A stretch of 58,186 bases of DNA, from positions 45,517 to 103,702 of the forward strand of contig JADGBZ010000002.1 in the NCBI GenBank assembly GCA_015231175.1, given 5' to 3'. The position numbers and the translations under genes are program-made. Position 1 is the first letter of the stretch; the number at the start of each line of letters is the position of its first letter. Shown here piece by piece: positions 1 through 58,186 of the stretch. Below the pieces are notes generated by a model. That model had not been told where the DNA came from. It made no database searches and was given only the letters and a program-made list of their open reading frames with translations. This DNA comes from Magnetococcales bacterium. Its GTDB lineage: Bacteria; Pseudomonadota; Magnetococcia; Magnetococcales; DC0425bin3.

Positions 1-355
1 CAGGTTGCCCGCAGAAGATCAGTGAATCACCGCTTTGTATCCTGTCCTGGATCGTCTCACAATAGCGGGTAGCGACTTCTTTGGCGTATGCCATCGATGA
101 ACTCTCTGTCTGGAAATCCGTCAATGATTTGCTTTTGAAGCGGTCAGGAATGCCGGTTTTCCCGATTTGGTTGCTCAAAGATCCCTGTTTTCTGCGCAGT
201 GACTCCAAACGCATGTCGTCTTGCTGTTTTTCCACCCAGATACGGTCGCATTCCGGGCAGATCGGCGTGATCGGTTCCCGGCCTGGGATGATATGTGGGA
301 TCGGGCGACTACGGTACGGCAATAGCATATGTGCGCCACTTGCCACGGCGTTCAT
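1..355 (-). CDS. DnaC-like phage replication ATPase, N-terminal part (cut by window edge)
   Basis: Translating the minus strand gives an open frame that runs off base 1. After the ATG at 355 there is a Cys pair (CPEC, as in zinc-binding N-termini), a charged stretch, then GIPDRFKSKSLTDF and LIFCGQP. The last is the start of the Walker A region, which normally reads FCGNPGTGKTH. This order is that of DnaC/IstB-type ATP-binding proteins that load replicative helicase in phages. The nucleotide-binding core lies outside the window. The gene is divergent from the gene at 398 with about 40 bp between them. The start is uncertain because the frame stays open upstream of 355. Confidence 0.7.
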   Translation of the reverse strand, partial: MNAVASGAHMLLPYRSRPIPHIIPGREPITPICPECDRIWVEKQQDDMRLESLRRKQGSLSNQIGKTGIPDRFKSKSLTDFQTESSSMAYAKEVATRYCETIQDRIQSGDSLIFCGQP

Positions 356-397
356 CAAGGCGGCGACAGGTTCGATTTGTGACCTCAGGAGACAAAC

Positions 398-1156
398 ATG
401 AGCGGATACTGCCCGCACTGTAACATCCGGGCTGACATGGAACTCTTCGCTGCTACCGAGGATAACCGCCAGGCAGCCGGAATCATCAAAACTTTTCAAC
501 CAGATGTTCAGTCTCACGTCCGGCCATACCTTGGGCTGTTCCGATCCGAACGAACCGGTGTGTTGCGGGCAGAAAAGAGGCTGCATACCGTGCGTGAGCT
601 TGCTCTGCTCATCCTGAGCGACAGCATTGCCGGATTGTCTGGGAGAAGATACGTGAATAAACCTTGCTTGAGGATGCTGCCGGGACAAAAGACCTGGGAG
701 CAGCATGGAAGACCAAATATTATTGACGTCCCTGACTCTCTGCGCATCTTGACCCCGGCACTCCTTACTCCAGGAAAAACGAAGGAAGAAGCCTTGGATA
801 TCCTGTCGAAAGCGGTCGGTCTTTCTCAGGACAATCCAACACGGATTATTGAATCCCCTGTCGAGAGAGTGATTTTGCGACGCGACCTGCTTGCGCATGT
901 CGTGGAAGACAGGATGAGCACTCGTGAAAGGTTCGGAGATTTCCTGATTCCGACACTCACGGCTCCCTATGAGGTGTGGATAACCGAATACCCCGACGGA
1001 TTTCGGACCCATTATATCGGCTTGTTCCAGGGATCTCGCGACATGTTCGCAGTGGCCAGGATGAACCGGGATGGAAGCCTGATATGGAATTTGCTTCGGG
1101 CGAGAGTGGGAACTTTGAACAGAGCGCGTGCAGGGGAACCCATTTATAAGAAATAA
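398..1156 (+). CDS. Phage protein with C-terminal PBECR2-type nuclease domain
   Basis: 252 aa. The start is supported by AGGAG about 7 bases upstream of the ATG. The N-terminus carries CPHC followed by a phage-protein-like stretch (PYLGLFRSER). The C-terminal half, from about residue 125, matches the PBECR2 family (phage-Barnase-EndoU-ColicinE5/D-RelE-like nuclease) that is common in Mu-like prophages, often near or fused to the head-morphogenesis protein: SPVERVILRRDLLAHVVE, IWLTEYPDGF-like IWITEYPDGF, YIGLFQG, NRDGSLIWN and a final PIYKK. The middle (about 75-120) is not recognisable, so this may be a deletion fusion of two phage genes. The nuclease assignment is by family pattern; activity is not shown. 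Confidence 0.65.
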   Translation: MSGYCPHCNIRADMELFAATEDNRQAAGIIKTFQPDVQSHVRPYLGLFRSERTGVLRAEKRLHTVRELALLILSDSIAGLSGRRYVNKPCLRMLPGQKTWEQHGRPNIIDVPDSLRILTPALLTPGKTKEEALDILSKAVGLSQDNPTRIIESPVERVILRRDLLAHVVEDRMSTRERFGDFLIPTLTAPYEVWITEYPDGFRTHYIGLFQGSRDMFAVARMNRDGSLIWNLLRARVGTLNRARAGEPIYKK

Positions 1157-1285
1157 AAGGTGGGAGGTTGGCCAGACAGCGGCATCTGGATACCGCCCCG
1201 GCGTCTCCCATCAGCTATCGGGTCCAGACCCAGCCGACATCGCGCTCCCACCTTTCATCTACGAGGATACAAAATCTCCGTGACC

Positions 1286-1735
1286 ATGGAAATAAAAATC
1301 GACGACGGCTCGGTATTGGCGCTGTTGAACGCCCTGCATGCCCAGGGTGCGAACCTGCGTCCGGCGATGCGGCAGGTGGCCGGGGTGCTGGCCGATGAGG
1401 CGGAACAGGCTTTTGCCCGGGAGACCTCTCCGGAGGGGAAGCCCTGGCCGGGACTGGCTGAGTCCACCGAAAAGCAACGAGAGAAAGAGGGAAAATGGCC
1501 TGGCCCCATCCTGCAGGTATTGGGGCGACTGGCCGGTTCTGTCCAGCAGGAGTATGGACCTGACCATGCGTCGGTCGGCACCAACGTCATCTATGCCCGC
1601 ATCCACCAGCTCGGTGGCGAGGCCGGACGCGGGCACAAAGTCTACATTCCCCCACGTCCCTTTTTGGGACTCTCTCCTTCCGGACAGGGGGAGATCCTGG
1701 ACATCCTGCAACGCCATCTCATGTCTGGCCTGTAG
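1286..1735 (+). CDS. Phage virion morphogenesis protein (Mu gpG-like)
   Basis: 149 aa from the ATG at 1286; an in-frame GTG at 1280 is an alternative, and the frame is open further upstream without a ribosome site. The sequence has the hallmarks of the phage virion morphogenesis family (PF05069): EAFARETSPEGKPWPGLAEST-like text near residues 40-60, then a Leu/Gly-rich middle, and near the end a conserved IHQLGGEAGRG and IPPRPFLGLS. In Mu this protein acts in head and tail assembly. It follows the PBECR2 gene, the order expected for Mu F-G. It appears intact. Confidence 0.8.
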   Translation: MEIKIDDGSVLALLNALHAQGANLRPAMRQVAGVLADEAEQAFARETSPEGKPWPGLAESTEKQREKEGKWPGPILQVLGRLAGSVQQEYGPDHASVGTNVIYARIHQLGGEAGRGHKVYIPPRPFLGLSPSGQGEILDILQRHLMSGL

Positions 1736-1975
1736 ATGCCATTGCCAAGCGTTGCGCAATGGGGTCTGTGGCGTTTTTCTGGTGCGGGGGTAGGTTGGTA
1801 AGGGTTACCCAGCAAACCGCCTTCCAGGGGCGTTTTCGCTTCCATCAAAAAAAATTCTTCCGCCGTCGATTTTGTTGCAAATTCGCCATCCTCACCACCA
1901 GACCCTCGAAAATCCTCTTATCATCCCATGCGTGTTTTGTGAACCGACCGACCGGGACGAAGAGGAGGTGTGTGC

Positions 1976-2017
1976 ATGTCTGGATTCAAGGATTGGATCG
2001 CGATTTTCCGGGGCGGC
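1976..2017 (+). pseudogene. 5' stub of a Mu gpI-like prohead protease/scaffold gene
   Basis: A strong ribosome site (GAGGAGG) precedes the ATG at 1976. The first 14 codons read MSGFKDWIAIFRGG, which resembles the conserved start of Mu protein I proteins (DW-x-EIFRGG, followed by TDS.G). Similarity stops at once and the reading frame becomes meaningless. About 25 bases later the 3' part of a different phage gene starts in another frame. I read this as a deletion that removed nearly all of gene I and the genes behind it. Confidence 0.5.
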
Positions 2018-2041
2018 AGCTACCAGGCCATCCGGGGTGTC

Positions 2042-2480
2042 CGTCGCCCGGGTTGGCTATACCATCCTGGCGCGCTCCTGGAGTCTGACCACACCAAAAC
2101 ATGTGGCAGGGCTGGATGCCTATCCGATCCAGCTCCGCATCACCGGCACCGCCGGCAACCTGGCCAGCGACGGCGAAATCATCTGCCAGCGCGGCGACGG
2201 TGAGTTTCGCGGCGACGACATCTCCGACCCGCTTCTCGCCACAACTGACGCCAAGATCTCCCGGGGCCGCGCCGAGATCGATGCCGGCGGGGACCTCCAG
2301 GAGGTCTCCCTCACCTGTATCCACCGACCCGGCATTCTGCCGGGCCACCTGGTGGAGATCCACGATGCCCTGATGGGCCAGTCCTGGCGCGGCAAGGTGA
2401 CCAGCGTCAGCCACGACGCCACCGGACCACGCATCACCACATCGCTGGAGATCCTGCGCCATGTCCCAACCATTGCTTGA
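2042..2480 (+). pseudogene. 3' fragment of a phage tail/baseplate-region gene
   Basis: About 145 codons without a plausible start. The frame continues upstream to 1872, but that part is not protein-like. The readable portion begins near VARVGYTILARS and contains DAKISRGRAEIDAGG, PGILPGHLVEIHD and SWRGKVTSVSH, then ends with a beta-rich stretch (RITTSLEILRH) typical of phage tail or baseplate proteins with a terminal domain. The end overlaps the next gene by 20 bases. The exact family is not identified. It is interpreted as a truncated gene fused by deletion to the gpI stub. Confidence 0.5.
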
Positions 2481-2685
2481 TCTTCAGCGTCTGCTGACCG
2501 GACGCCAGACCATGACCGGGCGCGTGCTGGCCGTCGTCAGCGGCAAGGCCAGAGTGGCCACAGCCCAAGGGATCGTCGAGGTGACCGCCGATCCATCACT
2601 CGGCGTCGGCGACCAGGTGATGGTCCAGGGTGGCAAGGCGACAAAAATCAAGGGCGGGGGAAAAATCCCCGTCTATTACGTATGA
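2461..2685 (+). CDS. Small phage tail-region protein, unknown function
   Basis: 74 aa, starting inside the end of the preceding fragment (20-base overlap), which is typical of translationally coupled phage genes. It holds a short hydrophobic Leu-rich N-terminus and then a small beta-barrel-like pattern: TGRVLAVVSGKARVATAQG, VEVTADPSLGVGDQVMV, and a Lys/Gly-rich end. Such small proteins are often found behind tail/baseplate genes in Mu-like prophages. I know of no assigned function. Confidence 0.5.
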   Translation: MSQPLLDLQRLLTGRQTMTGRVLAVVSGKARVATAQGIVEVTADPSLGVGDQVMVQGGKATKIKGGGKIPVYYV

Positions 2686-2818
2686 CCCCTGCCAACAGGC
2701 GGGGGCCGGGGTGCGCCAACACCCCGAACCGCGTTGCACAAAAACGCATGACCAAACCGGCCACATCTGGCCAATCCCGCACCGTGGCACCACGACAGGG
2801 AAACTGAAAGAAAAAGTC

Positions 2819-3019
2819 ATGCCAAGTGAGATCCGATGTGAAGTGTGTGGCAAAATGCTGGGGAAATTACTGGAGAAAGACAGTCAGGTAGCCATCGAAA
2901 TCAAATGCACGAGGTGTGGAACCGTTCACCAAGAACGCCGTCGAGCGTCAGACACAAGGAATGACGCTCATGGATATAAATCAAATCAAATCGCCCCTGG
3001 CAGGATGGATGGGCGGTAA
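2819..3019 (+). CDS. Com-like zinc-finger translational regulator (Mu Com family)
   Basis: 66 aa from the ATG at 2819. The first 45 residues show the Com pattern: IRCEVCGKML near the start and IEIKCTRCGTVH near residue 30, i.e. two CxxC pairs forming one zinc site. In phage Mu, Com binds mRNA and activates translation of the mom DNA-modification gene. Here the following gene is a Dam methylase that overlaps com by 50 bases, so translational coupling or control of the methylase is a reasonable inference. The C-terminal about 20 residues look like filler created by the overlap. Confidence 0.75.
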   Translation: MPSEIRCEVCGKMLGKLLEKDSQVAIEIKCTRCGTVHQERRRASDTRNDAHGYKSNQIAPGRMDGR

Positions 3020-3752
3020 ACGCCTGCTGGCCAAAAAGATTGTTCCGTTGATCCCGGAACATACATGCTATATAGAGCCCTTCGCTGGGGCTGCATGGAT
3101 CCTGTTCTCGAAACCTCCGGCCAAACAGGAGGACTTGAACGATATCAACCGCGATGTCGTCAATCTCTACCGGGTGGTGCGGCATCACTGGAGCGCTTTT
3201 GTCGATGCCATCCAATGGTTCGTGACCAGCCGGGCAGAGTTCGAGCGGTTCCTTGACGTTTCCCCAGAAAATTTGACGGATATCCAGCGCGCCGTCCGGT
3301 TCTACTACATCCACAAGCTGAGTTTCGGCGGCCGCATGACCGGAAAACGGACCTTTGGCTACTCGGCCACAGAGCCGTCAAACTTCAATCCCGACCGCAT
3401 CAGGCAGGACATGGAGGCCGCCCACAGGCGGCTGGCAAGGGTGACCGTCGAGCATCTTCCCTATGCGGATGTCATCCAGCGGTATGACCGGCCAAGCACC
3501 TTCTTCTATCTGGATCCACCCTATTGGGGTGTGGAAGGGTACTACGGAAAGGGGATCTTCTCCCGGGCAGACTATGCCCGCTTGGCCTCCCTCCTGGGTA
3601 ACACCTCCGGGAAGTGGCTGATGAGCCTGAATGATATACCGGGGGTGCGGGACACGTTCAGAATGTTCCGAATTGAGAACATCTCAACCCGATACTCTTG
3701 CTCGAAAGGGGTTCGCACCCAGGCACAGGAGGTGTTGATCCGGAATTACTGA
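2970..3752 (+). CDS. D12-class DNA adenine N6-methyltransferase (Dam family)
   Basis: 260 aa. I choose the ATG at 2970 because AAGGA lies 9 bases upstream and the protein then begins MDINQIKSPLAGWMGGKR, as family members do; the ATG at 2961 overlaps that site. AdoMet motif (YIEPFAGAAWILFSKPP, about 30-46), NDINRDVVNLYRV, and the catalytic DPPY motif in YLDPPYWGVEGYYG (about residue 185) are all present. It probably methylates adenine in phage DNA, protecting it from host restriction or setting gene-expression timing. Full length, overlapping com and followed by a terminator. Confidence 0.88.
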   Translation: MDINQIKSPLAGWMGGKRLLAKKIVPLIPEHTCYIEPFAGAAWILFSKPPAKQEDLNDINRDVVNLYRVVRHHWSAFVDAIQWFVTSRAEFERFLDVSPENLTDIQRAVRFYYIHKLSFGGRMTGKRTFGYSATEPSNFNPDRIRQDMEAAHRRLARVTVEHLPYADVIQRYDRPSTFFYLDPPYWGVEGYYGKGIFSRADYARLASLLGNTSGKWLMSLNDIPGVRDTFRMFRIENISTRYSCSKGVRTQAQEVLIRNY

Positions 3753-3775
3753 ACCAGCGGGTTCACCCAGTGAAA

Positions 3776-3818
3776 CGGTCAGAAGCGCAATCTTTCGCGC
3801 TTCTGACCGGAATTTTTT
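3776..3818 (+). terminator. Rho-independent terminator after the Dam gene
   Basis: A perfect 13-bp stem (3776-3788 pairs with 3797-3809) with an 8-base loop is followed by AATTTTTT. It begins 23 bases after the methylase stop codon. Confidence 0.85.
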
Positions 3819-3830
3819 CGCGCGCCTGTA

Positions 3831-3968
3831 GTCACCCTTGCAAGAAAAGTCTGGACAGGAAAGCCTTTGTCAGGGCTTCGCCCCGAACCTCACCATGGCG
3901 CTGCCATGGACAAAGCCGGGGAGCCAGCCCACTGGACCCCGATTCGTTGCCGGGTGCTGAATGGCTAC
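3831..3968 (-). repeat. Dispersed hairpin-rich repeat, copy 1
   Basis: 138 bp. It shares a core (AAGCCTTTGTCAGGGCTTCG, then CACC.GGGCGCTGCCCTGG-like, then GGAGCCAGCCC.CTGGACC) with copies elsewhere in the window. Three short hairpins can form. The right end reads GGGTGCTGAATGGCTAC, one base from the family end GTGCTGAAT.GTTAC; the left end is GTCACCC. It lies between the prophage remnant and cusA. Confidence 0.8.
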
Positions 3969-4013
3969 TGACGTGGGGTGTCTGAACGACTACCGCTGAA
4001 TCGTTACTCCCGA

Positions 4014-7000
4014 TCAGACAATACTCCTGGACGACTGGTCTTTCAGTATGGATCTTCGGCGCAGGGTAAACTCCTTGATCTGCCCATAGATGGCCGGGAT
4101 GATGATCAGGGTCAGGAGGGTGGAGGAGACCATGCCGCCCACCATGGGGGCGGCGATGCGGCGCATCACTTCCGAGCCGGTGCCGGCGCTCCACATGATG
4201 GGGAGCAGGCCGGCCATGATGGCCACCACGGTCATCATTTTGGGGCGCACCCGTTCGACGGCTCCTTCCATGATGGCGGCGTGGATGTCGTTTCGGGTGG
4301 GGATGCTGTTTTCCGCCTGGCATCGGGAGAAGCGTTCCCGCAGGGCGTGGTCCAGATAGATCAACATCACCACGCCGGTCTCGGCGGCCACCCCGGCCAG
4401 GGCGATGAATCCCACCGCCACGGCCACGCTCAGGTTGAAGTGGAGGTGATCCATCAACCAGATGCCGCCGACCAGGGCGAAGGGGAGAGAGAGCATGACG
4501 ATCAGGGTTTCGGTCAGGCGCCCGAAATTCAGGTAAAGCAGCAGGAAAATGATGAACAGCGTCAGAGGCAGGACGACTTTGAGTTTGGCTTTGGCGTGCT
4601 CCATGTATTCAAACTGGCCGCTCCACTGGAGAAAGGTTCCCTGGGGCATCCGCACCTTCTCCTGCACGGCTTGGCGGGCGTCGGCGACATAACTCCCGAT
4701 GTCCCGGTCGCGAATATCCACAAAAATATAGACCGACAGCAGGGCGTTTTCGGTGCGGATGGCCGCCGGCCCCTTCTCCAGACGGATGGAAGCCAGTTGC
4801 CCCAGTGGAATCTGAGCGCCATTTTCGGCGCGGACCAGAACCCGTTGGGCGATGGAGTCGGGGTCCGAACGAAAATCACGCGGGTAACGCACGTTGACGG
4901 AAAACCGTTCGCGGCCTTCGACGGTGGTGGTGACGGTCTCCCCTCCCAGAGCGGTCAGGATCACCTCCTGGAGATCGCCAATGGTCAGACCATAACGGGC
5001 AATGGCGTCCCGATCCGGGTCGATGGTCAGATAGAAACCGCCGCCCACCCGTTCGGCATAGGCGCTGGTCGTGCCCGGCACGCGCTTGACGACCGCCTCG
5101 ATCTGTTCGGCCAGGGGTTCAATCGTCTCCAGGCTGTTGCCGAACACCTTGATGCCAATGGGAGTGCGGATTCCGGTGGCGAGCATGTCAATGCGGGCCT
5201 TGAGGGGCATGGTCCAGGCGTTGTTGACCCCCGGCATTTGCAGGGCGGCGTCCAGCTCGGCGACCAGCTTTTCCCGGGTCATGCCGGGACGCCAGGCGGA
5301 TGCAGGTTTGAGATTGATGACGGTCTCAAACATTTCGGTTGGCGCCGGATCGGTGGCGGTGTTGGCCCGGCCTGCCTTGCCAAACACCGAGGCTACCTCC
5401 GGAAAACCCTTGATGATCTTGTCCTGGGTCTGGAGCATCTCCTCGGCCTTGGTCATGGAGAGCCCGGGCAGGGTGGTGGGCATGTAGAGCAGGGTTCCCT
5501 CGTCGAGATCAGGCATGAACTCGCTGCCCAGACGCAAGGCGGGAGCCACGCTGACCCCCATGACCACCAGGGCCAGCAGGATGAAACTCTTTTTGAAACG
5601 CAACACCAGGCGGATGATGGGCCGATAGAGCCAGACCAACAGGCGGTTGATGGGGTTTTTATGCTCGGGCGTGATGCGTCCGCGTACAAAAAGCAGCATC
5701 AGGACCGGTACCAGCGTTATCGAGAGCAGCGCCGCCCCGGCCATGGCAAAGGTTTTAGTGAAAGCCAGGGGTTTGAACATTCGGCCTTCCTGAGACTCCA
5801 GGGTGAAGACCGGCAGAAAGGAGACGGTGATCACCAGCAGGCTGAAAAAGAGAGGCGGTCCCACCTCGCAGGCAGCCTCCATGATGACACGATGGCGGGG
5901 GGTGTCCGGCGCGGCCCGTTCCAGGTGTTTGTGGGCATTTTCGACCATGACGATGGCCGCATCCACCATGGCCCCCACCGCAATGGCGATCCCCCCCAGG
6001 CTCATGATGTTGGAGGTCATCCCCAGGGATTGCATGAGCAGGATGGCAATCAAGACCCCGACCGGCAGCATGAGAATGGCCACCAGGGCGCTGCGGACGT
6101 GCAGGAGAAAAAGGATACACACCCCGGCAACGATCAGGCTCTCTTCGATCAGGGTGTGCTTCAGGGTTTCAATGGCCCGCAGAATCAAGGCGGAACGGTC
6201 ATACACGGCCTCGATATGGACCCCCTCCCCCAGGGAAGAGGTGATTTCGGCGAGGCGGTCTTTGGCATTTTGAATCACCTTCAGGGCATTCTGGCCAAAG
6301 CGTTGCACGACGATGCCGCTGACCGCTTCGCCTTCGCCGTTCAGTTCGGCCATGCCCCGGCGTTCGTCAGGCCCCAGTTCGACGCGGGCCACGTCGCCGA
6401 TCCGGACCGGGGCGCCGTTCACCTCTTTGAGAACGATTTTTTCCAGATCATGGATTCCGCGCAGATAACCCCGTCCCCGCACGATATATTCGGTCTCGGC
6501 CATCTCCACGACCCGCCCGCCCACGTCGCGGTTGCTCATGGCGATGGCCTGGCTGAGGCGTGACAGGGGGATCTGATAGGCCTGCAACTGCTGGGGATCG
6601 ACGATGACCTGATATTGCTGGACATAGCCGCCAACGCTGGCCACCTCGGCGACCCCTTCGGTTCTGGCCAGATGAAAACGCACATACCAATCTTGCAGGG
6701 TGCGCAGTTCGGCCAGGCTCTTCTCTTTGGCCAGGACGACATATTGGTAGACCCATCCCACGCCGGTGGCATCCGGACCCAAGGTGGGGGTGATGCCGGG
6801 AGGCAGCTGCCTGGCCGCAAAGTTGAGGTACTCCAGAATCCGGCTGCGCGCCCAATAGATATCGGTTCCATCCTCAAAAATAATGGTGACGAAGGAGATG
6901 CCAAACGAGGAGATGCCCCGGACCAGCTTGGAGCGGGGCACCGAGAGCATCGCCGTGGTCAAGGGATAGGTGACCTGATCCTCCACGACCTGTGGGGCTT

Positions 7001-7166
7001 GCCCGGGGTATTCCGTCAGCAGGATCACCTGCACATCGGAAAGGTCCGGAATGGCGTCCAGGGGAATGCGCACTACGGCGTAGATGCCGCTGGCAATCAG
7101 GAAGAAAGTTGCCAACAATACCAGTAAAACATTGCGGCATGACCAGCGAATCACCCAAGCAATCAT
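4014..7166 (-). CDS. cusA: Heavy-metal RND efflux pump, CusA type (Cu+/Ag+)
   Basis: 1050 aa, full length for the family. Inner-membrane trimeric pump that exports Cu(I)/Ag(I) with the CusB and CusC homologues encoded just upstream, driven by the proton gradient. The first membrane helix (about 10-35) is followed by RIPLDAIPDLSDVQVIL, the signature HME-RND start. TM4 carries GGIAIAVGAMVDAAIVMVEN with the charged residues used for proton relay. The central loop has TATDPAPTEMFET and WTMPLKARIDMLATGI, matching the CusA region with metal-binding methionines rather than CzcA. It is separated from the rest of the operon by a 173-bp inserted repeat. A His/Asp-rich open frame on the other strand is only its shadow. 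Confidence 0.93.
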   Translation of the reverse strand: MIAWVIRWSCRNVLLVLLATFFLIASGIYAVVRIPLDAIPDLSDVQVILLTEYPGQAPQVVEDQVTYPLTTAMLSVPRSKLVRGISSFGISFVTIIFEDGTDIYWARSRILEYLNFAARQLPPGITPTLGPDATGVGWVYQYVVLAKEKSLAELRTLQDWYVRFHLARTEGVAEVASVGGYVQQYQVIVDPQQLQAYQIPLSRLSQAIAMSNRDVGGRVVEMAETEYIVRGRGYLRGIHDLEKIVLKEVNGAPVRIGDVARVELGPDERRGMAELNGEGEAVSGIVVQRFGQNALKVIQNAKDRLAEITSSLGEGVHIEAVYDRSALILRAIETLKHTLIEESLIVAGVCILFLLHVRSALVAILMLPVGVLIAILLMQSLGMTSNIMSLGGIAIAVGAMVDAAIVMVENAHKHLERAAPDTPRHRVIMEAACEVGPPLFFSLLVITVSFLPVFTLESQEGRMFKPLAFTKTFAMAGAALLSITLVPVLMLLFVRGRITPEHKNPINRLLVWLYRPIIRLVLRFKKSFILLALVVMGVSVAPALRLGSEFMPDLDEGTLLYMPTTLPGLSMTKAEEMLQTQDKIIKGFPEVASVFGKAGRANTATDPAPTEMFETVINLKPASAWRPGMTREKLVAELDAALQMPGVNNAWTMPLKARIDMLATGIRTPIGIKVFGNSLETIEPLAEQIEAVVKRVPGTTSAYAERVGGGFYLTIDPDRDAIARYGLTIGDLQEVILTALGGETVTTTVEGRERFSVNVRYPRDFRSDPDSIAQRVLVRAENGAQIPLGQLASIRLEKGPAAIRTENALLSVYIFVDIRDRDIGSYVADARQAVQEKVRMPQGTFLQWSGQFEYMEHAKAKLKVVLPLTLFIIFLLLYLNFGRLTETLIVMLSLPFALVGGIWLMDHLHFNLSVAVAVGFIALAGVAAETGVVMLIYLDHALRERFSRCQAENSIPTRNDIHAAIMEGAVERVRPKMMTVVAIMAGLLPIMWSAGTGSEVMRRIAAPMVGGMVSSTLLTLIIIPAIYGQIKEFTLRRRSILKDQSSRSIV

Positions 7167-7223
7167 CGACGGATCCCTTCCGATGCACAGTTGCCATTTT
7201 GTCTTGCCGGAATATTGCGCTCT

Positions 7224-7414
7224 CTTCTAAACGTAACCATGCACCACCCGGCCACGAATCGGGGTCCAGGGGGCTGGCTCCCTGGCTTGGTTCAGGGCGT
7301 TGCCCTGGCGGGGTTCGGGGCGAAGCCCTGACAAAGGCTTTCATGTCCAGGATTTTCTGGAAGGGGCGATGAGTGGTTACGGTCTGGGGGTCTTTGAACA
7401 ATTACCTTCTAAAC
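7224..7414 (-). mobile_element. MITE-like repeat, copy 2, with perfect 9-bp target duplication
   Basis: The element spans 7233-7405 (173 bp), starts GTAACC and ends AATTAC. It is flanked on both sides by the identical 9-mer CTTCTAAAC (7224-7232 and 7406-7414). Inside are the family hairpins CCAGGG..CCCTGG, CAGGGC-GTT-GCCCTG and GGGC-GAA-GCCC, and the conserved GACAAAGGCTTTCATGTCC. There is no coding capacity for a transposase, so mobility would need one in trans. It sits inside the cus operon between the lipoprotein gene and cusA. Confidence 0.8.
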
Positions 7415-7419
7415 AAACA

Positions 7420-7716
7420 TCATGGCCGTTCCTGATGTTGAGGTATTGAGCGGGATTTGGACTCGGGGGCATCTTCAGCGGTGTTTTTTTCTGTGTGTTG
7501 AGGTGTTTTGCGGGATTTGGACTCGGGGGCATCTTCAGCGGTGTTTTTTTCTGTTTTATTTTGTTGGTTGTTGTGCGTGTCGCCCATCCCAGACATGATC
7601 GGCATCATGATCGGCATCATCACGGGGCAACCCGATGTCAGCAACCCCAGAACAGCGAGCAGCAGCAGACGGGACACCAGAGTGAAACGAGGATGCTTTT
7701 TGACGATATCAGGCAT
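7420..7716 (-). CDS. Small Met-rich lipoprotein in the cus operon
   Basis: 98 aa from the ATG at 7716; a longer frame starts at 7743 but overlaps cusB. A basic N-terminus and hydrophobic helix end in a lipobox LLTSGC (cleavage before Cys), predicting an outer- or inner-membrane lipoprotein facing the periplasm. Directly after the Cys comes CPVMMPIMMPIMSGMGD, seven methionines within 17 residues, a pattern suited to Cu(I)/Ag(I) binding. The tail is a hydrophilic tandem repeat (KTEKNTAEDAPESKSRKTPQ-like, two 20-residue units). It could serve like the CusF metallochaperone or a metal sponge; this role is inferred from context only. I know no named family. Confidence 0.65.
   Translation of the reverse strand: MPDIVKKHPRFTLVSRLLLLAVLGLLTSGCPVMMPIMMPIMSGMGDTHNNQQNKTEKNTAEDAPESKSRKTPQHTEKNTAEDAPESKSRSIPQHQERP
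7441..7554. repeat. 60-bp direct tandem repeat within the lipoprotein gene
   Basis: Bases 7441-7500 and 7501-7554 are nearly identical with a period of exactly 60 bp, so the coding frame is kept and a 20-residue unit (TEKNTAEDAPESKSR...) is doubled in the protein. Confidence 0.9.
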
Positions 7717-7739
7717 CGATTTTCCCCTTCTCTGGTGAA

Positions 7740-9215
7740 TCAATGCGAAAAATGTCCGAGAGCGGCCCGCAGGTTGGCCTCGGCATCGATGAGAAAATTG
7801 GCGCGCACCACCACCTTTTCACCGGCTTTGACCCCTTCCATGATCTCCGTGAAGCCACCCCCCTTGCCGCCCATGCGGACCGGACGGGGTTCATAGAGCC
7901 CTTCACCCCGCTCCACAAGAACCACCTGCCGTGAACCGCTGTCCAAAACGGCGGAGTCCGGTACCGTCATGACGGCGCCATCATCGGTCGGGGCTGACAA
8001 CACCACGGTGGCATAGAGGGCGGGACGCAACAATCCGCCCGGGTTGGGCATCTCGATGCGCACCTTGACGGTACGGGTTTCGGTGGTCAGGGTGGGATGG
8101 ATGAAGGCCACCTTGCCGGAGAAACGTTTCCCCGGCATGGCGCTCAAGGTCACCTCGGCGATTTGGCCTTGGCGCACCAGACCCACATCCTGCTCAAAAA
8201 TGTCGGCCATGACCCAAATGGTGGAAAGGTCGGCGATGCGGTAGAGCATGTCGCCCGGCATGAAACGCATGCCCTGGATGGCCCCTTTTTCCAGGATGAC
8301 ACCCGAAACCGGGGCATGGACGGTCATGCTCCTGCCGGCTTTGCCCCTGGCTTGCAGTTGTTTGATCTGGTCTTCGGAGATATCCCAGTTGCGCAGGCGG
8401 GTGAGGGCGCTTTCCGCCAGGTTGCCTGCCGTGTCCCGGGTTTCGGCGTCGGCATCCTGCAACCGTTCTCTGGCCCGAAAAGCCGCCAGATACTCCTGCT
8501 GTGCCACCACCAGCGCCGGGCTGTACACCTCCATCAACGGCTCTCCCCGACGCACGGATTGACCGGTGGTGTTGGCGAAGAGTTTTTCGATCCAACCTTC
8601 ATACTTCTGGGTGACGATGTGCAGTTTGCGCTCGTCCACCTGCACGGTGCCCACGGCGCGAATGGACCGGGTCATGGGACGCCAGGCGACCATCTCCGTC
8701 TTGACCCCCAGTTTTTGCACCTTGTCCAGATCGATGCGCACCGCATCGCTCCCCGTTGGGGCCGCATCTTCGGCATAGACCGGGACATAATCCATGCCCA
8801 TGTTGTCCTTTTTGGGCGTGGGGGAGGTATCGGGCAGGCCCATGGGGTTGCGGTAATAGAGAACCTTGCGCGGACTGTTGTTGCCGGGATGTGTGGCAGA
8901 TGGTTTGGCTTTCTCCGGGGCAGGTGCGTCGGCATAGACCGGGACATAATCCATGCCCATGCTGTCCTTTTTGGGCGTGGGGGAGGTGTCGGGCAGGCCC
9001 ATGGGGTTGCGGTAATAGAGAATCTTGCGTGGGTTCTTGTCCGCATGGTTTGGTGCTGCATCGGCGTGGTGATGCGACTCGCCGTGCCCCGCATGTTCAT
9101 CCCCGGCGCCCCAGGCCGGGGTCAAAACGAGAAAACTCCCCGCAAGCACGGCCCGAAAGATTGTGCCACAGGAGAGCATCCTGAATGGGGCAGAGAAGGT
9201 GGTCACTTGGCGCAT
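7740..9215 (-). CDS. cusB: Periplasmic adaptor of Cu/Ag efflux, CusB type, with duplicated metal-binding domain
   Basis: 491 aa. Membrane-fusion protein joining the RND pump to the outer-membrane channel. A signal peptide (about 1-36) is followed by a His-rich stretch (HAGHGESHHHADAAPNH). Then come two copies of the heavy-metal-binding domain, each with LYYRNPMGLPDTSPTPKKD and MGMDYVPVY (about 63-92 and 116-145). The adaptor core follows: VQVDERKLHIVTQKYEGWIE (barrel-sandwich half), a helical hairpin rich in Gln/Ala (about 230-290), then VHAPVSGVILEKGAIQGM (second half) and the beta-barrel region. It overlaps the cusC homologue by 13 bases, so the two are translationally coupled. Confidence 0.93.
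   Translation of the reverse strand: MRQVTTFSAPFRMLSCGTIFRAVLAGSFLVLTPAWGAGDEHAGHGESHHHADAAPNHADKNPRKILYYRNPMGLPDTSPTPKKDSMGMDYVPVYADAPAPEKAKPSATHPGNNSPRKVLYYRNPMGLPDTSPTPKKDNMGMDYVPVYAEDAAPTGSDAVRIDLDKVQKLGVKTEMVAWRPMTRSIRAVGTVQVDERKLHIVTQKYEGWIEKLFANTTGQSVRRGEPLMEVYSPALVVAQQEYLAAFRARERLQDADAETRDTAGNLAESALTRLRNWDISEDQIKQLQARGKAGRSMTVHAPVSGVILEKGAIQGMRFMPGDMLYRIADLSTIWVMADIFEQDVGLVRQGQIAEVTLSAMPGKRFSGKVAFIHPTLTTETRTVKVRIEMPNPGGLLRPALYATVVLSAPTDDGAVMTVPDSAVLDSGSRQVVLVERGEGLYEPRPVRMGGKGGGFTEIMEGVKAGEKVVVRANFLIDAEANLRAALGHFSH
8770..9032. repeat. 159-bp-period duplication encoding two metal-binding domains of CusB
   Basis: 8770-8873 and 8929-9032 (104 bases each) differ at only a few positions. 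The period of 159 bp (53 codons) preserves the frame, showing a recent internal duplication of the YRNPMGLPDTSPTPKK domain. Confidence 0.92.
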
Positions 9216-10501
9216 AACTCTTCTCCCACAAACCTTTCGATCTCGGCAAGACGCACCTGCTGTTCAAACTGGGCCTTGATCAGGTCGATCTGAAATTTTT
9301 TCAGGCGTTGGATCGTATCCAGGACGGTGGTGGCGTCGGCATTGCCGTTTTCATACCCCTTCAGGGCCGCTTGCAGGGCGATGCGTGCCTGGGGCAGCAG
9401 ACTCTCCCGGGTCACTTTTTCCACCTGTTGGGTCTCCTCCAGACTGAGCAAGGCCTCGCGCAATCCGGCTTCCACCTGGAGGTGTTCGGCGTGCAGGCGT
9501 TCCTGGGCGGCTTGTTTTTTCAGCAGGGCATCCCGTTCCTGGGCTTTGAGGGGTTCCCACTGCAAGGGTACACGGACGGCCAGCATCGCCTCAAAGCCAT
9601 CCTGCATCTCCGCGTTGCGGCGATTGACCAGGCCAACGCCCATGTCCAGGTCGGGAAACCAGTTTTTCTTTGCCAAACGGATATTCTCCGTGGCGGCTTC
9701 CAGGCGGGCCTGTCCCATGCGCAGGGCAGGGTTGGCGGCCAGGCCGCACTCCAGGAGTTTGTGGTAGTCCAGGGTGGTGGCTGGCGGCAGAGGACGCAAT
9801 TGCGGGTGTTCGACCAGCAGGGCATCCGGGGGGCGGTTGACCAGGGCGTTTAAGCGAGCGCGGATGCGGTGGCGCTCTTTTTCCAGACGAATCAAATCCG
9901 CAGACATGGCGCCGCGTTCCGCCTCGGCGGATGTGGCCTCCTGCTGTCCGCTCACGCCGTTGGCATAACGCAAACGGGCAAACTCGACCAGGGCACGGAG
10001 GATTTGAATCAACTCGTTGGTTTGATCCATAGTGAGGTGAACACGGTGATAATCCGCATAGGTCATTTTGACCTTCATGAGCACGTTGGCCACCTTGTCC
10101 GCATGTTGGCCTTCGGCTTCCCGGTTTTCGGCAGCGGCGATCTCTCGCTTGATGCCCCGCTTGCCCCACCAGGGGATCTCCTGTTGGAAGAGATATTTAT
10201 ATGTTGCCGAACGGCCAGGGAGGCCGCGAGCGTTTTCCGAGATGTCATCCAGCGTCAGCTGGAATTTTGGGTCCGGCAGGGCATCGGACCCTTGAACCCG
10301 GGCTTGGGCTGCTTCTGTCTCCAGAGATGCCGCTGCCAACTCCGGATTCATGGCGCGGGCACGGATCAGCAACTCTTCCACAGAGGCGCCGACCCGTTCG
10401 TTGGAGGTGTTCTCCCCGGCCCGAGCCGGATGGGCGGGTCCAATCAGGAACACCGCCAGGAGAAGCCAGGGAACGAGAGATCCTCCGACCAGATTTTTCA
10501 T
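9203..10501 (-). CDS. cusC: Outer-membrane efflux factor (TolC/CusC family)
   Basis: 432 aa from the ATG at 10501. This gives a normal signal peptide (KNLVGGSLVPWLLLAVFLI, cleavage near ARA-GE); an ATG at 10534 would add a basic extension that lies very close to the proposed transcription start. The mature protein has the alternating coiled-coil pattern of the family: AASLETEAAQARVQGSDALPDP near residue 65, the repeat of it near 270 (RMGQARLEAATENIRLAKKN), and WFPDLDMGVGL. It forms the trimeric outer-membrane channel for the CusA/CusB homologues. First gene of the cus operon; the stop overlaps cusB. Confidence 0.87.
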   Translation of the reverse strand: MKNLVGGSLVPWLLLAVFLIGPAHPARAGENTSNERVGASVEELLIRARAMNPELAAASLETEAAQARVQGSDALPDPKFQLTLDDISENARGLPGRSATYKYLFQQEIPWWGKRGIKREIAAAENREAEGQHADKVANVLMKVKMTYADYHRVHLTMDQTNELIQILRALVEFARLRYANGVSGQQEATSAEAERGAMSADLIRLEKERHRIRARLNALVNRPPDALLVEHPQLRPLPPATTLDYHKLLECGLAANPALRMGQARLEAATENIRLAKKNWFPDLDMGVGLVNRRNAEMQDGFEAMLAVRVPLQWEPLKAQERDALLKKQAAQERLHAEHLQVEAGLREALLSLEETQQVEKVTRESLLPQARIALQAALKGYENGNADATTVLDTIQRLKKFQIDLIKAQFEQQVRLAEIERFVGEELCAK

Positions 10502-10547
10502 GACAGGCCGTTTGTTGGTCTTAAAGAGTGGCATAACATGGCAGCCA

Positions 10548-10576
10548 TGTAGCATATCGATTTGTCATTTTGTCAA
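10548..10576 (-). promoter_or_regulatory. Candidate sigma-70 promoter of the cus operon
   Basis: On the minus strand a perfect -35 box TTGACA (10576-10571) is followed after 17 bases by a weak -10 GCTACA (10553-10548). It would start transcription near 10541, just upstream of cusC. No clear CueR/CusR operator was recognised. Confidence 0.4.
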
Positions 10577-10643
10577 GGGGCCGCCATATGGTCATGAGAC
10601 GCATGGCGCCGGTGGAAAGATCGTGGTAAGGAGATTCGAGCGG

Positions 10644-10871
10644 ATGACGACGATCACCCAGATCGGAAAAATCAAAATCAGTGTTTATGCCGACGACCAT
10701 AACCTGCCCCATTTCCATGTGGCGTCTCCGGAAGCAGATGCCATCGTTTGCATCAGGGATATGGTCGTCATGGGGGGAGATGAGGCCCATGCCCACGTTA
10801 ACGCCGCTATCGAATGGGCCAAAAGGCATCGCGAAAAAATCGCCCTGGCCTGGATCGACATGAACGGATAA
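10644..10871 (+). CDS. DUF4160 protein
   Basis: 75 aa, ATG at 10644 with AAGGAG about 10 bases upstream. It shows the DUF4160 pattern: KIKISVYADDHNLPHFHV near the start, then a middle Asp/Val-rich strand and AAIEWAKRHREKIALAW at the end. DUF4160 proteins are small and usually paired with a DUF2442 protein, as here (10-base gap). The pair is often suspected to be toxin-antitoxin-like, but the biochemical role is not established. It is divergent from the cus operon. Confidence 0.8.
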   Translation: MTTITQIGKIKISVYADDHNLPHFHVASPEADAIVCIRDMVVMGGDEAHAHVNAAIEWAKRHREKIALAWIDMNG

Positions 10872-10881
10872 GGAGATTGCC

Positions 10882-11151
10882 ATGCAGGCCCACCGCGTTG
10901 AATCCGTACACGCCATTCCCGGCACGCTTACCCTTGTCGTGAAATGGCGAAATGGTGTGGAAGATGCCGTTGATATGACGCCGATCATTCAGAGATCGGC
11001 TCCGTTGCGTCACCTGGAAAATCCTGATCTGTTTTCCGAGGTCGAAGTGATCGATTGGGGTTGCGCCGTGGGTTGGCGCGGCGACTTGGGATACGGCGCC
11101 GATACTCTCCATGAGCAGATCCGTCAGCAAAACATGAAAGTCGCTGGATGA
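10882..11151 (+). CDS. DUF2442 protein
   Basis: 89 aa, with an AAGGAG site just before the ATG at 10882. It matches DUF2442: an N-terminal strand (RVESVHAIPGTLTLVVKWRNG), then DMTPIIQRSAPLRHLENPDLF, FSEVEVIDWGCAVGW and a C-terminal DTLHEQI. It is the usual partner of DUF4160 and very probably co-transcribed with it. Function unknown; the partner role in a toxin-antitoxin-like pair is inference. A partial dispersed repeat follows the stop codon directly. Confidence 0.82.
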   Translation: MQAHRVESVHAIPGTLTLVVKWRNGVEDAVDMTPIIQRSAPLRHLENPDLFSEVEVIDWGCAVGWRGDLGYGADTLHEQIRQQNMKVAG

Positions 11152-11155
11152 ACGC

Positions 11156-11236
11156 CGAGGACGGCGCCCCGGTGGGGTCCGGGGCGAAGCCCTGACAAAG
11201 GCTTTCATGTCCAGGTTTTTCTTGAAAGGGCGCCGA
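11156..11236 (-). repeat. Dispersed repeat, partial copy 3
   Basis: About 80 bp containing GGTGGGGTCCGGGGCGAAGC, CCTGACAAAGGCTTTCATGT and TTTTTCTTGAAAGGGCGCCG. The half with the CCAGGG hairpin and both terminal inverted repeats are missing. Confidence 0.75.
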
Positions 11237-11260
11237 CTTGAGAGTGTGTGGTGGGAAGAT

Positions 11261-12022
11261 TCAACGATCACTACCCGACAAGTGGGCGGCCCAGTTTTTA
11301 AAAAACGTCTGCGCAAAAGCGTAGCTGTCGGGTGTCCCAAAGTCGATAAACGGGTAAGTGTCCACCATGGCGGCCAGGGAGCCGGGGGCCATGGCGTGCA
11401 AAATGTCTTTCTCCAGAGACGACCCGGCATGGGCGGCAATACGCCGCAACATGGCAGGCTCCATAAGGATGAGACCGGCATAGATGGATCCGGTTCCCTG
11501 GCGAGACGGATCTTTTTCGAGAAAGTGTTGCAGCCGGTTGTCGGCGTCAATGCTGACCGAACCGTAGCGGCTCACGTCCGGGACTTGGGTACAAAGGAGG
11601 GTTGCTTCGGTTTTTGCCGCCACGTGGGTGGCGTGGAACCGACACAGATTGGCCCCGACAAAAGTGTCCCCGTTGACCAGCAGGACGCGGCGGTCCCGCA
11701 GGTGGGGCATGGCATGCCGCAGGGCGCCTGCGGTTCCCAAGGGTTCGGGTTCGATGACCGGCCACATCTCAAGGCCAGGAGGCCCGGGATGGTTGGCCAA
11801 ATACTCCTGAATGGCCCCGGCGCGGTGCCCCAGGCAGAGCACCACGCGCCGGGCGCCGAAAAACATCAGCCACTCCAGGAGGTACTCCAGGAATGGTCGA
11901 TCGGCCAGCGGAGCCAGCAGTTTCGGCGTCTGGCCCAAGACACCCCGGACACGGGTGCCCAGGCCGCCCGCCAATACAGCGACCGTGACCGGTTGCAAGC
12001 AGTTTGACCGCACCTCAGTCAT
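11261..12022 (-). CDS. Sugar-1-phosphate nucleotidyltransferase, HddC/GMD type
   Basis: 253 aa. Rossmann-like nucleotidyltransferase with the NTP-binding signature VAVLAGGLGTRVRG and the downstream Lys (GQTPKLLAPLADRPFLEYLL), then EPEPLGTAGALRHA and LLVNGDTFVG (metal-binding Asp). This length and layout fit enzymes that transfer GMP or another NMP to a sugar 1-phosphate, such as HddC of the GDP-D-glycero-alpha-D-manno-heptose pathway. An HddA-like kinase lies at 21124, so HddC is plausible but the substrate is inferred. Last gene of the operon that begins at 19173; 14 bases separate it from the epimerase gene. Confidence 0.75.
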   Translation of the reverse strand: MTEVRSNCLQPVTVAVLAGGLGTRVRGVLGQTPKLLAPLADRPFLEYLLEWLMFFGARRVVLCLGHRAGAIQEYLANHPGPPGLEMWPVIEPEPLGTAGALRHAMPHLRDRRVLLVNGDTFVGANLCRFHATHVAAKTEATLLCTQVPDVSRYGSVSIDADNRLQHFLEKDPSRQGTGSIYAGLILMEPAMLRRIAAHAGSSLEKDILHAMAPGSLAAMVDTYPFIDFGTPDSYAFAQTFFKNWAAHLSGSDR

Positions 12023-12036
12023 GGCCTTTGTGTCGG

Positions 12037-12981
12037 TTAAACGTTGCTGTAACGGGTGTTGCGCAGCATGGTGTACCCCTTGATCAGCTCCTGAATACCC
12101 AGATCCAGGCCGTGGGCCGGTTTGAAGCCGGTGGCCTCGATTTTATCGTTGGAGACGATATAGTCCCGTTTGTCTGGATCTTCCCCGATGGGGGCGTCCA
12201 TGGCGACAAAATGGGGCAGATGGGCCTGGATGCGGGTGCAGAGTTCACGTTTGGAGAGGTTGGCATCGGAGAGGCCAACGTTGTAGATCTCACCCTTCAT
12301 GTCCGAAAATTTGCCCAAGGCATGAAGGAAGACCCGGGTCACGTCACGGACATGGATGTAGTTGCGTTTGAAGTGCGATTCAAACAACACCACGGCCCGG
12401 TCGTGGACGGCGCGGTAGACAAAGTCGTTGACCAGCAGATCGATGCGCATGCGTGGGGACATGCCGAAGACGGTGGCCAGGCGGAAACTGATGGCGTTGG
12501 GATGTTGCATCATGGCCTCTTCGGCCTCCACCTTGACGCGGCCATAGAGGGAGATGGGCCGCAGGGGGGATTTTTCATCGCAGTGTTTGCCGGCCTCGCC
12601 GATGCCGTAGCCGGAGTTGCTGACCGGCATCAGCACCCGTTGTTGCGGACTCAACATTTTGCACAACATGACGACGGCGTCACGGTTGATCGAGACGGTG
12701 CCGATTTCATCTCGCGAGCAGAGGGGAGCGCCCACCAGGGCGGCAAGGGGGATCACCACGTCCGCCTTTTTGATCAGATCGGCCATGATGCGCTGGTCCC
12801 GGCAATCGCCCCGGACGATCTGAAAATCCGGGTTGGCGCACACATGGGCCAAAGAGTTTTGCTGAAAGATGAAGCTGTCCAAAACGGTGACCCGGTGGCC
12901 GGCGGCCAAAAACTCCGGAACCATGGTGGAACCCAGGTAACCGGCTCCACCTGTTATCAGAATCGAATGTTTTTCCGTCAT
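12037..12981 (-). CDS. NAD-dependent sugar epimerase/dehydratase (extended SDR)
   Basis: 314 aa; the ATG at 12981 has GGGAG upstream. The N-terminus is ILITGGAGYLGSTMV, the GxxGxxG NAD site. It continues with DVVIPLAALVGAP, the SNSGYGIG strand and the catalytic YxxxK in SLYGRVKVEAE, then NYIHVRDVTRVFLHAL. It likely epimerises or dehydrates an NDP-sugar in the surface-glycan pathway of this operon. The substrate cannot be read from sequence. It lies between the AT-rich membrane protein and the nucleotidyltransferase. Confidence 0.85.
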   Translation of the reverse strand: MTEKHSILITGGAGYLGSTMVPEFLAAGHRVTVLDSFIFQQNSLAHVCANPDFQIVRGDCRDQRIMADLIKKADVVIPLAALVGAPLCSRDEIGTVSINRDAVVMLCKMLSPQQRVLMPVSNSGYGIGEAGKHCDEKSPLRPISLYGRVKVEAEEAMMQHPNAISFRLATVFGMSPRMRIDLLVNDFVYRAVHDRAVVLFESHFKRNYIHVRDVTRVFLHALGKFSDMKGEIYNVGLSDANLSKRELCTRIQAHLPHFVAMDAPIGEDPDKRDYIVSNDKIEATGFKPAHGLDLGIQELIKGYTMLRNTRYSNV

Positions 12982-13028
12982 GATCGGGTAGCTCCCTTGT
13001 GCAATGCAGTTCATAAACATGAAACTTT

Positions 13029-15263
13029 TCAGAAAGATGAAGCAGAAACAGGTGTGGGGGGCAAGGTAGAGGGGGGGGGCATGGCCCACAGCGAACTTTG
13101 CCAATCCAGCATGGGTAAAAAATTGTCCGAATTTTGATAATCGACGGAAAATTCATCTGAATTATAATAGGATTGTTTTTCTTTCTCAACAACAAGTCGA
13201 AATTGCACAGGCAACATATCCTTCGTCACCTTTCTGTCTTTGAGAAATCTCAGCAATTTTTCATCCTTTAAAAACGGCACAACCAAAAAGTTCGTCTTTC
13301 CGGTTGACATGAAATAATTCACTGAAACAATATTGTCATCTTTGAATTTAAAATCAATATAATTTCTTGGTGGTTTATATAAAAAACTAACAACCTTACC
13401 GAGCTTACTGTATTTCCCATTAATTTTCATTCTAGAAAAACTGTTTTCTTTATAGATTATCGGCACCCACTCGCCAAGTCTGAATTTTTTTCCTATAACA
13501 GTGTCGTTAAATTTAAACGCATCGGCCATATGCTGGTCTTCACGTCTTCTCAAGAGAATAATTCTGTTTTCGATCACAACAGGAAAATAGCGCAATAATA
13601 TCTCAACAAAAGCCAGATTGTCTTGCATGACGGGTGTGGCATCAGGCAGCATGACAAACTTGGTGGCCGTGCGTGCAGAGACAAAAAATTTTCTATTCAT
13701 TTCCAATATATGTTCGTTAGTAGCCGCGAAAGCTATCGGCATGGGGCGTGGATGGTAATTTAGGTCACCCAATAGGGGAATACCAGGGTTGGAACCAAAA
13801 AAATCCACCGTTGCTTGACCGACAGTTTTGATAATTGTGGGGATAGAAGCCTTAACATTCTCGGCGCTTTCTTGGTATTTGACGCCCTGCTTGTTCATAT
13901 TGCGCCGTAAATCCAAGACAAAACTAATGTTATTAATGGCGCGGTCAACAATAACATACCTGAAACCCTCTGATACTCTTATCGTGTGGTTTGGTAAGTC
14001 AATAGACATGCTATAAACGAACCCAATTGTTATCACAATAAAAAATTGACCGAAATGATATCGTGTCACCCAAGATATATCATGCCGCACCTTGTTATGG
14101 GTTGCGGTCGGCGACGAACAGCCAGGACTATCGACACAGGTATCTGGTGATTGTTTTACAGGATACGTCGCAGTCCGAAAATAACGCATAATTTTATTTT
14201 TTGTGTTGGTTAACTCATTAGAGTATCCTAGTAAAATTAGCGGAAACAAGGCCAATATGGGCCGGAAAAAGACCTGCATATGTTGGCCATCGGCCCTGAC
14301 AAAACCATGCTTCCACATGGCAAAGAAGATAAATGTTTGTGATAATATCATGCCAAGACGAAACTTATTCGAGATTAAATCGCCAAGTCGCAGTATAATG
14401 TTCAGTAAAATAACGGCCCATACGGACATGGCGCCCCAGAAATATAAAGGTTTTTCGTATCGCGCTGCAAATTCATTGTATCCATCTGTAAATAAAAATA
14501 TTGACATCATGTAGCGTGGGAGAGTGTCTAATGTTTGAGCAGAGGAAATCCAAAAAAATATAAAAGATGCAAAAAATACTGAACACAGAATGAATGTCTC
14601 AGCGAATCTTTTTTCCGAGATACGTAACAAAAACAAACTGACAACGAGAATCAAAACAATGACGCTGTACATTGTTTTCGCCATCATTAATATCGATAAA
14701 TTAATCATCAAAAATATTTCAAATATGGAAACCGATTCGGAGAGAATCGTCTTTTTCTTGGCTGTTGAAAAGAGGTATTGTGCAGATAATACCAAAAAAA
14801 CATAACTGCCGCCTGTTAACAAAAATCCACCCCAGGTAAGGCTGGTCAACAGAATAACAACAAAGTGGACTGTGCGCCCTGTTTGTGAGGAGATGTCATG
14901 GGATGCAAAAAAAATCATGCGAATTGTCAATAATAAGTTAATAAAAGTATAAATAATTTTTTGATATTCATATAATCCCGTATAAATATTGGGGTAATTT
15001 AATAACCCAAGGGGACCAATGTTTTGAATGACCTGCACACCAAATTGGTAACCTTTTTTCAGATAAAATTCGTAGCTTAACTGGCTACCCAGATCATGCT
15101 GGGCGGTTGGGATATCGAACGGAAAGGCCATGTTGATCGACAAGATCAGCACAGTGTACAACGCGACGCACGCCCACGAGTATGTTTTAGTTGATAAAAT
15201 ACTCGAATAACCGGAATGATCCGGGCGGGGTTGTGCCATTGATTGCATTGACTGCCTTGTCAT
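13029..15263 (-). CDS. Large multi-pass membrane protein of unknown function (AT-rich)
   Basis: 744 aa from the ATG at 15263; a GTG at 15290 would add nine residues. About ten hydrophobic segments occupy the first 430 residues (for example YSWACVALYTVLILSINMAF and IFLMINLSILMMAKTMYSVI), followed by a short helix near 460 and a soluble domain of about 290 residues rich in Lys, Asn and Phe. The pattern resembles integral membrane glycosyltransferases or polymerases of glycan clusters, but I see no diagnostic motif. Base composition is clearly lower in G+C than the genes on both sides of the same operon, a sign of separate acquisition. Confidence 0.6.
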   Translation of the reverse strand: MTRQSMQSMAQPRPDHSGYSSILSTKTYSWACVALYTVLILSINMAFPFDIPTAQHDLGSQLSYEFYLKKGYQFGVQVIQNIGPLGLLNYPNIYTGLYEYQKIIYTFINLLLTIRMIFFASHDISSQTGRTVHFVVILLTSLTWGGFLLTGGSYVFLVLSAQYLFSTAKKKTILSESVSIFEIFLMINLSILMMAKTMYSVIVLILVVSLFLLRISEKRFAETFILCSVFFASFIFFWISSAQTLDTLPRYMMSIFLFTDGYNEFAARYEKPLYFWGAMSVWAVILLNIILRLGDLISNKFRLGMILSQTFIFFAMWKHGFVRADGQHMQVFFRPILALFPLILLGYSNELTNTKNKIMRYFRTATYPVKQSPDTCVDSPGCSSPTATHNKVRHDISWVTRYHFGQFFIVITIGFVYSMSIDLPNHTIRVSEGFRYVIVDRAINNISFVLDLRRNMNKQGVKYQESAENVKASIPTIIKTVGQATVDFFGSNPGIPLLGDLNYHPRPMPIAFAATNEHILEMNRKFFVSARTATKFVMLPDATPVMQDNLAFVEILLRYFPVVIENRIILLRRREDQHMADAFKFNDTVIGKKFRLGEWVPIIYKENSFSRMKINGKYSKLGKVVSFLYKPPRNYIDFKFKDDNIVSVNYFMSTGKTNFLVVPFLKDEKLLRFLKDRKVTKDMLPVQFRLVVEKEKQSYYNSDEFSVDYQNSDNFLPMLDWQSSLWAMPPPSTLPPTPVSASSF

Positions 15264-15361
15264 ACCCTGTTGCGCGTCGCATACGCCCACCCGGCGTTCG
15301 CACGGCGTCGCGACACATTTTCCCTGATCTGAAGAGGAAACCAGCGGGACGCGGGGGGGAT

Positions 15362-15889
15362 CTATTTTATCTCTGTCATGCTGTCACGCGGGGAGAGAAT
15401 CGGGTTGGTCACGGGCCAATAGATGCCAAACCGTGGGTCGTCCCAACGGTAGGTGAATTGACTGGGGCGATCGTAGTAGGTGGTTTGTTTGTAGTTGAAG
15501 ATGGAAAATTCGCTGAGGATCAGATGTGAGGTGCCATGCCAGGGCGGAATCAGCACCTGCCGCCGGTTGACACTCGACAGGGTGAAGGGAACCCACTGAC
15601 CGAACAGGGGGGAGTTGGGGTCGCAGTTCACCACCACCAGATAGAAGCGGCCATAGGGGCAGGAGACCAGTTTCCAGGTTTCGCCATCGCCGTGGATGCC
15701 GCGCAGCACGTGCAGGTGGGAGGAGGAGAGATCATCCTGGACAAAATCCATGGTGATGCCGGCGGCGTGATACGCCTCCCGGTTGTAGGTCTCGACATAA
15801 TAGCCCCGAAAATCTTCGAAGACGGTCAACGGGTGGATCAACAGCACGCCGGGCAGTTTGGTTTTTTCGACTCTGAGTGGTGACGACAT
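15362..15889 (-). CDS. RmlC-like sugar 3,5-epimerase family protein
   Basis: 175 aa from the ATG at 15889 (GGAG upstream). The cupin fold of dTDP-4-dehydrorhamnose 3,5-epimerases is visible: FEDFRGYYVETYNREAY, FVQDDLSSSHLHVLRGIHGD (catalytic His), GRFYLVVVNCDPNSP, and IPPWHGTSHLILSE. After RGIH the usual Gln-rich loop is replaced by GDGETWK, so the substrate may not be dTDP-4-keto-rhamnose. It is flanked by the split transketolase and the AT-rich membrane protein in one operon. Confidence 0.8.
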   Translation of the reverse strand: MSSPLRVEKTKLPGVLLIHPLTVFEDFRGYYVETYNREAYHAAGITMDFVQDDLSSSHLHVLRGIHGDGETWKLVSCPYGRFYLVVVNCDPNSPLFGQWVPFTLSSVNRRQVLIPPWHGTSHLILSEFSIFNYKQTTYYDRPSQFTYRWDDPRFGIYWPVTNPILSPRDSMTEIK

Positions 15890-15923
15890 GGGCTCCTCTC
15901 TGGCCTGTTGGCAGGGCGGCAGG

Positions 15924-16877
15924 TCACTGTTGCAAACAGCGACCCACGTTTTCGGCAATAACCTGGGCGTCGCAGCCGTTTAATTGATAGAGGTACTCCC
16001 GGTTGCCAAATTTTGACATGTATTCATCCTGGAAGCCGAAGGAGAGCATTTTTTGCGACAGGCCATGCCGATGATGCACGGATCGAAGCAAAGCATCCAG
16101 ACCACCCTTGTCGGTGAACCCCTCTTCCATGGTGATGATGTGATGGCAACCGGCCAGGGCCTGGACCAGTTTTTCCTCGGCGACAGGTTTCAGCAGGAAG
16201 AGGTCGATGACGCCGACCTGACCCGGTGCAAAGCGGGCGGCGACCTCCAGGGCGATACGGGTCATGTGGCCCGTGGCGACGAGCATCACCTGTTGGCCCG
16301 GGCGCAAGGTACAAAATCCCTCTTTGGCTGGCAGCGGTCGTTCGGCGGAGTAGATAGCGGGAAAGGCCTTGCCATCCAGGCGGATATATTTGGGCTTGGG
16401 CACTTCCAGGGCATAATCCAGGAAGTCGGCGGCTCCGTACCAGTCGCAGGGGGAGAAGAGGTGAACGTTGGGCAGGGCGCGAAATGTGGTGAGATCTTCC
16501 AGACAGTGGTGGGTGGGACCGGAAACGTCATAGCTCACCCCGCCGCCCACGCCGATCAGGTTGACATTGAGCGGATGGTGCTGGGCCATCAAGGCCAGAT
16601 CGATGCGGATCTGCTCAAAGGCGCGCAAGAAAAACGGCGCAATGGCATAGGCAAAAACCTTGAACCCCTCCAGGGCAAGGCCCGTCGCCACGTTGACCAT
16701 GTTTTGCTCGGCAATGCCGACGTTGATGAACCGGTCGGCAAAGTCGGCGCGCACATGGTCCAGAATGGGGGCTCCCATGTCGGCGGAGAGAAAAAAAATA
16801 TCTTCATCGGTGCGCATGCGGTGATAGATGCGTTCGATCAGCGAATCCCGCATGGTTTTCCGAACGTCGGCGCTCAT
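15924..16877 (-). CDS. Transketolase-like C-terminal subunit (pair 1)
   Basis: 317 aa; the start overlaps the stop of the N-terminal subunit gene by 4 bases (ATGA). It contains the Pyr domain of transketolase (FFLSADMGAPIL, INVGIAEQNMVNVATGLALEG with the Glu that activates TPP) and a C-terminal domain (VGVIDLFLLKPVAEE). The subunit needs the partner encoded upstream to form a TPP enzyme transferring a two-carbon ketol unit. In glycan clusters such split enzymes probably act on nucleotide-sugar or sugar intermediates; the substrate here is unknown. Confidence 0.85.
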   Translation of the reverse strand: MSADVRKTMRDSLIERIYHRMRTDEDIFFLSADMGAPILDHVRADFADRFINVGIAEQNMVNVATGLALEGFKVFAYAIAPFFLRAFEQIRIDLALMAQHHPLNVNLIGVGGGVSYDVSGPTHHCLEDLTTFRALPNVHLFSPCDWYGAADFLDYALEVPKPKYIRLDGKAFPAIYSAERPLPAKEGFCTLRPGQQVMLVATGHMTRIALEVAARFAPGQVGVIDLFLLKPVAEEKLVQALAGCHHIITMEEGFTDKGGLDALLRSVHHRHGLSQKMLSFGFQDEYMSKFGNREYLYQLNGCDAQVIAENVGRCLQQ

Positions 16878-17692
16878 GGCAACTCCCCGAGGATGCGATC
16901 CACTTCCTCTTCCTTGAAGACTTTGACGTGACACAGGGGATCCCTCTCCAACTCCGGGACGCCCCGTCCTTTGACTGTATCCGCGACCAGGGCCTGGGGT
17001 TTGCCAGGGGGGTGTTGCACCATGTCGCGCAGACGCTCCTGGATGGCCCCCACATCGTGACCGGCGACTGTTTCGACATGCCAGCCAAACTGACGCAGTT
17101 TTTCAGGAAAGGGCGCCAGCCCAAGGATATCGACCTGGCGTCCCAGCATGGAGACCTTGTTGTCATCCAGGATCATGATCAGGTTATCCAGGCGATGGAA
17201 ACCGGCAAACATGACGGCTTCCCAGATGGCGCCGGAGTTCATTTCGCCATCGCCGGTGAGGACAAAGACCTTGCGGGTGGAGCGGCGTTTGCGCAACGCC
17301 AGGGCCATGCCGCAGCCGACCCCCAGCCCATGTCCCAGGGAGCCGTTGGTGGTTTCGATGCCGGGGACGATCGCCTCGGGGATGACACCCAGGATGGACT
17401 CCGGCTTGGCGATGCGTTCCAGCTCCTCGCGTGGAATGTACCCACGGTCGGCGAGAATGGGATAGAAGGAGATGCAACCATGCCCCTTGCTCAGGATGAG
17501 CCGGTCCCGATCCGCCCAATGGGGATGGGCCGGGTCGTGGCGTATCACCCCGCCGTAGTAGAGGGCGCAGAGGATTTCGACGCACGAGAGGGAGGAGGCC
17601 AAACGGGTGCCGGGGGCCAGTTTGTGCAGGCGCACCGTCTCGCGCCGGACCCAACGGGACTTCTCTTGCAAATATTCCAGGGAGTCGTTCAT
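16874..17692 (-). CDS. Transketolase-like N-terminal subunit (pair 1)
   Basis: 272 aa. TPP-binding PP domain: LSKGHGCISFYPILADRGY, GIETTNGSLGHGLGVG and the TPP motif GDGEMNSGAIWEA ending in DDN. Where normal enzymes and pair 2 of this window read LGGHPE, this one reads LGVIPE: the conserved substrate/TPP-site His is absent. It overlaps both neighbours by 4 bases, so stoichiometric translation with the C-terminal subunit and the radical SAM gene is likely. Confidence 0.87.
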   Translation of the reverse strand: MNDSLEYLQEKSRWVRRETVRLHKLAPGTRLASSLSCVEILCALYYGGVIRHDPAHPHWADRDRLILSKGHGCISFYPILADRGYIPREELERIAKPESILGVIPEAIVPGIETTNGSLGHGLGVGCGMALALRKRRSTRKVFVLTGDGEMNSGAIWEAVMFAGFHRLDNLIMILDDNKVSMLGRQVDILGLAPFPEKLRQFGWHVETVAGHDVGAIQERLRDMVQHPPGKPQALVADTVKGRGVPELERDPLCHVKVFKEEEVDRILGELP

Positions 17693-19173
17693 GTATGCTC
17701 CAGGAGTTGGCGTCGCAGGGGAATGGCCGTGACGCTGCGGAGATGGTCGAGGGTTTCCTGACCAAATCGGTCCCGCACCAGATCCAGATAGGGGGGATGG
17801 TTGAAGTAGGTCTGGAACGCCTTGTCACGAAAGGCCAGAATGTCGGCTGCCGACAGATGGTCATTGGCCAGGGGCCGGGTTTCGTAGGCGTGCTGCGAAT
17901 AGAAATGCCATTTTTCGGGCAGGGCGAGCCCCTTTTCCACGGCCATTTTGTAAAGGGCGGAGCCCGGATAGGCCATGGCCGAGTAGAGGTTGGCGAATTC
18001 GGTGTTCAATTCCAGGGCCAGATCCAGGGTGGCCTGCATGCGTTCGTGGGTGTCTTCCGGCAGGCCGAACATGTAATTGCCCATCACGTGGATGCCGGCG
18101 CTCTGGATGCGGCGGACGGTCTGGATGATCTCCTGGTCCTGGAGGGTTTTTTCGGCGCCGTCGCGGACATAGGCACTGGCGCTTTCAATCCCGAGGGCGA
18201 GCCAGCGAAAACCGGCCTGGCGCAGCAGCCCCAGGAGTTCGTCGTACACTGTATCCACGCGGGCATAAGCCCAAATGTTGAGGTCGAACCCCCGTTCGAT
18301 CAGTTTTTCGCAAATGGTCCGGACATGCCGTTTGTTGAGGACAAACATTTCGTCCACAATTTTGATGTTTTTGACGCCATGGTGCTCCACCAGGAAGGCG
18401 ATTTCGCGGACCACGGTTTCCGGACTCCACATCCGGTAGGAGGGCTTGCCGAAGGGGGCGTTGATGCAGCAAAAATTGCAATGGAACGGGCACCCCAGCG
18501 AGGTGAACAGGGATGCGTAGGGGGAGCGGTTATGGATGTCGCCGAAGCAGTGCCAGTTGTGGGCGCGATAGCGCTCCATGGGGAGCAGATCCCAGGCGAC
18601 GCCGGGCATCTCCGTGTCCAGATCCTGGATCAAGGGGGCATGAAAGCGGGGCGGAACGATCTTGTTTTCCGAACGCCACCAAAGGTCCGGGATGGCGGAA
18701 AAATCATGGGCCCCGGCCTGCAAGGCGCGCAGCGTATCGCGTATGGTGATAGGCCCTTCGCCACCACAGACAAAATCCACGTTCTCTTCGCGCATGGTTT
18801 GTTCCGGCAAGGCGGCGGGATGGGTGCCGGTCATCAGCACGCGGGCGTGGGGGGCGGCTTCCTTGATCAAACGGGCGATGGTGCCTGCCGAGGTCATGTT
18901 TTGCGTGGAGGCCGAAGGTTGGTAGCCGTAAACCGGCAGGACGATCAGGGTGGCGTGAAAATCTTCGACGGCAACCTGGGCCGCTGTGGCAGCGGGAACC
19001 ATCATGGCCGGGGTGTCGTAGATTGCCACCCGAAAGCCCAGACGTCGCAGATAGTTGGCAAACAAACCGGCAAACACCGGAGGCTCGATGGCGCTGATCT
19101 GGTCGCCCAGGCCCTGGTAGATTTGTTTCCGGTCCCCGGGATTGATCAACAGGACATCAACTTGCTCTGACAT
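17689..19173 (-). CDS. B12-binding radical SAM protein (surface-sugar cluster)
   Basis: 494 aa. An N-terminal cobalamin-binding domain (VDVLLINPGDRKQIYQGLGD, then LIVLPVYGYQPSAS and VLMTGTHPAALPEQ) is followed by a radical SAM barrel with the cluster motif CPFHCNFC near residue 235 and GIESASAYVRDGAEKTL in the AdoMet region. Enzymes of this class do difficult C-methylations or rearrangements. It is the first gene of the seven-gene minus-strand operon and overlaps the transketolase gene by 4 bases. The substrate is unknown; a sugar or lipid intermediate is inferred from context. Confidence 0.88.
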   Translation of the reverse strand: MSEQVDVLLINPGDRKQIYQGLGDQISAIEPPVFAGLFANYLRRLGFRVAIYDTPAMMVPAATAAQVAVEDFHATLIVLPVYGYQPSASTQNMTSAGTIARLIKEAAPHARVLMTGTHPAALPEQTMREENVDFVCGGEGPITIRDTLRALQAGAHDFSAIPDLWWRSENKIVPPRFHAPLIQDLDTEMPGVAWDLLPMERYRAHNWHCFGDIHNRSPYASLFTSLGCPFHCNFCCINAPFGKPSYRMWSPETVVREIAFLVEHHGVKNIKIVDEMFVLNKRHVRTICEKLIERGFDLNIWAYARVDTVYDELLGLLRQAGFRWLALGIESASAYVRDGAEKTLQDQEIIQTVRRIQSAGIHVMGNYMFGLPEDTHERMQATLDLALELNTEFANLYSAMAYPGSALYKMAVEKGLALPEKWHFYSQHAYETRPLANDHLSAADILAFRDKAFQTYFNHPPYLDLVRDRFGQETLDHLRSVTAIPLRRQLLEHT

Positions 19174-19365
19174 GATCCGTTCTTTGGTCCGTCTTGGGGT
19201 GAGGCGCAACTGGAACGACACTCCGAACCGAGCACTCTAAATGTTTGGGTTCATAAAGACAATCGCCATTTTTTGTCAGGTTGCAACTGGTGGATTTATT
19301 TGGTCTCTTTTTTGTTCCAAACTTTGGCGTCAGGCTGACGGGGGTACGGCAAGCGGTTGCGCCTC

Positions 19366-19393
19366 TTGACAAAAACCAGAAAAAAAGGAGAAT
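19366..19393 (+). promoter_or_regulatory. Candidate promoter of the glycosyltransferase operon
   Basis: A perfect TTGACA (19366-19371) is followed after 16 bases by GAGAAT (19388-19393, 4 of 6 to TATAAT). It lies in the 286-base divergent intergenic region, about 65 bases upstream of the glycosyltransferase ATG. Confidence 0.35.
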
Positions 19394-19459
19394 CAGCTAC
19401 CGGTTTGTTGTCGTGTCGCAACCGATGCGGAGCCATCCCAGGAACAGGATATTTTCTTC

Positions 19460-20470
19460 ATGGAATCAGTCCAAAACACAGATGCTTCTCCGGAAAAGCT
19501 TCCCTTGCTCTCCGTTGTTTTTTCGTTGCGCAACGAAGAAGATGTCTTGCACGAGCTTTTTTCCAGGCTCTACAAGACATTGGATCAGCTTAAGTTGCGC
19601 TATGAGCTGGTTTTTGTCAACGACGACTCCACGGACCGCACCCTGGAGATTCTGAAGGAGCATGCGGCAAAGGATCCACGGGTCAAAATCATCAACACCT
19701 CGCGGCGTTTTGGCGTGATTCGTTGCTTTTTGGCGGGCTTTCGTTATGCCCGGGGCGATGCGCTGGTCTACATGGATGCGGATCTACAGGATCCTCCGGA
19801 ATTGATCGCCACCCTGGTCGAAAAGTGGCGCGAGGGGGCCGATGTGGTCCACACGACACGCACCAAACGCCTCGGCGAAAGCCCCATGAAGATGTGGCTG
19901 ACGCGCCAAGCCTACCGCATCATCAACTTCGTGGCCGACATCAAAATACCCATCGATACCGGGAATTTCAAGCTCCTGACCCGGCGGGTTGTGGAGCAGA
20001 TCCTCTCCATAGGGGAACAGGAGCCGTTTTTGCGGGGCCTGGTGGTTTGGGTCGGTTTCAAACAGGTCTACGTTCCATATGAGCGGCAGCCCCGCTACTC
20101 TGGAGAGACCCATTATCCCCTTTTTGGCAGCATCAATCCGACCCGCTCTTTTGTCACGGGCGTGATCTCCTTTTCCTCGGCGCCGCTCTATTTTGCCCTG
20201 GTCATGGGGTTGATGGTCTCCGCGGGTTCTTTCTTCTATTTGGTCTTTGTGGTCGTGACGCGATTGTTGTACGGTTGGCACCAGCCTGGTTGGCCGGCCA
20301 TGATGGTAACCATGCTGTTTTTGGGTGGGACGATTTTGTTCACGATTGGCGTGTTAGGCCTGTATGTCGGTAAGATATACAACCACATCAAGGGCCGGCC
20401 ACTTGTGGTCATCGAGAGCACCGTTGGCGTGGAGGATGGTTTCCGCATTGAACCACGCCCCGGGCCGTGA
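19460..20470 (+). CDS. Polyprenyl-phosphate glycosyltransferase (GT2, GtrB/DPM1 type)
   Basis: 336 aa. GT2 fold at the N-terminus: LLSVVFSLRNEEDVLHELF, VFVNDDSTDRTLEIL, then the DxD in YMDADLQDPPE. After the catalytic domain (about 1-235) come two membrane helices (about 238-260 and 275-300). This is the GtrB/DPM1/ArnC architecture, moving a sugar from an NDP-donor to undecaprenyl phosphate at the inner membrane. Its stop overlaps the Nudix gene by 4 bases (GTGA). It probably serves the surface glycan encoded around it. Confidence 0.88.
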   Translation: MESVQNTDASPEKLPLLSVVFSLRNEEDVLHELFSRLYKTLDQLKLRYELVFVNDDSTDRTLEILKEHAAKDPRVKIINTSRRFGVIRCFLAGFRYARGDALVYMDADLQDPPELIATLVEKWREGADVVHTTRTKRLGESPMKMWLTRQAYRIINFVADIKIPIDTGNFKLLTRRVVEQILSIGEQEPFLRGLVVWVGFKQVYVPYERQPRYSGETHYPLFGSINPTRSFVTGVISFSSAPLYFALVMGLMVSAGSFFYLVFVVVTRLLYGWHQPGWPAMMVTMLFLGGTILFTIGVLGLYVGKIYNHIKGRPLVVIESTVGVEDGFRIEPRPGP

Positions 20471-21120
20471 GGGGTGGCTTCCCGGTCGGTTGCACGGGGG
20501 TGGAAGTGGAAGATGCTCCGGGAGTGACGCTTCTGGCCCGGCAGGGGGTGTATGAAAACAGCCGGTTCCATGTACATGCCGATCGGATTCGCGACGGTTT
20601 GGGGCGGGAGGTGGCTGATTTTTTGGTGGTAGCGCCCAAGGCCAGGGGGCGGGAGGGCGTCTCGGGTTGTGTGGTCTTGCCCGTGGTGGCGGGTCGTTTT
20701 GTCCTGTTGCGCATCTTCCGGCACCCCGTCTCCCGTTGGATCTGGGAGGCCCCGGGTGGCTTTTGCGACCCGGGGGAGAGCTCCCTGGAAACGGCCCGGC
20801 GCGAGTTGCAGGAAGAGACCGGCCTGGTTTGCCCCCCCGGGCGCATATGGGATCTGGGTTGTTTCAATCCGGCTCCAGGATTGCTGAATGCCCGGGTAGC
20901 CCTGGCTGTGGCCATGGATTGTTTGCCGGGATCAGGTCAGGTAGAAGGAGAACTTGGCCTTTTGCCGGGTTGGCGGGAGTTTACCCCTGCCGAGGTTTTT
21001 TCCCTTGAGGCGCGTGGGGAACTCCAGGATGCCGCCACCTTGTTGGCGTTTTACCGTTGCATGGTGCGTTTTCCCGAGCAGTTTGGCTCATTCACGTCGC
21101 CAGATGTGTGTGGAGAATAA
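20467..21120 (+). CDS. Nudix hydrolase
   Basis: 217 aa starting with GTG inside the stop of the glycosyltransferase gene. A complete Nudix box is seen at about residues 98-120, with the G-x5-E-x7-REL-x-EE-x-G spacing (GGFCDPGESS, then RRELQEETGLV). Such enzymes cleave nucleoside diphosphates linked to another group, for example NDP-sugars or ADP-ribose. The position between a glycosyltransferase and a heptose kinase points to an NDP-sugar or a housekeeping role in the same pathway, but the substrate is not readable. Confidence 0.88.
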   Translation: MRGGFPVGCTGVEVEDAPGVTLLARQGVYENSRFHVHADRIRDGLGREVADFLVVAPKARGREGVSGCVVLPVVAGRFVLLRIFRHPVSRWIWEAPGGFCDPGESSLETARRELQEETGLVCPPGRIWDLGCFNPAPGLLNARVALAVAMDCLPGSGQVEGELGLLPGWREFTPAEVFSLEARGELQDAATLLAFYRCMVRFPEQFGSFTSPDVCGE

Positions 21121-21123
21121 GAG

Positions 21124-22125
21124 ATGATCATCAGCCGCACCCCTTTTCGGATCTCCTTTTTTGGTGGTGGCACCGACTATCCCGCCTGGTTTCGCGAGCA
21201 TGGGGGCAAGGTGCTGGCGACGGCCATCAATAAATATTGTTACATCAGCGTGCGCCCTTTGCCGCCGTTTTTTGAACACAAATCCCGGGTTGTCTACTCC
21301 CTGGTCGAGATGGTCCAATCCCATGATGAGATCAAACACCCCGCCATTCGGGGGATCCTCACCGATTGGGGGATCGAACAGGGCCTGGAGATCCACCATG
21401 ATGGAGACCTGCCGGCCCGGGCCGGTTTGGGCTCCAGCTCCTCGTTCACGGTTGGTTTGTTGCACGCCTTGCATGCCTTGCAGGGACGTATGGTGACCAA
21501 GAATGAACTGGCCCGTGAGGCGATCCGCATTGAACAGGACGTGTTGCAGGAGCATGTCGGTTGTCAGGATCAGATCATGGTGGCCTGGGGTGGTTTCAAC
21601 GCCGTCGAGTTCAAACAGGACGGCACCCATGAGGTCGTCCCCATCATCCTGGCCCCGGAGCGTCGCGTGGAGTTGGAAAGTTCTCTGATGCTGTTCTTTA
21701 CCGGCAAGACGCGCTTCGCCACGGATGTGGCGGCCAAACAGATCAAAAATATTCCGAAAAAAATCAATGAGCTTACCCAGATGCAGGGCATGGTGGACGA
21801 GGCGATCGACATTCTGCGCGACATCCGCCGGCCCATCGACGACTTTGGCAAGTTGTTGCATGAAAGCTGGCAGAGAAAACGTTCCCTCTCCGATGCCGTG
21901 ACCACACCCCTTGTTGATGAAATCTACTCCGAGGCCATGGCGGCGGGAGCCAGCGGGGGAAAGTTGCTGGGGGCTGGAGGCGGGGGGTTCATGGTGTTTG
22001 TGGTGCGGCCCGCTTTGCGGCAGCGCCTGCGCGAACGGCTCAAAAATCTGCTGCACGTCGATTTTTCCTTCAACAACGATGGCAGCAAAATTATTGTCTT
22101 CAATCCGGAAGATGCCGTTTCCTGA
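21124..22125 (+). CDS. hddA: GHMP sugar kinase, HddA-like heptose kinase
   Basis: 333 aa; starts 3 bases after the Nudix stop. GHMP kinase motifs: RTPFRISFFGGGTDYPAWF (motif 1), LPARAGLGSSSSFTVGLLHA (ATP-binding motif 2) and GGKLLGAGGGGFMVFVV (motif 3). The sequence closely follows D-glycero-alpha-D-manno-heptose 7-phosphate kinases (HddA), which phosphorylate O1 before nucleotidyl transfer by HddC. The HddC-like enzyme at 11261 would complete this, but GmhA and GmhB are not in the window. The kinase class is sure; the heptose substrate is inferred from similarity. Confidence 0.85.
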   Translation: MIISRTPFRISFFGGGTDYPAWFREHGGKVLATAINKYCYISVRPLPPFFEHKSRVVYSLVEMVQSHDEIKHPAIRGILTDWGIEQGLEIHHDGDLPARAGLGSSSSFTVGLLHALHALQGRMVTKNELAREAIRIEQDVLQEHVGCQDQIMVAWGGFNAVEFKQDGTHEVVPIILAPERRVELESSLMLFFTGKTRFATDVAAKQIKNIPKKINELTQMQGMVDEAIDILRDIRRPIDDFGKLLHESWQRKRSLSDAVTTPLVDEIYSEAMAAGASGGKLLGAGGGGFMVFVVRPALRQRLRERLKNLLHVDFSFNNDGSKIIVFNPEDAVS

Positions 22126-22191
22126 CGCCACGCAAGACAACCAGGTGCGCCGGATTGCGCTGGAGCGAATCCGGCTGTCTGGATTTCGTTA

Positions 22192-22605
22192 TCACTCGAA
22201 CGATATGACCAGTTTCTTCCCAAAGATGGCAGCCGCTTTTTCAAGTTGCTTCAAAGATGGGCAGTGATGCGGATCCTCCAGCCGTTTGGCTGCCGGCCAG
22301 GAAGTTCCCATGGTTCGGGCAACGTCGGCCATGGATCGACCTTTTCTGGCCTGACGGATGAGCATGGCGGCCTGTGTCTTGGCATCCGGGGCCACGAGAT
22401 ACGCGCCGACTGCCTTGGGGGTGGGTTGGGGAATGTCCATTCCTTCATCCATTCGCCCGTTCAGGGTCATCGACAGCACCTTGGAAGCGTTGGATAAGAC
22501 ATCCTCCAAGGTATCTCCCTCGGTGAAGGCCTCTTCCAAATCAACGAATTGCGCGAGGAATCCCCCGTCCTCGGGTGTCAAAATGGCGGGATAACGGATA
22601 TCCAT
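22192..22605 (-). CDS. hicB: HicB-type antitoxin with C-terminal DNA-binding domain
   Basis: 137 aa; AAGGA 8 bases before the ATG. N-terminal partial RNase-H-like HicB domain (YPAILTPEDGGFLAQFVDLE, then GDTLEDVLSNASKVL), linker, and a C-terminal helix-turn-helix (MLIRQARKGRSMADVART, then WPAAKRLEDP). HicB antitoxins bind the HicA RNase toxin and repress their own promoter. The gene lies 10 bases downstream of hicA, but that hicA copy is frameshifted, so hicB may now be an orphan repressor. Confidence 0.85.
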   Translation of the reverse strand: MDIRYPAILTPEDGGFLAQFVDLEEAFTEGDTLEDVLSNASKVLSMTLNGRMDEGMDIPQPTPKAVGAYLVAPDAKTQAAMLIRQARKGRSMADVARTMGTSWPAAKRLEDPHHCPSLKQLEKAAAIFGKKLVISFE

Positions 22606-22615
22606 GTTGCGATCC

Positions 22616-22800
22616 TTATTTCAGCTTGATGCCCGTTTGGCGTTCGATTGATGCAAGCGTCCCTGGTTTTACATCCTTGGATCCGTGGAGTGGAACGGAA
22701 GTGCGCCCGGAACCTTTACCTAACGGACATGACTGCCTTCCTGGCGTAAAACGAGCCACCCTCCCGCTTGCAACCGTTTGATGATCTCGTGTCCGTTCAT
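22616..22800 (-). pseudogene. hicA: hicA mRNA interferase, frameshifted
   Basis: The ATG at 22800 opens MNGHEIIKRLQAGGWLVLRQ..., an intact HicA N-terminus including the conserved GSH with the catalytic His. After HVR comes a TAG stop. In the next frame the C-terminus continues without a gap as GKGSGRTSVPLHGSKDVKPG, ending GTLASIERQTGIKLK and a stop at 22616. One missing base between the two parts (an expected Leu codon) explains this. The toxin is therefore broken unless the base is a sequencing error. Confidence 0.85.
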
Positions 22801-22807
22801 GCCTGTA

Positions 22808-22836
22808 ACAATATATCAATTTTGATCTATAGACAA
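22808..22836 (-). promoter_or_regulatory. hicAB promoter with inverted repeat
   Basis: Minus strand: -35 TTGTCT (22836-22831), a 17-base spacer, -10 TATTGT (22813-22808), 7 bases before the hicA ATG. The spacer holds an imperfect palindrome ATCAAAATTGAT (22826-22815), a plausible HicB operator. Confidence 0.55.
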
Positions 22837-22932
22837 GGAAAATTGGCCAAGGATGCCATGCAAAGAATGACCATGGCCATCCTTGGCAGGGCGAGATTGC
22901 GCAGAGGTGAGGAGTTTTGGCTGGGGTGTCCG

Positions 22933-23598
22933 CTAGGAGGGGGTCATCGTCCAAGCCGCCACCGCTTCCGTCAGGGCATCTCTTCCATCGGGTTTGAACC
23001 AACCGCTGATCAGGGCGGCTCCCCAGGCGCCTGTTTGGGCCACTTCCTGGAGGCCTTTCAGGTCGATACCGCCGATGGCCACCAGGGGGAGGGCGGTGTG
23101 GCGGCATGCCGTGGCCAGGGCTGCGATGCCTCGGGCTGTCAGGGCATCGGCTTTGGTGTGGGTGGCGAAGATGGGGCCGAAGCCAATGTAGTCTGCCCCA
23201 CTTTGTTGGGCGGCGGCGACCTCATCCAGGGTGTGGGTGGAGAGTCCGATGATCCGCTCCCGGCCCAGAAGGCGTCGGCAGACAGCCACAGGCAGGTCAT
23301 CCTGGCCGACATGCACGCCGTCGGCCTCCAGTGCCAGGGCCAGATCCACCCGGTCGTTGATGATGATGGCCGTTGTGGGAGCCGCGCTTCGCAAGGCGGA
23401 GACCCAACGGGTCATGAAGTGGTATTGCTCAAGACCACTCCCCTTGCAACGCAACTGCACCAAGGATATGGAAGAGGCGCCCAACTTCCGGGCCAAACGT
23501 TCCGGCCCGTCTCCCTGCAACCAGGATGGGGCATGTCGCGCCAACCAGGCAAAGTCCAGAATGGGGTAGAGGCCACCCTGAGAGGGGTGCAGGGTCAT
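22933..23598 (-). CDS. thiE: Thiamine-phosphate synthase
   Basis: 221 aa. Joins 4-methyl-5-(2-phosphonooxyethyl)thiazole and HMP pyrophosphate to thiamine phosphate. TIM-barrel landmarks: SLVQLRCKG (pyrophosphate-binding Arg/Lys), IIINDRVDLALALEADGVHV with GQDDLPV, IGLSTHTLDEV, ADYIGFGPIFATHTK and VAIGGI. It overlaps the PilZ gene by 4 bases (ATGA), an unusual partner. Thiamine is the cofactor of the two split transketolases nearby, a coincidence worth noting but not proof of linkage. No TPP riboswitch was seen upstream. Confidence 0.93.
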   Translation of the reverse strand: MTLHPSQGGLYPILDFAWLARHAPSWLQGDGPERLARKLGASSISLVQLRCKGSGLEQYHFMTRWVSALRSAAPTTAIIINDRVDLALALEADGVHVGQDDLPVAVCRRLLGRERIIGLSTHTLDEVAAAQQSGADYIGFGPIFATHTKADALTARGIAALATACRHTALPLVAIGGIDLKGLQEVAQTGAWGAALISGWFKPDGRDALTEAVAAWTMTPS

Positions 23599-23966
23599 AG
23601 GTGGGAAAACAGTTCTTGATCGATTTTGTCGGCATCGCCCAGGTTGAATGCGACCAGGCGGCGCAGGTGACTGAAACTCTCCACGTCCATCTCCTCAAAC
23701 CGGATGGCGGCGCCGCGTTGGGGGTGGCTCCATAACACCTTGCCCCGAATGCGCAACGCATCCTCTCCCAGGGGGAGGATGCCTAGAACCGTCTCTCCAG
23801 AGGCGGGGAGACTCTCGCACCAAAACAGCATCCCCTTGAGGCTGATGTCGTTGAAGGCGCCGGGGTACGTTTTGCCGTTGGCGCCGGTCAAGACCAACTC
23901 ATGCTGGAAATGGACCCGCGAATAGCCGCGGCGCTCTGCATCAGACGGTGCGGTTCCCTGGTTCAT
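23595..23966 (-). CDS. PilZ-domain protein (c-di-GMP binding)
   Basis: 123 aa; AGGAG about 10 bases before the ATG. A single PilZ domain: RRGYSR (the RxxxR c-di-GMP motif, about residues 13-17) and NDISLKGMLFW (the D/NxSxxG motif, about 39-44), then a barrel with LGILPLGEDALRIRGKVLW. Both ligand motifs are intact, so c-di-GMP binding is expected. It is upstream of and coupled to thiE. Its output target is unknown. Confidence 0.87.
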   Translation of the reverse strand: MNQGTAPSDAERRGYSRVHFQHELVLTGANGKTYPGAFNDISLKGMLFWCESLPASGETVLGILPLGEDALRIRGKVLWSHPQRGAAIRFEEMDVESFSHLRRLVAFNLGDADKIDQELFSHL

Positions 23967-23982
23967 GGAGACATGCTCCTAT

Positions 23983-24148
23983 TCAATCTTCGTAACCATT
24001 CAGCATCCGGCAAGGAACCGGGACTCAGGGGGCCGACTCCCCGACAGGGCCTCAGACAGCGTTCTGGTGGGGTTCGGGGCGAGGCCCTGACAAAGGCTTT
24101 CATGTCCAGATTTTTCTTGAAATGGTGCCGAATCGTTACCAATCTTTC
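23983..24148 (-). mobile_element. MITE-like repeat, copy 4, with near-perfect target duplication
   Basis: The element 23992-24139 (148 bp) begins GTAACCATTCAGCATCC and ends GGTGCCGAATCGTTAC, so the ends are inverted copies of each other. Flanks are CAATCTTC (left) and CAATCTTTC (right), equal except for one T. The interior has the usual core, ending in GACAAAGGCTTTCATGTCC. It lies directly upstream of the PilZ gene. Confidence 0.75.
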
Positions 24149-24262
24149 ATGTCAAAGCGTGTCCAGAAAGGGCATTGTACAGCTGTATGACATGGTTTGT
24201 TACAATCATGTGAAGTCTCTGTCATATCCGGGCAGTTGGTCAAGGGATGAAAGCCAAGCAGA

Positions 24263-25402
24263 TCACGGGCCAAAATGTTTTTTGAGGATCGTTGCGATGC
24301 GTCCGGCGGCCTGACCGTCCCAAAGTTCCGGGAGACGCCCTCTTTTGCCGCCTTCTGACATTATTTTGGCAACCGCCGCAAGAATGTGGGCGGGTTGGGT
24401 TCCAACCAGGGTGTTGGTTCCTTGGGTGACGGTCACTGGACGTTCGGTATTGTCCCGCAAGGTGAGACAGGGAACCCCGAGGGCGGTGGTCTCTTCCTGG
24501 ATGCCTCCGGAGTCGGTCAGGACCAGGTGGGCCTGGGAGAGCAGGCTTAACATGTCCATATAGCCCAGGGGGGGTGTGGTCAGGATGTGTTGATGGTGCT
24601 GTTGTTTCAGCAGGCCGGCGGTCTGCATCTGCTGGGCGGTTCGTGGATGCAGGGGAAAAATCAGGGGAAGTTGCTGGCTGACTTCTCTCAGACAGATCAA
24701 CAGTTGTTCCAGGTTTTCCGGATGGTCCACGTTGCTGGGGCGGTGCAGGGTGACCACGCCGTAGGCGCCCTTTCTGCCAGGGCTTGGGGAGATGGGGATG
24801 CGATCACCACCGGGCCATTTTCGGATGACGGCGGCAGCCTGGGGAACCTGCGGCAGCATGCGGCGCAGGGTGTCGATCATCACGTTGCCGACAAAATGAA
24901 TGCGCTCCGGGGGAATGCCTTCCCGTTGCAGGTGTTCGTGGGCCGTTCTTTCGGTGGTGAAAAGCCAATCCGCGATCTGGTCGGTCAGGATGCGGTTGAT
25001 CTCTTCAGGCATGGAGCGGTCGAAGCTGCGCAAGCCGGCTTCGACATGGATGACCGGCACCCCCTTTTTGCTGGCGACCAGGGCGCAGGCCAGGGTGGAG
25101 TTGACATCACCCACCACGAGGACGGCGCGGGGTTGCCAGCGGTCGATGATCGGCTCGAAGCGTTGCATGATGGTGGCGGTTTGCACGGCGTGGCTTCCCG
25201 AGCCGACCCCCAGGTCATCATCGGGTTCGGGTATGCCCAATTGCTGGAAGAAAGCCTCCTTCATGGCCGCATCGTAGTGCTGGCCGGTGTGGACGAGGCG
25301 GACGGGCAGGGGGGTGGGCGGTTGCTGCAAGGCGGGCAGGATGGCCGCCATCTTCATAAAATTGGGGCGCGCACCCACCACGCACAACAGGGGCGATGTC
25401 AC
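24263..25402 (-). CDS. wecB: UDP-N-acetylglucosamine 2-epimerase (non-hydrolysing)
   Basis: 379 aa, GTG start at 25402. It interconverts UDP-GlcNAc and UDP-ManNAc for surface polysaccharide. Family marks: VVGARPNFMKMAAIL, VRLVHTGQHYD, VLVVGDVNSTLACAL, VIHVEAGLRSFDRSMPEE, LTDSGGIQEETTALGVP and TLRDNTERPVT. The length is normal. It stands alone, with dispersed repeats on both sides, but lies among glycan genes. Confidence 0.92.
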   Translation of the reverse strand: MTSPLLCVVGARPNFMKMAAILPALQQPPTPLPVRLVHTGQHYDAAMKEAFFQQLGIPEPDDDLGVGSGSHAVQTATIMQRFEPIIDRWQPRAVLVVGDVNSTLACALVASKKGVPVIHVEAGLRSFDRSMPEEINRILTDQIADWLFTTERTAHEHLQREGIPPERIHFVGNVMIDTLRRMLPQVPQAAAVIRKWPGGDRIPISPSPGRKGAYGVVTLHRPSNVDHPENLEQLLICLREVSQQLPLIFPLHPRTAQQMQTAGLLKQQHHQHILTTPPLGYMDMLSLLSQAHLVLTDSGGIQEETTALGVPCLTLRDNTERPVTVTQGTNTLVGTQPAHILAAVAKIMSEGGKRGRLPELWDGQAAGRIATILKKHFGP

Positions 25403-25435
25403 GAAAACACCTAAAGGTCCGACGGGCCGCCAAAA

Positions 25436-25535
25436 AGGATTGAAAAACTGGGATGGAGGTCCAGGAGGAAGGGCTGTGCCCTTCCTCCTGGTGGGGTTCG
25501 GGGCGAAGCCCCGACAAAGGCTTTCATATCAACCT
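25436..25535 (-). repeat. Dispersed repeat, variant copy 5
   Basis: Starts GGATTGAAAAACTGGGATGG, then a hairpin GGAGGAAGGGC..GCCCTTCCTCC, then GGTGGGGTTCGGGGCGAAGC and GACAAAGGCTTTCATATC. Same 3' core as the other copies but with a different 5' hairpin. It lies in the gap between the wecB and SIR2 genes. Confidence 0.75.
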
Positions 25536-25557
25536 CTCTTCACAAACCATTCAGTAC

Positions 25558-25617
25558 CCATGGGGTTCGGGGCGAAGCCCTGACAAAGGCTTTCATGTCC
25601 AAGCTTTCCTATCCAAG
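25558..25617 (-). repeat. Dispersed repeat, partial copy 6
   Basis: A second, shorter copy of the 3' core (GGGGTTCGGGGCGAAGCC, then CTGACAAAGGCTTTCATGTC) just 23 bases after copy 5, and 40 bases before the stop codon of the SIR2 gene. Confidence 0.75.
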
Positions 25618-25657
25618 CCTTTCCAGTTCAACATTCTGCCAAAACCTCCCATCCTTT

Positions 25658-28600
25658 TCACGGATTTATGGCGGAAAGACGTTGAAACGCATCCTCTTTC
25701 TTCAGGCTTGGATCGGATTGCGCAATCTCGTCAAGAATATGGGTAATATCGTTCTGTGGTATAGTCTCTTTGCTGACGATTTTATCCAAGAGTTTCAGCG
25801 TATGTTTTGGGAAGCGGGAAGTTAGCTTGGATGTTTTGTTCTTCTCGATAAGAAATAAAACCGAGCCTCCCCGTTTCTCTGGGCAAAGTTGATCCTCGAT
25901 GGTATCAACCACATCCGGGAACGCACTATCCGCTGAAATGGCCAGCATGGCGAGTTCTTTGGAAATATCTTCAGATTTATCCTTTGGACGTGTTGGCCAT
26001 GCACGTTTTAACCACGGCCCCATTGCCTCTTTCCACAAGGTGGGTGCTTTTTCTCCCGCAGCCTGTACCATATCTCTGAGCGCCGAGGCAACCATGGCCA
26101 AACTGGTGGTGTTCATGCTGAAGAGTACACTGTGCGATTCATCCGGAGAGATGCCCCTGTCTGGTGGTATGGCTATATGAATGAATAATTGAATCCCGTT
26201 GTCGCGGACATCTTCCGGAATCTTATCAAGATGAGAGAGTATCTTAAAAAATATTCCCTTGAATACAGGAAGAAATTTTTCTGAGTAACGAGGAGAAGAG
26301 AGATAGCCCTGCCATAGATATTGATTGAATGTGTCCATATGATCGACATCCATACGACATAACAGGGTGTTTTCTGTCCAAACTGGATCGATAGAGAAGA
26401 GGTGTAATAGATTAAGCGCTAAACGTACCCGAGCCAGATCGACTGATGGCCCTTCATCCTTGGTGATCCTGTCGAAGCATGGTTGTAATCGCCTGGGTAA
26501 TCCCGGGGGTTCACCGGGAGGCACTCGCGGAAAATGGTTTGCCAACTCATCAAGAAGAATCTGTCCTAAAATACCGCCAGAATGGTTGTAAGACATGTTG
26601 AAATCAAGGTTATCCTCTTGTGCTTCTTCTTTGAGAGACGCATCCCACATTTTTTGCCATAGTTTTAGTTGCAAGTGTTCGTCCAGGTCATTTCGAAAAT
26701 GTTGTAACCAATTTGCAGGCGTGGCGTTCATTTCGGTCAATATTTGCAAAGGCATCACGTTTAAAATGCTTGCAATTTTCCCGATAATGCTATCCTGAGG
26801 TGTTTCAGATTGTCGATGACGGGACAAAAAGTCGGCCCATGGAAAAACAAACCAGTGACCTTGATCGGCGGCGTTTTTGAGTAACGTCAGTGCAGATTCG
26901 AAATTTTCTTTGCAAAAATCACCCCATCCATCTCCGTTCCACTTGTTTTTCAAAGGATTATCTTCTCGCGCCTTTGTCCGGCGGATAAAGTCTTCGGTGG
27001 TCATTTTGGAAAAATTTTGTGAAACTTCCCCTTCGTCAGGGCCAAACCGTTGTACACCAGTGCTATACCTTGCGAATTCCTCGGCATGGTCTTGCTGTGG
27101 TTCCAGTTGATGCTTGAGACGGATTTCGTTGAATTTATTTCGGGTATCGTGTGGCAGTTCCACTTCCGATTCAATCAATTTGAGCAATCGAAGCCACACC
27201 GCCCGCTCATAAAAGGATGCCGATTCTTCTTCAATGAGATTCGGGAAAGCAGTTTTAAACCGGGCATAATCTCCTGTAATGGCCTTTGTCAATCGAAGCA
27301 CATCTTCATGTGTAAGATCTCGACCGCGTTTGCGCAAAAAACGGCAAGTTTCACGTTGGGTATCAGTGGCCCACAGCGATGGAAAGGGATGATTCAGCAA
27401 AAGTTCCAACCCAAGGCTGACCCCGTGTTTGCTGTCTTGCGTGGCGGCATACAAGGCCAAACGCTGAAAAATTGGATAAGCAATATATTGCCAGCGCTGC
27501 GCCAGTCGAGAGGCCCCATCCGGGTCTCGTTCAAACAAGGCATCGTAGGCGTCCCGTACAAGGGCAATCAACTGCACCCATCCTTTGGGGCGCGAGTTCT
27601 GGTCATGAGGAGAGATGGAGGGGTAACTCTCGCACGTCCAATCTTTTTCGGGTGATGCCTCGCCAAACACCTGGAGCCACTCCATCGCCTCTTTCAACCG
27701 CATGGTGAGGTCATCAGCCATGATGGCCAATGTTCCTTCCCAATCGATAGCGTTGCCCTTGGATTGATTGATGTTATCAAAGTGGCTCCGGGTACCAACC
27801 AACTCGACATCCATGACGTACCAATCTCCGGGTTGGTTGGGATCCGGGTTTGCCTTACCAAACACGTTTCTGAAGAATTTATAATTTTCAGATTTAAAAA
27901 CCGGAATGGGGCGCAGATGGTCCAAAAATGATCTGATGGCAAAGGGATTATTCGGATCCAACGGAGGGAATGTCGGAAGAACCCGTGTGTTTTTCAAGGA
28001 CAAGGTGTAGGCGTAGTCATCATCCGCAAGAACCCGCCATATTTTGGCCAAGGCCGAGGGAATAGGTGGAGAGCTGTTTCCGAGAGCGTGCTGAACTTGA
28101 GACCGAAGGCGCAAATGCAGCACGCATCCCTCTCCAAAGGCCCATTCAAGAGTCTTCGGGCTATCCAGATATTGGGCAATCCAACGACCTAAATGAAACA
28201 CGGCTGGGTGGATATCCAGATGGTCGGTCAAGGTTCTGGAAACCAGGGGAACGTCGATGGGTTTTCCATCGTTGCTTTGGCCAATGGACTGACTCAAGAT
28301 CCCATTTTTCTGCAAGGCCGCAAGCCATTGCGGACCGGGACGATCTTTATCTTTCAGGTCGGCGAAAAATTTGGCGGCATCGACATTTTGGAGTGCCCAG
28401 GTGAGTTCCTTAATGACCGGATCATCATCATTCGAGGGTGGCGTTCGTCCAAGCTCCCTGAATTTTTGGTTCCTTGCATCACGGCCTTGGCGATGGTCAT
28501 CCGCCCATTTCTTCAACCCCTGCCACAACTTTTCGTGATGGTTGGTCGCGTCATAGGGCAGTGGTTCCAAACCCTTCAATTTCCATACTTGTTCAGCATC

Positions 28601-29386
28601 TTCCTTGTTTTTGTGGTCTTCATCACCGCCCCAGGGAGCAAAAGCATAAGGTTTTTTGAAAAGCGCATACCCCCTGCGGGCCGCCGCCAGGGCGCTGACC
28701 AGGTAACGCATGGTGGGGTCTTCGACCCGATAACCCAGAAAGAGAACATGATAGTGGCGAAACAGATCGATCACAAACCGGCGTGCCCATCCTTCCAACA
28801 GGTAGGCCGTGCCAAAATCTGCCACACTCAACACCAACCCCAGATTGTCTGGAGTGTTATCCAACTTTCCGTGCAGATAGATCAGGCCATTCAATGTATC
28901 TGGCCTGGCTGGCGGGAGAGCAGGCGCTGCATGAATGGACGTGTCGTGATTGGAATCCTCGTCTCTGATGGATTCTAGAGCAATCTCGAACAAACAGTCA
29001 AAGTTGGTTGTGACCAATCTGCCACGCGGCTTGTCGAGATCGGCCAATCTGGCCAGAATAACATGATGATCAGAAATTTTGTTATTTTGAGACAGGTGGT
29101 GTTTGACGCGCTGGCGCACCTTTCTTGGGTCAAATCCACCATCCTCAGCGGCTTCCAAAAAGCCCAAAGCTTCATCAAATTTGTTGTTTTCATACGCCTT
29201 CCATGCCAACGCTTCCGTGCTTCCTGGCATACAACCCGTTTTCTCTGGCAGTAAATCCGTAAAAACATTCTTGACCAGTTCCTCGAAGGAGGGCATCCCC
29301 GCAGGCATGGAAACACCCGCACCACAAAAGAGGATAACCTCGTCGTCTTCGAGGGATCTGCGCAACTCATCCGGGATAAGGCCCAC
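25658..29386 (-). CDS. Large SIR2-domain protein, defence-associated-sirtuin-like
   Basis: 1242 aa from a GTG at 29386, which has AGGAG five bases upstream; longer starts would lie inside a dispersed repeat. The SIR2 domain is at about 10-320: FCGAGVSMPAGMPSFEEL (NAD site), TTNFDCLFE with Asn128, YLHGKLD with His172, and LFLGYRVEDPTMRYLV. The remaining 900 residues are mostly helical and rich in Trp and charged residues, with no recognised domain. DSR1/DSR2 anti-phage proteins have this plan: an NADase SIR2 head and a long sensor body that triggers NAD depletion on infection. Family identity is inferred from architecture. Base composition is lower in G+C than its neighbours; it stands alone with repeats on both sides. 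Confidence 0.75.
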   Translation of the reverse strand: MGLIPDELRRSLEDDEVILFCGAGVSMPAGMPSFEELVKNVFTDLLPEKTGCMPGSTEALAWKAYENNKFDEALGFLEAAEDGGFDPRKVRQRVKHHLSQNNKISDHHVILARLADLDKPRGRLVTTNFDCLFEIALESIRDEDSNHDTSIHAAPALPPARPDTLNGLIYLHGKLDNTPDNLGLVLSVADFGTAYLLEGWARRFVIDLFRHYHVLFLGYRVEDPTMRYLVSALAAARRGYALFKKPYAFAPWGGDEDHKNKEDAEQVWKLKGLEPLPYDATNHHEKLWQGLKKWADDHRQGRDARNQKFRELGRTPPSNDDDPVIKELTWALQNVDAAKFFADLKDKDRPGPQWLAALQKNGILSQSIGQSNDGKPIDVPLVSRTLTDHLDIHPAVFHLGRWIAQYLDSPKTLEWAFGEGCVLHLRLRSQVQHALGNSSPPIPSALAKIWRVLADDDYAYTLSLKNTRVLPTFPPLDPNNPFAIRSFLDHLRPIPVFKSENYKFFRNVFGKANPDPNQPGDWYVMDVELVGTRSHFDNINQSKGNAIDWEGTLAIMADDLTMRLKEAMEWLQVFGEASPEKDWTCESYPSISPHDQNSRPKGWVQLIALVRDAYDALFERDPDGASRLAQRWQYIAYPIFQRLALYAATQDSKHGVSLGLELLLNHPFPSLWATDTQRETCRFLRKRGRDLTHEDVLRLTKAITGDYARFKTAFPNLIEEESASFYERAVWLRLLKLIESEVELPHDTRNKFNEIRLKHQLEPQQDHAEEFARYSTGVQRFGPDEGEVSQNFSKMTTEDFIRRTKAREDNPLKNKWNGDGWGDFCKENFESALTLLKNAADQGHWFVFPWADFLSRHRQSETPQDSIIGKIASILNVMPLQILTEMNATPANWLQHFRNDLDEHLQLKLWQKMWDASLKEEAQEDNLDFNMSYNHSGGILGQILLDELANHFPRVPPGEPPGLPRRLQPCFDRITKDEGPSVDLARVRLALNLLHLFSIDPVWTENTLLCRMDVDHMDTFNQYLWQGYLSSPRYSEKFLPVFKGIFFKILSHLDKIPEDVRDNGIQLFIHIAIPPDRGISPDESHSVLFSMNTTSLAMVASALRDMVQAAGEKAPTLWKEAMGPWLKRAWPTRPKDKSEDISKELAMLAISADSAFPDVVDTIEDQLCPEKRGGSVLFLIEKNKTSKLTSRFPKHTLKLLDKIVSKETIPQNDITHILDEIAQSDPSLKKEDAFQRLSAINP

Positions 29387-29403
29387 GGCAGCTCCTGTTT
29401 CTT

Positions 29404-29523
29404 CCAGAAAAGCCTGGATATGAAAGCCTTTGTCAGGGCTTCGCCCCGAACCCCACCAGGGCGCTGCCCTGGACAAAGCCAGGGAGCCAGCCCCCTGGAC
29501 CCCGATTGGTGGCTGGATCGTTC
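29404..29523 (+). repeat. Dispersed repeat, copy 7
   Basis: About 120 bp with the core TGAAAGCCTTTGTCAGGGCT, the hairpin CCAGGGCGCTGCCCTGG and AGGGAGCCAGCCCCCTGG. It fills the space between the SIR2 ribosome site and the stop codon of the radical SAM gene, which begins at 29524. Terminal inverted repeats are degraded. Confidence 0.8.
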
Positions 29524-31341
29524 TCAAACCCGCGTGATCCCCTTGTTGATGGCATGGGAGTAAAAATTGAGGAACAGGATACCGCTCATGCCGAGTTTTG
29601 TGCCTTCGATAAGAGTGAGCGCCGACTCGAACAGGCGCCGGTAGCGGGCCAGGTAGGAGGCATAAACATCACCGAAAAACTGTTCGCCGGTTTGTTTCAG
29701 GAGGGCATCGGTGCATCCATCTTCCACCAGGTCCAGGACATGGACGAAATAGTCATGCTGGGTGACGCCGAACTCTCTCTTCAGGGCCAGATACTCCCCC
29801 TTCAACGCCTCGAAGCGGTCGCCGACGGCCTCTTTGATGTGGGCATTCATGGGGTTGTTGATGCGGGTGATCAAATTTTCAAAATTGACCTGATTGTGGT
29901 TCAGCTCCAGGGTGTTGGGGTAGCGGCCAAAGAGACCGTCCCAATGGCGGGCAACACGTTCGGCGCCGGGATCCAGGAAACGATAGCGGGGGAGTTCCCA
30001 GGGGTTCTCCGCCTCGATGAGACGATCCTCCTCCTTCAGGCTGTGGTACAGGGCTGAATCCCGGATCAGCATGAGGGTGCAGGAGACCTGGTTCGGGTTG
30101 TCGGTCCACTCCAACTCACGCATGAAGGCGATGTTTTGCCGCAGAGAGGCGATGGTGGAGTTGGGACCGAACATGATGAAGCCGATGATGACGTAGAAGA
30201 GGTCGATCCTTTTGAGCATGTGCATGGTGGCCACGTTTTGAGCGATGGTCGCACGCTTGCCGTAATAGGCCAACTCCTGCTCCGATCCCGCCTCCAACCC
30301 GACGATAACCACATCGACGCCGGCCCGCTTCCACAGGCGCAACAAATCTTCATCCCCGGGCTCCAGAAGGGAGTCCCCCCGCATGTAGACCTTGATGGAA
30401 ACCGGCAGGCGCCGGCGGATGATGTCCTCGCAAATCTCCCGGGTGCGTTGTTTCCCCTTGCGACCGGGATCCTCGAAAGAGCTGTCGGAAAAATTGAAGA
30501 TGCGGGCGCGGTATTTCTGGGTCAACACTTCGAGTTCGTCCACCACATTCTTGGGGGAGCGGCCACGCCAGACTTTCCCCTTTTGCAGGCGGGTGTAAAA
30601 ATTAACGGAGCAGAAGGTGCATTGGGCAATACACCCCCGGGAAGTGAGCATGCGGACGCTGCCCAAAACGCCGCCGTCGTTGGGGTCGCGGGCGGCGGTC
30701 TCCAGGGAGTCGCGGGCCGGGAAGGGTAGTGAATCCAGATCGGCGATCAAAGGGCGGGGCGGATTGCGCACGATATGCCCATCGGCATGACGCCACACCA
30801 CGCCGGCAACGGGCGCCATCTCCCGTTGGCCAAGGGCCAGACGCTGCATGATCTCCAGAAGGGTGTGTTCCCCTTCGCCGTAGACCATGCAGTCGAAAAG
30901 GGGTTCCGCTGCCAAAATCTGTTCGGCCAGCGAGGAGAGGAAGGGACCGCCGAGGATCACCATGGCCTCCGGGCGCCTGGCTTTGATGCGGCTGGCGACA
31001 TCACGCACATTCAGGTAGTTCACCATGTTGAGCTGAAAGCCGTACACATCGGCTGCCAACTGGCTGGCCAGGTGGATCTGCTCCTCCCCCTGGCTGGCAA
31101 AGCATTGGTGCAGGAGAACAGGAAAATCATGCGCCCGCAGAAAGGAGGCCAGGTGGCCGATACCGATGGGAACCTCCTGTTCAAACTGATAATCCCCTTC
31201 CATGACGACGTTGATCAGGCTCAAGGTCGGCAGGGGGGGGCGGGAAATGTGTGGTCGGTAGGGACGTTCACCCGGCATGGCGTCGGCCTGGGATGGATCA
31301 TGCAGAGAGGTGGGTTGAAAAGTTTCTGTTTTGGCATCCAT
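29524..31341 (-). CDS. B12-binding radical SAM protein
   Basis: 605 aa. A cobalamin-binding domain (SLINVVMEGDYQFEQEVPIG, then DVYGFQLNMVNYLNV and AMVILGGPFLSSLAEQIL) precedes the radical SAM domain with CIAQCTFCSVNFY near residue 240, then FSDSSFEDPGRKGK and VIVGLEAGSEQELAYYGKRA. An about 150-residue helical C-terminus follows. Enzymes of this class act as methyltransferases or do C-C chemistry on complex substrates. It is 29 bases behind a methyltransferase gene and belongs to the second minus-strand glycan block. Substrate unknown. Confidence 0.87.
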   Translation of the reverse strand: MDAKTETFQPTSLHDPSQADAMPGERPYRPHISRPPLPTLSLINVVMEGDYQFEQEVPIGIGHLASFLRAHDFPVLLHQCFASQGEEQIHLASQLAADVYGFQLNMVNYLNVRDVASRIKARRPEAMVILGGPFLSSLAEQILAAEPLFDCMVYGEGEHTLLEIMQRLALGQREMAPVAGVVWRHADGHIVRNPPRPLIADLDSLPFPARDSLETAARDPNDGGVLGSVRMLTSRGCIAQCTFCSVNFYTRLQKGKVWRGRSPKNVVDELEVLTQKYRARIFNFSDSSFEDPGRKGKQRTREICEDIIRRRLPVSIKVYMRGDSLLEPGDEDLLRLWKRAGVDVVIVGLEAGSEQELAYYGKRATIAQNVATMHMLKRIDLFYVIIGFIMFGPNSTIASLRQNIAFMRELEWTDNPNQVSCTLMLIRDSALYHSLKEEDRLIEAENPWELPRYRFLDPGAERVARHWDGLFGRYPNTLELNHNQVNFENLITRINNPMNAHIKEAVGDRFEALKGEYLALKREFGVTQHDYFVHVLDLVEDGCTDALLKQTGEQFFGDVYASYLARYRRLFESALTLIEGTKLGMSGILFLNFYSHAINKGITRV

Positions 31342-31370
31342 GATCAGTTCTCCGGCGCGTCGTTCCTGGG

Positions 31371-32036
31371 TCAGGTGAAAAAGATGAAATCGTGATCACC
31401 CCGATAACCGCAACGCTCATACCACCAACGCCACTCTTCAGGGGTATAAAAGCTTTCGCAGGTCAATTGCCAAGCCAGCAGGTTGGCCTTCTCCTCTTCG
31501 TTGCGATAGGACTCCACGGCGATCAATTGACGGCTTCCGCGTCCGACGCGCCGGATTTCGAGGATGGCGCGCTCCAGGTCGTAACAGTACAGGTTATGCA
31601 AGGTGATGAGTGAATAGACAAAATCAAAGCTTTGGTCGGCGAAGGGGAGGTGGGTGGCGTTGCCGACCTGAAGAAAGGGTTTCACCTCTTCCTTGGCATG
31701 TTCCACGGCGTATGCGGAGATGTCGAGGCCGGCGACATGGACCCCGGGCAACTCCTGGGTGAATTCGTAGAGCAGGAACCCTTTGCCACAGCCGACATCC
31801 AGGATGCGATCCCCGGCTTTGAGGCCGTAGTGGTCGATCAAGGCGCGGGCAAAGGGGCGCCAGCGACCGTCATAGCGATGGCCGCCGTAGCCGTAGCGGC
31901 GCTCCCCGTCCCAAAAGTCGTAGCCCCACTGTTTGGCCACGGTGGCGCAGGCGGCCTTGTCATCGTCCAGGAGGCGTTGCCGATAGTTGCGGGAGGTGCG
32001 CTGGTGCATCTGATCCATGAAATGAACGCGGGCCAT
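31371..32036 (-). CDS. SAM-dependent methyltransferase (class I)
   Basis: 221 aa from the ATG at 32036 with AAGGAA upstream; a longer open frame begins inside a dispersed repeat and is not real. Motif I is ILDVGCGKGFLLYEF (about 70-84), followed by VAGLDISAYAVEHAKEE, GNATHLPFADQSFDFVYSL and LHNLYCYDLERAILEIRRVG, the class I Rossmann order. It precedes a B12 radical SAM gene. Likely methylates a sugar or lipid intermediate; the target is unknown. Confidence 0.85.
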   Translation of the reverse strand: MARVHFMDQMHQRTSRNYRQRLLDDDKAACATVAKQWGYDFWDGERRYGYGGHRYDGRWRPFARALIDHYGLKAGDRILDVGCGKGFLLYEFTQELPGVHVAGLDISAYAVEHAKEEVKPFLQVGNATHLPFADQSFDFVYSLITLHNLYCYDLERAILEIRRVGRGSRQLIAVESYRNEEEKANLLAWQLTCESFYTPEEWRWWYERCGYRGDHDFIFFT

Positions 32037-32059
32037 ACGATGATTTCCTTGCAAAGAAA

Positions 32060-32184
32060 CGAATCGGGGTCCAGGGGGCTGGCTCCCTGGCAGGTCCAGG
32101 ACGGAGTCCTGGTGGGGTTCGGGGCGAAGCCCTGACAAAGGCTTTCATGTTCAAGCTTTTTTATAAAGGGTGCTGAATCATTAC
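32060..32184 (-). repeat. Dispersed repeat, copy 8
   Basis: 125 bp: GAATCGGGGTCCAGGGGGCT at one end and the intact terminal sequence GGGTGCTGAATCATTAC at the other, six bases from the stop codon of the radical SAM gene at 32191. Between them are the CCAGGG/CCCTGG hairpin and the GACAAAGGCTTTCATG core. Confidence 0.82.
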
Positions 32185-32190
32185 AAAATG

Positions 32191-33255
32191 TCATACGAAA
32201 TAACCATGTTCCGGGTCGATGGCGAGGACATCCAGGATGGCCAGGTTTTTACTGTGCGAGACGCAATGGTGTCGGCAATGTGCTGCCGGATTGAAAGTCA
32301 AGAGGCGCTGCCGGTTCTCTTCCGAGAACCAGAACTTTTTGAAGGAGCGCTCCCGGATGGAGCCCAGAAGGCCTGTTTGAGTATAGGCCTTGTCCTGACA
32401 GGTATAGACCGAAGCGTCGGCGCCGATCACCGTCAAATACTGGAGGAAGGGGCAACGGGTATAGCTCTTGTCGAACCGCTCCTCCAGCTCGTGGTAGTGG
32501 TCGATCACGGTAAAATTTTTGTCATTCAGGGCTTTGGCTGCGGAGATCTGAGCGCTGGTCGCGGCCATGATGGGGCGGTGATAGGCGTTGTTCGCCGCGC
32601 CGTCGTTGGCCACCACCGCGCCGGAGAATTTGACGTGGTTGACTCCCAACGCCTTGAAGATCTTACAGGCTTCCAGAATGTGTTGATGGTTGTCGTGGGT
32701 GACGATGAAACTGATGCCCAGTACGCAGCGGCTGCCCATTTGGGCAAAGTGGCGCATGTTGTCGCACACCCGGGCGAAGTCGCCATCCTTGATGCCACGG
32801 GCCTTGGCATAGCTCGCGTCGTCCCAGGCGTCGATGGAGATGCGCACCCAGGTGCCGTGGCGGGCGAAAACCTCGGCCATGCGCCCCTTGAGATTGGCGC
32901 CGTTGGTGAGGGTTGCCACGCGGATGCCGCCGGCGGCCAGGCGTTCCACCACCTCGGGCAGAGGCTTGTATACCAGGGGATCGCCGCCGCCGGAGAAGGT
33001 GACGGCCTTCACCCCCATGGTGATGCAGTCATCCACAATTTCAAACATTTTATCCCGATCCAGGGTGTCGCGTTCCACCATATCTTCGCCCAACTGCAAA
33101 TGGTCCACCCGGTAGGCGCAATACCAGCAGTCGTGGTTGCAAACATTGGTGGGTTTGATGCGGATATGGACCGGGGCGCATACACTCCCCTGCTGCAAGG
33201 CGGCCAGGTGGTCCGTAAAACGCAAAAATTTCATGGAACTGTAGAGTTTGCTCAT
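32191..33255 (-). CDS. Radical SAM protein with SPASM-type C-terminus
   Basis: 354 aa from the ATG at 33255. The radical SAM cluster motif CNHDCWYC (about 38-45) lies in IRIKPTNVCNHDCWYCAYR; FSGGGDPL binds AdoMet. The C-terminal part carries Cys residues in CPFLQYLTVIGADASVYTCQ and CRHHC, consistent with an auxiliary Fe-S cluster domain. Such enzymes oxidise or modify sugars, peptides or alcohols. It lies 25 bases behind the second split transketolase in the same strand block, so a shared sugar pathway is inferred. Confidence 0.87.
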   Translation of the reverse strand: MSKLYSSMKFLRFTDHLAALQQGSVCAPVHIRIKPTNVCNHDCWYCAYRVDHLQLGEDMVERDTLDRDKMFEIVDDCITMGVKAVTFSGGGDPLVYKPLPEVVERLAAGGIRVATLTNGANLKGRMAEVFARHGTWVRISIDAWDDASYAKARGIKDGDFARVCDNMRHFAQMGSRCVLGISFIVTHDNHQHILEACKIFKALGVNHVKFSGAVVANDGAANNAYHRPIMAATSAQISAAKALNDKNFTVIDHYHELEERFDKSYTRCPFLQYLTVIGADASVYTCQDKAYTQTGLLGSIRERSFKKFWFSEENRQRLLTFNPAAHCRHHCVSHSKNLAILDVLAIDPEHGYFV

Positions 33256-33280
33256 CGTACCGGATCCATCTTGGTGCCGT

Positions 33281-34216
33281 TCAACGCCGTGTGGGAAGGT
33301 GATCCAAAACGGCGTTGACGATGTGAAGGGGTTGCAGACCGTAGCGATCCATGAGGGCATCCTGGGAACCATACCCCTCGGGGAAGGCGTCCGGCAGGCC
33401 CAGCCGTACCAGACGCGGCAAAGGGGAGGGGAAGGCGTCCATCAGGGTGTCGGCCACGGCGCTGCCCAGACCGCCGATGCGGGAGTGCTCCTCAAGCGTG
33501 ACGAGCAGGGGGCTGTGTTTTGCCAGGGCGAGGATCGCCGCCGTGTCCAGGGGCTTGAGGGTGTGCATGTTCAAAACGCCGCAGGAGACGCCCTCTTCTT
33601 CTTCCAGGAGTTCCGCTGCCTTCAGGGCACGGTTGACCACGACTCCCGTGGCGATGAGGGTGGCATCGTTCCCTTGCCGCAGGGGGATGGCCTGGCCGAT
33701 GACGAAGGGATCTTCCGCCCGCGAGACCACCGGATCCCCACCCTTGCCCAGGCGGACGTAGATGGGGCCCGGCCAGGCGAGAGTTTGCTCCATGAACCGG
33801 CGCATTTCGTCGGCGTCAGCTGGCGAGACGACGGTCATGTTGGGTTGCAGCCGCATCAGGCCCAGATCGTCCACAGCCATGTGGGTGGGGCCCTGGGGGG
33901 CGTAAACCAGCCCGCCTCCGTTGCCGATCAGCCGGACCGGAAGATTTTGCAGGCAGAGATCCAGGGTGATCTGTTCCAGGCAGCGGCGCGTGAGAAAGGT
34001 GGCGATGGTGTTGACATAGGGGATGAACCCTTCCAGGGCCAGGCCGGCTGCCACGCCGATCAGGTTTTGTTCGGCCACCCCCTCCATGAAGAAACGGGAG
34101 GGAAACTCTTTTTTGAGGCCATCCAGGGTGCCCGGTCCGAGATCGGAGCCGAGAAAAATCACTCGGGAGTCCCGCCGGACCAGCTCATGGATCATGTTGT
34201 GACAGGCGCGGCGCAT
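33281..34216 (-). CDS. Transketolase-like C-terminal subunit (pair 2)
   Basis: 311 aa; the ATG overlaps the stop of the N-subunit gene by one base. The Pyr domain shows FLGSDLGPGTLDGL, FFMEGVAEQNLIGVAAGLAL (TPP-activating Glu) and the C-domain CGVLNMHTLKPLDT. This subunit pairs with the product of the preceding gene. Pair 2 differs clearly in sequence from pair 1 at 15924-17692, so the two enzymes probably have different substrates rather than being recent copies. Confidence 0.87.
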   Translation of the reverse strand: MRRACHNMIHELVRRDSRVIFLGSDLGPGTLDGLKKEFPSRFFMEGVAEQNLIGVAAGLALEGFIPYVNTIATFLTRRCLEQITLDLCLQNLPVRLIGNGGGLVYAPQGPTHMAVDDLGLMRLQPNMTVVSPADADEMRRFMEQTLAWPGPIYVRLGKGGDPVVSRAEDPFVIGQAIPLRQGNDATLIATGVVVNRALKAAELLEEEEGVSCGVLNMHTLKPLDTAAILALAKHSPLLVTLEEHSRIGGLGSAVADTLMDAFPSPLPRLVRLGLPDAFPEGYGSQDALMDRYGLQPLHIVNAVLDHLPTRR

Positions 34217-35046
34217 CAGACGGCCTCCAGGGCTTGAAACATTTCGGTCAACTCTTCCGGTTTGATGCGGGATTTATGGTGCCACTGCGGGTTTCCTTCG
34301 GCCATGGGAATCCCTTTGCCCTTGACGGTATGGGCGATGAGGACGCTGGGTGACCCTTCGGCAAAGGGGAGCGCACGCAACGCCTGTTGCAGGGCGTTCA
34401 CGTCGTGGCCATCCACCTCCCGCACTGCGAAACCGAAGCTGCGCCATTTGTCGGGCAGGGGGTGCATGTCCAACACTTCATTGACCCTGCCGTAGGATTG
34501 CAGTTGATTGCTGTCCACGATGGCGGTCAGGTTGCTCAGGCGATGTTTGTTGGCAAACATGGCCGCTTCCCAGACCGACCCCTCGTTGAGTTCGCCGTCA
34601 CCCAGGATGACGAAGACCCGGTTTGAACGCTGGTGCAGTTTGGCGCCGAGGGCCATGCCCGCACCCATGGAGAGGCCATGCCCCAGGGCGCCGGTGGAGG
34701 CTTCGATGCCGGGAACCTTGTTCAGTTCCGGGTGTCCTCCCAACGGACTGTCCACCGCACAGAAACGGCTGAGTTCCGTGGCGGGAAAATAACCCTTGTC
34801 CGCCAGAATGGCGTAGAGCGCCAGGCAGCCATGCCCCTTGCTCAAAATGCACCGGTCCCGTTCCGGCCAGTGTGGGGAGAGTGGGTCGTAGCGCAAGATG
34901 TCATCGTAAAGAACCCGAAGGATCTCCACGAGGGAAAGGGCCGACCCGGGATGACCACGACCGCTGCGTTGCAGGGAGCGGAGAATCAACCGCCGCAGCA
35001 GGCGTGACCGCTCGTCAAGTGGGGTGGAGGTGTTGGGTTCGCACAT
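34216..35046 (-). CDS. Transketolase-like N-terminal subunit (pair 2)
   Basis: 276 aa from the ATG at 35046 (GGAGAAAAG about 10 bases upstream); a longer frame upstream reads through repeats. TPP domain: LSKGHGCLALYAILADKGYF, GGHPE with the conserved His, VPGIEASTGALGHGLSMG and GDGELNEGSVWEAAMFANK. All expected residues are present. First gene of the second glycan block on this strand. Together with the C-subunit it forms a TPP-dependent two-carbon transferase of unknown donor. Confidence 0.88.
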   Translation of the reverse strand: MCEPNTSTPLDERSRLLRRLILRSLQRSGRGHPGSALSLVEILRVLYDDILRYDPLSPHWPERDRCILSKGHGCLALYAILADKGYFPATELSRFCAVDSPLGGHPELNKVPGIEASTGALGHGLSMGAGMALGAKLHQRSNRVFVILGDGELNEGSVWEAAMFANKHRLSNLTAIVDSNQLQSYGRVNEVLDMHPLPDKWRSFGFAVREVDGHDVNALQQALRALPFAEGSPSVLIAHTVKGKGIPMAEGNPQWHHKSRIKPEELTEMFQALEAV

Positions 35047-35561
35047 GGAAGTGACTTTTCTCCGGCTGTGACCGGTATGGTATGTCCTGATCGTCTGAGG
35101 CGTATCTGTTCGGCGCCCACCCAAAATTGATTGAAAAACCGGGCGATTGAAAAACCGGGCGATTGAAAAACCGGGATGGAGATCCAGGAGGAGGGGCTGG
35201 GCCATTCCTCTCACGCAAGATTCACGTCTCGCAAGATTCACGCCACAGGTCGCAGGAGGGCCGGAAGCCGCATCCTGGCAGGGGGTGGAGATTTCATTTT
35301 GGCGGAACCAGGAGATTGGGCTATCATGGCGGCGCTTCGGAATCATGCCAGTGCCGACGGGGAGATGGACCAAAGGGAATTTTTTGCCGTCCAGCATGGC
35401 CGGAAGTTGCCCTATGGTGCCGACAGCAAGGGTCATCCCGGTCATCACCACGAACATCGTGCGGCGCATTCTCATGGTCGAAGGGTCAGGGGTGTTCACT
35501 CCCTGTCCCGTACCGGTGAGCCGGAACGCGGTTGTTCACCATTTTTGAAAGGGTTGTCTAC
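35047..35561. other. 515-base intergenic region with tandem repeat and truncated dispersed repeat
   Basis: Between the divergent transketolase and receiver-GGDEF genes. It holds three tandem copies of the 16-mer GATTGAAAAACCGGGC (35129-35176), followed by a truncated variant of the dispersed repeat (GATCCAGGAGGAGGGGCTGG), then CGCAAGATTCACG twice near 35213 and 35229. On the minus strand from 35499 an open frame could code for a short secreted peptide (MRRTMFVVMTGMTLAVGTI...) but merges into repeats; I do not call it a gene. Confidence 0.6.
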
Positions 35562-36482
35562 ATGCTGAGGGAAGAGGATGACAAGCAGTGGGTTCTCGTG
35601 GTTGATGCCGACCGGGCCAACCGTCATGAACTGTCGGCTTTGCTTAAAGAAGATTGCATTGTGGCCCTGGCTGGTCGTGGGGACCAGGCCCTGGCGCGGG
35701 TGGTGTTGGATCCGCAGCCGGATGTGATTTTGTTGGGGTTGGAGTTGGAGGATATGGACGGGTTTGCCATTCTGGACCGGCTCAAATGGGATCACCGCAC
35801 CAATGCCATTCCGGTTCTTTTGGTCGTGCAGGAGGAAAACCGGCAGGAGGTGCAACGGGGTCTGGATATGGGCGCGGCGGATGTGGTCACCCGGCCTTTG
35901 CTTCCAAGCCTGGTGCGCAGGCGTGTCGCCAATCTCCTGGAGGTGGCGCGCCAAAGAAACATGCTGGAACGGCTGGTCCACCTGGATGGGTTGACCGGTA
36001 TTTGCAATCGGCAGCATCTGGACGCAATCATGGCCCGGGAGTGGGAACGGGCAGTGCGGGGAGGGACCATGCTCTCCCTGGTTCTGCTCGATGTGGACCA
36101 CTTCAAGGTTTTTAACGAGCAGTACGGCTTTGTCATGGGAGATCGCGTTTTAAAGGCCGTGGCCAAATCCCTGCAAAAACTTCTGCATCGACCAGCCGAC
36201 GTGGCAGGCCGTTTTGGCGGTGGGGAGTTTGGTCTGATCCTCCCCGAGACGGACCATCTCGGGGCCAAGCGCATGGGTCAGGAGGTGTGCCGGGTGGTGG
36301 CGGATTTGTGTATTGCCCACACCGCGTCACCGACGGCGGACCATGTAACCGCCAGCGTGGGCGTGGCGACCACCATGCCTCGGGAGGGCGCCCTGCCCGA
36401 CATGCTGTACCAGATGGGCCGGGATCGGCTCTCCGAGGCCAAGAAAGCTGGGCGCAACCGTGCGGCCTGGAATGAAGAGTAG
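35562..36482 (+). CDS. Receiver-GGDEF protein with degenerate phosphoacceptor and GGDEF sites
   Basis: 306 aa; AAAGGG 9 bases before the ATG. The receiver domain (about 8-130) keeps the acidic pair (VVDADR), but the phosphoacceptor position reads ILLGLELEDMDGF with Gly59 in place of Asp, and the conserved Lys is Arg111 (VTRPLLP). The GGDEF domain (about 140-300) has LDGLTGICNRQHLD and VDHFKVFNEQYGFVMGDRVL, but the active site is GGGEF (219-223) instead of GGDEF. Both changes argue against phosphorylation and cyclase activity; it may be a c-di-GMP or protein-binding regulator. Family is certain, activity doubtful. Confidence 0.87.
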   Translation: MLREEDDKQWVLVVDADRANRHELSALLKEDCIVALAGRGDQALARVVLDPQPDVILLGLELEDMDGFAILDRLKWDHRTNAIPVLLVVQEENRQEVQRGLDMGAADVVTRPLLPSLVRRRVANLLEVARQRNMLERLVHLDGLTGICNRQHLDAIMAREWERAVRGGTMLSLVLLDVDHFKVFNEQYGFVMGDRVLKAVAKSLQKLLHRPADVAGRFGGGEFGLILPETDHLGAKRMGQEVCRVVADLCIAHTASPTADHVTASVGVATTMPREGALPDMLYQMGRDRLSEAKKAGRNRAAWNEE

Positions 36483-36485
36483 ACT

Positions 36486-36580
36486 GTAAACAATCGTTGG
36501 CGTTTCCCGGCATGCCGCACTGGGCGTCTGACGAAGCCTTTCGTGTCCGGGTTTTTCCTGCAAGGGTGCTGAACAGTTAC
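36486..36580 (-). repeat. Dispersed repeat, degenerate copy 10
   Basis: Left end GTAAACAATCGTTGGCG, internal CTGACGAAGCCTTTCGTGTC, right end AAGGGTGCTGAACAGTTAC. The internal hairpins are lost. It immediately follows the stop codon of the receiver-GGDEF gene. Confidence 0.65.
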
Positions 36581-36594
36581 GATAGACCAACAAC

Positions 36595-36610
36595 TTCCCA
36601 GCGCTGGGAA
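36595..36610. promoter_or_regulatory. Perfect 16-bp palindrome, possible operator
   Basis: TTCCCAGCGCTGGGAA, fully self-complementary, lies about 290 bases upstream of moxR in a 419-base gap. No known regulator was matched to it. Confidence 0.35.
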
Positions 36611-36807
36611 ACTCGCATGTCCCGGTTTGGGGTGACTCCGACACAGGTCTTTTGTTGCGAATGAGGCTATCGCGGTTTTGCGAGCGGAAACCGTTTGCAA
36701 CCACCGCCGTGCGACAAAGTGGACCCAGAGATCACCCGTTTCCGGGACACAGGCGACGACAGTAATCCTGCATGATTCGGGCCAGGTTTGTGGGGCAGTG
36801 TCATGAC

Positions 36808-36934
36808 CTGCCGTTGGCATGAGAGTGCATGAAAGATGAATGTCATGGATTGAGAACGCAGCGGCTTCTTTATCTGCCGTTGGGATGAGGGTGTATGAAA
36901 GATGAATGTCATGGATGAAAACGCAGCGGCTTCC
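36808..36934. repeat. 66-bp tandem duplication covering the moxR start codon
   Basis: 36808-36873 and 36874-36934 are near-identical (CTGCCGTTGG.ATGAG.GTG, then ATGAAAGATGAATGTCATGG and ACGCAGCGGCTTC). The second copy includes the moxR ATG and its first 11 codons. In the first copy the same start runs into TGA after five codons. Confidence 0.88.
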
Positions 36935-37885
36935 TTCGCGCACTTGGAGGCCCGTCTGTGTGAACGCATCATTGGTCAGGATGGGCTGTTGCGCCGTTTG
37001 CTTGTGGCGCTTTTGGCGGATGGCCACTTGTTGGTCGAGGGGGCCCCGGGCTTGGCCAAGACCCGGGCAGTCAAGGAACTGGCAGCCGGGCTGGAGGGGG
37101 ATTTTCACCGCATCCAGTTTACGCCGGACCTGTTGCCAGCCGATCTGACAGGCACGGAAATTTTTCGTCCGCAGGAGGGGTCGTTTCGTTTCCAGCCCGG
37201 ACCGTTGTTCCACAATTTGATTCTGGCCGATGAAATCAACCGGGCGCCGGCCAAGGTGCAGTCTGCCCTGCTGGAAGCCATGGCCGAACGCCAAATCACC
37301 GTGGGCGAGGTGACCCACGCCTTGCCAAAGTTGTTTTTGGTCATGGCCACCCAAAACCCGATCGAACAGGAGGGAACCTATCCTTTGCCTGAGGCCCAGT
37401 TGGACCGGTTTCTTCTGTATGTCCGGGTTGTTTATCCCGACCCGGCCACAGAGCATCGTATTCTCTCTTTGGCCCGTTCCGAGGCCAAGGGGGGAGAGGA
37501 GTCCGGGCGGAGTCCAGAACCTGTTTTGCGCCAGGAGACCCTGTTCAAGGCGCGACAGCAGGTTTTGGCCGTGTATCTGGCTCCGACGCTGGAGGAGTAT
37601 CTGGTGCGTCTGGTTCTGGCGACGCGCGACCCGGCCCCCTATGGAGCGGAGTTGCGAGGTTGGGTCCGTTTTGGCGCCAGTCCCAGGGCGACCATTGCCC
37701 TGGACCGCTGTGCCCGGGCACTGGCCTGGCTGGCAGGCCGGGATTTTGTCACCCCGGAAGATATCCAGTCTCTGGCGCCTGACGTGCTGCGGCATCGGGT
37801 GTTGCTGACCTTCGAGGCCGAGGCGGAAGGGATCACCCCGGACCGGCTGGTGACCGAGTTGCTGCAACGGGTGGCTGTGCCCTGA
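36902..37885 (+). CDS. MoxR-family AAA+ ATPase
   Basis: 327 aa; ATG at 36902 or the second ATG three codons later. Walker A GAPGLAKTRAVKELA (about 47-61), Walker B LILADEINRAPAKVQSALLE (about 103-122), ATQNPIEQEGTYPLPEAQLD (sensor 1) and SPRATIALDRCARAL (sensor 2), all intact. MoxR ATPases act as chaperones that activate partner proteins, usually a DUF58 and VWA protein encoded next door. Here the next gene is an HD-GYP regulator and no such partner is in the window. The 5' end is duplicated upstream. Confidence 0.9.
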   Translation: MNVMDENAAASFAHLEARLCERIIGQDGLLRRLLVALLADGHLLVEGAPGLAKTRAVKELAAGLEGDFHRIQFTPDLLPADLTGTEIFRPQEGSFRFQPGPLFHNLILADEINRAPAKVQSALLEAMAERQITVGEVTHALPKLFLVMATQNPIEQEGTYPLPEAQLDRFLLYVRVVYPDPATEHRILSLARSEAKGGEESGRSPEPVLRQETLFKARQQVLAVYLAPTLEEYLVRLVLATRDPAPYGAELRGWVRFGASPRATIALDRCARALAWLAGRDFVTPEDIQSLAPDVLRHRVLLTFEAEAEGITPDRLVTELLQRVAVP

Positions 37886-37928
37886 CGCCGGGTGATCGCC
37901 CGGCAGTTGTTTAGGAGAATGATTCGGT

Positions 37929-40214
37929 ATGAATGATCCAACAGGGATTTTTCCCCAGGCTCCGCCGGGAGGTGGAGGAGTCTCTTTCTTCGAGGATGTC
38001 CAGCCGGGTCTTTCGGGAGGGAGAAAGACCATCTTGGTGGTGGATGATACCCATGAAAACATTCATCTCTTGTGTGGCATCCTGGGTGAGGAGTACCGGG
38101 TCCAGGTGGCCTTGAATGGCGAGAGGGCCCTGCGTATCGCCGCCACCAAACCACAGCCCGATCTGATCCTGTTGGATATCGTGATGCCAGGCATGGATGG
38201 CTACGAGGTGATGCGCCTGCTGCGCTCCTCTGCCCTGACCATGGACATTCCGGTCATCTTTGTCAGTGCCAAGGATCTTTCGTCCGATGAGCAGCTCGGC
38301 CTGGATTTGGGCGCCATCGATTATTTTTACAAACCGTTCGTTCCGCCTGTTTTTCTGGCCCGGATCCGTAATCATCTGCACCTGAAGGCTGCCCGCGACC
38401 AACTCAAGGATCAAAACATCGTTCTTGAGGAGAAGGTTGAGAAGAGAACCCGGGATTTGTTGAAAGAGCGGTCGAAACTTGCCCGTCTGGTGCAGGTGGG
38501 GATCGGCCTTTCGAGCGAACGCCATGAAGACAGGTTGCTGGACTCCATTCTGAGCGGCGCCATGGAGATTTCTGGAGCGGATGCCGGTATTCTCTATATC
38601 CGTACCCAGGATGATCAGTTGGCTGTGGGCATTGTTCGCGCCAACACTCTGCGCATCTACTTTGGTGGACAAAGTGGCAAAAGTCCGCCATTTCCGAAGC
38701 TTCCTATGCGTGATTCCACTTCGGGCCAGACCAATCTTTCCCACGTTGCGCTGCGGGTTGTCCATGCCCGATCCCCTGTCAATGTGCCGGATGTCTACCA
38801 ATGCCCCGAGGAGGACTTTGTCGCCATTCGCCGTTTCGACAAGCTGACCGGTTACCGCTCCAAATCGTTGCTGGTAGTACCCATGTTCCCTCGGGGGGGG
38901 GAGGTGGTCGGGGTGTTGCAACTGCTCAACTCGCATGATCCGGATCGCGAGGGAATCGTTCCCTTCTCAAGCGAGATTCAATCTTTCGTCGAGGCGCTGG
39001 CGGCTCAGGCGGCGATTGCCCTCGACAATCATAATCTGGTGCGCTCCCAGTCCCATTTGTTGGACTCGTTCGTCGAGGTGATCTCCATGACCATCGACGC
39101 CAAGTCAACCTATACCGGAGGGCACTGCACCAGGGTGGCGGAGGTGGCCCGCCAGTTGGCCCAGGCGGCCTGCGCCAAAAAGGATGGTTCCCTGGCTGAT
39201 TTTTCCTTCAACAGCGAGGAGGAGTGGCGGGAGTTTCGGTTTGCCGCGCTGCTGCACGATTGTGGCAAGGTCACAACGCCTGAAGCCGTGGTGGACAAGG
39301 CGACCAAGCTGGAGACCATCCATGACCGTATCCACGAAATTCGAACCCGGTTTGAGGTGTTGTGGCGCGATGCCGAGATCGACTATTGGCGGCGCCAGGT
39401 CCAGGGAGAAGTTGACCTCACCATCCTGGAGCATACGTTGGCCACCACCCGGCAGACTTTGCAGGAAGAGTTCGCTTTTGTGGCGGAGTGCAACCTCGGT
39501 ACTGAATTCATGACCCCACAGCGCATGGATCGCCTGAAGGAGATTGCCAAGCGGCGCTGGGTGCGGCACTTCGATGACTGGCTCGGCCTGTCCAACGAAG
39601 AGTTGCAACTGCGCCAGATCCATGGCAAGAGAGAGCCCCCGGTTGAAGAGTGCCTGCTGGCTGATCTTCCCGAGCATGTCATGCTGCGTGACAACCCCAC
39701 CCCCTTTGGCGACAATCCGTTCGGGTTTAAGATTGAGGTTCCCATGGCCATCTACAACCGGGGCGAGCTTTACAATCTGTCCATACCCAGGGGTACCTTG
39801 ACCCCCGAGGATCGGTTCAAGATAGCCGAACATGCTGCCCAGACCTACGCCATGCTGCGGCGTCTTCCTTTTCCCAAGGGTTTGGACCGGGTTCCCGAGT
39901 ATGCCGGGTCGCATCACGAGGCGCTCAATGGCACTGGATACCCCCGGCGGTTGACGGGTGAACAGTTGTCAATTCCGGCGCGTATCCTGGCGGTCTCGGA
40001 CGTTTTCGAGGCCCTGACGGCCTGTGATCGCCCCTACAAAAAGGCGAAAAGCCTGCGTGAGGCGCTTGCCCTCATGTCCCACATGGCCGAAGAGGGGCAT
40101 ATTGACCCGGAGTTGTTGGCATTGCTTGTCGAGAGTGGCATTTGCCAGGCCTACGCGCGCCAGTTTTTGCGACCCGAGCAGTGTGATACCCTGACTGGGC
40201 AGGGGGCGGGGTAG
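37929..40214 (+). CDS. Receiver-GAF-HD-GYP c-di-GMP phosphodiesterase
   Basis: 761 aa. Receiver domain at about 34-155 (ILVVDDTHENIHLL, the phosphoacceptor in DLILLDIVMPGMDGYEVM, FYKPF), a helical linker, a GAF domain at about 180-385 (GILYIRTQDDQLAVG, LLVVPMFPRGGEVVGVLQLL) and an HD-GYP domain from about 390 (FRFAALLHDCGKVTTPE with the HD pair; HHEALNGTGYP). About 210 residues separate HD from GYP, against some 60 in standard proteins, so a large insertion sits inside the catalytic domain. Catalytic motifs are present; hydrolysis of c-di-GMP is expected. Confidence 0.9.
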   Translation: MNDPTGIFPQAPPGGGGVSFFEDVQPGLSGGRKTILVVDDTHENIHLLCGILGEEYRVQVALNGERALRIAATKPQPDLILLDIVMPGMDGYEVMRLLRSSALTMDIPVIFVSAKDLSSDEQLGLDLGAIDYFYKPFVPPVFLARIRNHLHLKAARDQLKDQNIVLEEKVEKRTRDLLKERSKLARLVQVGIGLSSERHEDRLLDSILSGAMEISGADAGILYIRTQDDQLAVGIVRANTLRIYFGGQSGKSPPFPKLPMRDSTSGQTNLSHVALRVVHARSPVNVPDVYQCPEEDFVAIRRFDKLTGYRSKSLLVVPMFPRGGEVVGVLQLLNSHDPDREGIVPFSSEIQSFVEALAAQAAIALDNHNLVRSQSHLLDSFVEVISMTIDAKSTYTGGHCTRVAEVARQLAQAACAKKDGSLADFSFNSEEEWREFRFAALLHDCGKVTTPEAVVDKATKLETIHDRIHEIRTRFEVLWRDAEIDYWRRQVQGEVDLTILEHTLATTRQTLQEEFAFVAECNLGTEFMTPQRMDRLKEIAKRRWVRHFDDWLGLSNEELQLRQIHGKREPPVEECLLADLPEHVMLRDNPTPFGDNPFGFKIEVPMAIYNRGELYNLSIPRGTLTPEDRFKIAEHAAQTYAMLRRLPFPKGLDRVPEYAGSHHEALNGTGYPRRLTGEQLSIPARILAVSDVFEALTACDRPYKKAKSLREALALMSHMAEEGHIDPELLALLVESGICQAYARQFLRPEQCDTLTGQGAG

Positions 40215-40287
40215 CGGTCAAAAGGGGGGGGTGAGAGGGTGCTGGATAGTTACGATTTTTGGGCCAATATTTCCGGGGAGTGCTGCC

Positions 40288-40683
40288 ATGTCCATGATGA
40301 ACATTGAGTGGTCAGACGAGATGAGCGTTGGCGTTGCATCGATCGATGCTGACCATAAAAAACTCGTTGGATTGGTCAACGACCTGTTTTCCGCCTTTTT
40401 TATCGGCGTTGGCGATGATGCGGTCACCACCGTCCTGACCGAAGTGATCGATTATACCCAGCACCACTTTGCCCGTGAGGAGGATTTTTTGCGGACACAC
40501 GGCAGCGCCACACTGGCCTTTCATGCGGAGGAGCACCGCAAACTGACCGAGCAGGTTTTGGCCATTTCCCGGCAGGGGGCCTCCGCTCTGAGCGAGGACG
40601 TTCTGCTGTTTCTGCGGGATTGGTTGACCCATCATATTCTGGGAACGGACATGGTCAGTTTTATGCCTTATCGTTCGGAATGA
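40288..40683 (+). CDS. Bacteriohemerythrin (O2-binding diiron protein)
   Basis: 131 aa from the ATG at 40288 with GGGGAG upstream. All seven diiron ligands of hemerythrins are found: His23 (DADHKKL), His60 and Glu64 (HHFAREED), His79 and His83 (HAEEH), His116 and Asp121 (HHILGTD). It reversibly binds O2 and may act as an oxygen store or sensor, often tied to aerotaxis in motile bacteria. It stands between two signalling proteins. A remnant of the dispersed-repeat end (GGGTGCTGGATAGTTAC) lies just upstream at 40239-40255. Confidence 0.93.
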   Translation: MSMMNIEWSDEMSVGVASIDADHKKLVGLVNDLFSAFFIGVGDDAVTTVLTEVIDYTQHHFAREEDFLRTHGSATLAFHAEEHRKLTEQVLAISRQGASALSEDVLLFLRDWLTHHILGTDMVSFMPYRSE

Positions 40684-40758
40684 ACCGGGATCCAGAGATG
40701 GCAGGCTATTTTTGATGTCTGCCATTTCGACCCATGGGAGCTTTCGGTAAGGGCCTCG

Positions 40759-42690
40759 TCAACCGACAAAATGACGCACCCGGGGGAGGAATTCGTTGGC
40801 CGCGATGGGTTTGTTGATGAAGTCGTCGGCCCCCATGCGGAAGGCTTTTTCCCGTGACTCCATGGCGCTGTCCCCCGTGATCAGAATGATGGGCAGCGTT
40901 TTGGTCTTGGGGTCGTTGCGCAGATGCTGGAGAAGCCCGAAACCGTCCATTTCTGGCATGTTGACATCACAGATCACCAGGTGGTGGGTCTGTTGGCCGA
41001 GTTTATGGATGGCATCACTGGCAGATGCGGATTCGTCGCTCTCGACGCCGATGCGCTCCAGAAAGGTCAGCAGGAGCCTGCGGAAGTCAGGATCGTCATC
41101 AACCACCAGGATCCTGGGCGTGACGCTCGGGAGGTGGACCGAAAAGGTGCTACCTTTGTTCTCCTCGGAGACCACCTGCATGGTGCCGCCATGGGCGCGC
41201 ATGATCTCATCGGCAAACGGGAGCCCAAAACCGGTCCCATGTTCACCTGCCGTGCCGGTCGTCGATGTCTTCTCCTCCAGTTTAAACAGATTGGCTAAAC
41301 GGTTCGCGGGAATGCCAACCCCTGTATCCTGGACAAGAATCGAGGTGACATGACCGGGAGAGGCAGCTATGGTGACCTGGTCTCCTGGCCGGGAAAATTT
41401 GACGGCGTTGGAGATCAGATTGTGCAGTACCTCGCCGAACAGGTTGGGATCGGCGTGGACACGGTAGTTTTTCGGAATCTGGTTTGTCAGGGTGATTTTT
41501 TTGGCTTCAGCCTGTGGGAGCAGGTTATCCAGGGCCTTGTCGGCAGCAAAACGGGCGTCGAAAAAGCGTCGTTCCGGAGTGATCTTGCCCGTTTTGAGAC
41601 GGCTGATGTTCAGCAGTTCGTCAATCATGCGCAGCATTTTTTTGCTGCTTTCGACCACCCAGGCAAGAAACGATTTTTGTTTTGAACTCAGCGGATTTTT
41701 GACATCGTTCTCCAATAGTTCCAAAAATCCCAGGATGGTGGTGAACGGTCCTCGCAGGTCGTGGGCAACCAGGGAGACAAATCTGTCTTTCAGGCGAGTG
41801 GCCTGTTCCGCCTCGTCCTTGGCCCGTTTCAGGGTGGCCATATCCTCTTTTTGCTGTGTGATGTCGCGCAAAATGCCCACCACATACCAGGCCCCCTTCA
41901 TCAGGATGGCCGTGAAGGAGCCCTCCATGACAAAGGAGTTGCCGTTGCGGTGACGGACCAGGGCTTCGGCCACGAGGCGGTGTCCATTGTCACTGCCTTC
42001 CCGGCAAATGCGACCGATATCCTCCAGGAGGGTGCTCCATAGTTCCCCCTTGGCCAGAAGGGTGTGGAACTCCCTGCCCAGAATTTCGGCTGGCGGATAG
42101 CCGAAGATGCGTTCGGCAGCCGGGTTCCAGAAGATGATGCGGTTGCCGGGGTCAAGCATGACGATGGCATCATGGGCCGCCGAGGTGATGGTGTCCAACT
42201 GCTCGTGGGCTTCGGACAGTTGGGCCGTGCGCTCCAAGACCCGGAATTCCAGATCTTTTTTGGTCCGGCGGAGAGAGTCGAGCGCCTCTTGGAGTGCCCG
42301 GGTGGTCGACACCTTGTGCAGGGTATGGTAGATGGAGCGGCTGAGGGTCTCCAGGCTCAATTCCGATTTGTGGATATAGTCATCGGCCCCGGCTCGCCAA
42401 GCCTCCAGGATGGCCTCCTCCCCCTCATGGCCGGTAAACAGAATAAAACCGGCTGGACATCCGGCAGTCTTGATTTGTTGAATCAGATCCGTTCCGGTCT
42501 CACCTTCGAGTCGATAATCGACGAAGACCAGATCCGGCTCATTGTCCTTGAGCCACGCCAGGGCATCTTCGCCGTTATGGCGCACAACGGGCGTGACCTG
42601 CCAACGGGCCAGCTTGCGCAGGAAGACCCGCAGCAGCGTGCTGTCGACGGGATTGTCGTCAATGATGAGAACCTGGAGCGGACTTTTCAT
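40759..42690 (-). CDS. Hybrid histidine kinase: receiver-PAS-HisKA-HATPase-receiver
   Basis: 643 aa from the ATG at 42690 (GGGAG upstream). Order: receiver (about 1-125, LVFVDYRLEGETG), coiled coil, PAS domain (about 170-290, IIFWNPAAERIFGY), HisKA with the phosphorylated His in SLVAHDLRGPFTTILGF (about 315), HATPase (NLISNAVKFSRPGD, DTGVGIPANRLANLFK, GTGFGLPFADEIM), and a second receiver at about 530-643 (ILVVDDDPDFRRLL, LVICDVNMPEMDGFG). No membrane segments, so a cytoplasmic sensor. It is divergent from the chemoreceptor-like gene; the target pathway is unknown. Confidence 0.9.
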   Translation of the reverse strand: MKSPLQVLIIDDNPVDSTLLRVFLRKLARWQVTPVVRHNGEDALAWLKDNEPDLVFVDYRLEGETGTDLIQQIKTAGCPAGFILFTGHEGEEAILEAWRAGADDYIHKSELSLETLSRSIYHTLHKVSTTRALQEALDSLRRTKKDLEFRVLERTAQLSEAHEQLDTITSAAHDAIVMLDPGNRIIFWNPAAERIFGYPPAEILGREFHTLLAKGELWSTLLEDIGRICREGSDNGHRLVAEALVRHRNGNSFVMEGSFTAILMKGAWYVVGILRDITQQKEDMATLKRAKDEAEQATRLKDRFVSLVAHDLRGPFTTILGFLELLENDVKNPLSSKQKSFLAWVVESSKKMLRMIDELLNISRLKTGKITPERRFFDARFAADKALDNLLPQAEAKKITLTNQIPKNYRVHADPNLFGEVLHNLISNAVKFSRPGDQVTIAASPGHVTSILVQDTGVGIPANRLANLFKLEEKTSTTGTAGEHGTGFGLPFADEIMRAHGGTMQVVSEENKGSTFSVHLPSVTPRILVVDDDPDFRRLLLTFLERIGVESDESASASDAIHKLGQQTHHLVICDVNMPEMDGFGLLQHLRNDPKTKTLPIILITGDSAMESREKAFRMGADDFINKPIAANEFLPRVRHFVG

Positions 42691-43122
42691 GTTTCTCCCA
42701 AGCGGGGGAAGAAGAAAATCGTGCCATTGTACACTTTCCTCTTCGGGGATGAAATCATTATGTCCCATCGGAAATTTTTTTTTACATTGCGGGTTTGACC
42801 TGGACGGGAAGAGATGTCCAAGACCACTCCAGGTGGTGGTGGATTCGTTATGATGGCGTAAATTTTCCGGTGAGGATGGGGAGGTAATCCGGTATTCTGC
42901 CAACCGCGTCATGGATGGATGTCTCAACCTGTTCCTGAACCTCGTCGCCGTCGGGAAAACACCGTTTTATCCGAGCGGGTCGTGGGGGAGGCGCAAACCG
43001 GGGGATGGGGGAGGGGCTTTTTCTGGTTCACCCCAGCATGCGCCTGCGGTGGCCCAGGGGGAGAGCTTTTTCTGCTTCGCCCAAGCCTGCGGTGGCCCAA
43101 AGGGAGTTGTTGGCCAATTGCC
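42691..43122. other. 432-base divergent intergenic region
   Basis: Between the hybrid kinase and chemoreceptor-like genes. A 15-mer GCCTGCGGTGGCCCA occurs twice (43042-43056 and 43085-43099) shortly before the chemoreceptor start. The frame of the latter stays open here, but the encoded stretch is not protein-like. No promoter boxes were clear. Confidence 0.5.
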
Positions 43123-45720
43123 ATGAAGAGTCGGGTCAATTTTCTCTGGATCTATCTATTGCCCGGGATTTTGTTGCTCGGTGCCGTCGGTTGTTTTCAG
43201 GTTGCCTGGAGCCTCGCTCAAGGGGAATTTCAGCGTCTTGTTGCCCTGACCTCGGACCAGGAGTCCTGTGCGTCGGGGTCTTTGTGGCGTCGTCTCGGTC
43301 GCCTGGAGATGTTGTACGCCCACCAGCGTTCGGCTGCCAGCCCCGAGCTTGCCGGCCAACTGACCCTGGCCGTGGAGCAGTTGCGGCAGGTGTTAAAAAA
43401 CTCCGGGCAAAACTCAAATTTTTCTTCCTGTCACGCCGAGTTGGCGGCCTATGTGCAGGATGCTGCCGAGCTGTTGGGATCTGAAGGGAAAGACAAATCT
43501 TCGATGCCGCACGCTTGGCGCCAGGTTGTGCGGGATCTGGATCGCCAGTTTCGGCGTGTTGATGTCAGCAAACTGGAGGTGCAACTGGCTCGAACACGTC
43601 GCGACGAGAAGGATTTTGTGTTGCGCGGGGATCCTCAGCTGCTGCGGGCCTTGCGTTCTCACCTGGAAGAGTTCACCTCCGGGGTGAGAGATTCAGGGCT
43701 GGATGTTGCCACGCAAGAACAGTTTTTGGCCGCACTGAAGAGCTATAAGGAGGCGTTGGGGCGCTACGCAGCCAAGAGAGAGGCCCAGGAGCGTGATCGT
43801 CTGCACGAGTTTCGGGCCATGGAAACAGCCGCGGATGTCATCGTGGCCATGGTCAGCCAGAGATTGATTCCGGATTTGGCGCGAGAGATCCAACCGCTGC
43901 TCCTCTCTCCCGATGATTGGGAACCGAAACAAACCCCGGCCCAAGACGCCACGACCCAGAACGGCAAGGCAGGCACAACTGACGCCACGATCCAGAATGG
44001 CAAGGCAGGTGCAACGGCCATCGACCGGGCCTTGCCCAGGGTGGAGTCTCTCCTGGGGCAGGCCCATCTGGCCGAGGATTTGCTCAAACCTCTGCAACAG
44101 CAAGTGGGTGTTTATCGCCAAGCCTGGTCGGCTGAACAAGCCCGCCGGAAGCATCTTGCAGCAGGAGAGGAGCGCCTGCGGAAGAGTCGTTTGGCGCTGG
44201 AAAAGGCTTTGTCCTCCGTGACGGGGCAGGTGAGTGTGCCGACTGGATCTCCAGGTGGGCAAGATCTGGCCGCTGATGCGTCGGCTGGTTCTGGACAAAC
44301 CCTGCTGGTGACAGCCTGGGTGCTGTTGCTGCTTGCTGCGGTGGCTGGTGGGGTGGCCATGCGACAAAAGTGGCCGATGTCAGGTAGAAGGTCATGGCCT
44401 GTTGCTGGTGGTGGCATTTTTGAACGTACACCACCTGACATGGAGCCGCCACGGCCTGAGCCGCCACGGCCCGCCTCCTCGCCACATCCCCCCCGTGCCG
44501 ATGCTACCCCCCCGTGGCTGGCGGAAGCGGTTCGTCATCTGGGGGAAATTTTCCAGGATATGGATCAGGCCAGGCATGGGCAGGCTGTTGGGGAACTGGT
44601 GCGGAAAATTGAAGCGGCAGAAGCGGATATGGCAGGTCTGCATGCCGCTGTGCAAGATATGGCCGAGGGTGCTTCAGACGCCATGGGCAAGGAGAACCCA
44701 TCGACCTCGGGGGCTGGCCATGCCGACCAGGTGGAGACCTTGGTGGTGCGCATGGGTGTGGGGCGTGAAGGCATGACCACCTTGGAGAGTGACATGGACC
44801 GGGTGGCTGCCGAGTTGCAGGCCGTTTCTGCCGCCACAGTCGATTTGGGACAGGAGATCCAGACCGTTGTAGGTGGTTTACAGGAGCTGGCGGCATCGTT
44901 TATCGTCGTGCAACAAAAATGTGCCATGGCCGACCAGGAGTTCAGTCAAGCCAACAATCTGACCCATGTCTCCTTTGGCATCATCGACCAACTGGCCGGC
45001 ACCGCACGGGAGATCGGCAAGGCTGTGGAGATGATCGACGAGATTGCCGAACAAACCAACATGCTGGCCTTGAATGCCTCCATCGAGGCTGCCGGGGCGG
45101 GAGATGCCGGCAAGGGTTTTGCCGTTGTTGCCAACGAAGTCAAAGCCTTGGCACGGCAAACCGGAGAAGCCACCGAGATGATCCATCAGCATGCCGATGC
45201 CATTCATAAACAATCCCATGAGACCATGGAGGCGGCGCGGGAGGTCGGCCACATTTTGGAACGTATCGGTCATGCCAATACGGACATCTCAAGGGAGGTG
45301 ACAGGTCAGGCCGGAAACATGGCTTCCCTGGATGCGGCCATGGGGCGCATCGCGACCAGGAGTGGCCCGGTGACGGATCAGGTGGTGACTGCATCCGGTA
45401 CGGTTGAGGCGTTGGCGCAAAGTATCGGCCATCGCTCCCGCGAATGGAGTGAGCTTGATGAAATCGTCCAGGCGCTCCACGCTTGCTCCTCTGCAAGGTC
45501 GCAACCGGCCGAAGATGTCGCTCAGGAGGAGCGGGGTGGCTTGCTGGCTACTTTGGTCAAGCAGACTCTTGAAATGAGACGGCTGTTGGGCTTGGTTCGC
45601 CAAGGTGTCGCAGTGGTCGAAGAGTCATCGGCGGCTGTGGCCAGGGGCGCGTCCCGCCTCCGCTCCGTGGAGGAACAACTGCGCAATCATTGCAACCGTC
45701 CGTCTTCTGCCCATGAGTGA
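43123..45720 (+). CDS. Methyl-accepting chemotaxis-like protein with large periplasmic part
   Basis: 865 aa from the ATG at 43123. One membrane helix at about 5-25 ([19 protein letters not shown]), an about 365-residue periplasmic region rich in helices, a second helix at about 394-414 ([20 protein letters not shown]), a Pro-rich linker and a cytoplasmic coiled coil. The signalling tip is recognisable ([38 protein letters not shown]), with ArgAlaGly changed to GlyAlaGly. An internal repeat ([10 protein letters not shown], twice near 276-290) lies in the periplasmic part. Ligand unknown; likely coupled to CheA/CheW. Confidence 0.85.
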
Positions 45721-46039
45721 AAGCCTGATGCACAATCCTTGCAACCGTCCGTCCCCTCCAAGCTTTTCTTGTAGTGATTGGACTCTTTCTTGCTTACAGG
45801 GCTCTACGGCCCGGGTTGGTGTTGGATTGCTCTGCTGGTTGTCACCTCGAAGGGTGTAGGCCGTGGATGCCGGCGGGGCGTTGAGAGGGTCAATGCCTTT
45901 CCGCTCGGCGTGAAGTGACAAAAAAATCTTTTTAACTTTCCAGGCTTTCGGGTTTTTGACCTGGTGGCTTGCCCGTTCACCCCGCAACTCGTTTTCCTGC
46001 ACATTGCGGAGAGCGGGTTCTAAACTGGTTGCTTGCCCC
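45721..46039. other. 319-base intergenic region, no gene seen
   Basis: After the chemoreceptor stop a 21-mer (CAATCATTGCAACCGTCCGTC at 45684-45704, one mismatch at 45733-45753) repeats the last codons of that gene. Another small repeat, CTGGT.GCTTGCCC, occurs near 45960 and 46026. No gene, RNA or terminator is recognised. Confidence 0.5.
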
Positions 46040-46891
46040 ATGGGAGAATTGCATCAAAAATTGGTCAAGATGGTCGACAGGGTGCCTGCTTTTCCCAAAA
46101 GCGTTCACCGTGTCCTGCAATTGACATCGGATCTGAACTACAGCCATAAAGAACTGATTCGGACCATCAATCACGACCCGGTCATGACATTGAAAATCCT
46201 GAAATTGGTCAACTCGGCCTACTTCGGTTTTTCCGGTCAGGTTGCCTCGATCAATCAAGCCGTGGTCTCCTTGGGCATGAATACCGTCAAAAATTTGGCA
46301 ATCAGTGTGGCGACCCGAGGCATGCTTCCGCAACTGGGCCATGGCGGGTTGCATACCAGCCAGTATTTGCTCCACTCGGTAGGTGTGGGTACCGTGGCCA
46401 AGCTTTTGGCACAAAAGCTGGGTGAGCCAAATCAGGAATGGACGGATTATTTTGTGGCTGGTTTGTTGCACGATTTTGGCAAGGTTTTGTTCTCCCAGTT
46501 CATGCCTGGCGAGTTTCAGGAAGCGTTGGAGACTGCCAAACTCCAGAGGGTTCCTTTGCATCAGGCCGAAAAAAAGGTGATTGGGGCTGACCACACGGAA
46601 ATTGGTTCCCTGTTGGGAGAAAAGTGGCAATTGCCTCCCAGGTTGGTCGCCGCTGTTCGTTGCCACCACGATTCCCATGCTACGGCGCCGGACTCTCGCA
46701 TGCTTCATTGTGTCCAGGCCGCCAACTATATCGTCAGACTGAGGAGGCTTGGGGATGCAGGCGACCCTTGCCTGGAGCCGGTTTCTCCATCCGTCGTGCA
46801 GCGTTTTGGCATGGAAATGGATGCGTTGGCGCAATCTTTGAGCACCCTGGAAGCGGAGATGGAAAAGGCACAGGTTTTTATTCGTTTGTAG
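46040..46891 (+). CDS. HDOD-domain signalling protein
   Basis: 283 aa from the ATG at 46040. HDOD pattern: VDRVPAFPKSVHRVLQLTSD, NHDPVMTLKILKLVNSAYFG and INQAVVSLGMNTVKNLAISV, then AGLLHDFGKVL (HD) and a helical C-terminus. HDOD proteins are output or scaffold modules of signalling chains, with no proven enzymatic activity in most cases. The neighbouring gene (metallo-beta-lactamase fold) follows after 13 bases, so the two are probably one operon. Confidence 0.87.
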   Translation: MGELHQKLVKMVDRVPAFPKSVHRVLQLTSDLNYSHKELIRTINHDPVMTLKILKLVNSAYFGFSGQVASINQAVVSLGMNTVKNLAISVATRGMLPQLGHGGLHTSQYLLHSVGVGTVAKLLAQKLGEPNQEWTDYFVAGLLHDFGKVLFSQFMPGEFQEALETAKLQRVPLHQAEKKVIGADHTEIGSLLGEKWQLPPRLVAAVRCHHDSHATAPDSRMLHCVQAANYIVRLRRLGDAGDPCLEPVSPSVVQRFGMEMDALAQSLSTLEAEMEKAQVFIRL

Positions 46892-46904
46892 ATCGATTTG
46901 GAGG

Positions 46905-47798
46905 GTGGCCTTGAAAATTCGTTTTTGGGGTGTACGCGGTTCCATTGCTTGTCCCGGTCCCCATACTGTCAAGTATGGGGGCAATACCTCCTGCATCGAG
47001 ATTCGCAACGACGAGAATGATCTGATCATCCTGGACGCCGGAACGGGCATTTTTCCCCTTTCGCACACCTTGTTCAAAGAGCTTCCGCTGACCTGTCATA
47101 TTTTTATCACCCATACCCATTGGGATCACATCCAGGGGTTGCCATTTTTTATACCGACATTCATTCCCGGCAATACGATTTGCCTGCATGGGGCCTTCGA
47201 TCCTGTGGGCAATGGCGACCTGCGTGAGGTGTTGTCACGACAGATGGAGTATTGTTACTTTCCCGTCCGGGAAGCCGAACTCCAGGCCAGTATGCACTAC
47301 ATCACGTTGCGCGAACGTCAAACTGTCCAGGTGGGGTCGGCCAGAGTGACCAACATTTTCATGAATCATCCGGTGCTCAATTTTGGCTACCGTATCGAGA
47401 GCCGTGGCAAGTCGGTCTTCTTTACCGGCGACCATGAGCCGATGACCAACGTCTACGATGCCGGGGAAGATGGCTTCCACGAGTACCAGTTGCACATGGA
47501 CCAAAAGCAGAGTGCCATCGTTGAATTCATGCGTGGCGTGGATGTCCTGATTGCCGACACCTGTTACACCCCCGAGGAGTACAAGAGCAAAAAAGGGTGG
47601 GGACACGGTACGTTCGACAGCAACATCGCTCTGGCGCGTGCGGCGGGCGCCAAGCATCTGTTCTTCACCCATCATGAGCCAACCCGGTCGGATGCCGCCT
47701 TGGAAAAGGTTTTTCAGGAGGCCATGGAGAGACATTCTCACCAACCCGGCGATCCCGTGTGTCACCTGGCCCAGGAAGGGTTGGTGTTTGAGGTGTGA
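46905..47798 (+). CDS. Metallo-beta-lactamase-fold hydrolase
   Basis: 297 aa; GTG at 46905 or TTG two codons later. It has KIRFWGVRGSIACPGPHTVKYGGNTS, typical of a subgroup related to phosphodiesterases of this fold, the metal motif FITHTHWDHIQG (HxHxDH), MNHPVLNFGYRIE, FFTGDHEP and LFFTHHEP. All zinc-ligand positions are present. Likely a phosphodiesterase acting on a cyclic nucleotide or RNA-like substrate; the specific substrate cannot be read. It follows the HDOD gene in the same signalling block. Confidence 0.85.
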   Translation: MALKIRFWGVRGSIACPGPHTVKYGGNTSCIEIRNDENDLIILDAGTGIFPLSHTLFKELPLTCHIFITHTHWDHIQGLPFFIPTFIPGNTICLHGAFDPVGNGDLREVLSRQMEYCYFPVREAELQASMHYITLRERQTVQVGSARVTNIFMNHPVLNFGYRIESRGKSVFFTGDHEPMTNVYDAGEDGFHEYQLHMDQKQSAIVEFMRGVDVLIADTCYTPEEYKSKKGWGHGTFDSNIALARAAGAKHLFFTHHEPTRSDAALEKVFQEAMERHSHQPGDPVCHLAQEGLVFEV

Positions 47799-47813
47799 GC
47801 GTCCAAGCCCCTG

Positions 47814-48542
47814 TCAGGGAGCCGACCGCATGGATTCCGGTTTATTGTCGGGTGCGGGTGCCATGGTCGCCTTGGATTCAGGGTGACTTGAGAATATGGA
47901 CAGGGGTGATGACGGCATGAGCCGGTAGTAGGCATGGACCAGATATTCGCGTGCAATACTCTGAAAAATCTGAAATCTTTGTGTGAAATGCAGGGGCGAC
48001 AGCTCCACGGGATAGGCATGCGTGACAGCACCGGTAACGCCCATGCTGTTTAAAAACCAGCGGATGCGCGCCGAGTGGTAGGCCGATGAGACGTAGATGG
48101 CGTTGTTGAAATTGAACGCATGCCCCAGTTTGGCGACCATGGCGTGCAGGTCATCGTAGGTGTTGGTCGTATCGGCCTCAGCCACCACGTCGGAGGGTGG
48201 GACACCCCATAGGATGGCCACTTTCCGCATCCCTTCGGCGATGCCGATGTAGGGCTTCTCCGGGTGCGGCAACCGGGTTCCCCCCAGACAAATGATTTTG
48301 CGCACCCACCCCGACCGGTAAAGCTCCAGGCCGCGTTGCATGCGCAACAAGGTGTCATAATCCAGGACGGTTTCGTTGACCCAACCGGATGCGAAGACGA
48401 CCGCGACCTCGGCCTGCCGCAGTGGTTCATCGACAATGAGCGGTTTGGCGAGAAACTCGGTCAATGGTGTCAAAAAAATCAGCAGGAAGAGAAGATTCCC
48501 AGAGAGGCTGACCAGCAACCAGGGTGCGGGTTTGTGGGGCAA
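47814..48542 (-). CDS. YdcF/SanA-like DUF218 protein
   Basis: 242 aa, TTG start at 48542 with GGAG 9 bases before. An N-terminal membrane anchor (about 8-27, WLLVSLSGNLLFLLIFL) is followed by the DUF218 fold: AEVAVVFASGWVNETV, KIICLGGTRLPHPE, DTTNTYDDLHAMVAKLG and IYVSSAYHSARIRWFL. DUF218 proteins are linked to envelope or polysaccharide processes in many bacteria; the reaction is not established. Located in front of the 48-58 kb glycan cluster, on the same strand as the next radical SAM gene. Confidence 0.82.
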   Translation of the reverse strand: MPHKPAPWLLVSLSGNLLFLLIFLTPLTEFLAKPLIVDEPLRQAEVAVVFASGWVNETVLDYDTLLRMQRGLELYRSGWVRKIICLGGTRLPHPEKPYIGIAEGMRKVAILWGVPPSDVVAEADTTNTYDDLHAMVAKLGHAFNFNNAIYVSSAYHSARIRWFLNSMGVTGAVTHAYPVELSPLHFTQRFQIFQSIAREYLVHAYYRLMPSSPLSIFSSHPESKATMAPAPDNKPESMRSAP

Positions 48543-48584
48543 ATGGACGCTCCGGAGGCAGATGGGTCAGGGTCGGGTGGGGTG

Positions 48585-49661
48585 TCAATTGATGGTCCTG
48601 GCGGAAAATCCCTTCTTGCTTAACATGTTGGCAAGACGCAGCGCCAATCTTTCTGCACGTTGTCCCACAAAATTGGTCAAGGCATCCGCCAAGGAAAGAC
48701 GTAAACCCGAGGGAACCCCCAACAGAGGCGGCGATCCCAATACGATGCAATGTTCACACAACGGCAACACATGTCGATATGTCCCGTTCAACATGGACTC
48801 TCTCAACGCCACCATTTTTGCACCGTTCCAAATATCGATAAAAGTTTCTTCTAAAATATTGCCAAGGATATAATCATGGTTGACATCATAGATGCAGGGC
48901 AGGACATCGCCATTCCATGCCACGACCGCCGTACTCCAAAGACGTGAACAGGGTGGATAAAGTTGCTGGTTTTTACGGAATGAGAACTGGTTTGTTTCCT
49001 TGAACACAGGCCCCCAGGTTGCCACCTCCCGCAGGCGCACCTCATCGATCAGGCCTTTGAACTGGGATAAAAATGTCTCTTGATCCGCTGCTGTGGACCC
49101 TTCTGGATCCAGCATCAGCATGGAAAGCACCGTATAGGGTCTGGTGCTGGCACGTTCTTTTTTCTGGCGCAAAAACTCAAGAATATGACCAAGTGTCCGC
49201 TCGAAATTGGCTCCCACGCGCGCCTTTTCATACTGTGTTTTGTTGAAACCATCGAAGGCAAAACTGATACTGGTCAGACCGGAATCCAGGAGTTGTCGTC
49301 CCCGTTCGGCGTTGAGCAGCGTGGCGTTGGTGTTCAAGAGGACTTTCAACCCATGTGCGCCTGCGTGGCGAACCATGGCAAAAAAATCTTTGTGGACGAG
49401 GGATTCTCCGCCCACAGCCAAAGTGACGGATGAGGCAAACGGACTGATCTGACGAATGATCTCTTCAAAAAGGGAAAGAGACATGCACCCCTTGGCAAAC
49501 GCAACTTGACCTGTACCATTCGGACACATGATGCAATGCAGATTGCAATGGTTGGTCGGTTCGATCCAAAAATAGGTTGGCAGAGAGTCAGGTTTGGTGT
49601 TGCCGGACCGGCAATGCCGCAACCCGCGAAGATTGTCGGCAACAATACGCCATTTTTTCAT
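48585..49661 (-). CDS. Radical SAM protein with SPASM-type C-terminus
   Basis: 358 aa from the ATG at 49661. CNLHCIMC (in IEPTNHCNLHCIMCPNGTG, about 39-46) is the cluster motif; AVGGESLVHKDF is in the AdoMet region. C-terminal Cys residues (YPPCSRLW, VLPCIYD, LCEHCIVL) suggest an auxiliary cluster. It shares the overall plan with the gene at 52182 but is not close to it in sequence. Substrate unknown; the surrounding genes suggest a sugar or lipid. Confidence 0.86.
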   Translation of the reverse strand: MKKWRIVADNLRGLRHCRSGNTKPDSLPTYFWIEPTNHCNLHCIMCPNGTGQVAFAKGCMSLSLFEEIIRQISPFASSVTLAVGGESLVHKDFFAMVRHAGAHGLKVLLNTNATLLNAERGRQLLDSGLTSISFAFDGFNKTQYEKARVGANFERTLGHILEFLRQKKERASTRPYTVLSMLMLDPEGSTAADQETFLSQFKGLIDEVRLREVATWGPVFKETNQFSFRKNQQLYPPCSRLWSTAVVAWNGDVLPCIYDVNHDYILGNILEETFIDIWNGAKMVALRESMLNGTYRHVLPLCEHCIVLGSPPLLGVPSGLRLSLADALTNFVGQRAERLALRLANMLSKKGFSARTIN

Positions 49662-49915
49662 AGATCTGCCCAATCATGTCGGAAACAAGGCACGGCACAG
49701 GCGCGGGGTACCCCCCAAACAACAAGGGAAGCGGACACGGAGCATGCGATAATTATCCTGGAAGTTCAAGAGATGGTTTGCCAGAATCACAGATCCGGTT
49801 AGCAGGGAAGGTTGGCTTCCGAACCAGAGAGGCGCACATGCCCCCGTATGCCGATTCCTCTTGACGGGGCAAGGTGGCGTGGCGTTTTCAGACAGACTCC
49901 GAGGTACATCACACC

Positions 49916-50875
49916 ATGCGGGTACTGGTTTTTGGCGGCAACGGTTTCATCGGGGCCAACCTGGTCCAATGGCTGGCCAGGGATCCCAAAGAAAAAGTTC
50001 GTCTCTTTCATCGTCCAGGCGCCTTTTTGGGTCATCTGGATGGCCTTGATATTGAGCGGGTTGCCGGGGAGTTGACCAACGAGGCGCAGCTTGTGGCGGC
50101 CATGACCGGGTGCGATCTGGTCTTCAACCTGGCGGGGTGTGGTTCCAACGCCAGGGAACATATCCGCCAAAGAGTGGAGGTCAATGTCGAGGCTGCCGCC
50201 CGTGTGGCCAGGGTGGTGCGTCAGGCGGGTCTCCGACTGGTGCATGTCAGTTCCATTGCTGCCATCGGTCGCCCCGCCCGGGGCCAGATCGCCGATGAGT
50301 CCATGGCCTTCAACATGGAGTCGGACCACTACGCCCTGACCAAGCATCAAGGTGAAACGGCGGTGTTGCAGGAACACGCACGCGGCCTGGATGTGGTCGT
50401 CGCCTCGCCCGGCAATGTCGTGGGCGGGTTTGCGATGAAGGCTGGACAAAAGAGTAATTTCAAGGCTATAGCATCCGGGCGCATGCTGTTCTATCCTCCT
50501 GGAGGGGTCTGCCTGACCGATATCGACGATCTTGTCCAGGGGCTTTGGCTGTGTGGGGAGAGAGGCAAGTCCGGCAGACGTTACATCCTGGGTGGGGAGA
50601 ATGTCACCTTCCGGGAATATTTTCGTGAAATCGCCTTGGCCACACGGGGAAAGATTCCATCCATCCGCCTGCCGGCAACGCTGTTACCCATGCTGGGATG
50701 GGGAGTGGAGACTGCTTTCAATGTTCTGGGTCGCAACCCGCCCCTGACCTATGAAGCTGCCGACCTCATCGCCCGTTTCCTTTACTACTCTTCGCGTCGT
50801 GCTCAGGAAGAGCTTGGCTATGCTATTGGTGATTGGCGTCAGGCCGTCGCCAAGGCGGCGCAAGCGGTCTCCTGA
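49916..50875 (+). CDS. NAD(P)-dependent sugar epimerase/reductase (extended SDR)
   Basis: 319 aa from the ATG at 49916; an open frame upstream lacks coding character. NAD site VLVFGGNGFIGANLV at the N-terminus, then CDLVFNLAGCGSNA, LRLVHVSSIAAIGR and YALTKHQGE as YxxxK. It is closest in pattern to atypical SDR proteins that reduce or epimerise NDP-sugars or sterol-like compounds. It precedes the aminotransferase gene by 31 bases and begins the plus-strand cluster. Confidence 0.83.
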   Translation: MRVLVFGGNGFIGANLVQWLARDPKEKVRLFHRPGAFLGHLDGLDIERVAGELTNEAQLVAAMTGCDLVFNLAGCGSNAREHIRQRVEVNVEAAARVARVVRQAGLRLVHVSSIAAIGRPARGQIADESMAFNMESDHYALTKHQGETAVLQEHARGLDVVVASPGNVVGGFAMKAGQKSNFKAIASGRMLFYPPGGVCLTDIDDLVQGLWLCGERGKSGRRYILGGENVTFREYFREIALATRGKIPSIRLPATLLPMLGWGVETAFNVLGRNPPLTYEAADLIARFLYYSSRRAQEELGYAIGDWRQAVAKAAQAVS

Positions 50876-50906
50876 TTTGTTTTTCCCCTGATCGGATACA
50901 TGCTCC

Positions 50907-52169
50907 ATGTGGAAAGCCTACCCCAGGGTCTGGGTGGACCTGAAGACCATTGAAATTATCGCAGCGCTTTTGCGGCTTTTGTGGCCGTCCCGGGCGGCTG
51001 GGCGTGCGTTGGTTCCCGGATTCGAGCAATCTTTTGCCCATTTTTTAGGTGTACAAAACGCCGTGGCATTTCCTAACTGCCGCAGCGCCCTTTTTCATGC
51101 TCTCAAGGCATTGGAACTGGAACCCGGTGATGAAGTGATCCTGCCCGCCTTCACCTTTTGGGTGGATCCCGCCGTAGTCTTGTTGGCCGGTCTCAAACCC
51201 GTGTTCGTCGATGTCGACTTTGCCACTGCCAATTTGGATATGGCCCGGGTCGAGGCAGCCATCACTCCCAGGTCACGGGTCATCATGCCGGTCCATCTGA
51301 ACGGCCTGCCGGTGGAGATGCTGCAACTCCAAGCCATCGCAGAAAAACATGACTTGCGTGTCATCGAGGATTGTGCCCGGGCTTGTGGCGCCACCTACGG
51401 CCATGACAGGGTCGGTACTCTGGACATCGGCGCCTTCAGTTTTGGCTATGGCAAATCTTTTTATGGCTTTGGCGGCGGCATGGTCACCAGCAACGATGCC
51501 GGCTTCATGGAGCGTGTGCGCTCCCTCCAGAAGCCGTTTCACACCATTCCCACCCGGGAGATGGTGCTGGCCGTCCTGAAGGGATCCTTGTTAAAATTTC
51601 TCAACACCCCCACGCTGCACAAATGGACCCTGTTTCCGCTGGTCAAACGCTTCGTTTTGGAGAACGATCCCCTGTTGGATGGCTGGTTTCGCGTTAAAAA
51701 ACCCCACTACACCGAGGTTCCACACCTGTTTCGGCGCCACATGTTCAATATTCAGGCGGCCATGGGGTTTCGTCAGATCAAAACGATTGATCAATCCAAT
51801 CGGAAGCGTCATGATATCCTGCGTCTGTTCAGACAGGAACTGGCGGGAGTGGCGGGATTGCAACTGCCGCCCGATCCGGTGGATAGAGATCACGTTTGCG
51901 TCCATTTTGCGGTTTGGAGTGAACAGTGTCAGGAGTTGCAACGTTTTTTGTTGCACCACGGGATCGATGCCCAGGACGAATCCGCCCAGGATGTCACTCA
52001 AATGGAGCGGTTTATCCCTTACGCCGCTGGACCCTATCCCCATGCCGCCCAATTGAACAGTCGCGTGTGCTACCTGCCGGCCCATCCATGCCTGAACGAA
52101 AAGGATGTTCGTTATATTGCTGGGATGGTCAAACTTTTTTTTGCAGAAAACAAAAATCGCGCACACTGA
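50907..52169 (+). CDS. DegT/DnrJ/EryC1 family PLP aminotransferase
   Basis: 420 aa. PLP-dependent sugar aminotransferase fold: GVQNAVAFPNCRSALFHALK, PGDEVILPAFTFWVDPAVVL, VIMPVHLNGLPVEM, RVIEDCARACGATY and FGYGKSFYGFGGGMV with the catalytic Lys. Such enzymes convert keto sugars to amino sugars; the keto substrate could come from the epimerase or radical SAM steps in the cluster. The length is slightly above average; the first 30 residues are hydrophobic. Confidence 0.9.
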   Translation: MWKAYPRVWVDLKTIEIIAALLRLLWPSRAAGRALVPGFEQSFAHFLGVQNAVAFPNCRSALFHALKALELEPGDEVILPAFTFWVDPAVVLLAGLKPVFVDVDFATANLDMARVEAAITPRSRVIMPVHLNGLPVEMLQLQAIAEKHDLRVIEDCARACGATYGHDRVGTLDIGAFSFGYGKSFYGFGGGMVTSNDAGFMERVRSLQKPFHTIPTREMVLAVLKGSLLKFLNTPTLHKWTLFPLVKRFVLENDPLLDGWFRVKKPHYTEVPHLFRRHMFNIQAAMGFRQIKTIDQSNRKRHDILRLFRQELAGVAGLQLPPDPVDRDHVCVHFAVWSEQCQELQRFLLHHGIDAQDESAQDVTQMERFIPYAAGPYPHAAQLNSRVCYLPAHPCLNEKDVRYIAGMVKLFFAENKNRAH

Positions 52170-52181
52170 ATTCGGTCAAAC

Positions 52182-53186
52182 ATGCCTTTTTACAAAAATA
52201 TAGCCCTGTTTCCGGTATTCATCAGGAAAGTTCTTCATATTCCGGAACGATTGCCGAGATTTGTCCAGATTTCGTTGACCAATGCATGTAATCTTTCGTG
52301 TCGCATGTGTATCCGCAACTATATTGATGTGGAACGTCGTCACATGACGTGGGAGGATTTTACGCTTATCGTGGATAAGCTCAAGGGTGCCGAACAAATT
52401 TCTCTGGCTGGAATGGGGGAATCCTTGTTGCATCCGCGTTTTTTTGACGCGGTTGCCTATTGCAAGGAGCGGGGATTCAAGGTGCAACTGACTACGAATG
52501 CACTCATGCTACGAAAACCCGGCACTATTGCACGTCTCCTCGCTTCCGGCGTGGATACGCTCTCTTTTTCTGTGGAAAGCATTCAGGGTTACCAGGAGTC
52601 GGGCCACGACAACCAGGAGGGGGTGCAAGCCATTGAGCAACTGTTGGACATGCGCCACCAACAAGGACGCACGACACCCAAGGTAGTTCTGCAACCCATC
52701 CTGTTCAAGGAGAAAATCCAGGACATCTATGCCATGATCCCATGGGGACACGAAAAAGGGGTGGATCGATTCAATATTGTCCGTGTGGATCAGAGGTTTG
52801 TCAAAGATTTGGAGCGACCTTCGGTGGAAGAGGAGAGAGTCGTCTTCAAGGAGTTGGCCAAACTGCGCAAGCGTTACGGTATGCGTATCGATTGTCTCCA
52901 GGATCAGGTTTTTGATGGTTTGGCCGGTTGGCTGTATCGACATTTGAAGAGATGGCTGCGTTTGGATGCGTGGTGTTACCGCTTTCAGGATTTTATCTAC
53001 GTCAACGTTAATGGCCAAGTTCACCCCTGCTGTCTCGACGCAGAACAGGTGGTCGGCAACCTTCTCACCGAGGATTTGGACGCCATCTGGCATGGAGAAA
53101 AGTTTACCTACCTGCGCGCCAATCAAGAAAGGTTTGCCTACTGTCGCGGTTGCGATTTCCTCCGGCTGAAACAGGTTCCACAGTGA
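52182..53186 (+). CDS. Radical SAM protein with SPASM-type C-terminus
   Basis: 334 aa. ISLTNACNLSCRMCIRNYID (cluster motif CNLSCRMC, about 37-44), AGMGESLLHPRFF, then a typical barrel. The C-terminus contains WCYRFQDFIYVNVNGQVHPC, CLDAEQVVGNL and YCRGCDFL, arranged as in SPASM or twitch domains. It overlaps the next B12 radical SAM gene by 4 bases (GTGA), so two radical enzymes of different class are made together. Substrate unknown. Confidence 0.87.
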   Translation: MPFYKNIALFPVFIRKVLHIPERLPRFVQISLTNACNLSCRMCIRNYIDVERRHMTWEDFTLIVDKLKGAEQISLAGMGESLLHPRFFDAVAYCKERGFKVQLTTNALMLRKPGTIARLLASGVDTLSFSVESIQGYQESGHDNQEGVQAIEQLLDMRHQQGRTTPKVVLQPILFKEKIQDIYAMIPWGHEKGVDRFNIVRVDQRFVKDLERPSVEEERVVFKELAKLRKRYGMRIDCLQDQVFDGLAGWLYRHLKRWLRLDAWCYRFQDFIYVNVNGQVHPCCLDAEQVVGNLLTEDLDAIWHGEKFTYLRANQERFAYCRGCDFLRLKQVPQ

Positions 53187-54634
53187 CCAGGAAACTGCTT
53201 CTCATCAACCCGCGCAAAGGATGGCGTCCCCCTCTAGGGCTGTTGTATATCGCCGCCTATGCACGCCAAGCTGGGTATCAGGTCAAGATTCTGGAGTTGA
53301 TCGACGAGGAGTTTTTTCCCGGGAAAAATACCGAATTATGGCGGGAATTGTGGGCTTTCGCGCCGGATGTGATCGGTCTGGGGGTGATCAGCTGGAACCG
53401 CCGGGTGGCGCTTGATATCATCCGCCGCCTCCGTGTGAGATGGCCGGAGAAGATCGTCATTTGTGGGGGCAAAGATCCCAATTTCAAGCCGGAGATCTAC
53501 CTGACCCACGGTGTTAACCACGTTGTTTTCGGCGAGGGGGAGGAGACTACGGTAGAGCTTCTTGATCACCTGTTCCGCTCCGATGGCAACCCCAGGTCGG
53601 TTCCCGGTATTGGCTACCTGGACAACGGCGAGGTGGTGCGTACTCAGACACGTCCAGTCATGCATCTGGATGGTTTGCCTTATCCAGCCTTCGACTTGGT
53701 GGACTACCAACACTACTGCGATATCCGTCTGGGAGGCATACCGGGTCATTTCATCAAGACCGGCTTTATGATGGCCAGCCGGGGTTGCCCTTACACCTGC
53801 CGCTTTTGTACCGACCCCATCCGCAGCCGCTACCGCGAGCGACCCGTTGACGACATCATCGCCGAGATCAAATGGCAGATGCACCACTGGAAAATTGATG
53901 GCATGGTCTTTCTGGACGACCTTTTTTACTATCGGGATCAGCGGGTCAACACGTTTTGTCAACGCATCCTTGCCGAGGGCATCAAGCTCAAATTCTACGC
54001 CCAGGCCCGGGCAGATCGGGTCGGCAGTCCTGAGACTTTGGAGCTCATGAAGCGGGCCGGCTTCATCCAGATTGCCCTGGGTGTGGAGTCGGGTTCCCAA
54101 CGCATGCTGGACATTATGGAAAAACAAACCCAACTGGCCACCATGAAGGAAGCCGTGCGCAAGGTGGAGGATGCTGGTATCCATGCCTATATTTTTCTGA
54201 TAGTTGGCTTTCCCGAGGAGAGTCGGGAGGATCTGGATGCCACGGCGCGATTTTTGGAGGAGATCAAACCAACCTTCGTGACTGTCAACTACTTCATGCC
54301 GATGCCCGGCACAAAATATTTCCATGCGGAAGACAAGGATGCTCTGGAAGAATTGAGTTTTTCCCTAACGGAGAACCAGCGGACTTTCAGATCTCCCGTG
54401 CCCCATGCCGAGATCATACGGTATCGAAATATTTTTCTGGGCATGGCGCGACGCAATGCCAACTTCAATTTGTTGCGTTATCCTGCCTTTTATCTTTGGG
54501 CTTTTGAATTATTGATATTCAAACCAGTTGTCTTGTTGCGTGGTCTCCTAAAGCAAAAGACCCAAGCCACCTATACCAGTTACTTGGATGCCTTGCGTAC
54601 AGCTATGATTAATAATAGAATTTACGGATCCTAG
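53183..54634 (+). CDS. B12-binding radical SAM protein
   Basis: 483 aa with GTG start in the overlap with the previous gene. The cobalamin-binding part (KLLLINPRKGWRPPLGLLYI, VIGLGVISWNRRVALDII, VICGGKDPNFKPEIYL) is followed by the cluster motif CPYTCRFC in MASRGCPYTCRFCTDPIRSR, then VFLDDLFYYRDQRVNTF and ALGVESGSQRMLDIMEKQ. It is related in layout to other B12 radical SAM enzymes of the window (17689, 29524, 56564). The last about 70 residues are hydrophobic and may associate with the membrane. G+C is high, in contrast to the next gene. Confidence 0.88.
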   Translation: MTRKLLLINPRKGWRPPLGLLYIAAYARQAGYQVKILELIDEEFFPGKNTELWRELWAFAPDVIGLGVISWNRRVALDIIRRLRVRWPEKIVICGGKDPNFKPEIYLTHGVNHVVFGEGEETTVELLDHLFRSDGNPRSVPGIGYLDNGEVVRTQTRPVMHLDGLPYPAFDLVDYQHYCDIRLGGIPGHFIKTGFMMASRGCPYTCRFCTDPIRSRYRERPVDDIIAEIKWQMHHWKIDGMVFLDDLFYYRDQRVNTFCQRILAEGIKLKFYAQARADRVGSPETLELMKRAGFIQIALGVESGSQRMLDIMEKQTQLATMKEAVRKVEDAGIHAYIFLIVGFPEESREDLDATARFLEEIKPTFVTVNYFMPMPGTKYFHAEDKDALEELSFSLTENQRTFRSPVPHAEIIRYRNIFLGMARRNANFNLLRYPAFYLWAFELLIFKPVVLLRGLLKQKTQATYTSYLDALRTAMINNRIYGS

Positions 54635-54649
54635 CCAAGAGAGTTATGA

Positions 54650-55489
54650 ATGCAAATACATGAAATAGATGTCAATCCAGATTTAACGATGGAAATCGAT
54701 AACATTCTTAATAATTTAAAAAGAAGTGGTTGTGTATACCATTCCCATGACGACATTTTTAGAGATCGATCAGGTTGGCTCGTGTTTCAAAAACATGAAA
54801 TGGACTTTTGGAGGAGTAAAACGCATAATTCAGATTATCAACCTGACCCACTAAAAAATTTTATAAATTTTTTTAAGCACTGGGGGGTCGAAAATGACGT
54901 GTTTTCTGGAAAAACTGTTTTAGAAATTGGAACAGGCCCGTTTGGTTTTTTTTCAGCCGTAAAAAAATTGGGAGATAGTTATCTTCCTGTTCATTTATTT
55001 ATGCTTGATCCGTTAATGGATTTTTATCAACAGCTTCGTATTTTTGATCTTATGCCGGCAAACGCCATAAAAATTCAAGGTGTTGGTGAAAAAACACCGT
55101 TTCCCAATCATTTTTTTGATATTATTGTGACAACAAACACACTTGACCATGTCGATGTTCCCGATAAATTTATTTTTGAAATGTCAAGAATATTAAAAAA
55201 AGATGGAATGATTCTTTTGTCGGTCCATACTGTTCATCCGTTGTTGAAAAAAGCTCATAAAGCCATAAAAATTTTCGACAAAAATCATCCCTATCATTTT
55301 ACGCCGCTTCAGGTTGAGGAAATTTTTGTGAAAAATGGTTTTTGTATAGACAAAAAACTATGTATTCCAATTTATAAGGAGGATCCGGTTCCTCAAGATA
55401 TTTCGATATGGAGACAGATTATTTTTCACATGGCTTTCCGTGTCATGGATACATTTTATGCTCGGGTTATTTCCAATAAGGAGTTTTAG
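54650..55489 (+). CDS. SAM-dependent methyltransferase (AT-rich)
   Basis: 279 aa. Class I motif: GKTVLEIGTGPFGFFSAVKK (about 84-103), VHLFMLDPLMDFYQQL, GEKTPFPNHFFDIIVTTNTL and a post-motif region ILKKDGMILLSVHT. The N-terminal 80 residues have no clear assignment. Base composition drops to AT-rich here and stays so to the end of the cluster, pointing to a different origin from the genes before it. Likely modifies a sugar or lipid. Confidence 0.83.
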   Translation: MQIHEIDVNPDLTMEIDNILNNLKRSGCVYHSHDDIFRDRSGWLVFQKHEMDFWRSKTHNSDYQPDPLKNFINFFKHWGVENDVFSGKTVLEIGTGPFGFFSAVKKLGDSYLPVHLFMLDPLMDFYQQLRIFDLMPANAIKIQGVGEKTPFPNHFFDIIVTTNTLDHVDVPDKFIFEMSRILKKDGMILLSVHTVHPLLKKAHKAIKIFDKNHPYHFTPLQVEEIFVKNGFCIDKKLCIPIYKEDPVPQDISIWRQIIFHMAFRVMDTFYARVISNKEF

Positions 55490-55490
55490 C

Positions 55491-56504
55491 TTGATTGCCT
55501 TTTTTAACAGAGTGTCTCAGAATATATACACCGTAACATTTGTGATTGGCCTTGTTGTTCTTTGTGTTATTATTTATTGGTCAGGGATGGCGTATCGCGA
55601 TTTTTCAAATTCTGTTTTTTCTATATCTAAATACAGTTTTTTTAATGTTGTTTTATCGACGTGCCTTTTTACATGGGTTTCTGCTGTAAAGTGGCGTATT
55701 GTTTTAGAGTATTTATCTCCCAGCATAATCGCACAAAAGGGGTATTATTTTTTTTATAGTGTTCTAGGCACCTTTTTTAATATGTATATTCCCTATATTG
55801 GAAATGTTGCCTTAAAAACAAAATCATTAAAGAAAAACTTCGGCACTCCTAATTCAGTATCTGTTTTATCAATATATTATGAGCAATTATTTGATTTGCT
55901 CGTTCTTGTTGTTTTAATACCACCATCACTATTGCTGTTTTTTAACATAACTTCTCCATCCTTCTCTGTTGTGTTATCTTTGATAATGTTTCTGGTTCTT
56001 ATCTACTTTGTCAGCATAAATAGAAAGTTATTTTATAGTATCGCGTATTTTTTGATTGATAAAATTATAAAATTTCTCATTATGATCCCCTTTTTTAACA
56101 AAAAAACACGCAGCACAGATATCTTGAGGGAACACAAAAGCCTTGCTACGCATGTAAGTGTGCAGTTAATCGTATTGTCAGTTTTTAAATATGCACTGGT
56201 TGCTCTTCGTAATTATATCATATTATTTTCAATAAATGGTGATGTTTCGTATGTTTACGTGTTTTTTGGTATCTCTATCATACAATCTATTGTTTTGATC
56301 TCATTTATGCCGGGAAATGCTGGTATATCGGATGCCGGGTGGTTGGTATTTTTGCTTTTTATTGGGTTTAGCAAGACGGAATGCGGCATATTTATGCTTT
56401 TAGAAAAGTTAATAAGCACGACATCTTATATTATTCTTATAGCGTTATCATTTTTATATTATTATGTTACTCCGAAAATTTATAAAAAATTTTGTAGAAT
56501 GTAA
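55491..56504 (+). CDS. Flippase-like membrane protein (LPG synthase TM/UPF0104 family)
   Basis: 337 aa from a TTG at 55491: AAGGAG is placed 7 bases before it and the preceding gene ends at 55489. About eight membrane helices. Near the C-terminus FMPGNAGISDAGWLVFLLF corresponds to the conserved P-G-x-G-x-x-E/D motif of the flippase-like domain family (AglD and lysylphosphatidylglycerol synthase membrane domain). Such proteins may move lipid-linked sugars or lipids; the exact role is unknown. AT-rich. Confidence 0.75.
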   Translation: MIAFFNRVSQNIYTVTFVIGLVVLCVIIYWSGMAYRDFSNSVFSISKYSFFNVVLSTCLFTWVSAVKWRIVLEYLSPSIIAQKGYYFFYSVLGTFFNMYIPYIGNVALKTKSLKKNFGTPNSVSVLSIYYEQLFDLLVLVVLIPPSLLLFFNITSPSFSVVLSLIMFLVLIYFVSINRKLFYSIAYFLIDKIIKFLIMIPFFNKKTRSTDILREHKSLATHVSVQLIVLSVFKYALVALRNYIILFSINGDVSYVYVFFGISIIQSIVLISFMPGNAGISDAGWLVFLLFIGFSKTECGIFMLLEKLISTTSYIILIALSFLYYYVTPKIYKKFCRM

Positions 56505-56563
56505 CTTGTTAATAGTAAAAATACACAATAACTAACGGAAAAACTAAGAAAAAAGGGGGGTGT

Positions 56564-58081
56564 ATGCCAAACAGAGACTCTAAATGGCCGGTTTTCGAAA
56601 AGCGTGCTCAATTAAAGCTGGCTTTTATATACAAGCTTTCTGTTAAGGAGCCTCTTGGGATTGCATATCTATCTTCGTACATAAAAACCCATATTTCAAA
56701 CGTAATGATAAAATTTTTTGATCCAAAGGTAGATAATCTTGATGCAATAAAAAGTTTTTCTCCAAATATAATTTTATACAGCTGTATGTCAGGCCAAGTT
56801 CGAGAAAATGTGTTTAGAAATCTTTATCTTAAAAAAGTATTATCTCCATTTATGTCTGTTTTTGGTGGGCCGCATCCAACGTATTTTCCAGAAATGATAG
56901 AGGAAGATGGCGTCGATATTATTTGCCGAGGTGAGGGTGAAAGATCATTAGGAAATTTAATAAACGCTATTCAGAATGGAATTGACATTTATGACATAAA
57001 AGGTCTCTGGATAAAAAATGGCGGGGTAATTTATAAGAATGAAATTGATGTGCTGATAGAAAACTTGGACGATATTCCATTTCCTGACCGAAATCTTTTT
57101 TATGAAAAGTCACCTATATTTAGAGGTAGTATCGCTAAGTCTGTTTTTACTGCGAGAGGGTGTCCTTTTAGATGTACATACTGTTATAATAGTTCATTAA
57201 ACATGCTTGTGAAGGGTAAAGGGAAGAGTCCAAGGTTTCGCTCACCATCTTCTGTAGTTAAAGAGGTGACTCAGTTGAAGAATCAATATCCATTGCCATA
57301 CATCTTGTTCGGGGATGATGTTTTTGCGGGGGTTAATATCGAGTGGTTGGGAGAGTTCGCAGATCTCTACAGCAGCTTAAATATTCCGTATAATATAAGC
57401 ATCCGGGCCGAGTTTGTTAAGCCAGAGATCGTAAAATATTTAAAAAAAAGCGGCTGTGCTTCAGCAACGTTGGCCATAGAACATGGAGATTATGCTTATA
57501 GAAAAAAATATCTGGACCGTCATATGTCTAACGAAAGGTTGGTAGAATCTGTGTATTTGCTTGAATCAGCGGGGATACGTGTTGCCACCCCTACAATGAT
57601 TGGTCTGCCACATACTTCATTCGATGATGATATAAAAACCTTGGAGTTAGTCTGTAAGGCCAAGCCAACCTTTGCTGGAACAACAATATTTCAACCATAT
57701 CCAGGTCTTCCGCTAACTGAGTTGTGTTTAAATAAAAAATTAATTGGAGAATCGTTTGCCAACCAATTGAATACTGATTGTTATCAACCTGCACACATAA
57801 AAGGAATTGACTATTCGAGGGTGTCAAAGTTGCGTAGAATTTTTGGTATCCTTAGAGTGGCAGGCTATCGATATCCCGATGCTCTAAAAACGTTATATAA
57901 AATTATTCCTGATAATTTCTTTATATACCATCTCAACAATTTTATTAATTATATATTCTTCTATAGATATTATGACTACAAAAGAGGGGTGCTGTCTAAA
58001 GCGAAGGAAGTATTTGTTGGTTTGGATACTGGTGCCTTTGGCGTTCATCTGAAGTGGCTTGGTCGTTCAGAAAAATTTTAG
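56564..58081 (+). CDS. B12-binding radical SAM protein (AT-rich)
   Basis: 505 aa. Cobalamin-binding N-terminus (KLAFIYKLSVKEPLGIAYLS, then NIILYSCMSGQ and FGGPHPTYFPEMIEEDGVDI), then ARGCPFRCTYCYN as cluster motif near residue 203 and FGDDVFAGVNIEWL. Residues IEHGDYAYRKKYLDR fit the AdoMet end. It resembles radical SAM proteins of surface-glycan clusters that act on lipid-linked or sugar substrates. A strong purine-rich site (AAAAAAGGGGGGT) precedes the ATG. Last gene before a repeat at the window edge. Confidence 0.88.
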   Translation: MPNRDSKWPVFEKRAQLKLAFIYKLSVKEPLGIAYLSSYIKTHISNVMIKFFDPKVDNLDAIKSFSPNIILYSCMSGQVRENVFRNLYLKKVLSPFMSVFGGPHPTYFPEMIEEDGVDIICRGEGERSLGNLINAIQNGIDIYDIKGLWIKNGGVIYKNEIDVLIENLDDIPFPDRNLFYEKSPIFRGSIAKSVFTARGCPFRCTYCYNSSLNMLVKGKGKSPRFRSPSSVVKEVTQLKNQYPLPYILFGDDVFAGVNIEWLGEFADLYSSLNIPYNISIRAEFVKPEIVKYLKKSGCASATLAIEHGDYAYRKKYLDRHMSNERLVESVYLLESAGIRVATPTMIGLPHTSFDDDIKTLELVCKAKPTFAGTTIFQPYPGLPLTELCLNKKLIGESFANQLNTDCYQPAHIKGIDYSRVSKLRRIFGILRVAGYRYPDALKTLYKIIPDNFFIYHLNNFINYIFFYRYYDYKRGVLSKAKEVFVGLDTGAFGVHLKWLGRSEKF

Positions 58082-58116
58082 AGAAAATTTTAGCTCCATC
58101 TTTGTTTGTGACTTTC

Positions 58117-58186
58117 AGCACCCGGCAACGAATCGGGGTCCAGCAACTGTCTTGACTGTCAAGCAGTTTCTGCCAGGGGGGGTGTC
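58117..58186 (-). repeat. Dispersed repeat, copy at window end (partial)
   Basis: It begins with the family terminus CTTTCAGCACCCGGCAACGA and GGGGTCCAG, then a hairpin AACTGTCTTGA-CTG-TCAAGCAGTT, different from the usual one at this place. The rest lies outside the window. Confidence 0.7.

What the first reader, a model, noticed from the sequence alone, without database searches (positions are those of the whole stretch)
7224..7414. A MITE-like element family: terminal inverted repeats and a perfect 9-bp target duplication
The 173-bp copy at 7233-7405 has GTAAC at the left and ATTAC at the right end and is bounded by the identical 9-mer CTTCTAAAC on both sides. Its interior is built from three small hairpins with a conserved GACAAAGGCTTTCATGTCC. 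At least ten full or partial copies lie in this 58-kb window. Copies have no gene, so they would be moved by a transposase elsewhere. I know of no named element with this combination.
Basis: seen in the sequence. Interest (0 to 1): 0.75.

Follow-up and report, generated by a model that had tools for sequence, protein, structure and literature searches.

The report
High-copy MITE moved by IS66 elements
The repeat is a tiny gene-less jumping element, present in roughly 600 full or partial copies in this bacterium, whose ends and 8-base insertion scars match those of a known transposon group (IS66 family, ISBst12 type); it is a well-documented new example of a known kind rather than a new kind of element.

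Summary
7233-7405 is a 173-bp gene-less element with inverted ends and a perfect 9-bp flanking repeat, and about ten full or partial copies lie in the window. The typical family member is different: 147-148 bp, with the 17-bp terminal repeat GTAACTATTCA(G/C)CACCC and an 8-bp, not 9-bp, target duplication. Of 57 paired copies, 33 have a perfect 8-bp duplication (0.65 expected) and none a perfect 9-bp one. The window copy is an atypical variant with 25 extra bases at its right end. A nested copy gives a clean paralogous empty site. About 600 copies or fragments are estimated genome-wide, and eight of those read are identical.

The transposase source was found. It is a single-gene IS66-family (ISBst12-type) element with identical 17-bp ends in related genomes, and a TIR-plus-5'-tnpC remnant of it survives in this genome. 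The extra 25 bases match the end of a second IS66 element here, which has a near-perfect 8-bp duplication.

The same ends and 8-bp duplications flank unrelated MITE interiors in Lachnospiraceae and in a Campylobacterota-labelled MAG. The interior hairpin block is an order-wide repeat that also occurs without these ends. Verdict: a trans-mobilised IS66-family MITE, a new member of a known kind.

The parts
7233..7405 (+). The reported 173-bp MITE copy (148-bp unit plus 25-bp second right terminus)
   Evidence: Sequence; the same 173-bp form occurs at G000:C15 with a 7/8-bp duplication
7233..7249 (+). Left terminal inverted repeat GTAACCATGCACCACCC
   Evidence: Matches family TIR GTAACYRTTCASCACCC
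7364..7380 (-). Inner right terminal inverted repeat (GGGCGATGAGTGGTTAC), the usual family right end
   Evidence: Alignment with 30 genome copies
7381..7405 (-). 25-bp extra terminus (reads GTAATTGTTCAAAGACCCCCAGACC on the minus strand), about 20/25 identical to the left end of the IS66 element at G000:C1 (GTAGTCGTTCAGAGACCCCTGGACC)
   Evidence: identity counted by eye
7224..7232 (+). Left copy of the flanking direct repeat CTTCTAAAC (9 bp; family norm is 8)
7406..7414 (+). Right copy of the flanking direct repeat CTTCTAAAC
7330..7348 (+). Conserved core GACAAAGGCTTTCATGTCC
3833..3968 (-). Family copy (about 135 bp, one end degraded)
11158..11236 (+). Partial copy
23992..24139 (+). Full 148-bp copy with 7/8-bp flanking duplication
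25486..25530 (+). Partial copy
25561..25610 (+). Partial copy
29402..29516 (-). Partial copy
32059..32184 (+). Partial copy
36528..36580 (+). Degraded fragment; the ORF overlap listed was not examined further
58114..58143 (+). Short fragment of the left part, at the window edge

Best explanation
It is a high-copy MITE family of the IS66 insertion-sequence family (ISBst12-type, single transposase gene). A TnpC-type DDE transposase acting in trans recognises the 17-bp ends GTAACYRTTCASCACCC, moves the element and leaves an 8-bp target duplication. The interior is a hairpin-rich block that is common in this bacterial order and was probably captured between IS ends. The window copy is a composite that carries, on its right, the end of a second IS66 type. 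Shown: ends, 8-bp duplications, a nested-insertion empty site, identical ends on transposase-bearing elements in relatives, and a remnant of that element in this genome. Inferred: the actual trans-mobilisation and the capture event.
For: 33/57 paired copies have perfect 8-bp duplications and 39/57 have >=7/8; shuffled means are 0.65 and 1.16. 392 TIR ends with <=1 mismatch in the genome, against 1 for the reversed pattern. 30 exact full copies and about 600 copies or fragments extrapolated. Eight of the copies read with duplications are identical, and eight places match a 147-bp query at 100%. Nested insertion at C4:69564-69710: the flanks joined with one 8-mer removed align to a sibling copy over 122 bp without gaps. 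Cognate IS: G034:C154:1-1580 has GTAACTATTCACCACCC at both ends and a 502-aa IS66 transposase (NF033517 299.6 bits; PF03050 3e-47). Relatives with the same ends are in G003 and G039. In the own genome, C17:36886 has the same TIR followed by tnpC residues 19-90 at 78% identity, close to an assembly gap. A second IS66 in the own genome (C1; L063:3297-4995) has ends GTAGTCGTTCAGAGACC and GTAACCGTTCAGAGACC and flanks GTAGATTC/GTAGACTC; its homologue in G003 has a perfect ATCGATCC duplication. Published ISDge4 (ISBst12 group) has ends GTGACTACTCAGCA/GTAACTGCTCAGCA, an 8-bp duplication and a single 449-aa gene (PMC12898284).
Against: No complete transposase gene with exactly the MITE's ends was found in this assembly, only a 5' remnant beside a gap. 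The window copy itself has a 9-bp repeat. The MITE interior is not an internally deleted IS, so descent by simple deletion is not shown. No transposition was observed.
Confidence: 0.92

Rival explanations
1. A REP/BIME-like or ncRNA hairpin repeat spread by another route (for example a RAYT), with the flanking duplications being chance.
For: The interior hairpin block occurs without GTAAC ends across the order, copies are mostly between genes, and the hairpins keep pairing, with one position swapping G-C and A-T in about half of the copies.
Against: Perfect 8-bp duplications in 33/57 copies against 0.65 expected, a clean nested-insertion empty site, and 17-bp TIRs identical to those of an IS66 element.
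Confidence: 0.03
2. The element belongs to another IS family that makes 9-bp duplications (such as IS4/IS10 types or some IS256), as a perfect 9-bp flank would suggest.
For: The window copy has a perfect 9-bp flanking repeat.
Against: No perfect 9-bp duplication in 57 paired copies; 8 bp dominates. The same ends are carried by elements with IS66 transposases.
Confidence: 0.02
3. The hairpin-rich interior is a functional structured element (terminator, ncRNA or nucleoprotein site) that selection keeps, and the IS66 ends only disperse it.
For: The interior folds better than shuffles (z -2.9), and the unrelated Oribacterium interior far more so (z -12.1). One helix position shows G-C/A-T exchange in 13 against 14 copies.
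Against: The Campylobacterota-MAG MITE with the same ends has no stable interior (z -0.75). Covariation rests on few positions. No Rfam family was matched at its gathering threshold.
Confidence: 0.12

Closest known systems
ISDge4 (Deinococcus geothermalis), ISBst12 group of the IS66 family (PMC12898284)
   Same: Ends GTAACTGCTCAGCA and GTGACTACTCAGCA against GTAACTATTCAGCACCC here; 8-bp direct repeat; one transposase gene in the related autonomous elements
   Different: ISDge4 is an autonomous IS carrying a 449-aa transposase gene; the element here is a 147-bp gene-less derivative in a different lineage
IS66-family elements G034:C154:1-1580 and its homologues in G003 and G039 (found here)
   Same: Identical 17-bp terminal repeat GTAACTATTCA(C/G)CACCC (one end in G039 reads ...GCGCCC); transposase 83-89% identical among the three
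   Different: About 1.58 kb with a 465-502 aa gene and no hairpin block; not complete in the window's assembly
IS66-family element at G000:C1 (L063:3297-4995, 544-aa TnpC)
   Same: Its terminal 25 bp match the extra right end of the window copy; flanks are 7/8-bp duplicates
   Different: TIR continues GTAACCGTTCAGAGACCCC rather than ...CACCC; transposase only about 23-24% identical to the cognate one
Prokaryotic MITEs in general (review PMC10969869; MITEPsy1, PMC3189936)
   Same: Under 300 bp, TIRs, direct repeats, no gene, presumed trans-mobilisation
   Different: Much higher copy number (about 600 copies or fragments estimated) than MITEPsy1, and IS66-type ends

Membership tests
MITE | Short (<300-500 bp), no transposase gene | tested here: met
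   147-148 bp typical; no gene
MITE | Terminal inverted repeats shared with an autonomous element | tested here: met
   17-bp TIR identical at both ends of the IS66 element in G034 and in the G000 remnant
MITE | Constant-length target duplications on insertion | tested here: met
   33/57 perfect 8 bp, none perfect at 9; nested empty site
MITE | Multiple copies at unrelated sites | tested here: met
   392 TIR ends; 30 exact full copies; about 600 copies or fragments
MITE | Mobilised in trans by the partner transposase | not testable with these tools
   Needs a transposition assay
IS66 family (ISBst12 group) | 8-bp target duplication | tested here: met
   also the autonomous copies
IS66 family (ISBst12 group) | Ends beginning GTAA, close to published ISBst12-group ends | tested here: met
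   GTAACTATTCA.. against ISDge4 GTAACTGCTCAGCA
IS66 family (ISBst12 group) | Partner encodes an IS66 transposase and no TnpA/TnpB | tested here: met
   The 1580-bp element of G034 holds a single long ORF (502 aa, NF033517, PF03050) between its ends; absence of TnpA/TnpB rests on element size, no separate search made
IS66 family (ISBst12 group) | Complete partner copy in the same genome | tested here: inconclusive
   Only the 5' end with intact TIR, close to an assembly gap, at C17:36886
REP/BIME-type repeat | No TIR-delimited target duplication | tested here: not met
   Clear 8-bp duplications
REP/BIME-type repeat | RAYT partner gene in the genome | not tested
   No search for a RAYT was made

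The most novel reading that the evidence does not exclude
Single-gene IS66 (ISBst12-type) transposases act across phyla on one nearly invariant 17-bp end, and MITE families with that end have arisen repeatedly by capturing local, often hairpin-rich sequence between IS ends rather than by internal deletion of an IS. This would make the ISBst12 type a general machine for turning host repeats into mobile elements.
Probability: 0.25. Interest if true: 0.55.

Novelty: new member of a known kind. Interest (0 to 1): 0.36.

Why it matters
It gives a fully anchored example of IS66-family MITEs, a group for which no described MITE turned up in the papers searched here, at an unusually high copy number for a bacterium. 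It includes a matching autonomous element, empty sites and a cross-phylum set of elements with the same 17-bp ends. It also corrects the target duplication to 8 bp and shows how a composite copy with a second IS end can mislead a reader about boundaries.

Tried and rejected
The 9-bp duplication as a family trait was rejected. The two IS66 hits in the own genome were first taken as the only candidates; their ends match only GTAACCGTTCA, so the better partner was sought and found in relatives and as a remnant. A fully clean orthologous empty site for the window copy was not obtained. In the same-genus genome G002 the gap between the two aligned efflux-gene stretches is 31 bp against 588 bp here, so the MITE is absent there, but about 400 bp of other sequence is absent too. 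At C3:86131 the G002 orthologue also lacks the two MITE copies, but at about 67-74% identity the junction cannot be read base by base. In the Oribacterium MAG no IS66 element with GTAAC ends was found, so its partner is unknown. Rfam gave no match at its gathering threshold; the microRNA-like hits are below it and reflect simple long hairpins. Structure-dependent transposition was considered and set low, because the Campylobacterota-MAG MITE has the same ends but no stable interior.

Full report
Observation. The sequence at 7224-7414 is as described: CTTCTAAAC, then GTAACC...CAATTAC, then CTTCTAAAC again. The core GACAAAGGCTTTCATGTCC occurs 9 times in the window with up to 3 mismatches, against 0.02 expected. 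BLAST finds about ten full or partial copies in the window.

The family in the genome. The window lies in a 3.81-Mb assembly of 175 contigs. Aligning the best copies shows a unit of 147-148 bp with a 17-bp inverted repeat, GTAACTATTCA(C/G)CACCC / GGGTG(G/C)TGAATAGTTAC. The genome has 392 such ends with at most one mismatch, against 1 for the reversed control pattern. There are 30 full copies with exact ends. In 198 kb of stretches (the window plus seven 20-kb stretches of other contigs) there are 32 copies or fragments, which extrapolates to about 600 in the genome; a few of the seven stretches were placed near known copies, so this is a rough figure, but the 681-699 first-look candidates are of the same order. 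Among the copies with duplications, eight are identical, and eight places match the same 147 bp at 100%, which points to recent spread.

Target duplication. In 57 TIR-paired copies, 33 have a perfect 8-bp direct repeat exactly at the GTAA/TTAC ends and 39 have at least 7 of 8. Re-pairing the flanks at random gives means of 0.65 and 1.16. No copy has a perfect 9-bp repeat in register. The 9-bp repeat of the window copy is therefore an exception: either one 9-bp event, or an 8-bp duplication with one extra C at the right junction.

Empty sites. The copy at C4:69564-69710 sits inside another family copy. Joining its flanks with one 8-mer removed gives a sequence that aligns to a sibling copy over 122 bp without gaps. 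At C3:86131 the same-genus genome G002 lacks the two copies found here. At the window site, the aligned stretches of the two efflux genes are separated by 31 bp in G002 and 588 bp here, so the MITE is absent there, but so is other sequence.

The window copy is a composite. Its first 148 bp (7233-7380) are the ordinary unit. The last 25 bp, read on the minus strand, are GTAATTGTTCAAAGACCCCCAGACC. This resembles the left end of an IS66 element in the same genome, GTAGTCGTTCAGAGACCCCTGGACC (L063:3297). A similar 173-bp form at C15 has a 7/8-bp duplication, and a 158-bp relative at C80 has a perfect CATTTTTT duplication, so copies with the extra end also moved as units.

The transposase. The own genome has two IS66-family hits. 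The one at C1 (L063:3297-4995) encodes a 544-aa transposase, has ends GTAGTCGTTCAGAGACCCC and GTAACCGTTCAGAGACCCC, and has flanks GTAGATTC/GTAGACTC. Its homologue in G003 (71% identical protein) has a perfect ATCGATCC duplication. Elements whose ends are identical to the MITE's occur in relatives. G034:C154:1-1580 has GTAACTATTCACCACCC at both ends and one 502-aa IS66 transposase (NF033517; PF03050). G003 and G039 carry homologues with 83-89% identical proteins. In the window's own genome, C17:36886 has the same 17-bp end followed by the start of this transposase (residues 19-90, 78% identity), close to a run of N. So the cognate IS is or was present here.

Cross-phylum recurrence. A scan of 84,980 species genomes for the paired ends, with exact 17-bp ends 100-130 bp apart, found 38 stretches in Oribacterium and other Lachnospiraceae or Clostridia-type MAGs and in a MAG labelled Helicobacter cetorum; own-species records may be left out of that list. 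These 142-164 bp elements mostly have perfect 8-bp duplications but unrelated interiors. The taxonomic labels of the MAGs were not checked.

The interior. The hairpin block (GGGGTCCAGGGGGCTGGCTCCCTGG...GGGGCGAAGCCC) occurs in related genomes in quite different flanks without GTAAC ends. It therefore looks like an order-wide repeat captured between IS66 ends. It folds better than shuffles (z -2.9). The Oribacterium interior does so strongly (z -12.1) and the Campylobacterota-MAG one does not (z -0.75). A stable interior is thus not a general requirement. Paired positions are kept in 98% of cells, with one clear G-C/A-T exchange inside a hairpin; this is weak evidence for selection on structure.

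Comparison with the literature. ISDge4, placed in the ISBst12 group of IS66, has ends GTGACTACTCAGCA/GTAACTGCTCAGCA, an 8-bp direct repeat and one 449-aa gene (PMC12898284). Classical IS66 ends begin GTAAGCG with 8-bp repeats (PMC11946415). In the searches made, no paper turned up that describes an IS66-family MITE (in the papers opened, IS66 is not linked to a MITE). Only open-licence papers are held, so this is not proof of absence.

Mechanism. Shown: defined ends, fixed-length duplications, insertion into a pre-existing copy, and identical ends on IS66 transposase elements. Inferred: that the ISBst12-type TnpC binds these ends and moves the MITE in trans, and that the interior was captured rather than left by deletion of an IS.

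Noticed in passing
window 7430-7560: A tandem duplication of about 60 bp (GCGGGATTTGGACTCGGGGGCATCTTCAGCGGTGTTTTTTTCTG twice) next to the MITE, between CusA-like and CusB-like efflux genes; together with the MITE it lies in a stretch of 588 bp that is only 31 bp in the same-genus genome.
   Followed up: partly
L028/L070 (G000:C3:3899-4199) and L027/L065 (G000:C4:36720-37020): Pairs of full copies head to tail separated by 7 bp; at C3 the same ATATTTC lies before, between and after the two copies, suggesting tandem insertion or unequal crossing-over.
   Followed up: no
G001, G020, G036 loci L274-L293: The GC-rich triple-hairpin block is repeated many times in other genomes of the order in different flanks without GTAAC ends; in G036 it lies in a longer unit beginning GGCTCAACCGAGCTGAT. 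Its own means of spread is unknown.
   Followed up: partly
L123-L160: IS66-end MITEs of 142-164 bp with 8-bp duplications in Oribacterium and other Lachnospiraceae MAGs and in a MAG labelled Helicobacter cetorum; no partner IS with these ends was found in the Oribacterium MAG.
   Followed up: partly
L029, L254, L268, L270: A second subfamily shares the core but continues as CCAGGAGGAAGGGCGCAGCCCTTCCTCCTGGACCTCCATCCCAGTTTTTC, with a different right side.
   Followed up: no

Follow-up and report, generated by a model that had tools for sequence, protein, structure and literature searches.

A gene for a divergent DSR1-type sirtuin

A gene on the minus strand of the window (the whole stretch of 58,186 nucleotides analyzed here) at positions 25658 to 29386 encodes, with a probability of roughly 85%, a defense-associated sirtuin of the DSR1 type that belongs to a divergent clade and is a candidate NADase gated by its long C-terminal body. 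The defense function is well supported by homology, from which the NADase activity is also predicted. An earlier note had proposed a DSR-type antiphage NADase from the letters of the DNA, and this call was supported by full-length homology to DSR1, by the catalytic residues, by a predicted SIR2 fold like those of DSR2 and ThsA, and by the defense context of a twin gene and two relatives.

The open reading frame comprises 1,242 codons without a stop, compared with a maximum of 229 open codons in base-shuffled versions of it, and its product matches the Dsr1 models of both PADLOC and NCBIfam. Although an in-frame TTG at 29527 is a possible alternative start that would give a longer protein, the GTG at 29386 was considered the better start because a ribosome-binding site (AGGAG, positions 29392 to 29396, minus strand) lies 5 nt ahead of it and because a broken twin of the gene has an ATG at the same codon. 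The frame and coordinates first assigned to the gene therefore stand. A promoter and terminator scan of the region upstream of the gene gave nothing usable. The GC3 of the gene was 0.51 versus a mean of 0.71 ± 0.05 in the neighboring genes (z of about −4), which bears out the lower G+C reported earlier; the base composition and codon usage of the gene are foreign.

The SIR2 domain and its catalytic residues

Residues 1 to 300 (positions 28487 to 29386, minus strand) form a SIR2 NADase domain, as indicated by a match to Pfam SIR2_2 (E value of 3e-19) and by the predicted fold. The domain carries the NAD-binding motif VILFCGAGVS at residues 17 to 26 (29309 to 29338), the predicted catalytic Asn128 within TTNFD (29003 to 29005), and the predicted catalytic His172 within LHG (28871 to 28873), all on the minus strand; by motif, the latter two are the equivalents of N133 and H171 of DSR2. 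In an alignment of 58 homologues, G22, G24, S26, N128, H172, and D223 were all invariant; the NAD motif and the Asn128/His172 pair are present as originally described. When the SIR2 part alone was compared with the PADLOC models, Dsr1 (E value of 6e-63) was a far better match than ThsA (8e-15). Identity between clade mates was 58 to 72% per 40-residue block in the core SIR2 blocks.

Place in the DSR1 family

The profile search against DSR1 that the earlier note had called for returned an end-to-end match: with the PADLOC Dsr1 model the E value was 6.3e-156, protein residues 4 to 1240 aligning with model positions 10 to 1238. The NCBIfam Dsr1 model (NF041818) gave an E value of 8e-204 and a score of 680 bits, which is below the equivalog cutoff of 1,400 bits set by NCBI and places the protein outside that equivalog group; since the score is half of the cutoff, the same function as that of DSR1 is not assured. 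The clade mates scored 635 bits with this model and four classical members 1,674 to 2,088 bits. In a maximum-likelihood tree, the window protein and its homologues from G023 and G009, two genomes of the same order, made up one clade (support of 100/100), which joined the NCBI-named Dsr1 proteins (100/99); two other SIR2 groups were separate. The window protein was 43 to 46% identical to these two clade mates, 42% identical to a relative from a gammaproteobacterial MAG (L095), 39% identical to one from an acidobacterial MAG (L096), and 24 to 28% identical to NCBI-named Dsr1. The other members of the clade (G023/L094, G009, L095, and L096) are also full length, at 39 to 46% identity to the window protein.

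Like DSR1, the window protein is the product of a single gene, is of comparable length (about 1,240 to 1,280 residues), has an N-terminal SIR2 domain with the same Asn and His, and continues into a body that is homologous to the DSR1 body along its length. The protein thus shows these sequence and gene-level features of the DSR1 family in the PADLOC sense, and NAD depletion and phage protection are predicted. The differences lie in its low identity to NCBI-named members, its separate clade, its bit score, and the lack of a stretch of about six N-terminal residues (NGP) which the NCBI-named members carry. Judged by these named profile models, the gene product is a full-length DSR1 relative of a distinct and distantly related branch.

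A first scan of genome contigs with a single protein as the query found nothing; a profile search of GTDB genomes with the alignment confirmed at least 514 relatives. Among the Magnetococcales, 12 of 48 genomes matched the PADLOC Dsr1 model, with both the divergent and the classical branches present.

Predicted structure and comparison with other SIR2 systems

An AlphaFold2 model of residues 1 to 1200, built with the 58-sequence alignment, had a mean pLDDT of 87.8 and a pTM of 0.60. When the model was compared with the PDB by Foldseek, the top 44 matches were all DSR2 chains; no match was found among viral models at an E value of 0.001. Structural alignment of residues 1 to 297 with DSR2 gave a Z score of 23.7 (rmsd of 3.1, 262 residues aligned), which ties with that of ThsA (Z score of 23.1, rmsd of 2.9, 260 aligned). 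The predicted SIR2 fold is thus like both, and in the model the matches to DSR2 and ThsA rest on the SIR2 domain. A PDB sequence search found no structure of DSR1.

C-terminal to the SIR2 domain, the model has a helical linker at residues ~315 to 420 (28127 to 28444, minus strand; assigned from model secondary structure) with a predicted β-hairpin at residues 367 to 378 and helices on either side. DSR2 has a pair of HTH motifs separated by a hairpin, followed by a helix bundle and HEAT repeats (PMC11263360), and the predicted linker recalls this HTH domain by eye. Residues ~780 to 1242 (25661 to 27049, minus strand) were predicted, from the matches of a body-only model, to form a HEAT-like helical solenoid. 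The body folded alone (pLDDT of 88.2) matched the PP2A scaffold, CAND1, and importins with a best Z score of 12.3, in a range common for helical repeats. DSR2 was absent from the VIA-align 2 matches listed for this model, which excludes nothing; HEAT-like matches are generic, and a DSR2 sequence match to the body was not found.

The SIR2 fold predicted here is shared with DSR2 of Bacillus subtilis (PDB 8wyb and others), which likewise has a helical-repeat body, differs in its length of about 1,005 residues, and is 15% identical to the window protein over the SIR2 domain. ThsA of Thoeris, although alike in its SIR2 fold, carries a SLOG domain and is partnered by ThsB, whereas Pfam found no SLOG domain in the window protein and the flanking genes do not encode TIR proteins; the protein is accordingly not placed with ThsA. 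Nor was it assigned to SIR2-HerA, SPARSA, or Avs5, as no HerA, Argonaute, or STAND ATPase domain was found in the protein by Pfam or in the flanking genes.

Insertion site and flanking repeats

The congener G002 is collinear with the window from 23.0 to 36.0 kb and shares the gene order on both sides of the dsr1-like gene. The genes that flank it in the window, encoding a UDP-GlcNAc 2-epimerase and a B12-binding radical SAM protein, sit 48 bp apart in G002, and the 4.1 kb comprising the gene and its repeat copies (25403 to 29523) is absent. Because G002 keeps the gene order and lacks just this gene, the dsr1-like gene appears to have arrived alone. The lone insertion between two nondefense genes is consistent with a single-gene system that needs no partner; the surrounding genes are of the sugar-nucleotide and radical SAM types, outside any defense island. 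The patchy occurrence in the order, the empty site in G002, and the foreign codon usage are as expected of mobile defense genes.

The gene is flanked by a dispersed repeat with one upstream copy (29408 to 29518, minus strand) and two downstream copies in inverted orientation relative to it (25487 to 25610, plus strand). The repeat has the core GGGGTTCGGGGCGAAGCCCTGACAAAGGCTTTCAT and a full, stem-loop-forming unit of about 150 nt, occurs about 435 times across 3.8 Mb (window positions 7310, 11174, 24069, 25493, 25562, 29420, 32114, and 3857), and is also found in congeners. By likeness it is REP-like or MITE-like. With this copy number, the stem-loops, and its absence at the empty site of G002, the repeat was rejected as a mobile-element border, and the copies may have come with the gene or after it. 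No mobile element carrying the gene was identified. Within the window, phage-like genes were found only at 1160 to 3752, about 22 kb from the dsr1-like gene; they encode a Neck1/tail completion protein, a tail-like protein, and a D12 adenine DNA methyltransferase. Given this distance, and since no homologue of the window protein was found in phage records, carriage as prophage cargo was also rejected, although genes of classical DSR1 do turn up on IMG/VR contigs. The gene had been described as lying between repeats near a decayed prophage. Repeats do flank it, but they occur genome-wide and the phage-like genes are remote, so that neither adds anything specific to the defense reading.

A broken twin and the defense context of relatives

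The same genome contains a second, broken dsr1 copy on contig 69 (L195). Its start is 85% identical in DNA to the window gene over 186 bases; it has then lost 253 bases, including the Asn128 codon, resumes in a different frame (77% identity), and breaks into multicopy sequence at the contig end. The twin directly follows genes matching models for DrmD, a type IIG restriction-methyltransferase, DruE, and a UvrD-type helicase, and thereby ends a defense-type cluster (L195, positions 206 to 17573) that consists of an SNF2/DrmD-like helicase, a type IIG methyltransferase, a DruE-like helicase, and a UvrD helicase. Its DruE-like helicase has 2,101 residues and a ZorE-like tail.

Two clade mates also adjoin other defense genes, which the window gene does not. 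In L095, LmuA- and LmuB-like genes come next, and in L096 the gene is preceded by DrmD (above the NCBI cutoff) and a type IIG/DrmMI-like gene. The acidobacterial L096 has the helicase-methyltransferase pair of the L195 cluster immediately ahead of its own dsr1. The defense context consists of three individual cases (the twin, L095, and L096) and is not a statistical result.

Alternative interpretations

The earlier note described a body of some 900 residues without recognized domains and suggested that it could be a sensor of a new type joined to a common SIR2 effector. The first part holds for Pfam, in which SIR2_2 was the sole match to the whole protein, and fails for PADLOC and NCBIfam. A novel sensor would fit the lack of a Pfam domain and the generic HEAT-like character of the Foldseek and VIA-align 2 matches to the body-only model. 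However, the body alone (922 residues) matched two PADLOC Dsr1 models with E values of 4.9e-90 and 9.3e-89, the latter alignment covering body residues 6 to 920, and residues such as its tryptophans W354, W450, W632, W850, W1003, W1025, and W1130 were invariant in the DSR1 alignment. The idea was rejected on the body-only matches, and we regard it as highly improbable: the body is homologous to that of DSR1 along its length.

Improbable to a lesser degree is that this DSR1 homologue does not, or no longer does, act in defense and instead has another NAD-dependent SIR2 role or is a silent remnant. Its solitary position in a nondefense neighborhood, the decay of its twin in the same genome, and an NF041818 score far under the equivalog cutoff would all agree with such a fate. 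Against it stand the 1,242 open codons with every catalytic residue kept, the full length of the remaining clade members, and the defense neighborhoods of the twin and of two relatives. A DSR1-type defense gene thus remains the preferred reading. Within it, we tentatively consider that the divergent clade (the window protein, G023, G009, L095, and L096) might be a DSR1 branch with a function of its own, in which the body reads a phage trigger different from that of classical DSR1, possibly via residues ~720 to 920. This is the stretch least conserved in the clade (about 25 to 36% identity per 40-residue block), and its role as a contact surface is a guess.

Proposed mechanism and significance

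In DSR2, binding of the phage tail tube protein to the helical body opens the SIR2 pocket so that NAD is hydrolyzed, for which N133 and H171 are needed (PMC10973363, PMC10981675). DSR1 is reported also to use its SIR2 domain and to stop phage without killing the host, unlike DSR2 (PMC10952713); for this reason an abortive outcome is not assumed here. The literature consulted gave no trigger for DSR1. From homology, we infer a two-part logic in which the body is the sensor and the SIR2 domain the NADase. Before infection, the helical body would keep the SIR2 domain inactive. A phage component, perhaps a structural protein by analogy with DSR2, would bind the body, upon which the SIR2 pocket would open. 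Asn128 and His172 would then support NAD hydrolysis, and the loss of NAD would halt phage propagation.

The DSR1 family is hereby extended to a divergent branch missed by the NCBI naming rule. As this branch keeps the whole body at about 27% identity, it can be used to separate structural parts from parts that possibly read the phage. Gain and loss of dsr1 genes in Magnetococcales are documented by the exact empty site in G002 together with the decayed twin.

Other observations

Classical DSR1 genes (L174 to L191) were found on contigs called viral by IMG/VR, many of which share the position of the match and the length layout. In the window, positions 13029 to 15290 encode a 753-residue protein with a hydrophobic, membrane-like N-terminal half (G+C of 40%, GC3 of 0.43), which matched nothing in Pfam, PHROGs, or PADLOC and adjoins sugar-nucleotide genes. 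The G+C drops sharply to 32 to 37% at 54650 to 58081, where methyltransferase-like and B12-binding radical SAM genes are found, and this segment is likely acquired DNA. A HicB-like antitoxin gene is located at 22192 to 22605.
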